This document shows, piece after piece, positions 1 to 64,000 of a stretch of 64,000 nucleotides of DNA. Source of the DNA: Chamaelirium japonicum (Eukaryota > Streptophyta > Magnoliopsida > Liliales > Melanthiaceae); NCBI GenBank assembly GCA_947650365.1, contig OX393552.1, positions 51,230,543-51,294,542 of the forward strand, read 5' to 3'. How positions within the stretch are numbered: position 1 is the stretch's first letter; the number at the start of each line of letters is the position of its first letter. Both the position numbers and the translations under genes were made by a program. A model generated the notes under the pieces. It was not told the origin of the DNA and made no database searches. It worked only from the letters and a program-made list of their open reading frames with translations.

Positions 1-1415
<1,415 letters not shown>

Positions 1416-1423
1416 TTTTCGAC

Positions 1424-2389
1424 CAGGGGCGGACCTACATTGGGCCTAGGGGGGGCTCAAGCCCCCCCTCAATTTGGGAAAAAATAAGATAAGTTACACT
1501 TACCCCCTTGAATTTTAGGTCAAAAACACTTAACCCCTAATAGTTTATTTTGTTCCAAATCACTCCCTAAAGTTTGAAATGTTCGCACAATACCCCTTTT
1601 GTCAACTACTTGATTTCCTCATTTGGTAATTAATTATCTGATCGAAACTGAATTGAAGGGGGGGCAAAATGTTATTTTTTAACTATAGGAGGGTTAAATG
1701 TTTTTGAGCTAAACTAGGGGGGAGCAAAGTATAATTTATCAAAAAATAAATTATAGCAAACTTTTGGTTGCCAACTTCACATGGAGGTGGCCACCACCGT
1801 CCCACTGGCCACCATCCCCAGCCAGTCAATATCCATTGTCATGCCACCGACCCCCACCCCCACTGCCACATGGGCCACCCCGTCGCCGCCGGCCACCACC
1901 CGCCATTGCCGCCTGTATTGGTGACCCATGGCCGGCTCGCCGTTTACCGGCCACCGACGCCCACCACTGTCCAGCCAACACCCACCGCCATCTGCCACCT
2001 CCCGCGCACGTGGCATCTTCGTAGAGTTCATCCCATGGCCCTTAGTGAATAAGAATCGAGTGGGCATCAGGACCTATTTATAGGTTTTTGGGAGTATGTA
2101 TGAAATCCCCCCTGACAAAAAAAAAGAAAAAAGAATTTGGTCTATTATTTACAACCCGTGCACCCCAATCGAGTCGGCCAATTATAGTTCCAAATTTTCG
2201 AAGGACTCTTGAGGATCGAAATTCTCCTCCACTAGAGGCAAAATCCTAATAGGCCTTTTGTTGCGCTATCGAATGAAGGGTAGAGACGTTGTCACGCCGC
2301 CTGCCGATGCCTTCGACTGTGAGGCAGCGACTGTAGTTACTATTTAATAATTATGCCCCTCCTGAAGAAAAATCCTGGATCCGCCACTG
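1424..2389. mobile_element. non-autonomous hAT element, 966 bp
   Basis: The ends are inverted: CAGGGGCGGACCTA at the left and GATCCGCCACTG at the right. A perfect 8-bp direct repeat TTTTCGAC flanks both sides (1416-1423 and 2390-2397), which is the target-site duplication length of the hAT superfamily. The left end has a G-run facing a C-run (about 1450-1467). The interior has no transposase. It holds a C-rich CCACC/CCG patch (about 1764-2040) with open frames in several phases, which looks like low complexity or a captured G+C-rich host fragment rather than a gene. Removing the element rejoins TCTTCTGG-TTTTCGAC-CTTTTGG. Confidence 0.9.
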
Positions 2390-2397
2390 TTTTCGAC

Positions 2398-3740
<1,343 letters not shown>

Positions 3741-3743
3741 TTA

Positions 3744-4071
3744 GAGCATCTCCAAGGGGATCCCTTAACCCCCCACCCCCCTTTCCCTTTTAAGCTAGTG
3801 AAGCGACATAAACGAAGCCCAACGAACATACTTAGCCATTTCCTCTACCGAGCGAACTGATTTTGGCTCTCTCAAACGAGCGAGGCTAAGTCCCACATGT
3901 CAACTTCACTCATGTGATGCTACATAAGCAATTAGAACCGTTGATCAGAGGCAATTCCGATTCTCGATAAATATAAATTTTTTTGATAATTTTCGTGTTG
4001 GGAGGGGGGATGGAGGCCGATGGAGTGAAAAAAATTGCACTCCCTTCTTTGGGAGGCCGTGGGAGATGCTC
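3744..4071. mobile_element. MITE, GAGCATCTCC family, copy 1 (PIF/Harbinger-like)
   Basis: It is 328 bp with terminal inverted repeats GAGCATCTCC and GGAGATGCTC, flanked by TTA on both sides (3741-3743 and 4072-4074). A 3-bp TTA/TAA duplication is typical of PIF/Harbinger. No coding capacity. The same termini recur at 4682-5120 and 6331-6736. Confidence 0.85.
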
Positions 4072-4074
4072 TTA

Positions 4075-4296
4075 TGTAACTCAAAAGAGCATGGCTGACA
4101 CGTGACCCTATAAATAAAGGACCAACCGCCTCTGCTCCCTAACCCTACGGCCTATCCCTATTTCTGAGTCCTGACCCGATTCTCAAAACCACCCCATAGA
4201 GGTCCTTCCTTCGGATTGTTACAGTTCATGGAAAACGGACAAGCCCACCTTTTTTCTTGGAGAGTCTCTGTCCGAGAGAGAGAAAGAGAGAGAGCT

Positions 4297-4343
<47 letters not shown>

Positions 4344-4678
4344 AGAGAGAGAGAGAGAGAGACGTGCAGTCCAATAGCCGAGGAGGAGCCTGTGTCGTGA
4401 TCGGCCGGTGTTGCCAAAGAGCTTGATGTGTAAAGAGCAATGCTGCTTTGTCAGAGACCCAACTACTCGTACGTACTCTCATTTGAAAACTTCAGTTCAG
4501 CAAACATGGATTCTTTTCAGCTACCCCCTCAGATATTTTCTATTTTACTAAACACTCCTTTTTTTTTTTTTGACAAAGACTAGAACCACTCTTAAATCTT
4601 GGTAATGCACTAATGTCTTGGGACTTTATAGAAATTATGAACAATGTTCATTGTAAAAACCCTACCATTGGTAATCAC
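4075..4678. other. intergenic with TATA-like motif and GA repeat
   Basis: A TATAAATAAAGG motif lies near 4109, downstream of a CACGTG motif (about 4099), an arrangement that looks like a promoter or LTR. No matching second repeat or open frame was found, so its nature is open. Confidence 0.3.
4274..4362. repeat. imperfect (GA)n microsatellite
   Basis: A GA run with GCTAGAGA and AAAG interruptions. Confidence 0.9.
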
Positions 4679-4681
4679 TTA

Positions 4682-5120
4682 GACCATCTCCAACGGGCTC
4701 CGAGCGGAGCTCTGAAGGAGGACGTGGCACACGGAAGCAATTCCTCCGCTCCAACCGGCTCTGAACGGGGCTCTGAAGTCCAACGTGGCGCGCGACATAG
4801 GCCATGTGCGGTAGGGACCTCCGAAAGCCTCCACATACAACAGAGGTCCTTCAGAGGCTCTGAAGAAATAAAAAATTCTATATTTTTATAAAAAATCATC
4901 CGAACCTTTGACAAATTATTTTATATATATCTTATAAATTTGGAGGGTTTGGATAACTTGTAAATATATAGTGTTTGGTGCCAAATGGCTTGGATATCCT
5001 ATTTCGGAGGCCGTTGGAGCTGACACCTCTCAACAAGGATTTTTTCAATGAGGTGTCAGTTCAAAATGGGCCCCACGGTCTTATGAGGTGCTCCTAGTTC
5101 AGAGCCCGTTGGAGATGCTC
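4682..5120. mobile_element. MITE, GAGCATCTCC family, copy 2
   Basis: It is 439 bp. The left end is GACCATCTCCAACGGGCTC and the right end is GAGCCCGTTGGAGATGCTC, with TTA on both sides (4679-4681 and 5121-5123). The arms pair for about 19 bases with one mismatch. Same family as 3744-4071 and 6331-6736. No transposase. Confidence 0.9.
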
Positions 5121-5123
5121 TTA

Positions 5124-6082
5124 TAGTAATCTTAGTAATGTCCTCCTGATTGTATCTCCTTTTTCTTGGAAGAGGACTTTTTCAGATATTATGAATAATA
5201 ATTAATATTAGTGATGGTTTTATCCAACATAGTTCTAATCCACATCCTACTATTTCTATTGGCTCTGGACAACATATTGGGATTGGTACCCAGAAAATAA
5301 TTAGAGAGGATGCAGAACTGAAAGCGGATGCCGAGTTTAATTGGCAATATGATCACTTATATATTTTTCTCTTTTTTAAAATATAAATTTAATCTTATTA
5401 TATGTTTATAACAACTTATTTACGCATTAGTCTCGCAAGATTAATGTAGAAGAGAATGCTATGTAGCCTAATTTAATGTGCGGAGGCCAATCTGACCTGA
5501 GTTATGTGCATACATTTAACCTTGCGCATAGATAGGGGAAAAATTTCAGCATTACCACACCCAATCAATGAGCAAGTCCAAAAGTCGTGTGGGCATTGAG
5601 TGCCTGCTTAGCCTTGGTTGTGCACATTGTTGGGGCACTGGTCAAAGGTTCGGATAACTGCTACGTCATATTTCCTCATGCTCTGTAGTGGTGGGCTTCC
5701 CTTTTATCTTAGTGGAATGTCTTTCGAATTCCGGGTTAATAAAAATTAGGATATTTTTTTTGCTCTTGTGGCACGTTTTGACCCTTGATCTATCTTGTGT
5801 TGGCGCACCAACATGTCATGTAATGACGTGAGACTCTAAGCTAGCCGCGTGCACAAATCAATAGGGAGTTTCAATCAAAATTTAGGGTTTAATCCTCACT
5901 TAGAAAGAACGGGCTTGTGCCATGTCATGAATTCATGACCAATGTGCATAATCGATGTTGGACTAGCATTTTCTCGAAGAAAAATTATAAAACTATCAAA
6001 AATGATATCTAGCCTCTCACTTTAGAAAAAATTTACTCATATGAGAGGATGCTCAGTGTCTAGTGTGCGGTGCACGACCTAA
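5124..6082. other. intergenic, nothing recognised
   Basis: AT-rich DNA with no open frame of note, no paired termini and no repeat that I can see. Confidence 0.5.
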
Positions 6083-6085
6083 TAA

Positions 6086-6327
6086 GGGGGTGTTTGGCAT
6101 GAGGAATTGATGTTCTGCTTAAACCTCATCCATAAGTGGGTAATGCTGTCAATTACTATTTCTAATATAATTCGATGGTTCAACGTTCCGGTTAGCATTG
6201 CAACGTGCGGTGTTATATATTATCATTTTCAAGTTCTTCATTTCACCAGAACAAATACTATCCGTTAGTTTTAAAATATGAAACTTGGAATAAAAACGGA
6301 CATTCCAGAATGATGCCAAACACCCCC
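6086..6327. mobile_element. Tourist-like MITE (PIF/Harbinger)
   Basis: It is 242 bp with termini GGGGGTGTTTGGCATGAGG and GATGCCAAACACCCCC, flanked by TAA (6083-6085 and 6328-6330). The GGGTGTTTGG end is characteristic of Tourist elements. Its right-hand TAA is also the left-hand TAA of the next MITE. Confidence 0.92.
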
Positions 6328-6330
6328 TAA

Positions 6331-6736
6331 GAGCATCTTCAACTAAGTCCCAGCTTGCTCTGAAGTGTAGGTAGCTAAACGTGGCACGACAACATAAGAG
6401 ACCTCCAAAGTTCAGCAGCACTCCAATTGACTCCTATCTTCACTGCATATTTCATTTAAAATGTCCAATATACCATTGGACAATCTATAAAATTACTCAA
6501 GTTATATTTCTAAATTATTGCAGTAATAAAATAATAATGAAGAGTAAAGTTACCATGAGCTGTCATGTGGGTCCACAAGATTGGAGCAAAATTTTGCTTA
6601 ATGTCTTTGTGGAGCGAAACCTCCCTCCGTGATCTCGGAGCAAGAGATCGAAGTCGGTTAGCTAGAGTGCGCCCCACATCGCCTGCTCCACAGCTGTCAC
6701 GATTGGAGCCGAGTTCGAACTCGATTGGAGATGCTC
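6331..6736. mobile_element. MITE, GAGCATCTCC family, copy 3
   Basis: It is 406 bp, from GAGCATCTTCAAC to GGAGATGCTC, flanked by TAA (6328-6330 and 6737-6739). It abuts the Tourist-like MITE and shares the intervening TAA, so one of the two inserted into the other's target duplication. Confidence 0.88.
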
Positions 6737-6739
6737 TAA

Positions 6740-7848
6740 GAAGCCAACTAGATCTATGCTTTACACGTCACTATTTGTGCATTTTCATCCATACTTTTTT
6801 TTTACATCCAATCCGATGACTCTCTTTCTCAGTACAGTACACAATAGGCATTGATCCATCTGTGCCACTAAGGGGGTGTTCGTATTGTTCAGGCCCCATC
6901 CATTTCAATCCGCTATTCCATATTTCAAACTCAACCCATACCATTTGTTCCGGTGGAATGAAAGGCTTTGAAAACGATAATTTATCACTCCGTCAGTTTT
7001 TATGCTAACCGGATCACTAAATCATTCAATTATGTTGAAAATAGTAATTGATGGTAATAACCTCTTCTAAGCAGTTATATATCACACATCCACACTGTCC
7101 ACCTGGACCAGAACACCCTGACGTGGCACCAATCACAGCCGTCCACATATTTTGGCAAACATTAGTAGTTAAAAGAAGTGAGGACAGATTTGACCGGATG
7201 GAGGGGAAAGGTATGGTGCCTTTGGCGTGGCCTGATAGCTGATTGTGATTGGCCCATGTGCCGCCTGAAATCCCGCACATGCTCTCTCCTCTTTCTCTCT
7301 CTTATACTTACTGAAAGGCCCTCATAGTTTGTATAAATTTCACATCTAACCCCCCTTCCCCTCGCCGTTGCCTCGGGACTGCAGAAAGAAAAAGGAAAAA
7401 GAAAGGGGAAAAAAAGGAAAAGTAGTCGTCGACACCATCCATCCGGTCGTCTCGACCGCGGAATACGGTGGAATTTGTGACTTTTGTCCGACTCGCGTGG
7501 TTTCAGCCGATTACGGCGGGGAGGGAAGATACGGTTGGCCCCACCCCAACGGCCACCAATGCCGTTGGTGGTCCTCTAACGGCTAGTAGCCGTTGCCTGT
7601 AGGACGCATCCAAAGATGATCCGCTGGGGGTACGAGTGTCTCCAACTTTTCCAAAGAATCCAAATGAGAGGAGATGGATTTTGTTCCAACATCTTGAGAT
7701 TGGATGTTTCCGGTCTCTCTCATTGGTCCATTCCAAGGGCATGTTTGTCATTCATACCGTTTATCATGGTGAAATGACTAAAAGCTCTCGATATGGACCA
7801 ATGAGAGAGACCGGCAGCATCTCACTCTCTCTCATTGGTTCATTCAAG
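6740..7848. other. intergenic, possible old inverted repeat
   Basis: At about 6870 there is a lone GGGGGTGTTCG end preceded by TAA, resembling a PIF/Harbinger terminus, but I find no partner. At about 7711-7848 a segment containing TCTCTCTCATTGGTCCAT occurs in inverted and direct orientation. The following element (7849-8339) interrupts the second direct copy. No gene recognised. Confidence 0.4.
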
Positions 7849-8339
7849 TAAGTGTGGCAATGGCAATGGCAATGGCAATGGGTCGGGTCGGATCGGGTTC
7901 GGGTCGTGTCCAAAACCCCTAGACCCAGTCCCGACCCGTTTAACTAATCGTGTCTGGATCCTAAATCCGTACCCGACCCGTTTATAAACGGGTAGACCTG
8001 ATAAGACCTGTTTACCACAAGGGTCTATTCAGTTGGCCCGATCCAATCTAGTCCGACTCGACCTGACCTGACCCGAAAGACTCGCTGGTACTACATATTA
8101 CAGTATCGGATTTCGGGTAGACCTACCTGACCCGACCCGACACGACTCGTTGAATTTTAAACGATTCTTCCCGGATCTACCGTGTCCAAAACCTAAACCC
8201 GGACTTGACCCGTTTACTAAACGGGTCTATCGTGTGGACCCATTTACGACCCGAACCCATTTAGGTCTGACCCAAACCCGCTAAATTCGTGTCGGTCGTG
8301 TCGGGTCTGTCGTGTCGGGTCCGAAATTGCCAGCCCTTA
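7849..8339. mobile_element. non-autonomous DNA element of GGGTCGGGT type, copy 1 (hAT-like)
   Basis: It is about 491 bp. The left end is TAAGTGTGGCAATGG and the right end is GAAATTGCCAGCCCTTA, which pair imperfectly. The interior is full of GGGTCGGG and CCCGACCCG words in both orientations. Flanks share TTCAAG on both sides. Joining the flanks restores a direct repeat of the upstream segment at about 7722-7765, which supports the insertion. A second copy lies at 32875-33306. No coding capacity. Confidence 0.75.
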
Positions 8340-8480
8340 TTTCAAGGGCATATATGTTATTTTACACTATTCACATGGTGAAACATTGAAGTTGGAAGCA
8401 GGAGCGAGCTGGTTTGGTTGGTTGATTCTTATATCACATCCAATGGGCTAGCTGTCTTATCGGATTTAGATTAGTGAATA

Positions 8481-8669
8481 GAGTACTGCTACTCGTACAA
8501 TCTCCATTGATAGTTTAAAAAACAAACCAGACTTAAGAAGTAGTGGTGGGCCCAAGGGTCAGTGCAATAGAGTGAATTTCGATGCACTAAGCCCTAGACC
8601 CCACCACCACTTTTTGTGCTTGGTTTGTCTTTTAGATTGTCGATAGAGATTGTACGAGTAGCATTACTC
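8481..8669. mobile_element. Mutator-like MITE, 189 bp
   Basis: The termini GAGTACTGCTACTCGTACA and TGTACGAGTAGCATTACTC pair over about 23 bases with one mismatch. The flanks are TAGTGAATA (8472-8480) and TAGTGACTA (8670-8678), a 9-bp duplication with one mismatch, which is the Mutator length. Nothing codes inside. Confidence 0.85.
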
Positions 8670-8744
8670 TAGTGACTATGAGTTTATATGTCCTGGAATT
8701 TGGAGCGCTTTAGTTGTGTACTTGTATTAGCGCATCTTCAACGG

Positions 8745-8812
8745 ACTCACTACAGTAGCTCCTTAATTACTGTAGTAAGTCGGCCTGCTAATATCCCTAC
8801 TCCAATGGGCAC
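8745..8812. mobile_element. 5' end fragment of a GAGCATCTCC-type MITE
   Basis: It begins TTAGCGCATCTTCAACGG, resembling the left end of the MITEs at 3.7, 4.7 and 6.3 kb. It runs straight into LINE sequence without a right end. Confidence 0.45.
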
Positions 8813-11800
8813 ATAAGATGGGTGGGAAACCTTTCACTGTTGACGTGACCATAGATGAGTTCTGTCAATTTGTTTTTTTTAATGATTTGGTTAATCTTAG
8901 TTTCTCGGGTGTGCTATTTACTTGGAACAACCAACAACGTGGTCACTATCATATCTTGGAACAGCTCGATTGAGCTTTAGCTAATATTTACTGGTTAAAT
9001 GCTTTCCCTAAAACTCAAGTTCAGCACTTGCGAAGGGTAGCTTTGGATCATTGCCCTCTTTTGATAGATTCATCTCCGTCGTTACAATTTGGGACTCGAC
9101 CTTTTCGGTTCGAGCATTTTTGGTTACTGACATTCGGATGGGTCTCGATTCATAGCTTCTGTTTGGGAGGAGAATTCAAGTAGATTTTCTCCAGTTCGAC
9201 ATCTTCATTTTTCCTTATGCTCTCTTAAATCGGCAATTTGCCAAATGGAACCGAGAAACTGTTGGTCGGTTGGAACATCAGCTAACTGGTATTCAGTCCC
9301 ATATTTCTTAACTTCAAGTGCAGGAAGCTACAATTGGATTGTTTGCGGAAGAGAATCATCAGTTTCGTCAGCTGTTAGTATCCTATCATAATTATCAAAG
9401 CTTAATTGAACTCATATGGAGGCAAAATTCCCGAGTTCAATGGTTGCAAGAAGGGGATAGGAATACAAAGTTTTTCCATTGATCCACCATCCTTCGTCGA
9501 AAGTATAACTGTATTTATTATTTATGTGACGGGGTGCATGGGGCCATAACTGATCGAGATGGTATGGAAGTCATTTTGTTACGATACTTTAAGTCCAAAT
9601 GGCAGTCCCCTAGGAGGTCGAGTGATGAGGCCTTATTGGACACAGTCTCTCCTCTTATTTCTACGGAGCACAAAAATAGGCTATGAAGCCTGTATCCTCC
9701 CCTGAAATCAAAGCCACCCTTTTTGGTATGGCCCGTAACAAAGCGCCAGGTTCGGACGAATATACAGCTAATTTTTATTTCGCCAATTGGCGTATCATTG
9801 GAAGGGACATGACTAATGTTGTCAAGGAATTCTTTCTCACCAATCGCATGCCTACACAATGAAAGACTACGTTTCTTGTTTTATTTCCTAAGATGGCTGA
9901 AGCTTCTAAACCGGAACATTATCCTCCAATTAGCTTATGCACGGTCTTGTATAAGATTGTTGCAAAGCTCCTCGTTAATCGGATCCTGCAGTCATGCCCA
10001 AATTAATCACGAAGGAGCAATCTGATTTCATTAAAGGGCAAAATATTTCTGTGAATATTATGTTCGCTTAAGAGATTCTTTATTTCATGGAATATCGACA
10101 CCTCAACAGGCATATGCTGACTTTCAAATTAGACATGACTCAGACCTATGATAGTATGAATTGAGAGTTTCTCTATCGAGTACTCTGTCGTTATGGCTTT
10201 GCCACTCAATGGATATCTTGGATTCAAGCTTATGTTAGCTCTCTTTTTGTCTCTATTTTACTCAATGGTACTCCATCACCTTTGTTTAATTCAGAGAGAG
10301 GGCTTCGTCAGGGGGTCCCCCTTTCGCCTTACTTGTTTATTCTTGGGGTCGATGTCCTTAACCGTAACATTATTTGAGCTCAAGAATCCGATCACCTTAT
10401 GGGGATTAAGACCAAGAGGAATGCAAATCCTCTTAGGGTGTTATCCTTTGCCAATGACCTATTAATGTTTTCTCAACTCTTTGGTGCAAATTGAACATCT
10501 GTTTCGATTTTTCCTTATATATGAGAATGTATCTGGTCAAGCTATTAATTTCACCAAGTCTTCAGTGATTTGTGGAAAAAGTGTCTCACTCCCAACTTTA
10601 TCTTCTATCTTCTCATTATGGGATTAAGGAGTGTATATGATCTCTTCAATACCTCGGCATACCGATCTCGGGTAAGCGACTATTTGCTTAGGATTTGATG
10701 GGAATTGTTTCAAAGGTGTTCACAAAATTGGCTGGATGGAAAGTCCGATCCTTGTCTTTTCTCGCCCGGATTACCTTGATCAATACACATTATCTACTAT
10801 TTCACTTTTTCTCGATCCTTTCTTACAATTGGGTACCAACTTCTCTCACATCCTTTGTTGAGAAAAGAACTGCGTCGGTTTTTATGGGGTAAATCTTCCA
10901 CGATGAATGGTCTTCATATGATTAACTTGGTTATTGTCTGTTAACTGGTGGCACTTGGGGGGCTTGGTGTTCGTTAATTGTCTAAATTTTTGCTAGCTGT
11001 TATGGTCAAACGATTTTTTGATATGCTTAATTATCCATATAGCTTATGAAGGAGTTTTTGTTTTGACAATTACAAGTTATCGAACAACTTGTGGGATTGG
11101 CACTCTAATAAACAATGATCATGGCTTTGGCGGGCGTTGAGACCTGTATTACCTAATGTTAAAGCGCACTCCGTTTTCTTGGTATGGAAAACGGCTTCGT
11201 TCGACTTATGGACTATTGCTTGGGCGAGCACAATTTCTTTTGCTTTTCTCCCCATTACTTTTAATGTGGAACTAATCGAGGGGTTAGACTTGATGCTGCC
11301 GGATGGAAGCTGGAATCGAGAGTTGATTCTAGACATCTTCCCTTCATATTGGAGCAGTATTATTATCTCAATTCCCATTTTAACCAACACACCAAAGTGG
11401 CCATTGGTTTGGGCCCCAATAGGAAAATATATGGTCACAATCCGTGAAGCTTATACTCTAGTTACATCTGGTGAGCTACCTCTCATTACCAGGCCTTGGC
11501 ATACACTTTGGAAAGCTGATGCTTCTCCTAGAGTGCAGTGCTTTGGATGAAAATTGTTCTATGAAAAACTACCCACCAAAGAATATCTACATTGCATTGG
11601 CTTCCCCATTTCACTTGCTTTCCCACGGTGTCCTTCCGAGATTGAGAACATCAACCATGTTTTGTTTATGTGTGAGTATGCTCGGACGATTTGGAACTGG
11701 ATATTCAACAAAGCTGAAATTGATTTTCCCGTTCCTTCAGACATGGGTGAACTTATCCAACTGGTTAACTCCTTCTCTCCTCTTAGCCTAAGTACAAATT

Positions 11801-12405
11801 TTTGATTGCTTGGATTTATGCTAACTACCTTATGTACCATTTGGAAGAAAACACGTTGGCTTTTGGAGGTTGTATGAAACATTTGCTTCAGTGGGCCGTC
11901 GTATCTTTTACTCCTACATGGAGTACAATAATCTTGGTCGAGCTCATCAGAGGTTGCAGCGGACAACCATTGTTGGTGTCAAATGGGAAGCCCCACCGAC
12001 TGGAGTCATATCTCTTAACTTTGATGGTTCGATGCATCCCCTCTTATCTTGTTCTAGCTATGATTTTGTCGTTCGAGATAGTAAAGGTTCTCTATTACTA
12101 GCTGGTTGTGGGCCTCTTTATACTACTTCTTCCTTTGTCGCGGAGATGCTTGTTCTACTCTTTGAGCTTCAGTGCTATTTGTTTTATTTTGCCCTGCAAT
12201 CGGTCCAGATTGAGGGAGATTTCCAGGTCGTTATAAATTCCTTGTAAAATCCTGATTCTGGTGATCTAGTTCTGCAGGAATGTCACTCTTTTTAGCCAAA
12301 CTTCCTCTGGGCAAATCGGGCACATATATCAGGAGGCAAATTAAACTGCTGACTTCCTAACTAACTATGGTTGCCATATGGCTCAGAGTCATTTACTATG
12401 GAACA
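8813..12405 (+). mobile_element. LINE (L1-type, RNase H-bearing) ORF2, broken copy 1
   Basis: Translated pieces in order resemble a plant LINE ORF2: the end of the endonuclease domain (KMGGKPF... and FSGVLFTWNN near 8820-8950); reverse transcriptase from about 9715 (ARNKAPGSDEYTANFY, then an SLCTVLYKIVAKLL-like motif); the catalytic box at about 10440-10475, read as FANDLLMFS where FADD is expected; a zf-RVT region (about 11480-11800); and an RNase H domain (about 11960-12247, containing NFDGSMHP). The frame is broken by many stops and shifts, and the active-site Asp of FADD is Asn, so it is dead. The 5' part (ORF1 and most of the endonuclease) is missing. Copy 1 ends abruptly at the tandem-duplication junction near 12405. 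Confidence 0.88.
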
Positions 12406-14690
12406 CTTCGTCAAGGGGACCCCCTTTCGCCTTACTTATTTATTCTTAGGGCCGATGTCCTTAACCGCAACATCATTCAAGCTCAAGAATCGGGTCACCT
12501 TGTGGGGATTAAGGCCAAGAGGAATGCAAATCACCTTGGGGTGTTATCCTTTGCCGATGACATGTTGGTGTTTTCTCAAGACTCTTTGGTGTAAATTGAC
12601 ACACTGTTTCAAATTTTCCTTAGATATGAGAATGTATCCGGTCAAGCTATTAATTTCGCCAAGTCTTCAGTGATTTGTGAAAAAAAGTGTCTCACTCCCA
12701 ACTTCATCTGCTATCTTCTCATTATGGGATTAGGGAGTGTACATGATCTCTTCAATACCTCGGCATACCGATCTCGGGTAAGCGACTATTTGCTAAGGAT
12801 TTGATAAGAATTGTTTCAAAGGTGTTCACAAAATTGGTTGGATGGAAAGTCCAATCCTTGTCTTTTCTCGCCCGGATTACCTTGATCAAATACACATTAT
12901 CTACTATTCCACTTTTTCTCGATCCTTCCTTACAGTTGGGTACCAACTTCTCTCACATCCCTTGTTGAGAAAGAACTGCGTCGGTTTTTATGGGGTAAGT
13001 CTTCCACGATAAATGATCTTCATATGATTAACTGGGTTATTGTTTGTTAGCTGGTGGCACTTGGGGGGCTTGGTGTTCATTAATTGTCTAAATTTTTGCT
13101 AGCTGTTATGGTCAAACGATTTTTTGATATGCTTAATTCTCCACATAGCTTATGGAGGAGTTTTTGTTTTGACAAATACAAGTTATCGAACAATTTGTGG
13201 GATTGGCACTCTAGTAAACAATGATCATGGATTTGGCGGCGTTGAGACCTGGATTACCTTATGTTAAAGCACACTCCGTTTTTTTGGTATGGAAAACGGC
13301 TTCGTTCGACTTATGGACTGTTGCTTGGGCAAGCACAATTCCTTTTGCTTTTCTCCCCATTGCTTTTAATGTGGAACTAATCGAGGGGTTAGACTTGATT
13401 TCTGACTTGATGCTGTCGGATGACAGTTGGAATCGAGAGCTGATTCTAGACATCTTCCCTTCATATTGGAGCAGTATTATTCTCTCAATTCCCATTTTAT
13501 TTAACACACCAGAGTAACCATTGGTTTGGGCCCCAACAGGAAAAGCTATGGTCACAATCCATGAAGCTTATACTCTGGTTACATCTTGTGAACTAACTCT
13601 GATTACTAGGCCTTGGCAGGCACTTTGGAAAGCTGATGCTTCTCCTAGAGTGCAGTACTTTGGATGAAAATTGTTCCATGAAAAACTACCCACCAAAGAA
13701 TATCTACATTGCATTGGCTTTTCCATTTCACGTGCTTTTCCACGGTGTCCTTTTGAGATTGAGAACATCAACCATGTTTTGTTTACGTGTGAGTATGCTC
13801 GGATGATTTGCAACTGGGTATTCAACAAAGCTGAAATTGATTTCCCTGTTCCTTCAGACTTGGGTGAACTTATCCAGCTGGTTAATTCCTTCTCTCCTCT
13901 TAGCCTAAGTACAAATTGCCGATTGCTTGGATTTATACTAACTACCTTATGTGCCATTTGGAAGAAAACACGTTGGTTTTTGAAGGTTGCATGAAACATT
14001 TGCTTCAATGGGTCGTCGTATCTTTTACTCCTACGTGGAGTACAATAATCTTGGTCGAGCTCATCAAAGGTTGTGGCGGACTACCATTGTTGGTGTCAAA
14101 TGGGAAGCCCCACCGACTGGAGTCATATCTCTCAACTTTGATGGTTCAATGCATCCTCTCTTATCTTGTTCTAGCTATGGTTTTGTCGTTCGAGATAGTA
14201 CAGGTTCTCTATTACTAGCTGGTTGTGGGCCTCTTCATACTGATTCCTCCTTTGTCGCAGAGATGCTCGTCCTACTCTTTGGGCTTCAGTGCTATTTGTC
14301 TTATTTTGCCCCGCAACCAGTCCGGATTGATGGAGATTCCCATGTTGTTATAAATTCCTTGTAAAATCCTGATTATGGTTATCTAGTTCTGTAGGAATAT
14401 CAGACTCTTTTTAGCCAAACCTCTTCTGGTTAGATCGGGCACATATATCAGGAGGCAAATTAAACTGCTGACTTCCTAACTAACTATGGTTGCCATATGG
14501 CTCAGAGCCACTTACTATGGAACACTTCTCTTGGGGAGTTTCAATAACTACTACATCAGGATTGGGCTGGGATCTATTGATCACGTCTTATTCACGATCC
14601 TGGCTGAGTTGGTAAAGAACGTGACGTGGTGTTTTTCGTTTTGGTTTTAGTATAGTTTTGTCTACCAAAAAACCAAAAAAAAATTAGTTT
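12406..14690 (+). mobile_element. LINE ORF2, tandem-duplicated 3' copy 2
   Basis: It repeats 10303-12405 at an offset of about 2,103-2,119 bases with roughly 93-95% identity, then continues into a unique 3' end and an A-rich tail (about 14520-14690). It starts inside reverse transcriptase (RQGDPLSPYLFIL) and retains the catalytic FADDMLVFS, unlike copy 1. The zf-RVT region is at about 13590-13920 and RNase H at about 14070-14364. Several stops remain. The junction carries a CTTC shared by both source points (10303-10306 and 14525-14528), so this is a tandem duplication and not a second retrotransposition. Confidence 0.88.
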
Positions 14691-14699
14691 GTAAATCTT

Positions 14700-14843
14700 T
14701 TTCTGAGTTGAGAGGGCCCGGTTCCATCTATATATGAAGGGCCGGGCCCGGACTTATCTAGGCCCGGCCCGTTGACAGCCCTACTCAGAGCCGGGGAAGT
14801 CAAAATCTGAGCCTGGTCGCCCGTCTCTCGCTCTCTCTCTCCC
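14700..14843. other. GGGCCCGG-rich patch
   Basis: GGGCCCGGTT...GGGCCGGGCCC...GGCCCGGCCCGTTGACAGCCC looks like the end of a non-autonomous element of the kind with multiple GGCCCG words, but no left end is identified. It directly precedes a CT-rich leader of the next exon. Confidence 0.35.
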
Positions 14844-15068
14844 ATGGCCGCATCGTCGTCGGCTTCGGCTTCGGCTTCGGCTTCGGCTTCATCTGACCCT
14901 TCTTCCGGACGAGATCGCCGCCGCCGCCATCACGACGGCAGAGACGTTCTCAAGGTCCCCAAGTGCCACCGCCCGCGAGAGAAGCGGAGCCGAAGGAGCT
15001 GCTCTCCCCACGATTCCTCCTCTTCCCCCACGGATAGCCGCAGGCGAGTGTTGCTTCCAAGTTTCTAA
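14844..15068 (+). CDS. possible first exon of a host gene, Ser/Arg-rich N-terminus
   Basis: An ATG follows a CT-rich leader (TCTCTCGCTCTCTCTCTCCC), a common plant 5' UTR context. The open frame of 74 codons is GC-rich and starts with an Ala-Ser repeat (MAASSSASASASAS), followed by basic and Ser/Arg stretches (RDRRRRHH, REKRSRRSC). The tract GCTTCG repeats four to five times. A (CT)n run and an AT-rich intron-like stretch follow. A donor could lie near CGCAG|GCGAGT (GC-type) or slightly downstream. The basic, Ser-rich composition would suit a nuclear RNA-associated protein, but I do not recognise the family. No further exons are found before the CACTA element, so it may be truncated or separated by insertions. 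Confidence 0.4.
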   Translation: MAASSSASASASASASSDPSSGRDRRRRHHDGRDVLKVPKCHRPREKRSRRSCSPHDSSSSPTDSRRRVLLPSF

Positions 15069-16079
15069 TCCTGATCCATCTCTCTCTCTCTCTCTCTCAT
15101 AATTTTATCATTAGGGCTAGGGTTTGGCTGAAGCGGTGTTACTCTTCGTATCGATCGGTGGTCCAAAAAAGAAGAGAAAGTATTTAGAACTGTTTTTTTT
15201 AACCTGAGAAACCAAGTATTTAGAACATGATTAAGTATTTAGAACATGATTAGAACAATTTAAATGAGCATAAAACTATGTATGTGATGGGCCAATTGTA
15301 CTTTTAGAATATTCATTGTAAGATTTTAATTGCTGTTTTGCCTCCAAACTCTTCTACGGAATCAAATGTATCTCGAAATGACCGAAATATGTTGGTTTTT
15401 GGACGGGATCGTGCATAGATATATGCTAAAGTTTTTCGGTCGATATTTTTGGTCGACAAATAGGTCATGTCGGCTGACTGTAGTCAAATTATTTCATTTT
15501 ATCAGTCATGTCGGCGACCAATGTCTGACGGGTTTCGGTCAAAATGTGATTTAGTTTTGTGTTTGTTACTTAGTATGATGTTTGTATTTTTTAATTTGTA
15601 ATTTGTATCAACTGATATGGGTTTGTATGTTTATATTTTGTACTTGTGCTTTAATGAGTGAGTTATATATGAATCCAGTGCCTTAAATTTGTGCATTTAT
15701 GCTTAGTTTAGTTTATCTTGAAGTTTCATAAAATAAAAAAAAATCCTCCATATCGACTGAATTTTGATTGAAATCATCCGACATATTCCGAAATTTCCAT
15801 TGAATTTTTACCCTAATCCAAAATTACCACGACATTTTTTTTTGAAATCATGAAAATTTCCTTTCTTTGACCGACCAAAAGCTACATTGACAATGACATT
15901 TAAAACCTTGCTCTCTTCACGCACACACTCTTTTTCACTTCACATCTCTTTATCTTTTCCGGTTATGCAATCCTTCAACCACAGCAGCAAATTCGAGCAA
16001 TCGTGGCTCCATGTAACATGCATATCAACCTTAAATTTCCCTATTAAAGAGAAGAACTACAACCGGTAGAGCAACCCAG
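15069..16079. other. AT-rich, no gene recognised
   Basis: Repeated words GGTCGACA, GTCGGCTGAC and CGACATTCC-like motifs at 15400-15900 recall subterminal repeats of a CACTA element. I cannot find a CACTA terminus here, so the 5' end of CACTA-1 cannot be placed. Confidence 0.35.
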
Positions 16080-16850
16080 TGCTGGTTTAGATCCTAAGCG
16101 GTTGGGTATTCAGTGGAGAACAACTACACAATATGTAGATAGAAGTTAGGCGATGAGGCGAAGAATGCAAATTTCTTGGAAATGTAGGGCATCCATGTTG
16201 GTAGTTTGCAATGTGCTGGAGGCAAGTGAGACTACTATATGTTATTTGGATTCAAGTTGTAGAACTAAAAGCAGGAACATTGAAATTTTTATTGAGTTCG
16301 ATGAAAGAGTAAATTACGTGGCAAAATTTAAAGGTCATAGAGAGATTTCTATGTTTAAAGGAAAAATTCTAACATGCGCGCACAAAGGTGATCATATTTT
16401 TATATCTTATGTCTTTTATGCCTCCATTATAACATAACGTACTGAGTTTTGGCCAGGTTCAAGGAAAAATGAATGCTTTGGATATTTAGAAGTATATAAG
16501 GGATCTAAAAGATGGTCTAAACCACTTAATTGATTGGATATCCATGAGGACCATGACCAAATACAACATGTTTCTTTTCGAAATTTATATAATGTTTAAC
16601 CTATTTCTAAAATCCATAATTAATGATGAATCATTGCTTTGGAATCTATGTTTTGGTCATTTAAGTTTTGATGGTTGAAGATGCCTTTTCATTGGATCAT
16701 AATGGAAGGCTGATCCTCTATTAAAGGTCCTAATCAAGTTTGTGAAGGTTGCATTCGTGAGAAAAACACAAAGATCCCTTCCCAAGTGGAAAGTTTGTTA
16801 GGATATGCGAATTCCGATGAGGTCAACTATCACTCCTTCAATAATAACAA
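16080..16850 (+). mobile_element. Ty1/copia fragment (protease to pre-integrase region), fossil
   Basis: Translated pieces resemble the copia protease and GAG-pre-integrase region: CYLDSSC, an FYASI...LSFGQVQ-like stretch, then LCFGHLSFDG and CEGCIREK. It is a broken internal fragment with several breaks and no LTRs identified. It lies directly upstream of the CACTA-1 coding sequence. Confidence 0.7.
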
Positions 16851-17034
16851 ATGTTGCAAAAAAAAAAAATTTTTGATAATTCCGTCAACTGAAATTTTTT
16901 GGTTTACCTTTCATAATAAAATATTAAGCTTTTAATTATTTTTGTCAAATTAAGTTGTTTATGGAAAAACAAATTGGTCGGAAGTACGACATATATGTTC
17001 AAACCGACTACAACAGGGCCAACAATCGTGGAGC

Positions 17035-17712
17035 AACAAGTCGTTGGATTCCGTTGTTTGGTTTAGGCAACTACTGAAGAATGAAAAAATGTCAATAATT
17101 AAGAAACTTGCCATTGACCCGGATTTCAAAGCAATGTCATATAACGCCTACCGAGCCACTACATCTAGATTTTGTATGGTCGAATCAGAAGCTTCCAAGA
17201 GAATGCAAAATAACGGGGTTACAATGAAGGCGATAACTTATTTCAAATCCAGCGCTAAAGATAAAAATCTGATAGAAGAAAAAGCCACATATTACGGGGT
17301 CATCAGAAGTATCATTGAATTGAATTATTATGAGTTTAAACAAACAATATTATATTGCAACTGGGTACAAATAGAAGACATGGTAAATGGATGTGTATAC
17401 GACCCAGAACTAAACCTGGCACATGTAAATTTCGGGAAGTTCAATAGAATTTTAAAGGCAGGAGATGAACCCTTCATATTGGCATCACAAGCATCTCAAG
17501 TCTTTTACTGTCCGGATCCTATAAGAGATGGTTGGTATACGGTTCTGGATGCTCTGAAAAGATTGACCAAGGATGTGGATGCTTATAAAGGTCCTTTGGT
17601 CTTTGAAACCAGAGCAAAAGCGCATTTTTCCATGTCGACGTTAGTAGATGATATTGATTATAAGATGGAAGACATGGCTGAAGGATCATGGGTGGACAAT
17701 CACAACCCTTGA
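17035..17712 (+). pseudogene. TNP2-type CACTA transposase, C-terminal part only
   Basis: An open frame of more than 220 codons is intact to its TGA at 17710-17712. It matches in my reading the C-terminal DUF4216 region of plant TNP2 transposases: SSAKDKNL, ATYYGVIRSIIELNYY, then VNFGKF and DEPFILASQASQVFY. These spaced motifs are very characteristic. The catalytic DDE part and N-terminal domain, normally several hundred residues upstream, are absent; the sequence before it is a copia fragment. It could be a surviving last exon, but it cannot encode an active transposase alone. The second CACTA gene follows about 260 bases downstream on the same strand. Confidence 0.82.
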
Positions 17713-17971
17713 TTTTCATGATGTCTCCATAAAGCAACTCCAAGATCTGGTACAACTTTTATTTTATCATTAGTTCTATTTTGAAGTTCAAAATATTAAA
17801 CCAAACCTTCATTTCATATCATTCATCTATTGGTCCAAACTAGCATAAATCATCCCAAATCAGGCACGACTAGGGTTCACAATATAATCCGACCATTTTC
17901 AAATTAATAAATAGCATGAATCAGCCCAAATCGGCACTAATATGGTTTACAATGTTTATAATTTTGACAGG

Positions 17972-19716
17972 ATGTCGGATTCACCCGATAGCTCCTGCAC
18001 TGATCCGCTGGCAGGCACTTTGCACACCGGAGATATGCTAGGTTAATATGAGTTAAATATTCATGCTTATTTATTGTTAAATATTCATTGTTTTATAATT
18101 TAATATGCTTATTCATTGTTAAATATTCAGCCCAGGAGAAGATGGTTATCCAGTGGTCTGAGGATGGGCAGCCTATAGGGCCAGGATCTGAGGCTTATTC
18201 CTCAGTCCTAGGTGAGTTGACACGGACACATTGTCCGATCCGCTACTCCTCTTGGCGCCTGGTCCCTCACCAAGCGAAGGATGGTTTGATGGTCGCATTG
18301 CAGGTGAGTTTCAATTTACTTTTCAAATATCATTTTTGGTACTTATATAATGAGTCTTTATACTATTAGTCGTAATAATTTTTTCGCAGGGAAAGTACAC
18401 CGTCCCCCGAGGAGTGCGCACACAGGTGTTGAAGAAGGCGAACGAATATTGGCGCAATTACAAACTGAAGTTACGCCAAAGGTAAAATTTAAAATTTATG
18501 TGTAACTTGTTAATATGTATTTAATTTTGTATTTACATTTAATATCTTGTGCAACTCTACTATCTACAATTTAGGTTTATTGATTTGTTCCCGACGGTTC
18601 CGGAGCGGCTAGCACACTGCCCACCTGGTGTTCGACTTGAGGATTGGGAGATTTTTGTAAACCTCGAGTCAACACCTGAGGCAGCCGCCCGCCGTGAGAA
18701 GGCCAAGGTGGTGAGGTCTGCTATGACGAGCCCGCACACCACTGGCAGGCGTGGAGCGGCTCGTACTGCAGAGCAGTTGGTAAGTTATTTTTACTATTAG
18801 TTATGCTTATTAATATTTCGTTGACTTATACTCCATTTATTTGTAGAGGTTGCAGGATCCTAGTCGTGTCCTTACTAGAACAGACAGGTTCTTAGCTACC
18901 CACACTAGGAGGGATGGGACCTGCCCTACACCAGAGCTAAGTACCCAAGTTGTAAGTATAACTTAGTTGTAAAGTCTTCAGTACTCAGACTATCCATTTA
19001 ATAACTTACAATTTCATTGGTACAGGAAGGGATAAGGGCCATCGCAGCCAGTGATCCCTCGAGCACCAGTCTAGACCCGGACCACGACCCTGTGGCACAG
19101 GTTTGTGGCCCTGAGCACAGGGGCCGTGTACGGGGCTACGGTAGTGGTGTCTCGAGGAGGGCGCTGAGAGATTCCGGTCCCGCACGGGAGCGTCTGAGTC
19201 AAGCAGAGGCCGCGCGGGCCTCCCTACAGGAGCAACTTGATCAGTTCAAGGAGGAAACTAGGGGGGAATTGCGGGATCTGAGGGTGAATCTCCAGACTCA
19301 GAGGTTGCGCTCCTTTGTTGCAGGTTCTAGCGAGGTACAATAACATATTGTGTTCTATTCAATCAAATTTCGTTTGATTTAACAATAACATGTTCTATTT
19401 ATGTCTGTTTATTAACTTTACATTCAATTCTTTCGAACTGCAGACCACGGTATCTGATCGCCGAACATCGCCACCTTCCCAGGAATCACAGGGGGAGCAT
19501 CCTTGTGACTTACTTCATGTAGGTCGTAGGCTTGTTGGGCTTGGTAGAGTGATGTTCGGTGGTGATCCGGCCCCTGACGGATTCCATAGGGTCATTTTGG
19601 ACGTGGCTCTCGACCCGAACGTCGTCGTGCTTACCACTGAGCCCGTGGATGATGCTTTAGGGAAGATGGTGGACACCTGCTTCTTCTGGCCTGCTTGCTT
19701 CCTACGTATCCACTGA
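17972..19716 (+). CDS. CACTA second gene (plant Ptta/En/Spm transposase family), 7 exons, 408 aa
   Basis: Exons with GT-AG borders and kept phase: 17972-18041, 18131-18303, 18390-18481, 18575-18779, 18847-18951, 19026-19334 and 19444-19716. Together they give 1,227 nt, 408 codons plus stop, with no break. The ATG follows an acceptor-like GACAG. The product fits the PF03004 (Transposase_24, Ptta/En/Spm) pattern: IQWSEDGQPIGPGS near residue 30, YSSWRLVP and then ANEYWRNYKLKLRQRF, CPPGVRLEDWEIFVN, and a Gln/Glu-rich probable coiled coil (about residues 255-310). The C-terminal region ends in HRVILDVAL and FWPACFL, like the TLG...WP tail of this family. The family is thought to assist transposition, possibly by binding DNA ends. 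The exon model is mine and untested, but seven in-phase junctions make it convincing. A splice donor follows the stop by three bases. Confidence 0.8.
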
Positions 19717-19719
19717 TAG

Positions 19720-20936
19720 GTATGTATCATAATATTCATAATATTTCTGAATTCAATAAAGCTTGGATCTTGTGGAATCGGTCGAAAATAAAATGAAAGT
19801 TGTAACCATCATTCCTCTTGTTAGCGCCTTCCAAAAAGGGTTCTGTTATGATGTTTGACTATTTCTGTAATTTGTTGGTATTAGCCCAAGTTCTTGAATT
19901 TTATTCTCAGATTTTGTTTATTTTTAAGGATATTTAATTTTTCTTTCAAGTTGTAAGCTGGAATTTCAGGTGTCATGCATGTGAAAATGGTTGTAATCTC
20001 TCGGTAGAAAATGTCTGTATGATCTTGATTAATATGAGGACTGGTGATTCTTATTCCTTCATGTGTGTTTCCGAAGGAAAGGCTAATTCTATCACCTCAC
20101 ACATCTGTCCGGTTCATTTCTTCTGGGAATCTTTATTTTCTCATTTAGTTACTGGTGGATACACTTTATTTAGCTACATTGGCTATGGTGGATTCATGAT
20201 TGCTTGCACATTTTTACTGACTAGAGATCAAGGCTCATGATGCTTTGTGGTTTTGTTAACTGATTTTCATCGTGTGTGAAACATAGCTTATTCAAACATC
20301 GATTGGCGTTAGATATACATATACGCAATAAACGATCTCAAATCAACGGCTAAAATGACCATCTCACTTGCAGAAAGACAAATGCTGATCACAATGGATT
20401 TTCATTGTCCATGCTTTTCAGTTATATACAGTACTTGAATTTACAGAACCATGCACATGGACATCTGTACTTGTATCACCATGTTAAAGATAGTCCACTT
20501 AAACAATTGTTCTCCAAAACCGTTCGTCTAATCTTTTTCTTTAGTTATAACCTCACATCAATGTGGATCTAACCGAGTGTATGATCCAATCGGTTTTCCT
20601 TCCATTTGGGTGCAATGCCAACATAGAACACCAGTGTTCCTCATCCCTATTCTGATGAGAAAATTGAGAATAAAAAGAGGGGATGAGAGTTATGCCTTGA
20701 CTTGTTTGTATGGGTATTCATGAGGGCCCGGTTAATCTGGCATGCACCACATTACATGCCATCTCAATGATTTCAAAATCTGATTGCTGTAACTTCGTAT
20801 TTTTTCTACTGAAATCTTTTCTTCGCATTTGTCATCCTATTTTGTATCGTCTTACAAATATTAAAGTTGGATAGGGTCGGCGTGTTTGTTAAGTGCTTGC
20901 ACCTCTCCCTTTAACATAAGCTATAATTTCTGCCAG
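19720..20936 (+). other. predicted 3' UTR intron of the CACTA-1 second gene
   Basis: The TGA at 19714-19716 is followed by TAG|GTATGT, a good plant donor at 19720. A polypyrimidine-poor but acceptable acceptor, TTTCTGCCAG, ends at 20936, exactly where ADP/ATP-carrier coding sequence starts. Inside is AT-rich DNA without a gene. It may be intron sequence carried in together with the captured host exon. The splicing is inferred, not shown. Confidence 0.45.
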
Positions 20937-21290
20937 GCTTTGAACTTTGCATTCAAGGATTACTTCGAGAGGCTACTCAACTTCAAAAAGGATAGAGATG
21001 AATACTGGAAATGGTTTGCAGGCAACTTGGTGTTCGGTGGTGCGGCTCATGCTTCTTCCCTACTGTTTGTCTACTCTCTGGACTATGCTCGTACCCGGTG
21101 GCGCAGCTGGCGCTTCTTCCCTACTGTTTGTCAGCATCTTGTATGTTGGGATCATAGTCTATCATGATCTTTACTTTGAAACCGGCGGTTCTTTACTTTG
21201 GAATGTATGATTCGTTGAAACCGGCTCTTTACTTTGGAATGTATGACTCTTTGAAATCGGTTCTTCGTCTTGTGATTGGATTTGTTTTGC
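20937..21290 (+). pseudogene. captured fragment of mitochondrial ADP/ATP carrier (AAC/ANT)
   Basis: The sequence after the acceptor at 20936 reads [29 protein letters not shown], and [15 protein letters not shown]. This is the middle of a plant mitochondrial adenine nucleotide translocator, an inner-membrane carrier that exchanges ADP for ATP. A short segment (GGCGCAGCTGGCGCTTCTTC and following) then repeats the earlier GGTGCGGCTCATGCTTCTTC segment. The frame jumps to [14 protein letters not shown], skipping about 40 residues of the normal protein, and a 36-bp piece encoding LYFGMYDSLKPA-like residues is duplicated in another frame. The start, the signature RRRMMM region and the last helices are absent. 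This is a scrambled exon, not a functional carrier. Its position inside a CACTA element, beginning exactly at a splice acceptor, points to transposon capture. Confidence 0.85.
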
Positions 21291-21592
21291 TATGATTTGG
21301 ATGAATTTGGAGGCGGTCTAAGCAACAAACTTGTCCTAAAGTTCGCAGGTGCTTATGATTGTTGTTGAGATGAGAATTTGTTTTGAGTTCCATTTGGTAG
21401 TGGTTGGGTAAGGTCTTATTGTATATTATTTTTTTTAAAAAAATTTGCTCAGATAAATGACAGTTAGTGACCCACGTTTATCTTAGTTTTTTTTAAGATT
21501 ATGATAAGATAAATGACGATTGTAACTGTCGTTTATCTGGAGTTCAGTTTTTTTAAAATATGATTAGATAAATGATGGTCATGGACCGTCGT

Positions 21593-22273
21593 TAGGGGTG
21601 TTCATCGGTTCGGGTTTACCCATCAAACCGAACCGAACCGGTCTATTTGGTTCGGTTTGGATCGGGTATTTTTGACCGTTCGGTTCGGTTAGGTTCCGGA
21701 AAAAAAAAACCCCACTAAGGTCAGTTCGGTTCTGGGTTATGAGTTTCTTAACTCAAACCAACCCAACCCGAACCATTGGTACTATACCCTCAGCAGTTAT
21801 TACTGTACATCGTATAGTCTCACAAACATTGTACAATACATGGTGGTGACCACAATCATCATCATTGGTGCATTCAAGACTTTCAAGTATTCAACTGTGT
21901 AATCAAACTGAAAAGCAAAGGTGTTGTTATTTGCACCTACATAATTACTAGCACCCTCAAGTTCCAACTTATGAAATATCTCATAGTGAACAGTTAAGGG
22001 TGTTGCTAGTAATTCTGTAGGGGCAAATAGCAACGCCCAAAGTTAAAGGTTTAAAAGTGAAATATAAACCAACTCAACCATTCATGCCTCACGGTGTGGT
22101 GACGAGTGATTTGAAAGACCCACAAAATCGAACCGAACCAAACTGAACTTTTCCGGTTTGGTTTGGTCCGGTTTTTACCAAGGAATGGTTTGGTTCGGCT
22201 CCATTTTCTAGGGAACCAATCAACTTCGGTTTGGTTCCAAATTTATCAAAAAACCGAACCATGAACACCCCTA
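21593..22273. mobile_element. hAT-like non-autonomous element inside CACTA-1, 681 bp
   Basis: Termini TAGGGGTGTTCATCGGTTC and GAACCATGAACACCCCTA are inverted, and the subterminal zones repeat the words GGTTCGGTTT and AAACCGAACC in opposite orientations. The flanks ACCGTCGT and ACTTTTGT agree at five of eight positions, compatible with a decayed 8-bp duplication. No transposase. A smaller inverted-repeat element sits inside it at 21920-22038. Confidence 0.75.
21920..22038. mobile_element. small nested MITE, about 119 bp
   Basis: The left end GGTGTTGTTATTTGCACC and the right end (reverse complement GGGCGTTGCTATTTGCCCC) pair over about 38 bases including TACTAGCA. A related single end, GGTTGCTAGTAATTTGTGGG, occurs at about 22740-22785 outside the hAT-like element. 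Confidence 0.6.
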
Positions 22274-22550
22274 ACTTTTGTTCATAAACGACGGTCCATG
22301 CCAGAAGTTTATTCCTTAATTCGATTGCCCTGATCAACCCTAGAACGATGGTTTTAAGCGACGGATCATGCCCGTTGTAAAATGTGACGGTCCATGTTCT
22401 TTGTTTATTATAAACTAGAGTATGATAGTTTAGAAAAAAACAATAGTCCATGCCTATAATTTTTTTCGAGTTTTGGTGTAGTGCATTAAGCAGAAGGAAC
22501 CAAAAGAACTGTAGACATTTTCCCAAGGGCCACTTAAATATTTGAGTACC

Positions 22551-22555
<5 letters not shown>

Positions 22556-22618
<63 letters not shown>
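22556..22618. repeat. (AG)n microsatellite
   Basis: An uninterrupted AG run, 63 bp, just outside the CACTA-1 3' end. Confidence 0.97.
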
Positions 22619-22620
<2 letters not shown>

Positions 22621-23015
22621 ACACCATGTCGGACAGGAGTAACCGAACATGTCGGTTGGGAGTGACAGACACAGTGTGCATATCAATATGCTTGGGATGC
22701 TCCGGGGACACATCCGATATTTCTTTATTTGTTAAGTCGCGGTTGCTAGTAATTTGTGGGTGCAAATGCAACACCCTAAAATTTTCCTTTTGAAAACATG
22801 AGCCGAAATCCAAAAGCTAATTGATATGGGTTGGGTATGAATAGGCCTTTCAATCTGGCCCTTTGGAAAAAAGGTACCATGCTCGGCTTGGCCCTCCAAA
22901 GCCCTGCCATCCAAGGGCCCGAGGGTCGAACCGGGCCTAATTTTCATAGCCCTCCATGACAAGGGTCGGACCAAGGAAACCTACAACCCCTTCCCTCCAT
23001 ATATATATATATATA
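22619..23015. other. intergenic with a MITE end and GGCCC-rich patch
   Basis: It includes an end of the small MITE family at about 22740-22785 and a GGGCCCGAGGG-type patch at about 22850-22975 with both orientations of GGGCC words. No gene recognised. Confidence 0.4.
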
Positions 23016-23088
23016 TTCCAAAACCTCTAGGATAGTCAAACAATGTCTCAAAGCAGCAAAAAATGCTGCTTTGATAGGCAGCATCCCA

Positions 23089-23134
<46 letters not shown>

Positions 23135-23215
23135 GAGAGGAATGGGATGCTGCCTATCAAAGCAGCATTTTTTGCTGCTTTGAGACATTGTTTGACTATC
23201 CTAGAGGTTTTGGAA
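23016..23215. repeat. near-perfect 200-bp palindrome around a CT/TA microsatellite
   Basis: The left arm, about 23017-23097, starts TCCAAAACCTCTAGGATAG. The right arm, about 23133-23214, ends CTATCCTAGAGGTTTTGGA. They are reverse complements without a visible mismatch over about 80 bases. The loop is (CT)n followed by (TA)n. The right arm is also the left arm of the fold-back element 23136-23536. Confidence 0.93.
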
Positions 23216-23536
23216 TTTGATGAAATTTGGTGAGGGTGTTGTCTAGGGTAAGATGATCATCCTCACAAATTTTCATAAAATTCCAAAACTTCTAGGGGGT
23301 TCAAATGGTCGAAGCAAAATCAGTCGTCTGCAGTTGCCGTTAAAATCTGCAGCATTTTGCTTCGACCATTTGACCCTCTTAGAAGTTTTGGAATTTGATG
23401 AAAATTTGTGAGGATGATCATCTTACCCTAGACAACACCCTCACCAAATTTCATCAAATTCCAAAACTTCTAGGATGGTCAAACAATGTCTCAAAGCAGC
23501 AAAAACGCTGCTTTGATAGGCAGCATCCCATTCCTC
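23136..23536. mobile_element. fold-back element FB1 in TA repeat
   Basis: It is about 400 bp. GAGGAATGGGATGCTGCC at the left faces GGCAGCATCCCATTCCTC at the right, and the arms stay complementary for most of the length. Nested internal arms contain TTCCAAAACTTCTAGG and AGAAGTTTTGGAA. TA repeats flank both sides. No coding capacity. Confidence 0.88.
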
Positions 23537-23549
23537 ATATATATATATT

Positions 23550-23917
23550 GAAAAGGGAGCCTAGACCTGAGGTGTAGTGTTGTTGCTGCACCTCAGGCAT
23601 GCCATCCTAGAAGTTTTAGAATTTGGTGACTTTTGGTGGAAGTGTTCTCTAGGATAAGGTGATTAACCTCACAAAAAATCAAAAAATTCTAAATCTTTTA
23701 GGGTCATCAAATGTTCGAAAAAATTTCAACCATTCACTGTAACCGTTAATTTTGTCGAGCGCATTTGATGACCCTAGAAGTTCTAGAATTTGTTGATTTT
23801 TGGTGAGGATGATCACCTTACCCTAGACAACACATCCACAAAAAATCATCAAATTCTAAAATTTCTAGGAAGGATAAACAAGCGAGAGGTGCAACAACAA
23901 TACTACACCTCAGGTGC

Positions 23918-23920
<3 letters not shown>
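23550..23920. mobile_element. fold-back element FB2
   Basis: Ends include ACCTGAGGTGTAGTGTTGTT and AACAATACTACACCTCAGGT. The internal arms carry TAGAAGTTTTAGAATTTG against CAAATTCTAAAATTTCTA. It shares the interior with FB1 and FB3-FB6 but has different outermost ends. TA repeat lies on both sides. Confidence 0.85.

Positions 23921-23921
<1 letters not shown>

Positions 23922-23988
<67 letters not shown>
23922..23988. repeat. (TA)n microsatellite
   Basis: A 67-bp TA run separating fold-backs FB2 and FB3. Confidence 0.97.
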
Positions 23989-23991
<3 letters not shown>

Positions 23992-24360
23992 GGCAACCCT
24001 GAGGTGCAGCATCGTTGCTGCACCTCAGGCGTTGTTTACCATCTTAGAAGTTTTAGAATTTGGTATTTTTTGTGGATGTGTTATCTAGGGTAAGGTAATC
24101 ATCCTCACAAAAAATTAGTAAATTCTAAAATGTTTAGGTCATCAAATGTTTGAAACATTTTTGACCATTCACTATAACCATTAATTTTGCCGAGCTTATT
24201 TGATGACCATAGAAGTTCTAGAATTTTCTGATTTTTGGTGAGGCTGATCACCTTATCCTAGACAACACACCCACAAAAAATCATCAAATTCTAAAACTTC
24301 TAAGAAGGGTAAACAAGCGAGAGGTGCAGCAACGATGCTACAGGTGCAGGCTCCCTGCCT
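23989..24360. mobile_element. fold-back element FB3
   Basis: Its outer ends (GAGGTGCAGCATCGTTGCTG and GCAGCAACGATGCTACAGG) and its arms resemble FB2 closely, so FB2 and FB3 are sister copies on either side of the TA run. Confidence 0.85.
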
Positions 24361-24423
24361 TATGGAGTGGAGAAGTTGTCTACTAAACGGAGTAGAGAAG
24401 TTGTCTACTAAATGGACCTAATG

Positions 24424-24772
24424 GTTTCCTATGACATGTCATAGTGAGTAACCTATGACATATAGTCATTTTGCGACCTGATTTTTTATGTGGATAATCA
24501 TCATGCCTTAGATAGAGCATCCATAAAAAAAATTGTCACATTCTAAAACTTTTAGGGTCATCAAATATGCTTTTTAATTTAATGGATAAAATGGATGATT
24601 GATGAAGCTTTTAGCATTTGATACCTCTAGAAGTTTTAGAATATGATGGTTTTTTTATGGACATTCTATCTAAGATAAGGTGATCATCCTCATATTCTAA
24701 AAGTTCTAGTGTCACTAGTCCACCATATGTCATAGGGGAAGTCCCTACGACATTGTCATAGGAACCCAGCCC
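24424..24772. mobile_element. fold-back element FB4, diverged
   Basis: The arms run from TTTCCTATGACATGTCATAG to CTACGACATTGTCATAGGAA. The interior retains TTCTAAAACTTTTAGGGTC and AGAAGTTTTAGAAT, linking it to the same family. Confidence 0.7.
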
Positions 24773-24784
24773 TAATATATGTCA

Positions 24785-25156
24785 AGGTTTCCTAGACCCG
24801 GGTGTAGCGTCCTTGCCACACCTGAATGATGTTTGACCCCCTTATAGGTTTTAGGATTTGCTAATTTTTTGAAGATGTACTTTCTATTAAAATGTGATCA
24901 TCCTCATAGAAAACCAACAAATTCTAAAACATACAGGGGCACAAATATGCTATTCAAATTAACAGTTAAGACAGACTATAAAATAAGTTTCTAGAATTTT
25001 TATGATCAACTAGTTTTTGAATTTATTAATTTTTTGTGAGGACGGTTACCTTGTCATAGATACCATATCCTCTCAAAATTAGCAAATTCTAAAATCTCTA
25101 AGGGGGGTCAAACACCATTGAGGTGCAACATTCTGCTACACTTGGGTCTAGGCTAC
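24785..25156. mobile_element. fold-back element FB5, diverged
   Basis: The arms run from TCCTAGACCCGGGTGTAGCG to TGCTACACTTGGGTCTAGG, with TTTGACCCCC against GGGGGTCAAA. It is followed by a short TA run at 25163-25171. Confidence 0.7.
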
Positions 25157-25196
25157 CAGTACCTATATATAGGGTCAGGATCGGGGTACAAATGTT

Positions 25197-25522
25197 TTTG
25201 CAATCAAATTTTCACACTGATTTTCAAATCATTAGATAGAGTTTTCAGAAGTTGTTGAGTTTTTGTGAGCATAATCACTTTTCCTTAGATAGCACATCCA
25301 CAAAAAATTAGCACATTCTAAAACATCTAAGTACATCAAATCGAATAGGCTTTATTGATCGTCCGTTTAGATCGTTAATTTGAAGAGAACATTTGATAGG
25401 TCTAGAGGTTTTAGAATGTACTGATTATTTGTGGATGTGCTATATAAGACAAGGTGATTATGCTCATAAAAAACCAGCAACCTCTAAAAGCTCTATTTTA
25501 TGATTTGAAATTCGGTGTAAAA
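25197..25522. mobile_element. fold-back element FB6
   Basis: The arms run from CAAATTTTCACACTGATTTT to ATTCGGTGTAAAAATTTG and carry AGATAGAGTTTTCAGA. Interior GATAGCACATCCACAAAAAA matches the family. The older copia remnant begins directly to its right. Confidence 0.65.
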
Positions 25523-25675
25523 ATTTGAGTGGGGAGGATCTGAGGCGCGAGGAGGCCGACGGGTGATCTGGTGTCGCGTGGAGAGAGGTGCTCCGATCCG
25601 GTGAGAAGAGTTCAGATCCGGCAAGCCTTGCACGATGCAGAGGAGGGACCGAGAGAGGAGATTCAGCCTGATCTC
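25523..25675 (-). mobile_element. left-hand piece of an older copia remnant
   Basis: GGATCTGAGGCGCG... and GAAGAGTTCAGATCCGGCA resemble the sequence on the far side of the young copia element (30640-30665, GAAGAGCTTAGATCCGGCG). It is therefore probably the continuation of the older element interrupted at 25676. No left LTR is seen. Confidence 0.45.
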
Positions 25676-25886
25676 TGAAAACCTTTGAGAGAGAGATTGA
25701 GAGAGAGAAGTAAAGATCGGTTGACCTGGGTCACCCACCTCAAGTCCCGTCCATGTTTATTTATAAGAGAACAGTTAACAACCATTAGTTACAACAGTTA
25801 AATCAAGAGTTATCCGGCCAGTTATCCGTAACTGCAATTATCCATAACTGTGGTGGTTATCAACGTAACCATCAGATGTGTTATCA
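25676..25886 (-). repeat. 3' LTR of the copia element
   Basis: Read on the minus strand it starts TGATAACACATC and ends GGTTTTCA. A TATAAATA box lies near 25758-25766 (minus). It pairs with 30347-30605. Confidence 0.9.
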
Positions 25887-28800
25887 GTCCCCCGCAAGCT
25901 GATCGGCGGATTGGACGAGAAGCTTGTCCCATAACGATTTAAACCGAGTCTAAGGCAAGTGCTTGGTGAAAATATCAGCAAGTTGATCGACTGTAGAGAT
26001 TTGGCAAACCTCAAGGCGCTTCTGAATGACCTTTTCACGAACGAAGTGGTAGTCCACTTCAATATGTTTGGTGCGGGCATGCAATACGTACTAGATTTGA
26101 GGCCAATGCAACGACAGAGATATTGTCACACCAGATAATGGGAGGACCAGGCACGTGGATATGCAGGTCATGAAGTAGTTGACTAGCCAAGTGACTTCAG
26201 CAACAGTAGTGGTGAGATTCTGGTATTCAGATTCCATAGAAGAGCGAGCAATCGTGGGTTATTTTTTAGCAGACTAGGAGATCACATTCCCGCCAAGCAG
26301 CAAGCACAATCCGGTAGTAGATTGTCGATCGACGTCATTCCCCGCCCAGTCAGCATCATAAAAGGCTTGAAGTATAAGAGGACCAGGGGAAAATTGGAGG
26401 CCATGTGAGATGGTACCCTTGATGTAGCGAAGTACCCGCTTGAGATCGGCGAAGTCATCGGTTATTGGAGCATGCATGTGCTGACAAATGATATTGACAG
26501 CGTAGGAGATATCCGGCATAGTGACTGTCAAATATTGAAGCATGCCCGCAAGACTCTTATAAAGTGTAGAATCAGGAAACAGAGTAGTAAGAGCCGGATC
26601 CAGACCCTTTTTGGAGGAGGTGGGTGTCAGGTATGGCTTGCAGTAAGTCATTGCTGCGCGAGAGAGAATATCAACAATATATTTATGTTGGTGCAGTAAT
26701 AGGCCCTTGGTATAAGAAGAGACCTCAATGCAAAGAAAATGATGAAGGTGACCAAGGTCCTTCATCTCAAACTGAGACTTCATCTGAGAGAGGATGTGAG
26801 TAATATACGCGGGATCATTTCCAATGACAAGAATGTCATCTACATACACAAGCAGTATGGGGAGTCGATAAGAAGTCTGTTGTATAAAGAGTGAGTTATC
26901 ATTTTTACTCATGACAAAGCCCAGAAGTTGAAGATAGGTGGAGAGACGATCGAACCATATAGAGCCTTCCGAAGGCGATAGACATACCCCGGTTGAGAGG
27001 GATTAACGAACCTAGGTGGTTGTTGCATATAAATCTCCTCCGAAAGGAAGCCATGAGAAATGCATTAGAGACATCAAGTTGTCGAATATGCCAGCCGAAG
27101 TGAAAACGCAAGAGTGATAACGACCCTGACCGTGGCCATCTTGACGACCAGACTAAAAGTCACCTGAAAGTCGACACTTTCCTACTGATGAAAGCCCTTG
27201 GCAACGAGGCAAGCTTTGTAGCGAGCTACTATGCCATCAGGACGTCGTTTTAGTTTGAACACCCATTTACAGCCGATGACATTGGCCGAGGAAAGAGAGG
27301 GGACGAGACACCGCGTCCCTTGCTGTTGGAGAGCTTGAAATTCAGCGGACATTGCCCAACGCCATTCCATATGTCGATTAGCGTCAGTGAAGCATGTGGG
27401 TTCGATGTCAGGAGTGGAGGAGATGGCTGTTAGACAGAGAGGGTGTTTTGGCTTAAAGATGCCCACTTTAGAGCGAGTAACCATGGGGTGGCCAGGAGCA
27501 TTAGGAGTGGTGGAGTCTGCTAGGGTCGGTTGCTCACCGACAACAGGATCCGATGGATTGATATATGACCCGTGTTCCACAGAGTTCAAACAGGAGGACC
27601 CAACGGGAGAGGAATCACGTGTCGATGCTGGTACGCGGGAGGTTGGGTCTACGGAAGAACTGCCAGCATGTGCTGTTGGAACTCTGAGTCCTAAAGTGGT
27701 TAGTAAGGATGAAGCAGAGCCGGAGTCCAATGAAGCGGCATGAACTGGATACTGGCTCCTAGGCTGTTGGACGGAGGAAAGTCCCAGCCATGGTGGAGGA
27801 AGAAGCGGAGCACTTGGAGTGTCAGTTGTAGATCCTGATGGAGCACTAGTGGTGTTGGTGGCGGAAAATAGTGGGCGTAGGAATGGGAGATATGGAGAGT
27901 GCTTGGAAACGGTGCGAGAGGGCCGGGCATCAGGCGGGTCAAGTGCAAACGGGAAGATGTTCTCAAAGAATCGGACATGACAAGAAATGAACACTATCCC
28001 TGTGGAGGGATCAAGACACATGTATCCTTTGGAGCGAGCACAGTAACCGAGAAAGATACATCGTCGTGAATGAGGTTCGAGTTTATGGGAGGAGTAAGGT
28101 TGAAGCCAAGGAAATCATAATGAACCAAATACCTAGAGAGAGTGATAATCAGGGGTTTGCTTAAATAGAACCTCAAAAGGAGATTTGTGGCCTAACAGGG
28201 GTGAGGGGAGATGATTGATTAAATATGTGGCGGTACAGAGGGCATCGGCCCAATAACGATAGGGCATGGAGGCATGTTGTAGTAGGTATGACGATGTTGC
28301 AATAGGCATGCGACAGTGGTGTCAACCAAATGACGATGTTTTCTTTCTGCGACCCCGTTTTGCTCTGGGGTATGAGGACACGAGACTTGATGTAGTATGT
28401 CACTGGAGGTGAGAATAGATATAAAGGCAATACTGACAAACTTGCCACCACCATCGGTTCGTAATATTTTAATACGTGAATCAAACATATTTTTAACAAG
28501 AGGCTTAAAAGAAAGAAAAATAGATAAAATATCAGATTTATTTTTGATTGGAAATACCCAACAATACTTTGAATATTCATCAATAAAACAAACATAATAA
28601 AGAAATCAGTAGCAGAGGGGACGGAGGAAGGGCCCCATACATCATAATGCAGTAAGGCTAAAGGACGACTAAAGGTGGACGACGAGGAAGGAAATGGGAG
28701 ACGATGGCTTTTTCCGCGATTACATGCTGTGCAACAAAACTTGAACGAGCCGATGAACGGAAGAGGCGAGCGTTGCTGAAGAAAACGGAGAGTGCCGGTA

Positions 28801-30346
28801 AAGGGGTGGCCAAGATGGGAGTGCCAGACTTGAGCAGCAATGGCTGAAGCAACGTGTGCAGTAGAGGTTGAAGAGAACAGGGAACCCGACGGAAAAGGTT
28901 ATAAGCCATTCCTACTGGGCCCGCGAAGACGGATCTTGTTCGTATTCTTATCCTGGACAAAAATTCAGCAGAGTCAAAACAAAGACGATAATTATTATCA
29001 GACGCGAAGCGATTGACAGACAGAAGATTAGCAGACGCTGTGGGAACATGGTAAATTTTGTTAAGTTGAAAGGAAGGCGTAGGAGTATATAGAATACCAC
29101 GACTAGAATGAGAGATGGGTAAGGAGGCACCATTACCAATGGTAACTGAGTCATTACTATTATATGGAGAGGCAACACTGAGGTTGGAGAAGTCAGGTGT
29201 CCAAGGATTACTTGTGCCACTGTCTGCATACCATGGATTGCGAGTGGTCGGAGGAGCCGATGCTAGCAGCGCAGGGGAAAAGAACGTCGTAGGGGGGGAG
29301 GTCACTGGCTCAGGTAGAGAGCAACGTTTGTCCGATGCCAGCAGTTAAGGGCGATGTGACCCGGTCTGGAGCAGATCTGGTAAACTGTGGTGGGAGATCC
29401 ACCAAGGAGACCACGATCGCGGGTGCGTTCAAAACCACCTTGATCCGGGCCTTCACGACCACGGTAGAACCGACCACCACCTCCACAGTTACCACGACGA
29501 CCACCCCCACGGCTGGCCGTAAAGGTAGAGGAGGCCGGTGGTGGGGTCAGGGTTAGGTGGGGATCGGGGAAAGTGGTTGGTGTTGAGGCCGTTTTAAGGT
29601 AGTTCTCCTCCGCATATAAGAGAGCAGAGAGCTCGTCCATAGCCAAAGGACCAGGGTGAAGACGAAGCGCCGTCTTGACATTGTTGTATGCTGCAGGGAG
29701 GTCATCGAGGGTATAGAGCACGATGTCGAGCTCGGAGACTGGAGCACCGATTGCGGCCAGGTTATCGCAGATAGTTTGAATCTGTTGAACATAGGCGGAT
29801 AAAGAAAGGGTGCCTTTCTAAACCTTCTGAAGTTGAGAGCGGGGATGAAGGACGTTAGATCGGGCTTGGGAAAGGAAGTGCTTCTCCAGCACCACCCAGA
29901 CATCAAGAGACCCAGGCAGACGAAGCACTTTAGGAATGATGATGGGGGAGAGGGTAGCAAAGATGCTGGTACGATGCTGTCTATCAGTGAGGATCCAATC
30001 CTTGTAGAGAGAATTGGTGGGCTCGGGGACAGGATGACTACCATCAACAAGATGCTCAAGTTGAAAAGTTGACAAGGCACCGAGAAAGAGATATTTTCAA
30101 GTTATAAAATTGGTGTCATCGAGTTTTATTGTCACCAGAGAGCTCAGGTTTTTGATGAGGAGCAGCATTGGAGAAGAAGGCGAGGATGGAGGATGAGCAG
30201 AAGAGGGAGGAGAAGATTGTGTTGAGGAGGAATTTGTCATGATGAAGGCTGCTTAAGAGAAGAAAAAAAAATGGTTGGAAGAAATGGTCAAGGAACTGAG
30301 GGTAGATGTTGATCTAGCATAACTCAGAAACGAGGCTCTGATACCA

Positions 30347-30353
30347 TAAAAAC

Positions 30354-30418
<65 letters not shown>

Positions 30419-30605
30419 AGAGAGAGAAGTAAAGATTGGTTGACCTAGGTCACCCACCTCAAGTCCCGTCCATGTTTATTTATAAGAGAACAGTTAACAA
30501 CCATTAGTTACAACAGTTAAATCAAGAGTTATCCGGCCAGTTATCCGTAACTGCAATTATCCATAACTGTGGTGGTTATCAACGTAACCATCGGATGTGT
30601 TATCA
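30347..30605 (-). repeat. 5' LTR of the copia element with an expanded GA run
   Basis: It matches the 3' LTR except for a GA microsatellite of about 60 bp (30355-30415) that is far shorter in the partner. The primer-binding site lies immediately to its left in plus coordinates. Confidence 0.9.
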
Positions 30606-30959
30606 ATCTTGTCGAGGGTCAGCTGCAACGGAAGAGCTGTCGAGAAGAGCTTAGATCCGGCGTTGCGGGAGAGTGGATCAAATATGGCGAGTGGAGCTCG
30701 CAGCAGGCGGAGGGGCACGGATTTGAGGAGGTTTGTCGCTTGCCGGAGATCGCAGGTGGAGAGGGCTTCCACGACAGCTCGAGATATGATCTCTAATCTC
30801 AGATGTGCAGATTTGGCCGGCAGCAGGCGGAGGTGCGCGAAGATGATGCGTGGTCAGTTTTTCTGCGGGAGATCTGATCGCGATACATCAGATCTGACTT
30901 TTAGATCTAGAGAAGAGAGGGAAGAGGATCGATGATACCATGTCACGAGGATTACCTAA

Positions 30960-31002
<43 letters not shown>

Positions 31003-31158
31003 TAAGGTTTTGTAAGAATAGATGATGCCATCTCATTAGGCCATAGGCCAAATATATAGTGCCCAAAAGGGAGAATCATGTACATTTTATCTACTAGTAT
31101 GGGTGTCTTATAAAGAAAATCTATGGGTATATGTATCCACTGTACACTATCACTAACA
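30606..31158 (-). mobile_element. older copia remnant: 5' LTR and leader, minus strand
   Basis: At 30941-31158 there is an LTR-like unit: on the minus strand it starts TGTTAGTGATAG and ends CTCGTGACA. It is followed on the minus strand by TGGTATCATCG, a Met-tRNA-type primer-binding site, and then about 330 bases of leader up to the young copia element. It holds a GA run (30964-30998). The rest of the element is missing. Confidence 0.6.
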
Positions 31159-31835
31159 GTGTGTTTATGGAGAACAAGGTGATCTGGTGGCCACAGTGGG
31201 GAACAAGGGGAAGGGGAGGTGACAGCAGCTCCGGCGATTGAGAGAGGAGGAAGAGAAGTGGAGGCGACGGCAGCACCGGTGAGAAGGGAAGGGGATGCGA
31301 TGGGGAGGAGGGAAGAAGGTGGGGCACAAAGGAGGTGAAGCGGATCAAGTATGGGGGATGGCAAACATCTTATTAATTAAAAAAAGGGGTGGGAAACTAT
31401 CGGGCCAATGGGAATAGGGGTAACTTATCAATTTTGCGGGGTGGAAACCCTCTATGATTGGTGAGGAAAAACATGCAGAGCTCAACTTAAAACGAGAGGG
31501 ATATGCCACGAAAATAAAAGGGGGGAATTTAAAAATTATTTAAGATTTTTTTTTATGCTTGGCCCTCAACTCTGCTTGGTTAGTCGGCCAACACCGATCT
31601 CATAGTTGTGCTCCTGCCGGTGGCAGTCGGAGTGGCTGGCCTGGACGGCCCACCGGCGGCGGAGGTTCCTTAGCATATCATGATGGTAACGCTACACCGT
31701 AATCCATGGGATCGTGGTTAGGGCACATAGCTCGGCCGAGGGTCGACTTTCTCCTGTGGTGTTCGTCGCGATCTAGTTTTGATGGGGGTCTATACCCAAG
31801 ATAGCATCCATTCTTACACACCACCTCTTCAAAAG
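31159..31835. other. intergenic, G-rich, no gene recognised
   Basis: Purine-rich low-complexity sequence at about 31190-31340 gives Ser/Pro-rich minus-strand frames that look like composition artefacts. Nothing else is recognised. Confidence 0.4.
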
Positions 31836-33698
31836 GAAAGGGAAATTTTATTCATACCCCATAAATCTGTAATTAGCCCCCATTTTCAACAAACTTGAAC
31901 ACACCCATTTTTTTTTTTTCATACTCCATTCCTATCCCAAAAATACCCTTCTCCTTTACACCCCACCTTCAATATACCCCAGTTAAATGGCCTGCCTCAA
32001 CTTAGTTATACCCCAATCAAACACATACCCCCTTAAATATATCTCAATTATATGCACTCTTGAATACACCCCACTCTTAAATAAATCCCATGCAGTTGAC
32101 TGGTACTTGAAGGCACAAGTAGGGCTGCAACTTGGGCGGGCCAACCCGAACCCATTCCGAATTTGGGCGGGCTAACCCGAGCCCAACCCGAATTATTTCT
32201 CCTCTACCATATTGAAGCCAGTCAACCCACCCTGCACAACCCGATCAACCCGGCCAACCCGACGAGTTAGAGTTGGGCTAAGGAAGTTCAAAGAGACTTG
32301 GGCTGGGTTGGGGGTACAAAAGACCTTGAGTTAAGACTTTGGGGTTTGGGTTACAAAAGAAAAGGGCATTGTTGGTATTAAAGGATTGTTGAGTATATAA
32401 GATATTTAGAAACGGTAGGGAGACGGGGGACCTTGGGCTGTGTTGGGTTGGGTTAGGGGTACAAAAGACCTTGGGTTAAGGCTTTGGGGTTTGGGATACA
32501 AAAGAAAAGGGAATTGTTGGTATTAAAGAATTGTTGAGTAAGATATTGAGAAACGGTAGGGAGACGGGGGCTAATTAAAGATTTTTGGGGTAGGGAAATT
32601 TTATTCATACCCCAAAAAACTGTAATTAGCCCCCTATCCCTATCGTTTCTCAATAACTTACTCAACAATCCTTTAATACCAACAATGCCCTTTTTTTTTG
32701 TACCCCAAACCCCAAAACCCCTACTCAGCGTCTTTTGTATCCCCAACCCAACCCAAGGTTTGTTTAAACTTAGCCCAAGCCCAACCCGTCGGGTTGGCCG
32801 GGTTGTGCGGGGTGGGTTCGGGTTAACCCTCCCAAAGTCGGGTTGGGTTCGGGTTGGCCCGCCCAAGTTGCAGCTAGGGGTGGCAATGGGTCGGGTCGTG
32901 TCGGGTTTGTGTCGTGTCCAAAACCCCTAATCCCGGACCTGACCCGTTTAACTAATCGTGTCTAGATCCTAAACCCGTACCCGACTCGCTAATAAACGGG
33001 TAGACACGATAAGACCCGGTAAGACACGTTTACCACCCGGATCTATTCAGTTGTCCCGATCCGACCCAATCCGACTCGACCCGACCTGACCCGAAAGACC
33101 CACTAGTATTATATATTGCTGGTAGACCCGACCCGACACGACCCGTTGAATACTAAACGGGTCTTCCCGGGTCTACTGTGTCCAGACCTTAAACCCGGAC
33201 CCGACCTGTTTATTAAACGGGTCTATCGTGTCGACCCATTTACGACCCGAACCCGTTTAGCCCTGACCCAGACCCGCTACCTTTGTGTCGGGTCCTGTCG
33301 GGTCGAGGAGAAATAATTCGGGTTGGGCTCGGATTAGCCCACCCAAATTGGGGTTGGGTTCGGGTTGGACTCGGGTTGGGTTCAGGTTGGCCCGCCTAAG
33401 TTGCAGCTCTACTTGTGCCTTCAAGTACCAGTCAACTGCATGGGGTTTATTTAAGAGTGGGGTGTATTCAAGAGTGCATATAATTGGGATATATTTAAAG
33501 GGGTATGTATTTGATTGGGGTATAATCAAGTTGGGGCGGGCCATTTAACTGGGGTGTATTAAAGGTGGGGCGTAAGGGGGAAGGGTATTTTTGGGATAGG
33601 AATGGGGTATGATAAAAAAAAAAAGGGGGTATGTTCAAGTTTGTTGGAAATGGAGGCTAATTATAGATTCTTGGGGGTATGAGTAAAATTTCCCTTTC
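31836..33698. mobile_element. compound fold-back element
   Basis: Outer arms of about 365-390 bp (31836-32200 and 33307-33698) are reverse complements. They start GAAAGGGAAATTTTATTCAT and end with AGTAAAATTTCCCTTTC. Near 32570-32640 the same terminus occurs again as a back-to-back pair (TAATTAAAGATTTTTGGGG beside GGGAAATTTTATTCATACCC). Two tandem segments around TTGGGGTTTGGG (32330-32400 and 32475-32545) face a third inverted one (32640-32760). The simplest reading is two or three related fold-backs inserted into, or recombined with, each other. Purine/pyrimidine words GGGTTGGGTTCGGGTTGG fill the inner arms. A GGGTCGGGT-type element interrupts the right part. Confidence 0.8.
32875..33306. mobile_element. 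GGGTCGGGT-type DNA element, copy 2, nested in the fold-back
   Basis: It starts TAGGGGTGGCAATGGGTCGG and follows copy 1 (7849-8339) throughout (for example ACTAATCGTGTC..., TTTACGACCCGAACCC). Its right end has lost the GCCAGCCC terminus seen in copy 1. Confidence 0.75.
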
Positions 33699-33930
33699 CC
33701 AAAGGAAAATTCCAAAGTAGCATTTTAGCAAAAAGATCCAAATCAGAAAAAAATTAGACAGAAAGACTGTAAAGACATTAATACCCACATGCCTGATGTT
33801 GGTCAAACGGTCAGACCTGTAAAGACAAAGTCTGTAAAACAGTCTGGTTGACGAGCATTGGCTCTGGTCATCGTATTAGGAACGGGCTAGGGTTACGAAC
33901 GGGGAGGGGAAGCTTTTCCGGCGAGATGAA

Positions 33931-34473
33931 TCAAAGGAGGAGCCGGGTGATGGCGAGGATGATGCTGGCGAGCTTGTCGAAGTCGCCGTTCCTCTTGGTC
34001 AGCACGTTCTTGTGCTCCGGCACCTCCTTGCACCCTGCCTGGCAAGTCTTGACGTCGGCCATCGCCGTCTCCACCCAGCGGATGACGTCCTTGTAGACCT
34101 TCGACTCCAGCGCCGCCGCCGCGTCGTCCAGCTGCTCCGCCACGTCCACGTACTGCTCCCCGCAGTCGGAGAGGCACTGCTGGAGCGCCGGCGTGTCCGA
34201 CGTGTCGTTGGTGCTGTCCAGCAGGCCGCCGACGTAGGTGGAGGTGTTGACGGCGGTGCTGGACGCGAGCCTGATGGCGATGGAGACGAGGCCGGGGACG
34301 TCGGCGGTCTTGCTCTTGGGGTCGGAGGAGAGGGCGGCGACGCAGAGGGCGTAGTGCACGGTGGTGTGCCGGCAGGTGTCGCTGATGAGGGTGGTGTTGG
34401 GCTCGGCGGCGGGGAGGGCGGAGGCGGAGGAGAGGCAGAGGGGGAGGAGGAAGAGGCCGAGGAGGGCGGCCAT
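33931..34473 (-). CDS. plant invertase/pectin methylesterase inhibitor (PMEI domain), secreted, 180 aa
   Basis: This intronless frame of 180 codons is intact. The start is the ATG at 34473, because a signal peptide follows directly (MAALLGLFLLPLCLSSASA, hydrophobic core at residues 4-17). An upstream in-frame ATG would add 45 hydrophilic residues. The mature part fits the PMEI four-helix fold. Cys34 and Cys44 have the spacing of the first disulfide hairpin. The helix core around ALQQCLSDCGEQY (96-108) and the Cys144 region (VKTCQAGC) fit the second disulfide. Cys100 and Cys148 are extra. Such proteins act in the wall or apoplast, or the vacuole, binding pectin methylesterase or acid invertase; which one cannot be told from sequence. 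GC-rich third positions contrast with the surrounding repeats and suggest a commelinid host. It is the only host gene in the window that appears whole, and is isolated among elements. Confidence 0.85.
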   Translation of the reverse strand: MAALLGLFLLPLCLSSASALPAAEPNTTLISDTCRHTTVHYALCVAALSSDPKSKTADVPGLVSIAIRLASSTAVNTSTYVGGLLDSTNDTSDTPALQQCLSDCGEQYVDVAEQLDDAAAALESKVYKDVIRWVETAMADVKTCQAGCKEVPEHKNVLTKRNGDFDKLASIILAITRLLL

Positions 34474-34629
34474 CTCGTGCTTTCCGTACGCTCGAGGTGG
34501 TTCGTTCTGTGGTTGGATGGCGGAGGGGTTTGGGCAGTAGGAGGCGTTGAGTTTGTGGTTGGTTTTATCCTGCTTTTGCTCAATAGGGAGAGGCCCGGAG
34601 CATTTCACGATGCATGGTTAGAGACTTCA

Positions 34630-34640
34630 AGTATATACCG
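34630..34640 (-). promoter_or_regulatory. possible TATA box of the PMEI gene
   Basis: TATATA read on the minus strand, about 160 bases upstream of the ATG. Distance and sequence are suitable, but there is no other support. Confidence 0.3.
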
Positions 34641-34823
34641 TTTTCATGCAAAATATAGGATTTTTTTTTTTACCTGAATTATATGGTTCTATTCATCCTG
34701 ACCCTAGGCAAACAGAGTCATTACAGTTTTGAACCAGACATATTTGTGGATCAAATGGGCACACTCATTATCGGTACGCCGGATGCGTGCGAAGTCACAA
34801 GCAACAAACTCCAAAGACAGTGG

Positions 34824-35218
34824 CTGGATATAGCCCCGCTCGCTCAGGAGCCTAGCAAGGTCGTCTTAATATATAGAGTTGCATCACGCTCCATGGGGCT
34901 AACTGCGTGACGAGCTGAAGGGTATCTAATGCGGGCAGACGGGCTGTTCTCTGATGGGTCTGCGTGCGAGCTGGTCGCTTACAGGAGCTGCGTGCGAGTC
35001 GATCGCGTGCAAGCTGTTCTTTGAGAAAGTTGTGTGCGAGCTAATCACGTGCAGCTCCTGTAAGCGACCAACTCGCACGCGGCCTCATCAGAGAACAACC
35101 CGTATGCATGCCCGCATTAGATACCCTCCAGCTCGTCGCCCAGTTAGCCTCATAGAGCGGGATGCAACTCTATCAAGACGACCTCGTTAGGCTCTTGAGC
35201 GAGCGGGGTTATATCCAG
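34824..35218. mobile_element. 395-bp palindromic fold-back
   Basis: CTGGATATAGCCCCGCTCGC at the left faces GCGAGCGGGGTTATATCCAG at the right. Imperfect arms of about 170 bases also pair TAATGCGGGCA with TGCCCGCATTA and GTCGCTTACAGGAGCTGC with GCAGCTCCTGTAAGCGAC. No coding capacity. It is close to the 5' side of the PMEI gene, about 350 bp upstream of the start codon. Confidence 0.8.
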
Positions 35219-35943
35219 CGAGCGGGGTAATGATGGTGCCCAAAATATCACCAGCTCGTCGTCCACGTAGCAGCAACATGGGAGAACGCGACGAGACGAC
35301 AATAGTCGATCCTTCGGGAGATCGCCCTTGTCTTTGAGTGCGCCTTGGGCAACCTTGAGTAGCCAAAGAAAAAGTCCCCCCTCTCCCCCCGGGGTGAGCT
35401 CGAGATTCAATGCCAACCCCGATTTTTGGGTAAGCAGCATCGTAACCAAAATAGGTCATAGAGTTCAAAGAACAATCCCAAAGAAGTCGGCCTCGATCTA
35501 CCTTCACAAACACCTCGACGCGAGGTACCCCTTTGAAGGACTCATCTTTTGCCCCACTGTTTGATGTAAGATCCACCGTAAGCTCACCTAGGAGCTCGCC
35601 TAGTCGCACGTGATCAGCTCGCCCATGGTAGATCACTTACCTCAGTTCACTAGGAGCTCGCTTCATCCGCACGCGATCAGCTCGCCCGCGGAGGAACCGT
35701 CTTTTGCTCCACTGTTTTAGGTGAGATCCACCATTAGTTCACTGCGACCAGCTCGCTTAGGAACTCGTCCGATTCAGTCGCGGTTAGCTCGCCCAATCAC
35801 GTGACAACGAAAGGGTTCACCTACCTACTCGCAGGTGTCGCCTACAGTAAGGCAGTAATGGGTTGACAGATGTCACCACCCCCGTGGAATTACGTGGATA
35901 GTTACGTGCCACGTTCACCGGTCAAGGTCAGTTTAGAGCGTCC
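35219..35943. other. old LTR-retrotransposon-derived sequence, left part
   Basis: AGCTCGCC/GAGCTCGC words repeat irregularly (35580-35810). The stretch is interrupted at 35943 by the 25-kb gypsy element; its continuation is 60998-61395. No gene. Confidence 0.5.
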
Positions 35944-36559
35944 TGTGGGTGCAAAAATTGTACCGGACCGGATCAGAGCGGTATGGGCCCGCGCAACGGC
36001 CCAAGTGGGTAAGCCCGCCCGGGTTCATGGGCCCACTCTACGAGGCTCGCAGATCAAGCCCTCCCCCTTATTGGGCCCGAACAACGGCCCAATAAGGGCC
36101 CAGCAAGGAGGCCCAGAACCAGTGCCACGTCATCATCGTCACGTCATCACTGCCATATCGGGCACGTGCTTACGCTATAAAAGGACCCCCAAGGCATCCA
36201 GGAAGGGGGTTGGTCATTCAATCAGGGACGAAGAGAGATTCCAGATCCAGAGCCAGAGCCCTCTATTCTCCCCACCTTGTTCTCTTCTAGTTGCTCCGTG
36301 CAACCCCACTGTATGAAGCTTCTTTCGGCCTGTCGAGAGAACGCTCAACCCTTTATATTCAAATTATAGTGAAGATCAGGTGGCACCTCTCGCCCGGAGA
36401 CGTAGGTCGTAAGACCGAACTCCGTCACCAATCCTTGTGTCATCGCTCTTTACTCTCTCTATCTATTCTCCCATCTCTCTAACTCTACAAACAATCCAAT
36501 TCAATCAAGGCTGTGGGGTGGGATTCTTGATCAAGGCGGCTCGGAAGTTTTCCCCCACA
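35944..36559 (+). repeat. 5' LTR of the gypsy element
   Basis: It starts TGTGGGTGCAAAAATTG and ends CCCCCACA. A TATA box, CTATAAAAGGA, lies near 36174 and marks the promoter. The partner is 60382-60997, equal in length. Confidence 0.95.
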
Positions 36560-36679
36560 ATCTTTGGCGCCGTCTGTGGGATATCGATAGAGGTCTTACC
36601 CACACCTCTACCGACTCCTATTCAGCTTGTGGTGATGAGCCACAAGTCCTCCTCCAAATCAACCTCAACGCCATCATCA

Positions 36680-38352
36680 CGCCGACATCAACACGCTCGA
36701 TGGTGAAGGCCAGCACCAACCCACCAAAGGCGGGTGCTAAACGAACAAACGATATGCTGATCGAAGAAGAACAAGAAGTCTCGGTTGCAACCAACCGAAG
36801 AAATGTTCGGGAGCGGCTGGGGCCGCAAGGCAGCCATCCAGAAGGGCACAGCGATCGGCGAGACCCGTCATCCCCGAGGCGTCGATCTGGCAAAGAACAC
36901 GCTATTCAAGGGAGCAAGCCTCAGGCTACATACGAGATCTCGGCTGCTGATTTCCAGCTGTTGAACCTTCTCAAGAGGAACGCAGCCCTCGAGCAAGAGA
37001 GGGATTCCCTAAAGAAGGTAGCTGAAAGAGCGGGGGTTGTGGCCCACAACTCTCCAACTGCTGATGAAGACCAACCAAGGACTCGCCCAGCCGTGATTCA
37101 TCATCTTGAAGAATCACATGTGCCACGTATCGAGAGGCGTCAAGTATCCACACAAGCACCAAGGCAAACGGTGTGGGATCGCCTCGACGTCAACGGTGCA
37201 CCCAACTATCACGGAGAAGGATCACCTCAGTCAACAGGGTCCACTAGACATTCTATCCCTTCGCACACGAAAGCAACAGATGCCCGTGAGCTGCTCAACC
37301 GACTAAGGCATACTGCCGACGTGGGATGCCGCCATCAAGACCGTAGGCAACTAATCACCTCGGTAGGGCTACTGCATCCCAAGGTTCTTGCAATACCATT
37401 TCCTATGGGTTGGCGAACACCGAACCTATCAAAGTTCAACTGCATCCGGGGAGACCCTGCTCTCCATATACTAGCCTACAAGTAGGCCCTGACGCCCTAC
37501 GAATATGCGAACCATGTTCTCTGCCGTATGTTTGCGGGAAACCTCGAGGGACCTGCCCTCGACTGGTACTACACACTGTCTACCGGTACGGTGGCCACAT
37601 TCAAAGAGTTGGCTGAACTTTTCATGGATCATTATCGGCTAAACTTAAAGCCGAAAAAGAGGCTGGGTACACTCTACCAGCTGAAGATGGGCTCCGACGA
37701 GTCTCTAAGGAGCTTCACGATGAGGTTTCGTAATGAGCATTCTGAGCTCACCGGTCGCTCCTATAATAAGGAGGCCATCATGCTGGCATTCCAGAATACT
37801 ATCCGGCCAGAGCTCCACGTCTACATCGACTTCATCCGACATCCTCCCAATAACTTGGAAGCGATGTTCAAGCGCGTACAGCGGGAGATAGAGGTGGAAG
37901 ACAATCAGCGGGCCAGAAGACTACGCGAGCCCCGCAAGTCTCGTGACTCCCGACATAAGAAAGATGATGAAGCTCCGAATGAAGCACACTACAAGAAGTC
38001 TGCCCATGCCGCGTCCGACCAAAAGGTGCAGGCCAAAAGGTACAATGAAGATCCGAAAGCCCCTCCAGCAGAAAAGAGACGAACTCCAAGGGAGCAAAGG
38101 GTGTTCACTGAGCTGAACACCTCCATTGAAGATATTTTCGCATACTTGCAGAACGAGCCCTTTTGCAAGTGGCCACAGCCTCTCCCTCCAAATTCCGACC
38201 AGGCGGAAGATACGACAGCCTACTGTGAGTTTCATCGCAGCCATGGCCACCCAACCTCTGCATGTCGGAAGCTAAAGCATCACATCGAAGACCTGATCCA
38301 AGAAGGGCGACTCGATGGCTACCTCACTAATAAGGAACCAGGTCGAGAGTAG
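36680..38352 (+). mobile_element. gag region of the gypsy element (fossil)
   Basis: The N-terminal part is basic and Glu-rich with a probable coiled coil (LLKRNAALEQERDSL). The middle matches Retrotrans_gag (GPALDWYYTLSTG, then FMDHYRLN and YQLKMGSDESLRSF). The C-terminal part has a CCHC-like knuckle (YCEFHRSHGHPTSACRKLK) followed by IEDLIQEGRL, as in Tat-type gags. The region looks broken about once. No pol follows. Confidence 0.85.
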
Positions 38353-38529
38353 GAGAGATTGCAGCAATGGAGAAAAGAAAGTCAATGTAATACGTGGATG
38401 TATAATCGTAACGTCCGTGGGGCAACCTCTGAAAAAGTGTAACTGCAACTTTGTTATATCAACAAAGTGTCTTTTTTTTCTCAAAATCAAATCTCTCGAA
38501 GTTCGATTCCACCATATTAAGGCAAAAAA

Positions 38530-39205
38530 AAAGGGCTCCTGACAACGTAACCCAAGTCAACCGAAGATCTTCGATTCCGCCCATTCAAGTCGGAAGCTCG
38601 AAGGTAAGTCGGCTACGCCCTCTCGAGGCTAAAGTCCGATAAAAAGGCTCCTGGCAACCCAGGTCAACCAAAGACCTTCGATTCCGCCCATTCAAGTCGG
38701 AAGCTCGAAGGCAATTCGGCTACGCCCTCTCGAGGCTAAAGTCCGATAAAAAGGCTCCTGGCAACCCAGGTCAACCAAAGACCTTCGATTCCACCCATTC
38801 AAGTCGGAAGCTCGAAGGCAATTCGGTAACGCCCTTTCAAGGCAAAAGTCCGATAAAACGGCTCCTGGCAACCCAGGTCAATCAAAGACCTTCGATTCTC
38901 CCCATTCAAGTCGGAAGCTCGAAGGCAATTCGGCTACGCCCTCTCAAGGCTAAAGTCCGATAAAAGGCTCCTAGCAACCCAGGTCAACCAAAGACCTTCG
39001 ATTCCGCCCGTTCAAGTTGGAAGCTCGAAGGTAATTCGGGTACACCCTCTCGAGGCTAAAGTCCGATAAAAAGCTCCTGGTAACCCAGGTCAACCAAAGA
39101 CCTTCGATTCCACCCATTCAAGTCGGAAGCTCGAAGGCAATTTGGCTACGCCCTTTCAAGGCAAAAGTCAGATAAAAATGCTCCTGACAATCCAGGTCAA
39201 GCTAA
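38530..39205 (+). repeat. minisatellite, period about 107 bp, 6 copies
   Basis: The unit begins GGCTCCTGGCAACCCAGG and includes CCTTCGATTCCGCCC and GCTAAAGTCCGATAAA. The copies are well conserved. It lies just after gag, in the place where pol would be expected. Confidence 0.95.
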
Positions 39206-39239
39206 ACTATCAACTATATTTATCCGAGGCGATGAGAAT

Positions 39240-39795
39240 AAGTCCAAGGCAGACGTCGCCGCTTTGACATGCACCAAGTTCAAGGAGATATCCTTGGCAC
39301 TCGAAGATAAAGTCCGAGGTAACCAATGCCTCGGCAATCTATAAGCCCAAGGCCCTGCCCTTGGTACTCGAAGACATAGGCCGAGGCGACCAATGCCTCG
39401 GCACTCTACAAGCCCAAGGCCCAGCCCTTGGCACTCGAAGACAAAGTCCGAGGCAACCAGCGCCTCGGCACTCTACAAGCCCAAGGCCCTGCCCTTGGCA
39501 CTCGAAGACAAAGTCCGAGGCGACCAATGCCTCGGCACTCTACAAGCCCAAGGCCTAGCCCTTGGCACTCGAAGACAAAGTCCGAGGCGACCAGCGCCTC
39601 GGCACTCTACAAGCCCAAGGCACTAGCCCTTGGCACTTGAAGAAAAAGCTCGAGGCGACCAACGCCTTGGCACTCTACAAGCCCAAGGCCCAGCCCTTGG
39701 CATTCGAAGACAAAGTCCAAGACGTCGTCGCCGATGTATTGGCATTCGATCAAAAGTCCAAGCTTAGTCTTGTCACTCAGATCCAAGCATGAGAT
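39240..39795 (+). repeat. minisatellite, period about 67 bp, about 7 copies
   Basis: The unit contains AAGTCCGAGGCGACCA, GCCTCGGCACTCTACAAG and CCCAAGGCC. It gives apparent open frames in several phases, which are repeat artefacts. Confidence 0.95.
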
Positions 39796-40196
39796 TATCA
39801 CTGGCCATCACCTTTTTTTCAACGACTAACGGTTCCAAACCGGTCAGGGGGTGGTTGGTCTGACTCTGTCAGTGCGTGTCTCCACACTGGTGCAGTCGAC
39901 GATGGATAACACGGGATAAAATGGTGCTTCCTTGATTCTGGCCAAGTCAACACCCTCGCGTGACCGTAGTACCTGGCAAATACAGTAACCATGTGCGGTA
40001 GTACATTGGGTGAAGACTGGCTGGCCATCATGCGGCGTCATCCTAGATTATCTCTAAGAAGCCCCCTCGAATATAGCATTGTTCCTCGCCGACATCCCCG
40101 CGCACCAGCGTTTTACCGAAAAAGTGTCGATTTTAAATGGGGCTGAAATTCGAAAAACACACTATTTTCAATACCGACACTTTTTGGCCTCTTCTA
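39796..40196. other. gypsy interior, no gene recognised
   Basis: Non-coding sequence between two minisatellites. The words ACGACTAACGG and CACGCGAGGGTG-like pieces recur loosely near 40660-40760. Nothing else seen. Confidence 0.4.
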
Positions 40197-40498
40197 GCAG
40201 CCCCCCCTCGATTTCACACAAAAACCGAGTGGGGAAGGGGTGACGGCACACCATCAGCAGCACACCCCCTCAGTTTCGTCAGAAAACTGAGAGGGCGTGT
40301 GTGTTGGCATCAACAAGCAGCCCCCCCCCTCGGTTTCGCACAAAAATCGAGTGGGGAGGGGGGTGACGGCATACCATCAGCTACAACCACCCCTCGGTTT
40401 CGCAGAAAAACAAAGTGGGGAGGGTGCGACGGCACACCATCAGCAGCCCACCCCTCGGTTTCGATAGAAAACCGAGAGGGGGGGTGCTCGGCGCCATC
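40197..40498 (+). repeat. hairpin minisatellite, period about 61 bp, 5 copies
   Basis: Each unit holds CCCCCTCGGTTTCGCA facing AAACCGAGTGGGG, an imperfect stem of about 12 pairs, and then a GACGGCACACCATCAG spacer. All five units keep the stem despite base changes, some of them compensating (CTCAGTTT with AAACTGAG). Confidence 0.88.
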
Positions 40499-40879
40499 CA
40501 AACTTATTAGTCAATCCAATTCAAGTGGCATTCGCACACAAGGATCAGCCAAAGACGAAGAATTATCTTCCATTGGGATTGGTTGAATAGCATCTCCACC
40601 TAACCTATTGAGTTGGCCGTACAAACTTCACAAGCAAAATTCCTCCTTCTTATCTGGGGGTGGACTCGTGGTAACCGCCGCGTCATCACTAGGGCCCGAC
40701 TGTAGTCCCTAGTGAATACAGTAACTAGGTGCAGTCGGGTGTCGAACAGAGACGGATGAGTTACCGCGTATCGATGCCTCTTCAAGACACGCGTAGGACA
40801 CTCGGCCAACGCGTTCTTTAGAGTCATCTCTTTATGAAGGTGATTACCGAAAAAATTACTCGTCAAGGTATATGATGTT
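40499..40879. other. gypsy interior, no gene recognised
   Basis: Non-coding. A tract around 40590-40800 loosely resembles 39850-40000 in inverted sense. No open frame of note. Confidence 0.35.
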
Positions 40880-40971
40880 TCACGTCCACTTTGACCATTT
40901 TTTCAGCGCCTACACAACGGCACCTTATACGCATTCATCCGACGCACATATGAAAAGTTATGCCTGTCGAA
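40880..40971 (+). repeat. about 165-bp tandem repeat, first unit, split by CACTA-2
   Basis: CACGTCCACTTTGACC...TTTTCAGCGCCTAC...CCTTATACGCATTCATCCGACG...AAAAGTTATGCCTGTCG is cut after GAAAGT and resumes at 57927. Later units at 57985-58265 show the uninterrupted order (AGTCGGAAGTTTTCAAGG), which proves the insertion point. Confidence 0.9.
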
Positions 40972-40996
40972 AGTCACTACAACAAAGAGGGTCTTT

Positions 40997-41716
40997 ACCG
41001 ACGGACATTTTTATCACCGTCGGTAATAATACACTTTTTACCGACGGTGACAATAATATCCGTCGGTATTATAACTTCAATTTTTTAAATTTTTTTTGCA
41101 TATTTATTACCGACGGTCAAATAGTATTCGTCGGTACAATTATTTATACCGACGGTACATATATGTACCGTCGGTAATATACTTTATACCGACGGCTTCA
41201 TAAAGACCGTCGGTAAAATGTCATGACGGAACTCAGCGTAAAAACCAAGTCTCTGGAAAAAATAGAACCCTGAGTTTCGTCGGAGATTGTTACCGACGGA
41301 CTTTATATTTCCGTCGGTATAAATATTTATACCGACGGAGATTATATGGCCGTCGGTACGATACCGACGGTAATTAAATATCCGTCGGTAAAATTGTCCC
41401 GACGAAACTCAGGGTAAAAACCGAGCCTCTGGAAAAAAATGGAACCCTGAGTTTCGTCGGCGGTTTTTACCGACGGACTAAATATTTCCGTCGGCATAAC
41501 TAATTATACCGACGGAAATTATATGTCCGTCGGTACAATACCGACGGTAATTAAATATCCGTCGGTAAAATTGTCCCGACGAAACTCAGGGTGAAAACCC
41601 GAGCCTCTGGAAAAAATAGAACCCTGAGTTTCGTCGCTGATTTGTACCGACGGACATTATTATACCGTCGGTATAAAGTAATTATACCGACGGAAATTAT
41701 AGTTCCGTCGGTAAAA
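40997..41716. repeat. CACTA-2 5' subterminal repeats
   Basis: TACCGACGG and its complement CCGTCGGTA recur more than 20 times as close inverted pairs, each pair a short hairpin. A longer unit (ACGAAACTCAGGGTAAAAAC ... AACCCTGAGTTTCGTCGG) repeats three times (about 41225-41290, 41395-41460, 41575-41635). These are probable protein-binding sites. Confidence 0.93.
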
Positions 41717-42881
41717 ACTCCTTACTTATCCACCACATCCTGCACCCTTTTCTTTTTGTGTTTCGACTCCGGCGCGCGCCCCTCTCTCAATCTCTCTCTC
41801 TCTCATCGACCCGACCCCCCGGCGACCCCGTCCCCCTCCGGCAGCCCCGCGATCCCCTCCGGCCACCCATCCCCCTCCCGGCCACCCATCCCCCTCCCGA
41901 CCTCCGCCCCTCCCCGGCCTCCCGGCCCTCTCTCTCTCTCCCCGGCCTCCTCCCCCCCTCCCCGGCCTCCCTAGCAGCCTTCCCTCTCTTTCTCTTTCTC
42001 TCTCTCTCTCTCTCTACTTCACCTGTCTCTCTCTCTCTCGATCTAAACCCCCCCTCCGGCCGGCCACCCATCCCCTCCCTTGCACCTCCGGCCACCCCTC
42101 CGCTTTCTCGCGCCACCGACTACGACACCCATCCTCCTCCTTCTCGAGGCCTGCCGACCATCGCTGGTGAGCTCCTCCTCCTCCTCCCTTTCCCCCTTCG
42201 GTTAATTTGTGGTAATATATTGTGGTAATTTTTATTTAGGTAAAATCACAGGAATTAAATATAGTGTGGTATTGTGGTAATATATTGTGGTAATTTATTT
42301 AGGTAATATATTGTGGTAATTTTTATTAGGTAATTTATTGTGGTAATTTTTATCTTGTGGTAATATATTATGATTTACAACAATACCATAATTTGTGGTA
42401 ATATATTTGTGGTAATATATTGTGGTTAATTCCCTCATTTGGTAATTTTTACACTGTTTTAAAACTCGCCGAGTCGACTCGAAACTCGGCCGAGTTAACT
42501 CGACTCGGCTGAGTTTCGATCCGACTCGGTCCAAAACTCGAGTTTCGATCCGACTCGGCTGAGTTTCGATCCGACTCGAGTTTTGTCGGGTTTTAGCCGA
42601 GTTGTCGTGTCTACTCGACTCATTAAGGTTTCGAGTCGAGTCGAGTTTTCATGTTTTAAAACATTGATTTTTATCCTATCAAAACTGAATTGAATGGGGG
42701 GAAAAATGTAGTTTTTAGACTAGGGTGAGCGTCGGTTTTGTCGGTCGGTTTCGGTGTGGGTTTTGTCGGTTATATTTTTTTCGGTTTACGAAAAATCAAG
42801 ATCGAAACCGAAACTGTTTCATATTGTTTCATATGTAAATCTTAAATCTTACTGTTTCATATGTAAATTAAATTGTTTCAG
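41717..42881 (+). promoter_or_regulatory. presumed promoter, leader and 5' UTR intron of the CACTA-2 gene
   Basis: CT-rich leader-like sequence (about 41755-42175) ends in CATCGCTG|GTGAGC, a good donor. The acceptor TTGTTTCAG|ATGG lies directly before the start codon, so a 5' UTR intron of about 700 bp is likely. The intron has TGTGGTAATATATT repeats (42205-42430) and clustered GAGTTTCGATCCGACTCG words (42465-42650). No TATA box stands out. Confidence 0.4.
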
Positions 42882-44581
42882 ATGGCATCACGGTCATATG
42901 TTCGTAGAGGCAGAGGCAGAGGCAGGGGTGGGGTAGCTCAGAGCGCTCCGGCTGCCACCCCAGGGTCCGAGGCTGAGCCGTCCGGATCTGGTAGTGCTGT
43001 TCCTCTCTCCACACCAGCTCCTGCTGTGGTCACAGCCTCCGGAGCTTCGAGCAGTGCTCAGCACTCGGCTGCAGCGTCTACGCCCACAGGTAATGTTTAG
43101 ATCTAAAGTTTTATACATGTTGTAAATACTTCTTCAGTACTGATGTATATTTTATTTGCAGGGTCGACCAGGTACGTAGGCGACCGGGGCGTGACGACGG
43201 CCCGGCGCTTGTCGGCCTTACGCGAGCCGCTGTACCTACAGTGGAGCGGCCATACCTTTGTGGGCGAGCACGCTTCTGACGCCGCCACGTGGGTCGGCAT
43301 GATAGTACGGGAGGAGAGGAATGCCCCGATTGTGGGGTTAAGGGGGTGGAAGAACATTGATGCATCCTATAAGGAGAGGATGTATCAGCAGTTTTTGGTA
43401 CGTTAGTTTCATTAAAGCATTTTAGAATAATATCGTACTTCTTTATAATTTGATTTGATAAAATGACTTGTTTCTAAATTGATTTTACAGGAGAAATTTA
43501 AATGGGAGAACATGGAAACCGACACCCATCGGGAGGACTTGTGGAAGACGATGGGTGAGCGGTACAGGGATTACCGTCACGAGCTCTACAAGCTCTACGG
43601 TTACTTGGTCGGCCAGCCGGCTGAGGAGGTACAGGCTGCGGCTGGGACGAGAGACGCGCCACCGCTACACATTCTACAGTTTTTGGTCGCTCACTGGGCC
43701 ACCCCTAACTTTCAGGTATAATTATAATTTTGTTGATTCGTACTTGTTTTAATGTTATACTAAAAATTTGTATTGATGTTTCAAAATTTAATCGATTGCA
43801 CAGAATAAATCTGCTATAGGCAAGCAGAATAGAAGTGCCTCGACGACACCTGCTCCAGTGAAGGGGAGGACCTCCATGCCCCAGCTTGCCCAGCAGCTGG
43901 TAAATGATACAAACATTGTTATTATTTAAAGCTCTATACATGTTATATTAACTCGTCTATTTATTTTATATGTCCAACAGACACAGTCCTTGGGCCACGA
44001 GCCTAATAGGATTGACCTTTTTGAGGCCTCTAGGAGGCGGCGTATCGATGGGGCATTTCTGGACGACAGGGTTGCCTCGCAAGTGGTAAGTAATTAAATT
44101 ACTGTTAATATATTCTTATACATATGCCATAAAATATCATTGAATATCATTGGTTGTTTTTATATAGGAGAGGATGCGACTTATGGTGACCCCGTCGGGC
44201 GAGGCCGGCTCCTCCTCCAGCTCAGTATCTGTCGACTCAGCGATGGATACTGTGCTGAGACCTACCACGCACGGCCGTGTCCTCTGTACGGGCCTTGGAG
44301 TCACGCCCTCCTCCTACTTTGGACGAGAGGGTATGCGCTCGAGGGCACGGGACACCCAGACCGGTGCTATCACTCAGCTGCAGTCTGCGCTAGACGCGGA
44401 GCGAGAGCAGAGGCAGGCCCTCGAGCAGAGGATGGAGGCGGAGCGAGAGCAGAGGCAGGCCCTCGAGCAGAGGGTTGAGGCGGAGAAGAAGGCCCTCGAT
44501 GAGGAAAGAGAAGCTCGCAGGGAACTGGAGCGTAAATTTAATGAATTCATAAGCCGGTCTAGCGGTGGCTCATCCTCATGA
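42882..44581 (+). CDS. CACTA-2 second gene (plant Ptta/En/Spm transposase family), 6 coding exons, 427 aa
   Basis: Coding exons with GT-AG borders: 42882-43089, 43162-43397, 43491-43715, 43804-43899, 43981-44085 and 44168-44581. Together they make 1,284 nt in one uninterrupted frame. The N-terminus is RG-rich (RRGRGRGRGG) and low-complexity Ala/Ser/Pro. Exons 2-3 hold the Trp-rich core expected of PF03004-type proteins (LREPLYLQWSGH, GWKNIDASYKERMYQQFLEK, ERYRDYRHELYKLYGYL, AHWATPNFQ, then NKSAIGKQNR). The C-terminal exon has a predicted coiled coil of duplicated Glu/Arg/Gln heptads (EREQRQALEQRMEA), built from a 45-bp direct repeat. All junctions keep phase, so the gene looks functional in coding terms. 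It probably binds the subterminal TACCGACGG repeats; that is inference. The stop is followed four bases later by a splice donor. Confidence 0.85.
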
Positions 44582-44585
44582 TCAG

Positions 44586-47500
44586 GTACTTACTAATCTT
44601 TATAATATTAGCAAAAAATATGAATCTTACTAATTTGAGTTTTGATCATATTATCACACTTATGATTTTCCAACACTTAGACTATAAATCGGTAAATCGA
44701 ATCGTAAATGGTCACTCTCTCTCTCATGGTAATGATGTAGCCTCTGTTTTTCTTTTAAATACGGAATAATTCCAAGTTCGAATTACCGGATGCCGATCCG
44801 ATGACGATCGGATCGAATCCAAACCTATTTCATATCCGAAACACGCTAACTTATGATTTTCCAACACTTAGACTCTAAACCGGTGAATCGGAGCGTAAAT
44901 TGGTCAAATATCCAATTAGAACCCGCTCGCAAGTCCGAAATACGGAATAATTCCAACATCGAATTACCGGATGCCAATCCGATGACGATCGGATCGAATC
45001 CAAACCTATTTCATATCCGAAACACGCTAACTTATGATTTTCCAACACTTAGACTCTAAACCGGTGAATCAGAGCGTAAATTGGTCAAATATCCAATTAG
45101 AACCCGCTCGCAAGTCCGAAATACGGAATAATTCCAAGTTCGAATTACCGGATGCCGATCCGATGACGATCGGATCGAATCCAAACCTATTTCATATCCG
45201 AAACACGCTAACTTATGATTTTCCAACACTTAGACTCTAAACCGGTGAATCGGAGCGTAAATTGGTCAAATATCCAATTAGAACCCGCTCGCAAGTCCGA
45301 AATACGGAATAAATCCAACTTCGAATTATCGGATGCTGATCCGATGACGATCGGATCGAATCCAAACCTATTTCATATCCGAAACACGCTAACTTATGAT
45401 TTTCCAACACTTAGACTCTAAATCGGTGAATCGAAGCGTAAATTGGTCAAATATCCAATTAGAACCCGCTCGCAAGTCCGAAATACGGAATAATTCCAAG
45501 TTCGAATTATCGGATGCCGAGCCGATGACGATCCGATCGAATCCAAACCTATTTTATATCCGAAACACGCTAACTTATGATTTTCCAACACTTAGACTCT
45601 AAATCGGTGAATCGGAGCGTAAATTGGTCAAATATCCAATTAGAACCCGCTCGCAAGTCCGAAATACGGAATAATTCTAAGTTCGAATTATCGGATGCCG
45701 AGCCGATGACGATCCGATCGAATCCAAACCTATTTTATATCCGAAACACGCTAACTTATGATTTTCCAACACTTAGACTCTAAATCGGTGAATCGGAGCG
45801 TAAATTGGTCAAATATCCAATTAGAACCCGCTCGCAAGTCCGAAATACGGAATAATTCCAAGTTCGAATTATCGGATGCCGAGCCGATGACGATCCGATC
45901 GAATCCAAACCTATTTTATATCCGAAACACGCTAACTTATGATTTTCCAACACTTAGACTCTAAATCGGTGAATCGGAGCGTAAATTGGTCAAATATCCA
46001 ATTAGAACCCGCTCGCAAGTCCGAAATACGGAATAATTCCAACTTCGAATTATCGGATGCCGAGCCGATGACGATCCGATCGAATCCAAACCTATTTTAT
46101 ATCCGAAACACGCTAACTTATGATTTTCCAACACTTAGACTCTAAATCGGTGAATCGGAGCGTAAATTGGTCAAATATCCAATTAGAACCCGCTCGCAAG
46201 TCCGAAATACGGAATAATTCCAAGTTCGAATTATCGGATGCCGAGCCGATGACGATCCGATCGAATCCAAACCTATTTTATATCCGAAACACGCTAACTT
46301 ATGATTTTCCAACACTTACTCTAAATCGGTGAATCGGAGCGTAAATTGGTCAAATATCCAATTAGAACCCGCTCGCAAGTCCGAAATACGGAATAATTCC
46401 AACTTCGAATTACCGGATGCCGATCCGATGACGATCGGATCGAATCCAAACCTATTTCATATCCGAAACACGCTAACTTATGATTTTCCAACACTTAGAC
46501 TCTAAATCGGTGAATCGGAGCGTAAATTGGTCAAATATCCAATTAGAACCCGCTCGCAAGTCCGAAATACGGAATAATTCCAACTTCGAATTATCGGATG
46601 CCGAGCCGATGACGATCCGATCGAATCCAAACCTATTTTATATCCGAAACATGCTAACTTATGATTTTCCAACACTTAGACTCTAAATCGGTGAATCGGA
46701 GCGTAAATTGGTCAAATATCCAATTAGAACCCGCTCGCAAGTCCGAAATACGGAATAATTCCAACTTCGAATTACCGGATGCCGATCCGATGACGATCGG
46801 ATCGAATCCAAACCTATTTCATATCCGAAACACGCTAACTTATGATTTTCCAACACTTAGACTCTAAATCGGTGAATCGGAGCGTAAATTGGTCAAATAT
46901 CCAATTAGAACCCACTCGCAAGTCCGAAATACGGAATAATTCCAAGTTCGAATTATCGGATGCCGAGCCGATGACGATCCGATCGAATCCAAACCTATTT
47001 TATATCCGAAAACTTATGATTTTCCAACACTTAGACTCTAAATCGGTGAATCGGAGCGTAAATTGGTCAAATATCCAATTAGAACCCACTCGCAAGTCCA
47101 AAATTCGGAATAATTCCAAGTTCGAATTATCGAATGCCGATCCGATGACGATCCGATCGAATCCAAACCTATTTTATATCCGAAACACGCTAACTTATGA
47201 TTTTCCAACACTTAGACTCTAAATCGGTGAATCGGAGCGTAAATTGGTCAAATATCCAATTAGAACCCGCTCGCAAGTCCGAAATACGGAATAATTCCAA
47301 GTTCGAATTATCGGATGCCGAGCCGATGACGATCCGATCGAATCCAAACCTATTTTATATCCGAAACACGCTAACTTATGATTTTCCAACACTTAGACTC
47401 TAAATCGGTGAATCGGAGCGTAAATTGGTCAAATATCCAATTAGAACCCGCTCGCAAGTCCGAAATACGGAATAATTCCAAGTTCGAATTATCGGATGCC

Positions 47501-50500
47501 GAGCCGATGACGATCCGATCGAATCCAAACCTATTTTATATCCGAAACACGCTAACTTATGATTTTCCAACACTTAGACTCTAAATCGGTGAATCGGAGC
47601 GTAAATTGGTCAAATATCCAATTAGAACCCGCTCGCAAGTCCGAAATACGGAATAATTCCAACTTCGAATTATCGGATGCCGAGCCGATGACGATCCGAT
47701 CGAATCCAAACCTATTTTATATCCGAAACACGCTAACTTATGATTTTCCAACACTTAGACTCTAAATCGGTGAATCGGAGCGTAAATTGGTCAAATATCC
47801 AATTAGAACCCGCTCGCAAGTCCGAAATACGGAATAATTCCAAGTTCGAATTATCGGATGCCGAGCCGATGACGATCCGATCGAATCCAAACCTATTTTA
47901 TATCCGAAACACGCTAACTTATGATTTTCCAACACTTAGACTCTAAATCGGTGAATCGGAGCGTAAATTGGTCAAATATCCAATTAGAACCCGCTCGCAA
48001 GTCCGAAATACGGAATAATTCCAAGTTCGAATTATCGGATGCCGAGCCGATGACGATCCCATCGAATCCAAACCTATTTTATATCCGAAACACGCTAACT
48101 TATGATTTTCCAACACTTAGACTCTAAATCGGTGAATCGGAGCGTAAATTGGTCAAATATCCAATTAGAACCCGCTCGCAAGTCCGAAATACAGAATAAT
48201 TCCAAGTTCGAATTATCGGATGCCGAGCCGATGACGATCCGATCGAATCCAAACCTATTTTATATCCGAAACACGCTAACTTATGATTTTCCAACACTTA
48301 GACTCTAAATCGGTGAATCGGAGCGTAAATTGGTCAAATATCCAATTAGAACCCGCTCGCAAGTCCGAAATACGGAATAATTCCAACTTCGAATTACCGG
48401 ATGCCGATCCGATGACGATCGGATCGAATCCAAACCTATTTCATATCCGAAACACGCTAACTTATGATTTTCCAACACTTAAACTCTAAATCGGTGAATC
48501 GGAGCGTAAATTGGTCAAATATCCAATTAGAACCCGCTCGCAAGTCCGAAATACGGAATAATTCCAAGTTCGAATTATCGGATGCCGAGCCGATGACGAT
48601 CCGATCGAATCCAAACCTATTTTATATCCGAAACACGCTAACTTATGATTTTCCAACACTTAGACTCTAAATCGGTGAATCGGAGCGTAAATTGGTCAAA
48701 TATCTAATTAGAACCCGCTCGCAAGTCCGAAATACGGAATAATTCCAAGTTCGAATTATCGGATGCCGATCCGATGACGATCCGATCGAATCCAAACCTA
48801 TTTTATATCCGAAACACGCTAACTTATGATTTTCCAACACTTAGACTCTAAATCGGTGAATCGGAGCGTAAATTGGTCAAATATCCAATTAGAACCCGCT
48901 CGCAAGTCCGAAATACGGAATAATTCCAACTTCGAATTACCGGATGCCGATCCGATGACGATCGGATCGAATCCAAACCTATTTCATATCCGAAACACGC
49001 TAACTTATGATTTTCCAACACTTAGACTCTAAATCGGTGAATCGGAGCGTAAATTGGTCAAATATCCAATTAGAACCCGCTCGCAAGTCCGAAATACGGA
49101 ATAATTCCAAGTTCGAATTATCGGATGCCGAGCCGATGACGATCCGATCGAATCCAAACCTATTTTATATCTGAAACACGCTAACTTATGATTTTCCAAC
49201 ACTTAGACTCTAAATCGGTGAATCGGAGCGTAAATTGGTCAAATATCCAATTAGAACCCGCTCGCAAGTCCGAAATACGGAATAATTCCAAGTTCGAATT
49301 ATCGGATGCCGAGCCGATGACGATCCGATCGAATCCAAACCTATTTTATATCCGAAACACGCTAACTTATGATTTTCCAACACTTAGACTCTAAATCGGT
49401 GAATCGGAGCGTAAATTGGTCAAATATCCAATTAGAACCCGCTCGCAAGTCCGAAATACGGAATAATTCCAAGTTCGAATTATCGGATGCCGATCCGATG
49501 ACGATCGGATCGAATCCAAACCTATTTCATATCCGAAACACGCTAACTTATGATTTTCCAACACTTAGACTCTAAATCGGTGAATCGGAGCGTAAATTGG
49601 TCAAATATCCAATTAGAACCCGCTCGCAAGTCCGAAATACGGAATAATTCCAAGTTCGAATTATCGGATGCCGAGCCGATGACGATCCGATCGAATCCAA
49701 ACCTATTTTATATCCGAAACACGCTAACTTATGATTTTCCAACACTTAGACTCTAAATCGGTGAATCGGAGCGTAAATTGGTCAAATATCCAATTAGAAC
49801 CCGCTCGCAAGTCCGAAATACGGAATAATTCCAACTTCGAATTACCGGATGCCGATCCGATGACGATCCGATCGAATCCAAACCTATTTCATATCCGAAA
49901 CACGCTAACTTATGATTTTCCAACACTTAGACTCTAAATCGGTGAATCAGAGCGTAAATTGGTTAAATATCCAATTAGAACCCGCTCGCAAGTCCGAAAT
50001 ACGGAATAATTCCAACTTCGAATTACCGGATGCCGATCCGATGACGATCGGATCGAATCCAAACCTATTTCATATCCGAAACACGCTAACTTATGATTTT
50101 CCAACACTTAAACTCTAAATCGGTGAATCGGAGCGTAAATTGGTCAAATATCCAATTAGAACCCGCTCGCAAGTCCGAAATACGGAATAATTCCAAGTTC
50201 GAATTATCGGATGCCGAGCCGATGACGATCCGATCGAATCCAAACCTATTTTATATCCGAAACACGCTAACTTATGATTTTCCAACACTTAGACTCTAAA
50301 TCGGTGAATCGGAGCGTAAATTGGTCAAATATCTAATTAGAACCCGCTCGCAAGTCCGAAATACGGAATAATTCCAAGTTCGAATTATCGGATGCCGAGC
50401 CGATGACGATCCGATCGAATCCAAACCTATTTTATATCCGAAACACGATAACTTATGATTTTCCAACACTTAGACTCTAAATCGGTGAATCGGAGCGTAA

Positions 50501-53500
50501 ATTGGTCAAATATCCAATTAGAACCCGCTCGCAAGTCCGAAATACGGAATAATTCCAACTTCGAATTACCGGATGCCGATCCGATGACGATCGGATCGAA
50601 TCCAAACCTATTTCATATCCGAAACACGCTAACTTATGATTTTCCAACACTTAGACTCTAAATCGGTGAATCGGAGCGTAAATTGGTCAAATATCCAATT
50701 AGAACCCGCTCGCAAGTCCGAAATACGGAATAATTCCAAGTTCGAATTATCGGATGCCGAGCCGATGACGATCCGATCGAATCCAAACCTATTTTATATC
50801 CGAAACACGCTAACTTATGATTTTCCAACACTTAGACTCTAAATCGGTGAATCGGAGCGTAAATTGGTCAAATATCCAATTAGAACCCGCTCGCAAGTCC
50901 GAAATACGGAATAATTCCAAGTTCGAATTATCGGATGCCGAGCCGATGACGATCCGATCGAATCCAAACCTATTTTATATCCGAAACACGCTAACTTATG
51001 ATTTTCCAACACTTAGACTCTAAATCGGTGAATCGGAGCGTAAATTGGTCAAATATCCAATTAGAACCCGCTCGCAAGTCCGAAATACGGAATAATTCCA
51101 ACTTCGAATTACCGGATGCCGATCCGATGACGATCGGATCGAATCCAAACCTATTTCTTATCCGAAACACGCTAACTTATGATTTTCCAACACTTAGACT
51201 CTAAATCGGTGAATCGGAGCGTAAATTGGTCAAATATCCAATTAGAACCCGCTCGCAAGTCCGAAATACGGAATAATTCCAAGTTCGAATTATCGGATGC
51301 CGAGCCGATGACGATCCGATCGAATCCAAACCTATTTTATATCCGAAACACGCTAACTTATGATTTTCCAACACTTAGACTCTAAATCGGTGAATCGGAG
51401 CGTAAATTGGTCAAATATCCAATTAGAACCCGCTCGCAAGTCCGAAATACGGAATAATTCCAACTTCGAATTACCGGATGCCGATCCGATGACGATCGGA
51501 TCGAATCCAAACCTATTTCATATCCGAAACACGCTAACTTATGATTTTCCAACACTTAGACTCTAAATCGGTGAATCGGAGCGTAAATTGGTCAAATATC
51601 CAATTAGAACCCGCTCGCAAGTCCGAAATACGGAATAATTCCAAGTTCGAATTATCGGATGCCGAGCCGATGACGATCCGATCGAATCCAAACCTATTTT
51701 ATATCCGAAACACGCTAACTTATGATTTTCCAACACTTAGACTCTAAATCGGTGAATCGGAGCGTAAATTGGTCAAATATCTAATTAGAACCCGCTCGCA
51801 AGTCTGAAATACGGAATAATTCCAAGTTCGAATTATCGGATGCCGATCCGATGACGATCCGATCGAATCCAAACCTATTTTATATCTGAAACACGCTAAC
51901 TTATGATTTTCCAACACTTAGACTCTAAATCGGTGAATCGGAGCGTAAATTGGTCAAATATCCAATTAGAACCCGCTCGCAAGTCCGAAATACGGAATAA
52001 TTCCAACTTCGAATTACCGGATGCCGATCCGATGACGATCGGATCGAATCCAAACCTATTTCATATCCGAAACACGCTAACTTATGATTTTCCAACACTT
52101 AGACTCTAAATCGGTGAATCGGAGCGTAAATTGGTCAAATATCCAATTAGAACCCGCTCGCAAGTCCGAAATACGGAATAATTCCAAGTTCGAATTATCG
52201 GATGCCGAGCCGATGACGATCCGATCGAATCCAAACCTATTTTATATCCGAAACACGCTAACTTATGATTTTCCAACACTTAGACTCTAAATCGGTGAAT
52301 CGGAGCGTAAATTGGTCAAATATCCAATTAGAACCCGCTCGCAAGTCCGAAATACGGAATAATTCCAAGTTCGAATTATCGGATGCCGAGCCGATGACGA
52401 TCCGATCGAATCCAAACCTATTTTATATCCGAAACACGCTAACTTATGATTTTCCAACACTTAGACTCTAAATCGGTGAATCGGAGCGTAAATTGGTCAA
52501 ATATCCAATTAGAACCCGCTCGCAAGTCCGAAATACGGAATAATTCCAAGTTCAAATTATCGGATGCCGATCCGATGACGATCGGATCGAATCCAAACCT
52601 ATTTCATATCCGAAACACGCTAACTTATGATTTTCCAACACTTAGACTCTAAATCGGTGAATCGGAGCGTAAATTGGTCAAATATCCAATTAGAACCCGC
52701 TCGCAAGTCCGAAATACGGAATAATTCCAAGTTCGAATTATCGGATGCCGAGCCGATGACGATCCGATCGAATCCAAACCTATTTTATATCCGAAACACG
52801 CTAACTTATGATTTTCCAACACTTAGACTCTAAATCGGTGAATCGGAGCGTAAATTGGTCAAATATCCAATTAGAACCCGCTCGCAAGTCCGAAATACGG
52901 AATAATTCCAACTTCGAATTACCGGATGCCGATCCGATAACGATCCGATCGAATCCAAACCTATTTCATATCCGAAACACGCTAACTTATGATTTTCCAA
53001 CACTTAGACTCTAAATCGGTGAATCGGAGCGTAAATTGGTCAAATATCCAATTAGAACCCGCTCGCAAGTCCGAAATACGGAATAATTCCAACTTCGAAT
53101 TACCGGATGCCGATCCGATGACGATCGGATCGAATCCAAACCTATTTCATATCCGAAACACGCTAACTTATGATTTTCCAACACTTAAACTCTAAATCGG
53201 TGAATCGGAGCGTAAATTGGTCAAATATCCAATTAGAACCCGCTCGCAAGTCCGAAATACGGAATAATTCCAAGTTCGAATTATCGGATGCCGAGCCGAT
53301 GACGATCCGATCGAATCCAAACCTATTTCATATCCGAAACACGCTAACTTATGATTTTCCAACACTTAGACTCTAAATCGGTGAATCGGAGCGTAAATTG
53401 GTCAAATATCTAATTAGAACCCGCTCGCAAGTCCGAAATACGGAATAATTCCAAGTTCGAATTATCGGATGCCGAGCCGATGACGATCCGATCGAATCCA

Positions 53501-56500
53501 AACCTATTTTATATCCGAAACACGCTAACTTATGATTTTCCAACACTTAGACTCTAAATCGGTGAATCGGAGCGTAAATTGGTCAAATATCCAATTAGAA
53601 CCCGCTCGCAAGTCCGAAATACGGAATAATTCCAACTTCGAATTACCGGATGCCGATCCGATGACGATCGGATCGAATCCAAACCTATTTCATATCCGAA
53701 ACACGCTAACTTATGATTTTCCAACACTTAGACTCTAAATCGGTGAATCGGAGCGTAAATTGGTCAAATATCCAATTAGAACCCGCTCGCAAGTCCGAAA
53801 TACGGAATAATTCCAAGTTCGAATTATCGGATGCCGAGCCGATGACGATCCGATCGAATCCAAACCTATTTTATATCCGAAACACGCTAACTTATGATTT
53901 TCCAACACTTAGACTCTAAATCGGTGAATCGGAGCGTAAATTGGTCAAATATCCAATTAGAACCCGCTCGCAAGTCCGAAATACGGAATAATTCCAAGTT
54001 CGAATTATCGGATGCCGAGCCGATGACGATCCGATCGAATCCAAACCTATTTTATATCCGAAACACGCTAACTTATGATTTTCCAACACTTAGACTCTAA
54101 ATCGGTGAATCGGAGCGTAAATTGGTCAAATATCCAATTAGAACCCGCTCGCAAGTCCGAAATACGGAATAATTCCAACTTCGAATTACCGGATGCCGAT
54201 CCGATGACGATCGGATCGAATCCAAACCTATTTCTTATCCGAAACACGCTAACTTATGATTTTCCAACACTTAGACTCTAAATCGGTGAATCGGAGCGTA
54301 AATTGGTCAAATATCCAATTAGAACCCGCTCGCAAGTCCGAAATACGGAATAATTCCAAGTTCGAATTATCGGATGCCGAGCCGATGACGATCCGATCGA
54401 ATCCAAACCTATTTTATATCCGAAACACGCTAACTTATGATTTTCCAACACTTAGACTCTAAATCGGTGAATCGGAGCGTAAATTGGTCAAATATCCAAT
54501 TAGAACCCGCTCGCAAGTCCAAAATACGAAATAATTCCAACTTCGAATTACCGGATGCCGATCCGATGACGATCGGATCGAATCCAAACCTATTTCATAT
54601 CCGAAACACGCTAACTTATGATTTTCCAACACTTAGACTCTAAATCGGTGAATCGGAGCGTAAATTGGTCAAATATCCAATTAGAACCCACTCGCAAGTC
54701 CGAAATACGGAATAATTCCAAGTTCGAATTATCGGATGCCGAGCCGATGACGATCCGATCGAATCCAAACCTATTTTATATCCGAAAACTTATGATTTTC
54801 CAACACTTAGACTCTAAATCGGTGAATCGGAGCGTAAATTGGTCAAATATCCAATTAGAACCCACTCGCAAGTCCGAAATTCGGAATAATTCCAAGTTCG
54901 AATTATCGAATGCCGATCCGATGACGATCCGATCGAATCCAAACCTATTTTATATCCGAAACACGCTAACTTATGATTTTCCAACACTTAGACTCTAAAT
55001 CGGTGAATCGGAGCGTAAATTGGTCAAATATCCAATTAGAACCCGCTCGCAAGTCCGAAATACGGAATAATTCCAAGTTCGAATTATCGGATGCCGAGCC
55101 GATGACGATCCGATCGAATCCAAACCTATTTTATACCGAAACACGCTAATTTATGATTTTCCAACACTTAGACTCTAAATCGGTGAATCGGAGCGTAAAT
55201 TGGTCAAATATCCAATTAGAACCCGCTCGCAAGTCCGAAATACGGAATAATTCCAAGTTCGAATTATCGGATGCCGAGCCGATGACGATCCAATCGAATC
55301 CAAACCTATTTTATATCCGAAACACGCTAACTTATGATTTTCCAACACTTAGACTCTAAATCGGTGAATCGGAGCGTAAATTGGTCAAATATCCAATTAG
55401 AACCCGCTCGCAAGTCCGAAATACGGAATAATTCCAAGTTCGAATTATCGGATGCCGAGCCGATGACGATCCGATCGAATCCAAACCTATTTTATATCCG
55501 AAACACGCTAACTTATGATTTTCCAACACTTAGACTCTAAATCGGTGAATCGGAGCGTAAATTGGTCAAATATCCAATTAGAACCCGCTCGCAAGTCCGA
55601 AATATGGAATAATTCCAAGTTCGAATTATCGGATGCCGAGCCGATGACGATCCGATCGAATCCAAACCTATTTTATATCCGAAACACGCTAACTTATGAT
55701 TTTCCAACACTTAGACTCTAAATCGGTGAATCGGAGCGTAAATTGGTCAAATATCCAATTAGAACCCGCTCGCAAGTCCGAAATACGGAATAATTCCAAG
55801 TTCGAATTATCGGATGCCGAGCCGATGACGATCCAATCGAATCCAAACCTATTTTATATCCGAAACACGCTAACTTATGATTTTCCAACACTTAGACTCT
55901 AAATCGGTGAATCGGAGCGTAAATTGGTCAAATATCCAATTAGAACCCACTCGCAAGTCCGAAATACGGAATAATTCCAAGTTCGAATTATCGGATGCCG
56001 AGCCGATGACGATCCGATCGAATCCAAACCTATTTTATATCCGAAACACGCTAACTTATGATTTTCCAACACTTAGACTCTAAATCGGTGAATCGGAGCG
56101 TAAATTGGTCAAATATCCAATTAGAACCCGCTCGCAAGTCCGAAATACGGAATAATTCCAACTTCGAATTACCGGATGCCGATCCGATGACGATCGGATC
56201 GAATCCAAACCTATTTCATATCCGAAACACGCTAACTTATGATTTTCCAACACTTAAACTCTAAATCGGTGAATCGGAGCGTAAATTGGTCAAATATCCA
56301 ATTAGAACCCGCTCGCAAGTCCGAAATACGGAATAATTCCAAGTTCGAATTATCGGATGCCGAGCCGATGACGATCCGATCGAATCCAAACCTATTTTAT
56401 ATCCGAAACACGCTAACTTATGATTTTCCAACACTTAGACTCTAAATCGGTGAATCGGAGCGTAAATTGGTCAAATATCTAATTAGAACCCGCTCGCAAG

Positions 56501-57036
56501 TCCGAAATACGGAATAATTCCAAGTTCGAATTATCGGATGCCGAGCCGATGACGATCCGATCGAATCCAAACCTATTTTATATCCGAAACACGCTAACTT
56601 ATGATTTTCCAACACTTAGACTCTAAATTTGTGAATCGGAGCGTAAATTGGTCAAATATCCAATTAGAACCCGCTCGCAAGTCCGAAATTCGGAATAATT
56701 CCAAGTTCGAATTATCGAATGCCGATCCGATGACGATCCGATCGAATCCAAACCTAGCTATTTGATATCCGAAACACGCTAAGTTATGATTTTTCAACAC
56801 TTAGACTCTAAATCGGTGAATCGGAGCGTAAATTGGTCAAATATCCAATTAGAACCCGCTCGCAAGTCTAAAATACGGAATAATTCCAAGTTCGAATTAT
56901 CGGATGCCGATAATTCTACGATCGGATCGAATCCAAACCTATTTCAAAATCGAAACACGCTAACTTATCATTTTTTAACGCTTAGACTCAGTTATAGATA
57001 TAAACCATTTTTTTAACAAATACATGTTAATTGCAG
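44586..57036 (+). other. predicted 12.45-kb 3' UTR intron containing the satellite
   Basis: TGATCAG|GTACTTAC gives a strong donor at 44586, directly behind the stop codon. TTAATTGCAG at 57027-57036 is a good acceptor after the array. The same layout (donor just behind the stop) is seen in CACTA-1. Splicing is inferred. Confidence 0.5.
44658..57000 (+). repeat. 181-bp satellite array, about 68 units, 12.3 kb
   Basis: Head-to-tail units begin CTTATGATTTTCCAACACTT. Nearly all are exactly 181 bp; a few are shorter by 2-7 bases. Units fall into two main types that differ at linked sites: type A with GCCGAGCCGATGACGATCCG and TTTTATAT, and type B with GCCGATCCGATGACGATCGG and TTTCATAT. Recombinant types also occur. 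The first unit and the last two are the most diverged, the usual mark of array edges. Most units contain a 68-codon open frame (MIFQHLDSKSVNRSVNWSN...), but because 181 is not a multiple of three the frames do not join. Many CGATCGGATCG-like palindromes occur per unit. Confidence 0.98.
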
Positions 57037-57040
57037 GAGC

Positions 57041-57164
57041 AGGGCGGCGTCAGGGGATCGATGAGAGCACCAGCGTTGGTGGTGGGCGGGCGTGGTTGAG
57101 ATAGGGCGGCGTCAGGGGATCGATGAGAGCACCGGCGTTGGTGGCGGGCGGGGGTGGTTGAGAT
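57041..57164 (+). repeat. 62-bp tandem duplication downstream of the satellite
   Basis: AGGGCGGCGTCAGGGGATCG starts both units (57041 and 57103), with a few base differences. It lies in the predicted last, non-coding exon of the CACTA-2 gene. Confidence 0.93.
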
Positions 57165-57417
57165 AGGACATGTATCATCTCTCAGTTCTGGATTGTGTAA
57201 ATATTATTTTGTAATATATGGTTATTTTTTGTTCTTGTCTATAATTGTCGGCCGAGAACTGTGGTAATATTTGATAATTTGCTGTAATTTTTTATCAATT
57301 TAGGTAATATTTTATAAATTGTGGTAATATTTGATAAATTGTGGTAATATATTGTGGTATTGAATCACAGGAATTAAATAACATTATTTAGGTAAATTTA
57401 TTAAAAAAAAAAAATAC
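57165..57417. other. CACTA-2 3' region with TGTGGTAATAT repeats
   Basis: TTGTGGTAATATTTGATAAA-type repeats and AATCACAGGAATTAAATA match the 5' UTR intron at 42205-42300 in direct orientation. No gene. Confidence 0.6.
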
Positions 57418-57905
57418 TTATTACCGACGGAAATTAATTATTCCGTCGGTAATAATATTTTTATTTTTTTTAAATTATTAATGATTTGCCGACGGCATAT
57501 AATATCCGTCGGTAATATATATAGTATTACCGACGGTTATATGAATTTGGTCGGTAATATATATATTATTACCGACGGGTAATATATATATGTGTCGGTA
57601 ATATATATATTATTACCGACAGTATGAAATATACCCGTCGGTAAAATGGTTATATATTACCGACGGATTCTTATATTTCGTCGGCAATACTAAATTATAT
57701 TAGTTTTAAATTGATTAAATATTACCGACGGCGTTAATATTACCGTCGGTATTAATTATTATTACCGACGGTAATATTTGGTCCGTCGTATTGTTTTCCC
57801 CGACGCCTTCTTTCCCGACAGCAAGCGACGGAAATACCTTCCGTCGCTATAGAATATTACCGACGAAATTTTAATATTACCGACGGATAGTGTCCGTCGG
57901 TAATA
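57418..57905. repeat. CACTA-2 3' subterminal repeats
   Basis: TACCGACGG/CCGTCGGTA pairs as at the 5' end, about 14-18 words, some decayed (TGTGTCGGTAAT). They extend to within about 20 bases of the terminus. Confidence 0.92.
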
Positions 57906-57926
57906 ACTGTTTTTTTTGTAGTGAGT

Positions 57927-58265
57927 TTTCAAAGTCTTTTTCTCCGAATACATGCATTGGAAATATTACACGCAAAGGTGCCCGACGCTTTACGTCCACT
58001 TTTACCAGTTTTTCAGCGCCTACGCAACAACGCCTTATACGCATTGATCTGACGCGTGTATAAAAAGTTATAACAGTCGGAAGTTTTCAAGGCCTTTTCC
58101 TCCGAAGGCAGGCATCCGAAAGGTCACACGTCAAGGTGTGCGATGTTTCACGTCCACTTTGACCGATTTTTCGACTCCGACACAACGACACCTTATACGC
58201 GTTGATCCGACGTGTGTATGAAAAGTTATGACTGTCGGAAGACTTCGAGACTCTTACACGGAGGG
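57927..58265 (+). repeat. about 165-bp tandem repeat, remaining units of the gypsy element
   Basis: It continues the unit interrupted at 40974 and adds nearly two more. Shared words are ACGTCCACTTT, CCTTATACGC, AAAAGTTAT and GTCGGAAG. Confidence 0.88.
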
Positions 58266-58303
58266 AAAGATTACAGAGGAAGTTGATCACGAGCATTGAT
58301 CTC

Positions 58304-59210
58304 ATGGCCTCCGTTGCTGCCTTCTCGGGTTCCATCTCCCTGCACACAATCATCCCCCGCGAGCCCGGAACGGCCCAGATCAGCGCCACCAGGCATCTGG
58401 AATCCTCGCCGGTGGCCTAAATACCTCCCCAGCGGCGATTGATGGCGAGGCCCGTTCGCACCGTGGAACCGCATCGTAGGAGCGAGTCGGCCGCCCCCTT
58501 TGGCCGCCGCGGCGACGACGGCGGGGGTGGAGGGCCCGGAGAGGACGAGGGAGGAAGAGGGTCTCGATTGCGAGAAGCTCGCGGCGGAGCTGGAGCACGC
58601 CTCCCCTCTTACGATCATGGATCGAGCCCTCGAGCGGTTCGGGAACGACATCGCCATCACCTTCAGTGGAGCGGAAGATGTCGCATTGATCAAATACGCT
58701 CGGCTGACAGACCGGCCTTTCAGGGTCTTCAGCCTCGACACCGGCCGGCTGAACCCGGAGACCTACAGGTTCTTCGACGCCGTGGAGAAGCACTACAACA
58801 TCCACATCGAGTACATGTTCCCGGACGCAGTGGAGGTGCAGGGGCTCGTGAGGACCAAGGGTCTCTTCTCGTTCTACGAAGACGGGCACCAGGAGTGCAG
58901 CAGGGTGCGGAAGGTGAGGCCGCTGAGGCGGGCCCTCAAGGGCTTGGATCACCAGCCAGCGCAAGGATCAATCCCCGGGGACCAGAGCCCACATCCCCGT
59001 TGTTCAGGTCGACCCTCGAAGGCATGGACGGCGAAGCCGGTAGCCTGATCAAGTGGAATCCCGTCGTGAACGTCGACGGCAAGGACATCTGGAGTTTCCT
59101 CCGAACCATGGATGTCCCCGTCAACTCCCTGCACTCACAAGGCTACGTGTCGATCGGGTGCGAGCCGTGCACGAGGCCGGTTCCTGCCGGGGCAGCAAAG
59201 AGAGAGAAAG
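58304..59210 (+). pseudogene. captured plant APS reductase (APR) copy, broken
   Basis: From 58304 the sequence reads like a plastid transit peptide (MASVAAFSGSISLH) and then the reductase domain: [111 protein letters not shown] and [14 protein letters not shown]. In plants this plastid enzyme reduces adenosine 5'-phosphosulfate to sulfite. The copy is dead: a stop ends the transit peptide, the frame shifts about four times, and the Cys-Cys of the iron-sulfur motif is Cys-Ser. The sequence stops right after GCEPCTRPV, losing the ECGLH active site and the glutaredoxin/thioredoxin-like domain. No intron is apparent over 900 bp. It lies inside the gypsy element, same strand as gag, so it was probably captured through RNA. 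Confidence 0.88.
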
Positions 59211-59279
59211 GAAAAAGAGAGAGAGACGTCTGCTCTCTCGCACCCGCTCTCTCTCGCATGGATCCCTTCTCTCACCAAG

Positions 59280-59566
59280 GGCTCTCTCTCGCACCCGCTC
59301 TCTCTCGCATGGGTCTTCTCTCTCGCCGAAGGCTCTCTCTCGCACCCGCTCTCTCTCGCACGGAGCCTGCCTCGCAACCGACCCGATCGGCCGAGCCGCC
59401 CTTCGTCGCCCGCGTCGCCTAGGGCTCTCTCTCGTACCCGCTCTCTCTCGCATGGGTCTTCTCTCTCGCCGAAGGCTCTCTCTCGCACCCGCTCTCTCTC
59501 GCACGGAGCCTGCCTCGCAACCGACCCGATCGGCCGAGCCGCCCTTCGTTGCCCGCGTCGCCTAGA
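59280..59566 (+). repeat. 143-bp tandem duplication, CT-rich
   Basis: GCTCTCTCTCGCACCCGC starts at 59281 and again at 59424, each unit running to GCGTCGCCTAG. The units differ at two or three bases. An extra CTCTCTCGCA-type prefix lies before it from 59230. It follows the truncated APR copy directly. Confidence 0.93.
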
Positions 59567-60003
59567 CCCTACGGCCCGACACCGTCGCCTGCCCCGCGCC
59601 CGGACTGATCACCTCCTCCCGTGCCGCAGCCCGACACAACCGCTCGTTGGCCTCCACGCTGCTGCTGCTGTTGTTGTTGCATCGCGCGAACCAGAGCCCG
59701 ACAAAACAAAAAAAAAAACCGAGACAGAGAAACGAAAACCAAAGAAAGGAAAGAGAGGGCGGGGTAGCTGTAGCCTCACGTGAATGCATGAAAGCTGAAA
59801 AGGAAAGAGAGAGAGAGAAAGGAAAGAGAGAGCGGGGTAGCTGCAGCCACACGTGAATGAAAAAGAATGGAAAGAGAGAGAGCGGGGTGCAGCCTCACGT
59901 GAACAAAAGCAAAAAAAAACCAAAGAGGAAAGCTAAAAAAAGGAAAGAGGGAAGCAAAGAAAGGAAAGAGAGAAAGAGAGAAAAGTTGTTCTTTCACCAA
60001 AAG
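59567..60003. repeat. purine-rich tract with three imperfect repeats
   Basis: AAAGAGAGAGCGGGGTAGCTG with CCTCACGTGAAT recurs about three times (59755-59905) within an A/G-rich stretch. The open frames across it are composition artefacts. Confidence 0.75.
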
Positions 60004-60240
60004 GGTCTTGGTACCCTCTCGGTACCCTCTCGGTATGCTCTCGGTATCCACTCGGTCGGAAAACACACTGCTTTTTCGGAAACACACCCTTGCAAAACCG
60101 AGACTTTTTGGCTTGCACCAAAAGGTACCCTCTCGGTATGCTCTCGGTACCCTCTCGGTATCCACTCGGTCGGAAAACACACTGCTTTTTCGAAAACGCC
60201 CCCTTGCAAAACCGAGACTTTTGGCCCGCACCAAAAGGGT
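60004..60240 (+). repeat. 114-bp tandem duplication with an inner 11-bp repeat
   Basis: GGAAAACACACTGCTTTTTCG is found at 60058 and 60172 and is preceded by runs of GGTACCCTCTC/GGTATGCTCTC. The inner words repeat three to five times per unit. Confidence 0.92.
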
Positions 60241-60381
60241 CTCGGCATCGGCAAAAGGAGACTCTGCTAATGCGAACCGCGGCACCGACAGCCCTTGCTA
60301 ACCACGCCAGGATCCTAAGGCGTTTGCACCTCGGAATCCCAGCCGACCCAGGGGGTCCTGACCCGACTGGGAGGGGGTAAC

Positions 60382-60997
60382 TGTGGGTGCAAAAATTGTA
60401 CCGGACCGGATCAGAGCGGCATGGGCCCGCGCAACGGCCCAAGTGGGTAAGCCCGCCCGGGTTCATGGGCCCACTCTACGAGGCTCGCAGATCAAGCCCT
60501 CCCCCTTATTGGGCCCGAACAACGACCCAATAAGGGCCCAGCAAGGAGGCCCAGAACCAGTGCCACGTCATCATCGCCACGTCATCACTGCCATATCGGG
60601 CACGTGCCTACGCTATAAAAGGACCCCCAAGGCATCCAGGAAGGGGGTTGGTCATTCAATCAGGGACGAAGAGGGATTCCAGATCCAGAGCCAGAGCCCT
60701 CTATTCTCCCCACCTTGTTCTCTTCTAGTTGCTCCGTGCAACCCCACTGTACGAAGCTTCTCTCGGCCTGTCGAGAGAACGCTCAACCCTTTATATTCAA
60801 ATTATAGTGAAGATCAGGTGGCACCTCTCGCCCGGAGACGTAGGTCGTAAGACCGAACTCCGTCACCAATCCTTGTGTCATCGCTCTTTACTCTCTCTAT
60901 CTATTCTCCCATCTCTCTAACTCTACAAACAATCCAATTCAATCAAGGCTGTGGGGTGGGATTCTCGATCAAGGCGGCTCGAAAATTTCCCCCCACA
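60382..60997 (+). repeat. 3' LTR of the gypsy element
   Basis: Same length as the 5' LTR, starting TGTGGGTGCAAAAATTG and ending CCCCACA. The purine tract GGGAGGGGG lies just before it, and the TSD CGTCC follows at 60998-61002. Confidence 0.95.
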
Positions 60998-61395
60998 CGT
61001 CCCCGATTGGAGCCTTCTGGAATACCCACCTGGCATGGACGAGACCGGTGCATCCCCCCTCGAGGCCCCTAGCCACCGCTTGGCAGGCTAAACGTCCATT
61101 AAAGGGCCCATGTGGGCTGATACGGAAGACGTAGAAGGCGCGGAAAAGAGCGGCCACGTGTCAGACTCTGGCGGTCTGCAAAAGGTCTATAAAAGTACGA
61201 TCCCCGACGTACAGGTTAAAAAACTCTGAAACCCATACATTTTTCCACTACTAAACCTCTCCACTTTTGAATCTTCATTGACTTGAGCGTCGGAGGGTCT
61301 GCATCCTTAACGGAGCCGGTCATTCTCACATTTTTCTTTCCTTGCAGGTCAAACGGCCTCACCAGCGAGAAATTCCCCCGACAAGATACATGCTT
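60998..61395 (+). other. old LTR-like sequence, right part
   Basis: It contains a TATA box (CTATAAAAGTACG near 61189) and then CTTGAGCGTCGGAGGGTCT and CTTGCAGGTC, a combination typical of the R/U5 region of plant gypsy LTRs. With 35219-35943 it forms the target into which the 25-kb element inserted. Confidence 0.6.
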
Positions 61396-62480
61396 ATTTT
61401 TAGTTCCCTAACATGATTAGCAAGTGCGAATCACATTGCAACCAAAGCAGCAGCGTCTCAGTTCGTACGCTCATTAATGAGTCAATTTCCCTTCTTCGTC
61501 CTCACGACAAAAAGAATAGAAAAGTCCAAACCGAGCAGGAGGATTCCTTCGGCCACCATTGCACAATAGTGGAGAGGTGGGGAACCCAAATTATGCAGCA
61601 CCGATAGGTCCAATTGTTTGGTGCCCCCACCCCCACTAATTGTTGAAGATCTCCGCACAGATTGGCTTTGGCAATGGGCAGAAGCTCCTCGCTGTTAGGA
61701 TCCTAGCAGAGCCCCCTGCATGAGTTCATCATAGCCATCGCTGAATCACAATCGGTCATCCGATGCAGTCGGGTCTGATGTTAGGATCCTAGCAGAGCCT
61801 CCTGCGTAGGTCAAAGCAGGACTTCGCTTGGATCCAAACAGTGAAGTATCGTTCAAGGGTGAGGATATATATAACCCATGAAATACAAAAGACAACCCTA
61901 ACTTAAATTTGAAAAATAAAAATCCAACATGTCCCTGCATCATCCCTGCTCTTTGACAAAGGGTAACCAACGCCCATTGTTGTCATTGCCGACAATGTGC
62001 AGGACGCAGCTCACCTCTGCTGACGGCAACCCATCGCCACCGTCTCTCTAGCCCCTCCCTCCTCCTTCTTCCTCCCCCTTCTCCCTCCTTCGCGTTCCCT
62101 CCTCCTCCTCCTCCTCCTCCTCCAAGAAATCGTGACACTAGGTTATTCCAATTTCGAATGTACCTTTTGTGCATTTGTCCAGACAGACTGAATCCATATA
62201 TAATACAATATCCAGTCATCGATCGTCGAATACATTTTATATGACCAGACGTTTTGTATATGCATCCGGCTTCCATGACTGAATGCATAGAAGGTGTACT
62301 CGCCTAAACTGATTAAGTGCCGTGATTTTCTGGAGGAGGAGGTGGATGACAAAGAGGCAAAATAGGAGAATTATAAAGAAAGGAAAGATGTTGAAGAGGA
62401 GGGAGAAGTGTTGGATATAAATCCATTGTAGAGGCCCGCAGAGGAAGCAAAGAGAAGGTCCGAAGACCGTGAGCGGTGTG
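61396..62480. other. intergenic, no gene recognised
   Basis: The segment TTAGGATCCTAGCAGAGCC occurs at about 61697 and 61780, a direct duplication about 84 bp apart. A (TCC)n run lies near 62098-62122 with CT-rich sequence before it. Short open frames have no recognisable domain. Confidence 0.4.
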
Positions 62481-64000
62481 CGATACATATCAAAATTTTC
62501 ATCGAAACGATCTACATATGCGTGTATGAATCTAGCATGGCAACTACGCGAACCCCTAACGATGATCTAACGCGAAAGAACAATCTAGCATGCATGCATG
62601 TTCTAATTATGTTAGATCTACTTGTTAGAGATCATACCCGCGTGCGGATTCTTTCACCGCGACAAATTTCTTCTTTGTCGATGGCGACGGGCTCGGATCT
62701 GCTCGATATAGCTTCGGTGCGATGGCCATAACTTTCTGTTCTGAACTCCAATTGGGCTGAAATTTGGACTGCACGTAGCTAACTTCGAGACGCAACTTTT
62801 CCAACAAGTTTCACCTCATTTGGACTTCTGTAGATCCCGGAATCACAGAAACAACACTGATTTTTGTGTAGATTCTTGACAACAAAAGGTTGCGGGAGAT
62901 GCCTTCTAGTTCACCCGATCTCACACGATGCATGGCACCTCGTCGATGGATCTCTGAGTGCCTCCATACGACGAGCCTTCTCCTTCTTCGAAACTCCATG
63001 CAAGGAAGACGAGTCGCCATCCAATGGCGCAAGGGAGGGAGAGAGAGACGAGAGAGGAGATGCGAAGAGAGGAGAGGGGCGGCTAGGGTTTCCCCAAAGC
63101 TTGGGCCGGCCCCTATGGCTTGCCTCATGCATTAGGCCGGCCCCCCTTCTTTCTATTGCTCTATATATAGGGCCGGCCTTATCCTTGGATAGGGCTAGCG
63201 GATAAGGATTGACTGATTCAAACATTCTCCCTATATATCTCTTCTTTATCTCTATCTTTTCCTTGTTTTCGAAAACGATCAAAACTAGCCGATTTTCTGC
63301 GCCTCATGACCGGCCCTTTCATCGAAGGCAACAACCTCCTGAAACCAATAGGGCCGGCCTTGACCAGTCTTTCAACACTCAGGGCCGGCCCCCTTAGTAC
63401 ATAGTGACGCATGGTATGACCAAAACGTCATTATGTCACTAGTTGGCCGTTTCTCGTGTACGAGACTTTGCAAGGCACACATAAGTGAAGTGCACCAGTG
63501 ATTTCACTATTCTCTGAGGTTCCCGTAGGGTACCCCTAGTGAAGTCAACTAGTCAACTCGCAACATGTCCCGGTGCATCGCACCCATGTGGCAAAGTCCA
63601 CTTATGACAAGGAATTGCTACATGCATCTCTGCACTAACCTAGGGTTTCCCTTTAGTGCACACACATAGCTATGCATCTATCGTGCACTAGTGCGAAGCA
63701 CTCACGGAGCGTAAGTTTGGACTTCTCGCTTCCTCTAACTGCGTTCTGTGTTTCGAGGAGATGGTATAAGAACCATACATAATGTCAATAAGGTGGAACC
63801 TTCAGGGACCAGGGTTCATGGCTTCCAACTTAGACTCGATCGACACACTACCCGAGTATACCATCGATCCTCTGAGTCCGAGTTAACCTGCGTAGCCACC
63901 CAGAGTGCGACGCAGGCTACACTCCAATTCCCCCGGACTTACTATGTTCTCTCTCATACCCGTGCTCTCCGCTTAGTATGGTAAACTCGCTGTCCCTCCA
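62481..64000. other. probable LTR-retrotransposon remnant, unassigned
   Basis: GGGCCGGCC-type words occur about six times at 63095-63390 around a TATA-like CTATATATAGG near 63162. They are followed by TAGTGCA/GTGCACTAGTG words (63480-63710). The mix of promoter-like sequence, no gene and short repeats suggests an LTR, but I found neither a second copy nor termini. It may continue beyond the window. Confidence 0.35.

Follow-up and report, generated by a model that had tools for sequence, protein, structure and literature searches.

Where satellite DNA arises, and how one satellite reaches all the chromosomes of a genome, is an old question, and it is raised again by an array of 181-bp units that lies inside a CACTA transposon in the 64,000-nucleotide stretch of Chamaelirium japonicum DNA analysed here (the window). 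Such an array could be the private growth of a single transposon copy, a component of a whole transposon family, or the founder of satellite arrays that exist without any transposon. We consider it very probable that the satellite is a regular component of a CACTA (En/Spm) family and mainly transposon cargo, the introns that hold it being predicted and its length being taken as assembled. Cut-and-paste transposition by the transposase of the family would spread the arrays, while within a given copy unequal exchange or slippage would add or remove whole units between fixed edges. Placement in an intron, from which the array would be spliced out, would make this load tolerable to the element, and occasionally the arrays would serve as sites of rearrangement, giving rise, at one locus, to an inverted ORF2 pair and to consecutive copies of a 3.3-kb module. 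The case thereby keeps apart two steps that tend to be merged, namely spread with the transposon, for which the evidence is good, and release from it, of which nothing was seen apart from one rearranged locus.

The CACTA element of the window (Table 1) opens with CACTACAACAAAG at 40975 and ends in ...TTTTTTGTAGTG at 57923; in a motif search its terminal inverted repeats appear as CACTACAACAAAG at 40975 and TTTTGTAGTG at 57923. It is flanked by the target-site duplication AGT (40972-40974 and 57924-57926), and a 3-bp duplication accompanies all five elements for which both ends were fetched, that of the window included. The terminal motifs and the duplication confirm the intact ends that an earlier note on this DNA had described. 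Short subterminal repeats, ACCGACGG and CCGTCGGT, occur in both orientations and are dense at both element ends. The sole gene found within the element is ORF2, which has its stop codon at 44579-44581 and encodes a protein matching Pfam Transposase_24 (PF03004, E 1.2e-16). The same note had placed a CACTA gene beside the array; a gene does adjoin it, and this gene is TNPA-like (PF03004) rather than a tnp2 transposase. No match to the TNPD (tnp2) transposase was found within the window or in the sister element g3, and as TNPD is present in relatives, the window element is filed as a non-autonomous member of the CACTA (En/Spm) family. Fuller relatives also carry a second, minus-orientation 181-bp array, and neither this array nor the TNPD gene was found in the corresponding interval of the window (42169..42880). 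Both were therefore most likely lost, and from its sequence the element looks like a deletion derivative.

Table 1. Positions of the CACTA element, its parts and its host retrotransposon in the window
Feature	Position	Strand	Basis or detail
LTR retrotransposon hosting the CACTA element	35944..60997	+	LTR alignment
CACTA element, apparently a non-autonomous deletion derivative, 16,949 bp	40975..57923	+	terminal motifs, sequence
5' terminal and subterminal region	40975..41720	+	ACCGACGG x13, CCGTCGGT x11
Predicted 5' untranslated exon	41721..42168	+	sequence and position in relatives; 41721 is a segment cut point, not a mapped start
Predicted intron 1	42169..42880	+	comparison with fuller relatives
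ORF2 gene, TNPA-like protein, 427 aa, six predicted exons	42881..44585	+	PF03004 and GT/AG junctions
ORF2 predicted exons	42881-43089, 43162-43397, 43491-43715, 43804-43899, 43981-44085, 44168-44585	+	
Predicted last intron, 3' untranslated region, encloses the entire array	44586..57036	+	donor CAG/GTACTTAC, acceptor TTAATTGCAG/GAGCAG
Right-hand 181-bp satellite array	44655..56989	+	truncated extra unit from 44655, just before the main array; then 67 full monomers in 44757-56989
Predicted 3' untranslated exon, two 62-bp repeats	57037..57380	+	sequence; 57380 is a segment cut point, not a mapped end
3' subterminal repeats and 3' terminus	57381..57923	+	ACCGACGG x7, CCGTCGGT x5

With a donor at 44586 on its left and an acceptor that extends to 57036 on its right, the array would, in the simplest reading, fill a predicted 12.4-kb last intron that follows the stop codon. 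The donor GT is retained in eight of the nine other ORF2 copies checked. ORF2 is open and has intact splice sites in the window and in the elements g1, g3, g4a, g4b and g8; it is broken in g2A, g2B, g4c and g5a. The intron end on the 3' side of the array (window 56990-57036) is unusually well kept. Its 47 bp are 100% identical in most copies read, one of them with an ORF2 of 94.7% identity, and in g5a and g5b the intron end shows 97.7-97.9% identity.

The array itself is highly regular. Tandem Repeats Finder reports a period of 181, 67.7 copies and 97% matches (44757-56989), wrap-around alignment resolves 67 full monomers and two partial ones, and the lag identity within the array is 0.91 at 181 vs 0.30 at 180. 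The claim of about 68 head-to-tail copies between the ORF2 gene and the 3' subterminal repeats is thus borne out, and with 67 full units at 97% the array is long, homogeneous and head-to-tail, as a satellite is. Elsewhere in the window the unit has no match with E below 2.8. Two monomer classes, A (the consensus) and B (set apart by five diagnostic changes, at positions 108, 118, 129, 142 and 163 of the unit), are interspersed irregularly, with mixed monomers between them, and 38 of the 67 full monomers have an identical twin in the array. Repetition also extends over many units: a perfect 995-bp match recurs after exactly 17 units (a lag of 3,077 bp), and further repeated stretches are found at lags of 8, 9 and 12 units. 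Diverged edges around a homogeneous centre, which had likewise been proposed, are evident from the nearest-neighbour distances, which are 3, 3, 4, 3 and 13 for the three first and two last full monomers, whereas full monomers 6 to 62 average 0.46 (edge monomers against the rest, Mann-Whitney p = 1.7e-5). Exchange of whole units between fixed edges would produce this pattern, as it keeps the centre homogeneous and lets the edges decay.

Several proposals regarding the unit were considered and rejected. A role as a TNPA binding array is contradicted by the subterminal ACCGACGG/CCGTCGGT motifs, which occur 0 times in unit and array. The 69-aa open frame present in each unit is a mechanical list entry and not a gene inside the array. 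Compensatory A/B changes in the inverted repeat of class B (CGATCCGAT GACG ATCGGATCG) were dismissed, as class A disrupts the repeat.

The whole-genome search that the earlier note had called for places the unit at many other positions, so that it is not confined to the element of the window. The searched assembly comprises 1,518,659,071 bases (1.52 Gb) in 3,253 contigs, and those of the contigs C1 to C12 with listed sizes measure 70-137 Mb. A 401-bp array query gave 40 full-length matches, in which every contig from C1 to C12 is represented. For an exact 44-mer taken from the unit, 24,238 occurrences were counted, its listed places not including some arrays that are present in fetched stretches, and a 40-mer of the unit with at most three mismatches has 51,280 matches; taken as one unit per match, these would add up to some 9.3 Mb, about 0.6% of the assembly. 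The right-hand array edge (43 bp of intron end, at most two mismatches) was matched 1,606 times, the donor-side edge (44 bp, at most three mismatches) less often, at 1,240 places, and the 28-bp 3' terminus (at most two mismatches) 1,505 times; backwards-read controls for the unit, right-edge, donor-edge and 3'-end patterns gave 0 matches each. With ORF2 as query, 1,753 first-look candidates were obtained, and the 40 of these that were scored, among them the copy of the window, are 100% identical after rounding (bit scores 3190-3213). The CACTA family is large, and 40 of its members have almost the same ORF2. Its expansion appears to have distributed unit copies by the tens of thousands across the genome, and as the ancestry of an array can be read from the element itself (roughly 1,500-1,600 counted ends), the rate and mode of array growth become measurable.

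In fuller elements the order of parts is TIR, 5' untranslated exon, TNPD, left array (minus), the TNPA-like ORF2, right array (plus), 3' untranslated exon and TIR, with both arrays placed in predicted introns. The TNPD of one relative matches tnp2 (PF02992, E 1e-97), and TNPD sequence, whole or partial, is present in eight non-duplicate elements, none of them the window element or g3. The left array is built from the same 181-bp unit in the orientation opposite to that of the right array, and its place is on the 5' side of ORF2, following TNPD in those elements that have it. It was found in seven of ten assessable elements (g1, g3, g4a, g4b, g5a, g8 and the locus at 89.25 Mb of C1) and is absent from the window element, g2A and g5b; g2B and g4c were left out of the left-array and TNPD counts. 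The right array is present in each of 12 annotated elements, which come from 10-kb stretches chosen for unit or array-edge matches. Among the papers listed in a literature search we recognised no report of opposite satellite arrays around a CACTA ORF2. Mutual homogenisation of the left and right arrays of one element was rejected as an explanation, as 4 of 720 pairings, counting the true one, attain the mean left-right distance within elements, and shared descent explains this equally.

The history of the array can be compared directly with that of its carrier. Across ten elements, right-array monomer distance and ORF2 distance are closely correlated (Mantel r 0.974, p 0.0002), and they remain so when the two most divergent elements are removed (r 0.909, p 0.005, n = 8). 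Array divergence tracks ORF2 divergence, which argues that the satellite descends with the transposon; it has travelled with the element at least since the common ancestor of ORF2 copies about 20% apart.

This leaves the first origin of the unit, for which the capture of a free genomic satellite by a CACTA ancestor is a serious possibility, even if we hold it to be the less probable course; it would concern the origin only and is compatible with the satellite being cargo. The best alignment of the unit to the rest of element g1 scores 24.3 bits, and 60 shuffled units reach up to 28.2. Derivation of the unit from another part of the element, tested on g1, is rejected on this ground, and a foreign source would fit the result. 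The occurrence of the unit at two places of the element in opposite orientation would likewise suit a capture. Against it speaks that none of the loci read contained a free array from which the unit could have come. In addition, arrays and ORF2 co-diverge out to ORF2 distances of about 20%, so that any capture would have to be older than the sampled family.

A transposon-born satellite might already have founded independent arrays that live without the element, for example at centromeres, and the earlier note had suggested that the element could seed such arrays elsewhere. The 51,280 genome-wide unit matches would leave room for them. In order to examine the surroundings of individual arrays, 20 stretches of C1 at listed unit matches were fetched, together with eight 3.4-kb loci around the best matches and seven further stretches, two of which overlap the 3.4-kb loci. 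Twenty arrays were dissected, including that of the window, with g6 and g7 dropped as duplicates of g2 and g1; all 17 non-duplicate arrays touch CACTA parts, and the arrays read at the additional loci are likewise joined to such parts. At each of the eight 3.4-kb loci, chosen by similarity to a segment near the array end, the array is followed by the intron end, the 3' UTR and the CACTA 3' end.

A broader view is given by the places listed on C1 up to about 116.4 Mb, where 60 donor edges and 98 3' ends were set against 100 right edges. An exact 3' TIR lies 0.8-1.0 kb downstream of 72 of the 100 exact right edges, and 81 are accompanied by at least one of two exact markers, a CACTA 3' end downstream or an intron donor upstream. 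The remaining 19 have neither marker. Five of them were read, and all five are attached to CACTA (494251 and 5204048, which are duplicates, and three from the rearranged region at 89.27 Mb); the other 14, outside the loci read, would be candidates for free arrays. Viewed from the opposite side, 26 of the 98 exact 3' ends are without an exact right edge, and 10 of the 60 donor-side edges have none within 30 kb; these unmatched ends may represent mutated edges or array-free copies. Along C1 the 100 listed right edges range over 0-116 Mb, with 3 to 21 of them per 10-Mb bin and the fullest bin at 80-90 Mb, a spread on this contig that would speak against independent arrays. The same follows from the ratio of units to right edges, which is 31.9 genome-wide vs 37.7 in the fetched sample (415 units, 11 edges; 34.6, or 415 to 12, if the right edge of g4a, just outside its stretch, is added). 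Because the genome-wide ratio does not exceed that of the sample, a large pool of free arrays is unlikely; a modest number may exist, as the sample of dissected arrays is small and was drawn by similarity to that of the window, and as the lists of places extend to about the first 100. The proposed seeding of independent arrays was thus not borne out, and we consider it improbable that the satellite has already founded arrays of its own.

An indication in favour of such a release comes from a rearranged locus at C1:89,248,001-89,288,000. It contains two ORF2 copies that are 98.4% identical and stand head to head, with their joint inside an array; these are followed by a row of three blocks, each made up of array, intron end and 3' UTR. 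Two comparable modules of 3.3-3.5 kb are 98.6% identical, and the joint between 3' UTR and array falls in a short run common to both. Two head-to-head copies joined inside an array would point to an inverted duplication or to an exchange between two copies. A plain inversion of ORF2 by recombination between opposite arrays was rejected, as this would not account for the two copies present. The arrays thus appear to act as sites of rearrangement, and this locus is the sole step seen toward an array leaving its element. Elsewhere on the same contig, the segments C1:411-504 kb and C1:5192-5283 kb share CACTA elements with equal array lengths in opposite orientation, which is either an inverted segmental duplication or an assembly duplicate.

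We speculate that the opposite arrays around ORF2 could be more than passive cargo, namely a selected part of the element, although this seems to us quite unlikely. Opposite arrays would be complementary in the pre-mRNA, so that one long hairpin could form and loop out the TNPA-like exons. If this were true, the hairpin could promote back-splicing or exon skipping between TNPD and TNPA products, or give rise to small RNAs through which the element adjusts its activity; the inverted arrangement would in turn make the arrays a rearrangement engine. The mirror-image intronic arrays therefore give a testable prediction of RNA structure.

Among eleven near-identical sister elements, one of them that of the window, which were identified by the joint use of array-query and ORF2-query matches, the right array ranges from 18.2 to 68.15 units, and nine of the eleven lengths are a whole number plus 0.17-0.24 units. 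The lengths of 50 arrays between exact edges on C1 cluster in phase (Rayleigh p about 3e-9) around a median of 30 units, and five are at least as long as that of the window; the 50 lengths are mostly edge-to-edge measurements rather than arrays read through, and insertions may be part of some of the longest. Over 3,338 aligned bases from the 5' terminus, ORF2 and the 3' part, the window element is separated from g3 by 8 differences, and the two show 98.9-99.3% identity in the 5' exon and intron 1. Their right arrays have 68 and 18 units, respectively, a gap of 50 units, and the left array is absent from the window and 6.9 units long in g3. From these products we infer whole-unit growth and loss between fixed edges, as by unequal exchange or slippage. 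The idea that the satellite had grown inside the transposon hence stands insofar as its length changes within elements, mostly by whole units; it does not stand in the sense of an array new in the window copy, as co-divergence argues for inheritance with the family. That the array or its 68-unit length is an assembly artefact is very improbable, for a long, 97% identical array and identical elements at two places of C1 (g1/g7, g2/g6) would fit such an error, but the private monomer variants in resolved order and the many different lengths at 50 places of C1, five of them at least as long, do not.

The closest precedent found is the CACTA-like element Jozin of quinoa. As described in the available part of the report, Jozin is 16.5 kb long and carries 32.5 copies of a 171-bp unit near its 3' end; the array is common to several elements, and its FISH signal is dispersed along the chromosomes of Chenopodium quinoa (PMC8978399). 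The same part gives one array per element, favours capture and mentions a related array without CACTA in another species (PMC8978399). Both systems consist of CACTA elements with an internal array of satellite length near the 3' end and a unit common to several elements. In contrast to Jozin as described there, two opposite arrays surround ORF2 in seven of ten assessable elements of the present family, the arrays are placed in predicted introns, co-divergence with the element was measured, and units and edges were counted genome-wide. A further satellite from the same genus as quinoa, CficCl-61-40, starts, according to the part of its report available to us, from a piece of about 40 bp of the Jozin transposase gene in the tnp2 region (PMC7320549). 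There too a CACTA family is tied to a major satellite, whereas the unit studied here matches no other part of its element above chance (element g1).

Arrays carried by other classes of transposable elements offer a wider comparison. In Lathyrus sativus, the accessible text describes short arrays inside dispersed LTR retrotransposons, some of which have expanded, mainly in primary constrictions (PMC7004042). The likeness lies in arrays carried inside dispersed transposable elements; the carrier here is a CACTA element and not an LTR retrotransposon, and position was viewed at the listed places on C1 only. The foldback element Tetris of Drosophila virilis has, in the portion of the paper at hand, internal tandem repeats of about 220 bp in up to 66 copies, which sit in the terminal inverted repeats and gave rise to longer satellite-like arrays in heterochromatin (PMC4079207). 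Tetris is likewise a DNA transposon with a long internal tandem array, whereas the arrays described here are internal and flank ORF2, and no free arrays were met in the loci read.

The LTR retrotransposon into which the CACTA element of the window is inserted has LTRs that align at 35943-36559 vs 60381-60997, with 11 of 617 bases differing, and is flanked by the 5-bp duplication CGTCC (35939-35943 and 60998-61002). Its gag (PF03732) contains an in-frame stop, and it holds internal tandem repeats of 107 bp x 6.1 (38549-39200) and 67 bp x 6.4 (39292-39718). Between the CACTA element and the 3' LTR, at about 58560-58990, lies a fragment of phosphoadenosine phosphosulfate reductase (PF01507, E 1.3e-21), apparently a gene piece carried by the retrotransposon. 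Further upstream, the window contains a plant invertase/pectin methylesterase inhibitor gene on the minus strand at 33.9-34.5 kb (PF04043, E 4.3e-28) and a 2.1-kb tandem duplication of 91.8% identity at 10303-14537.
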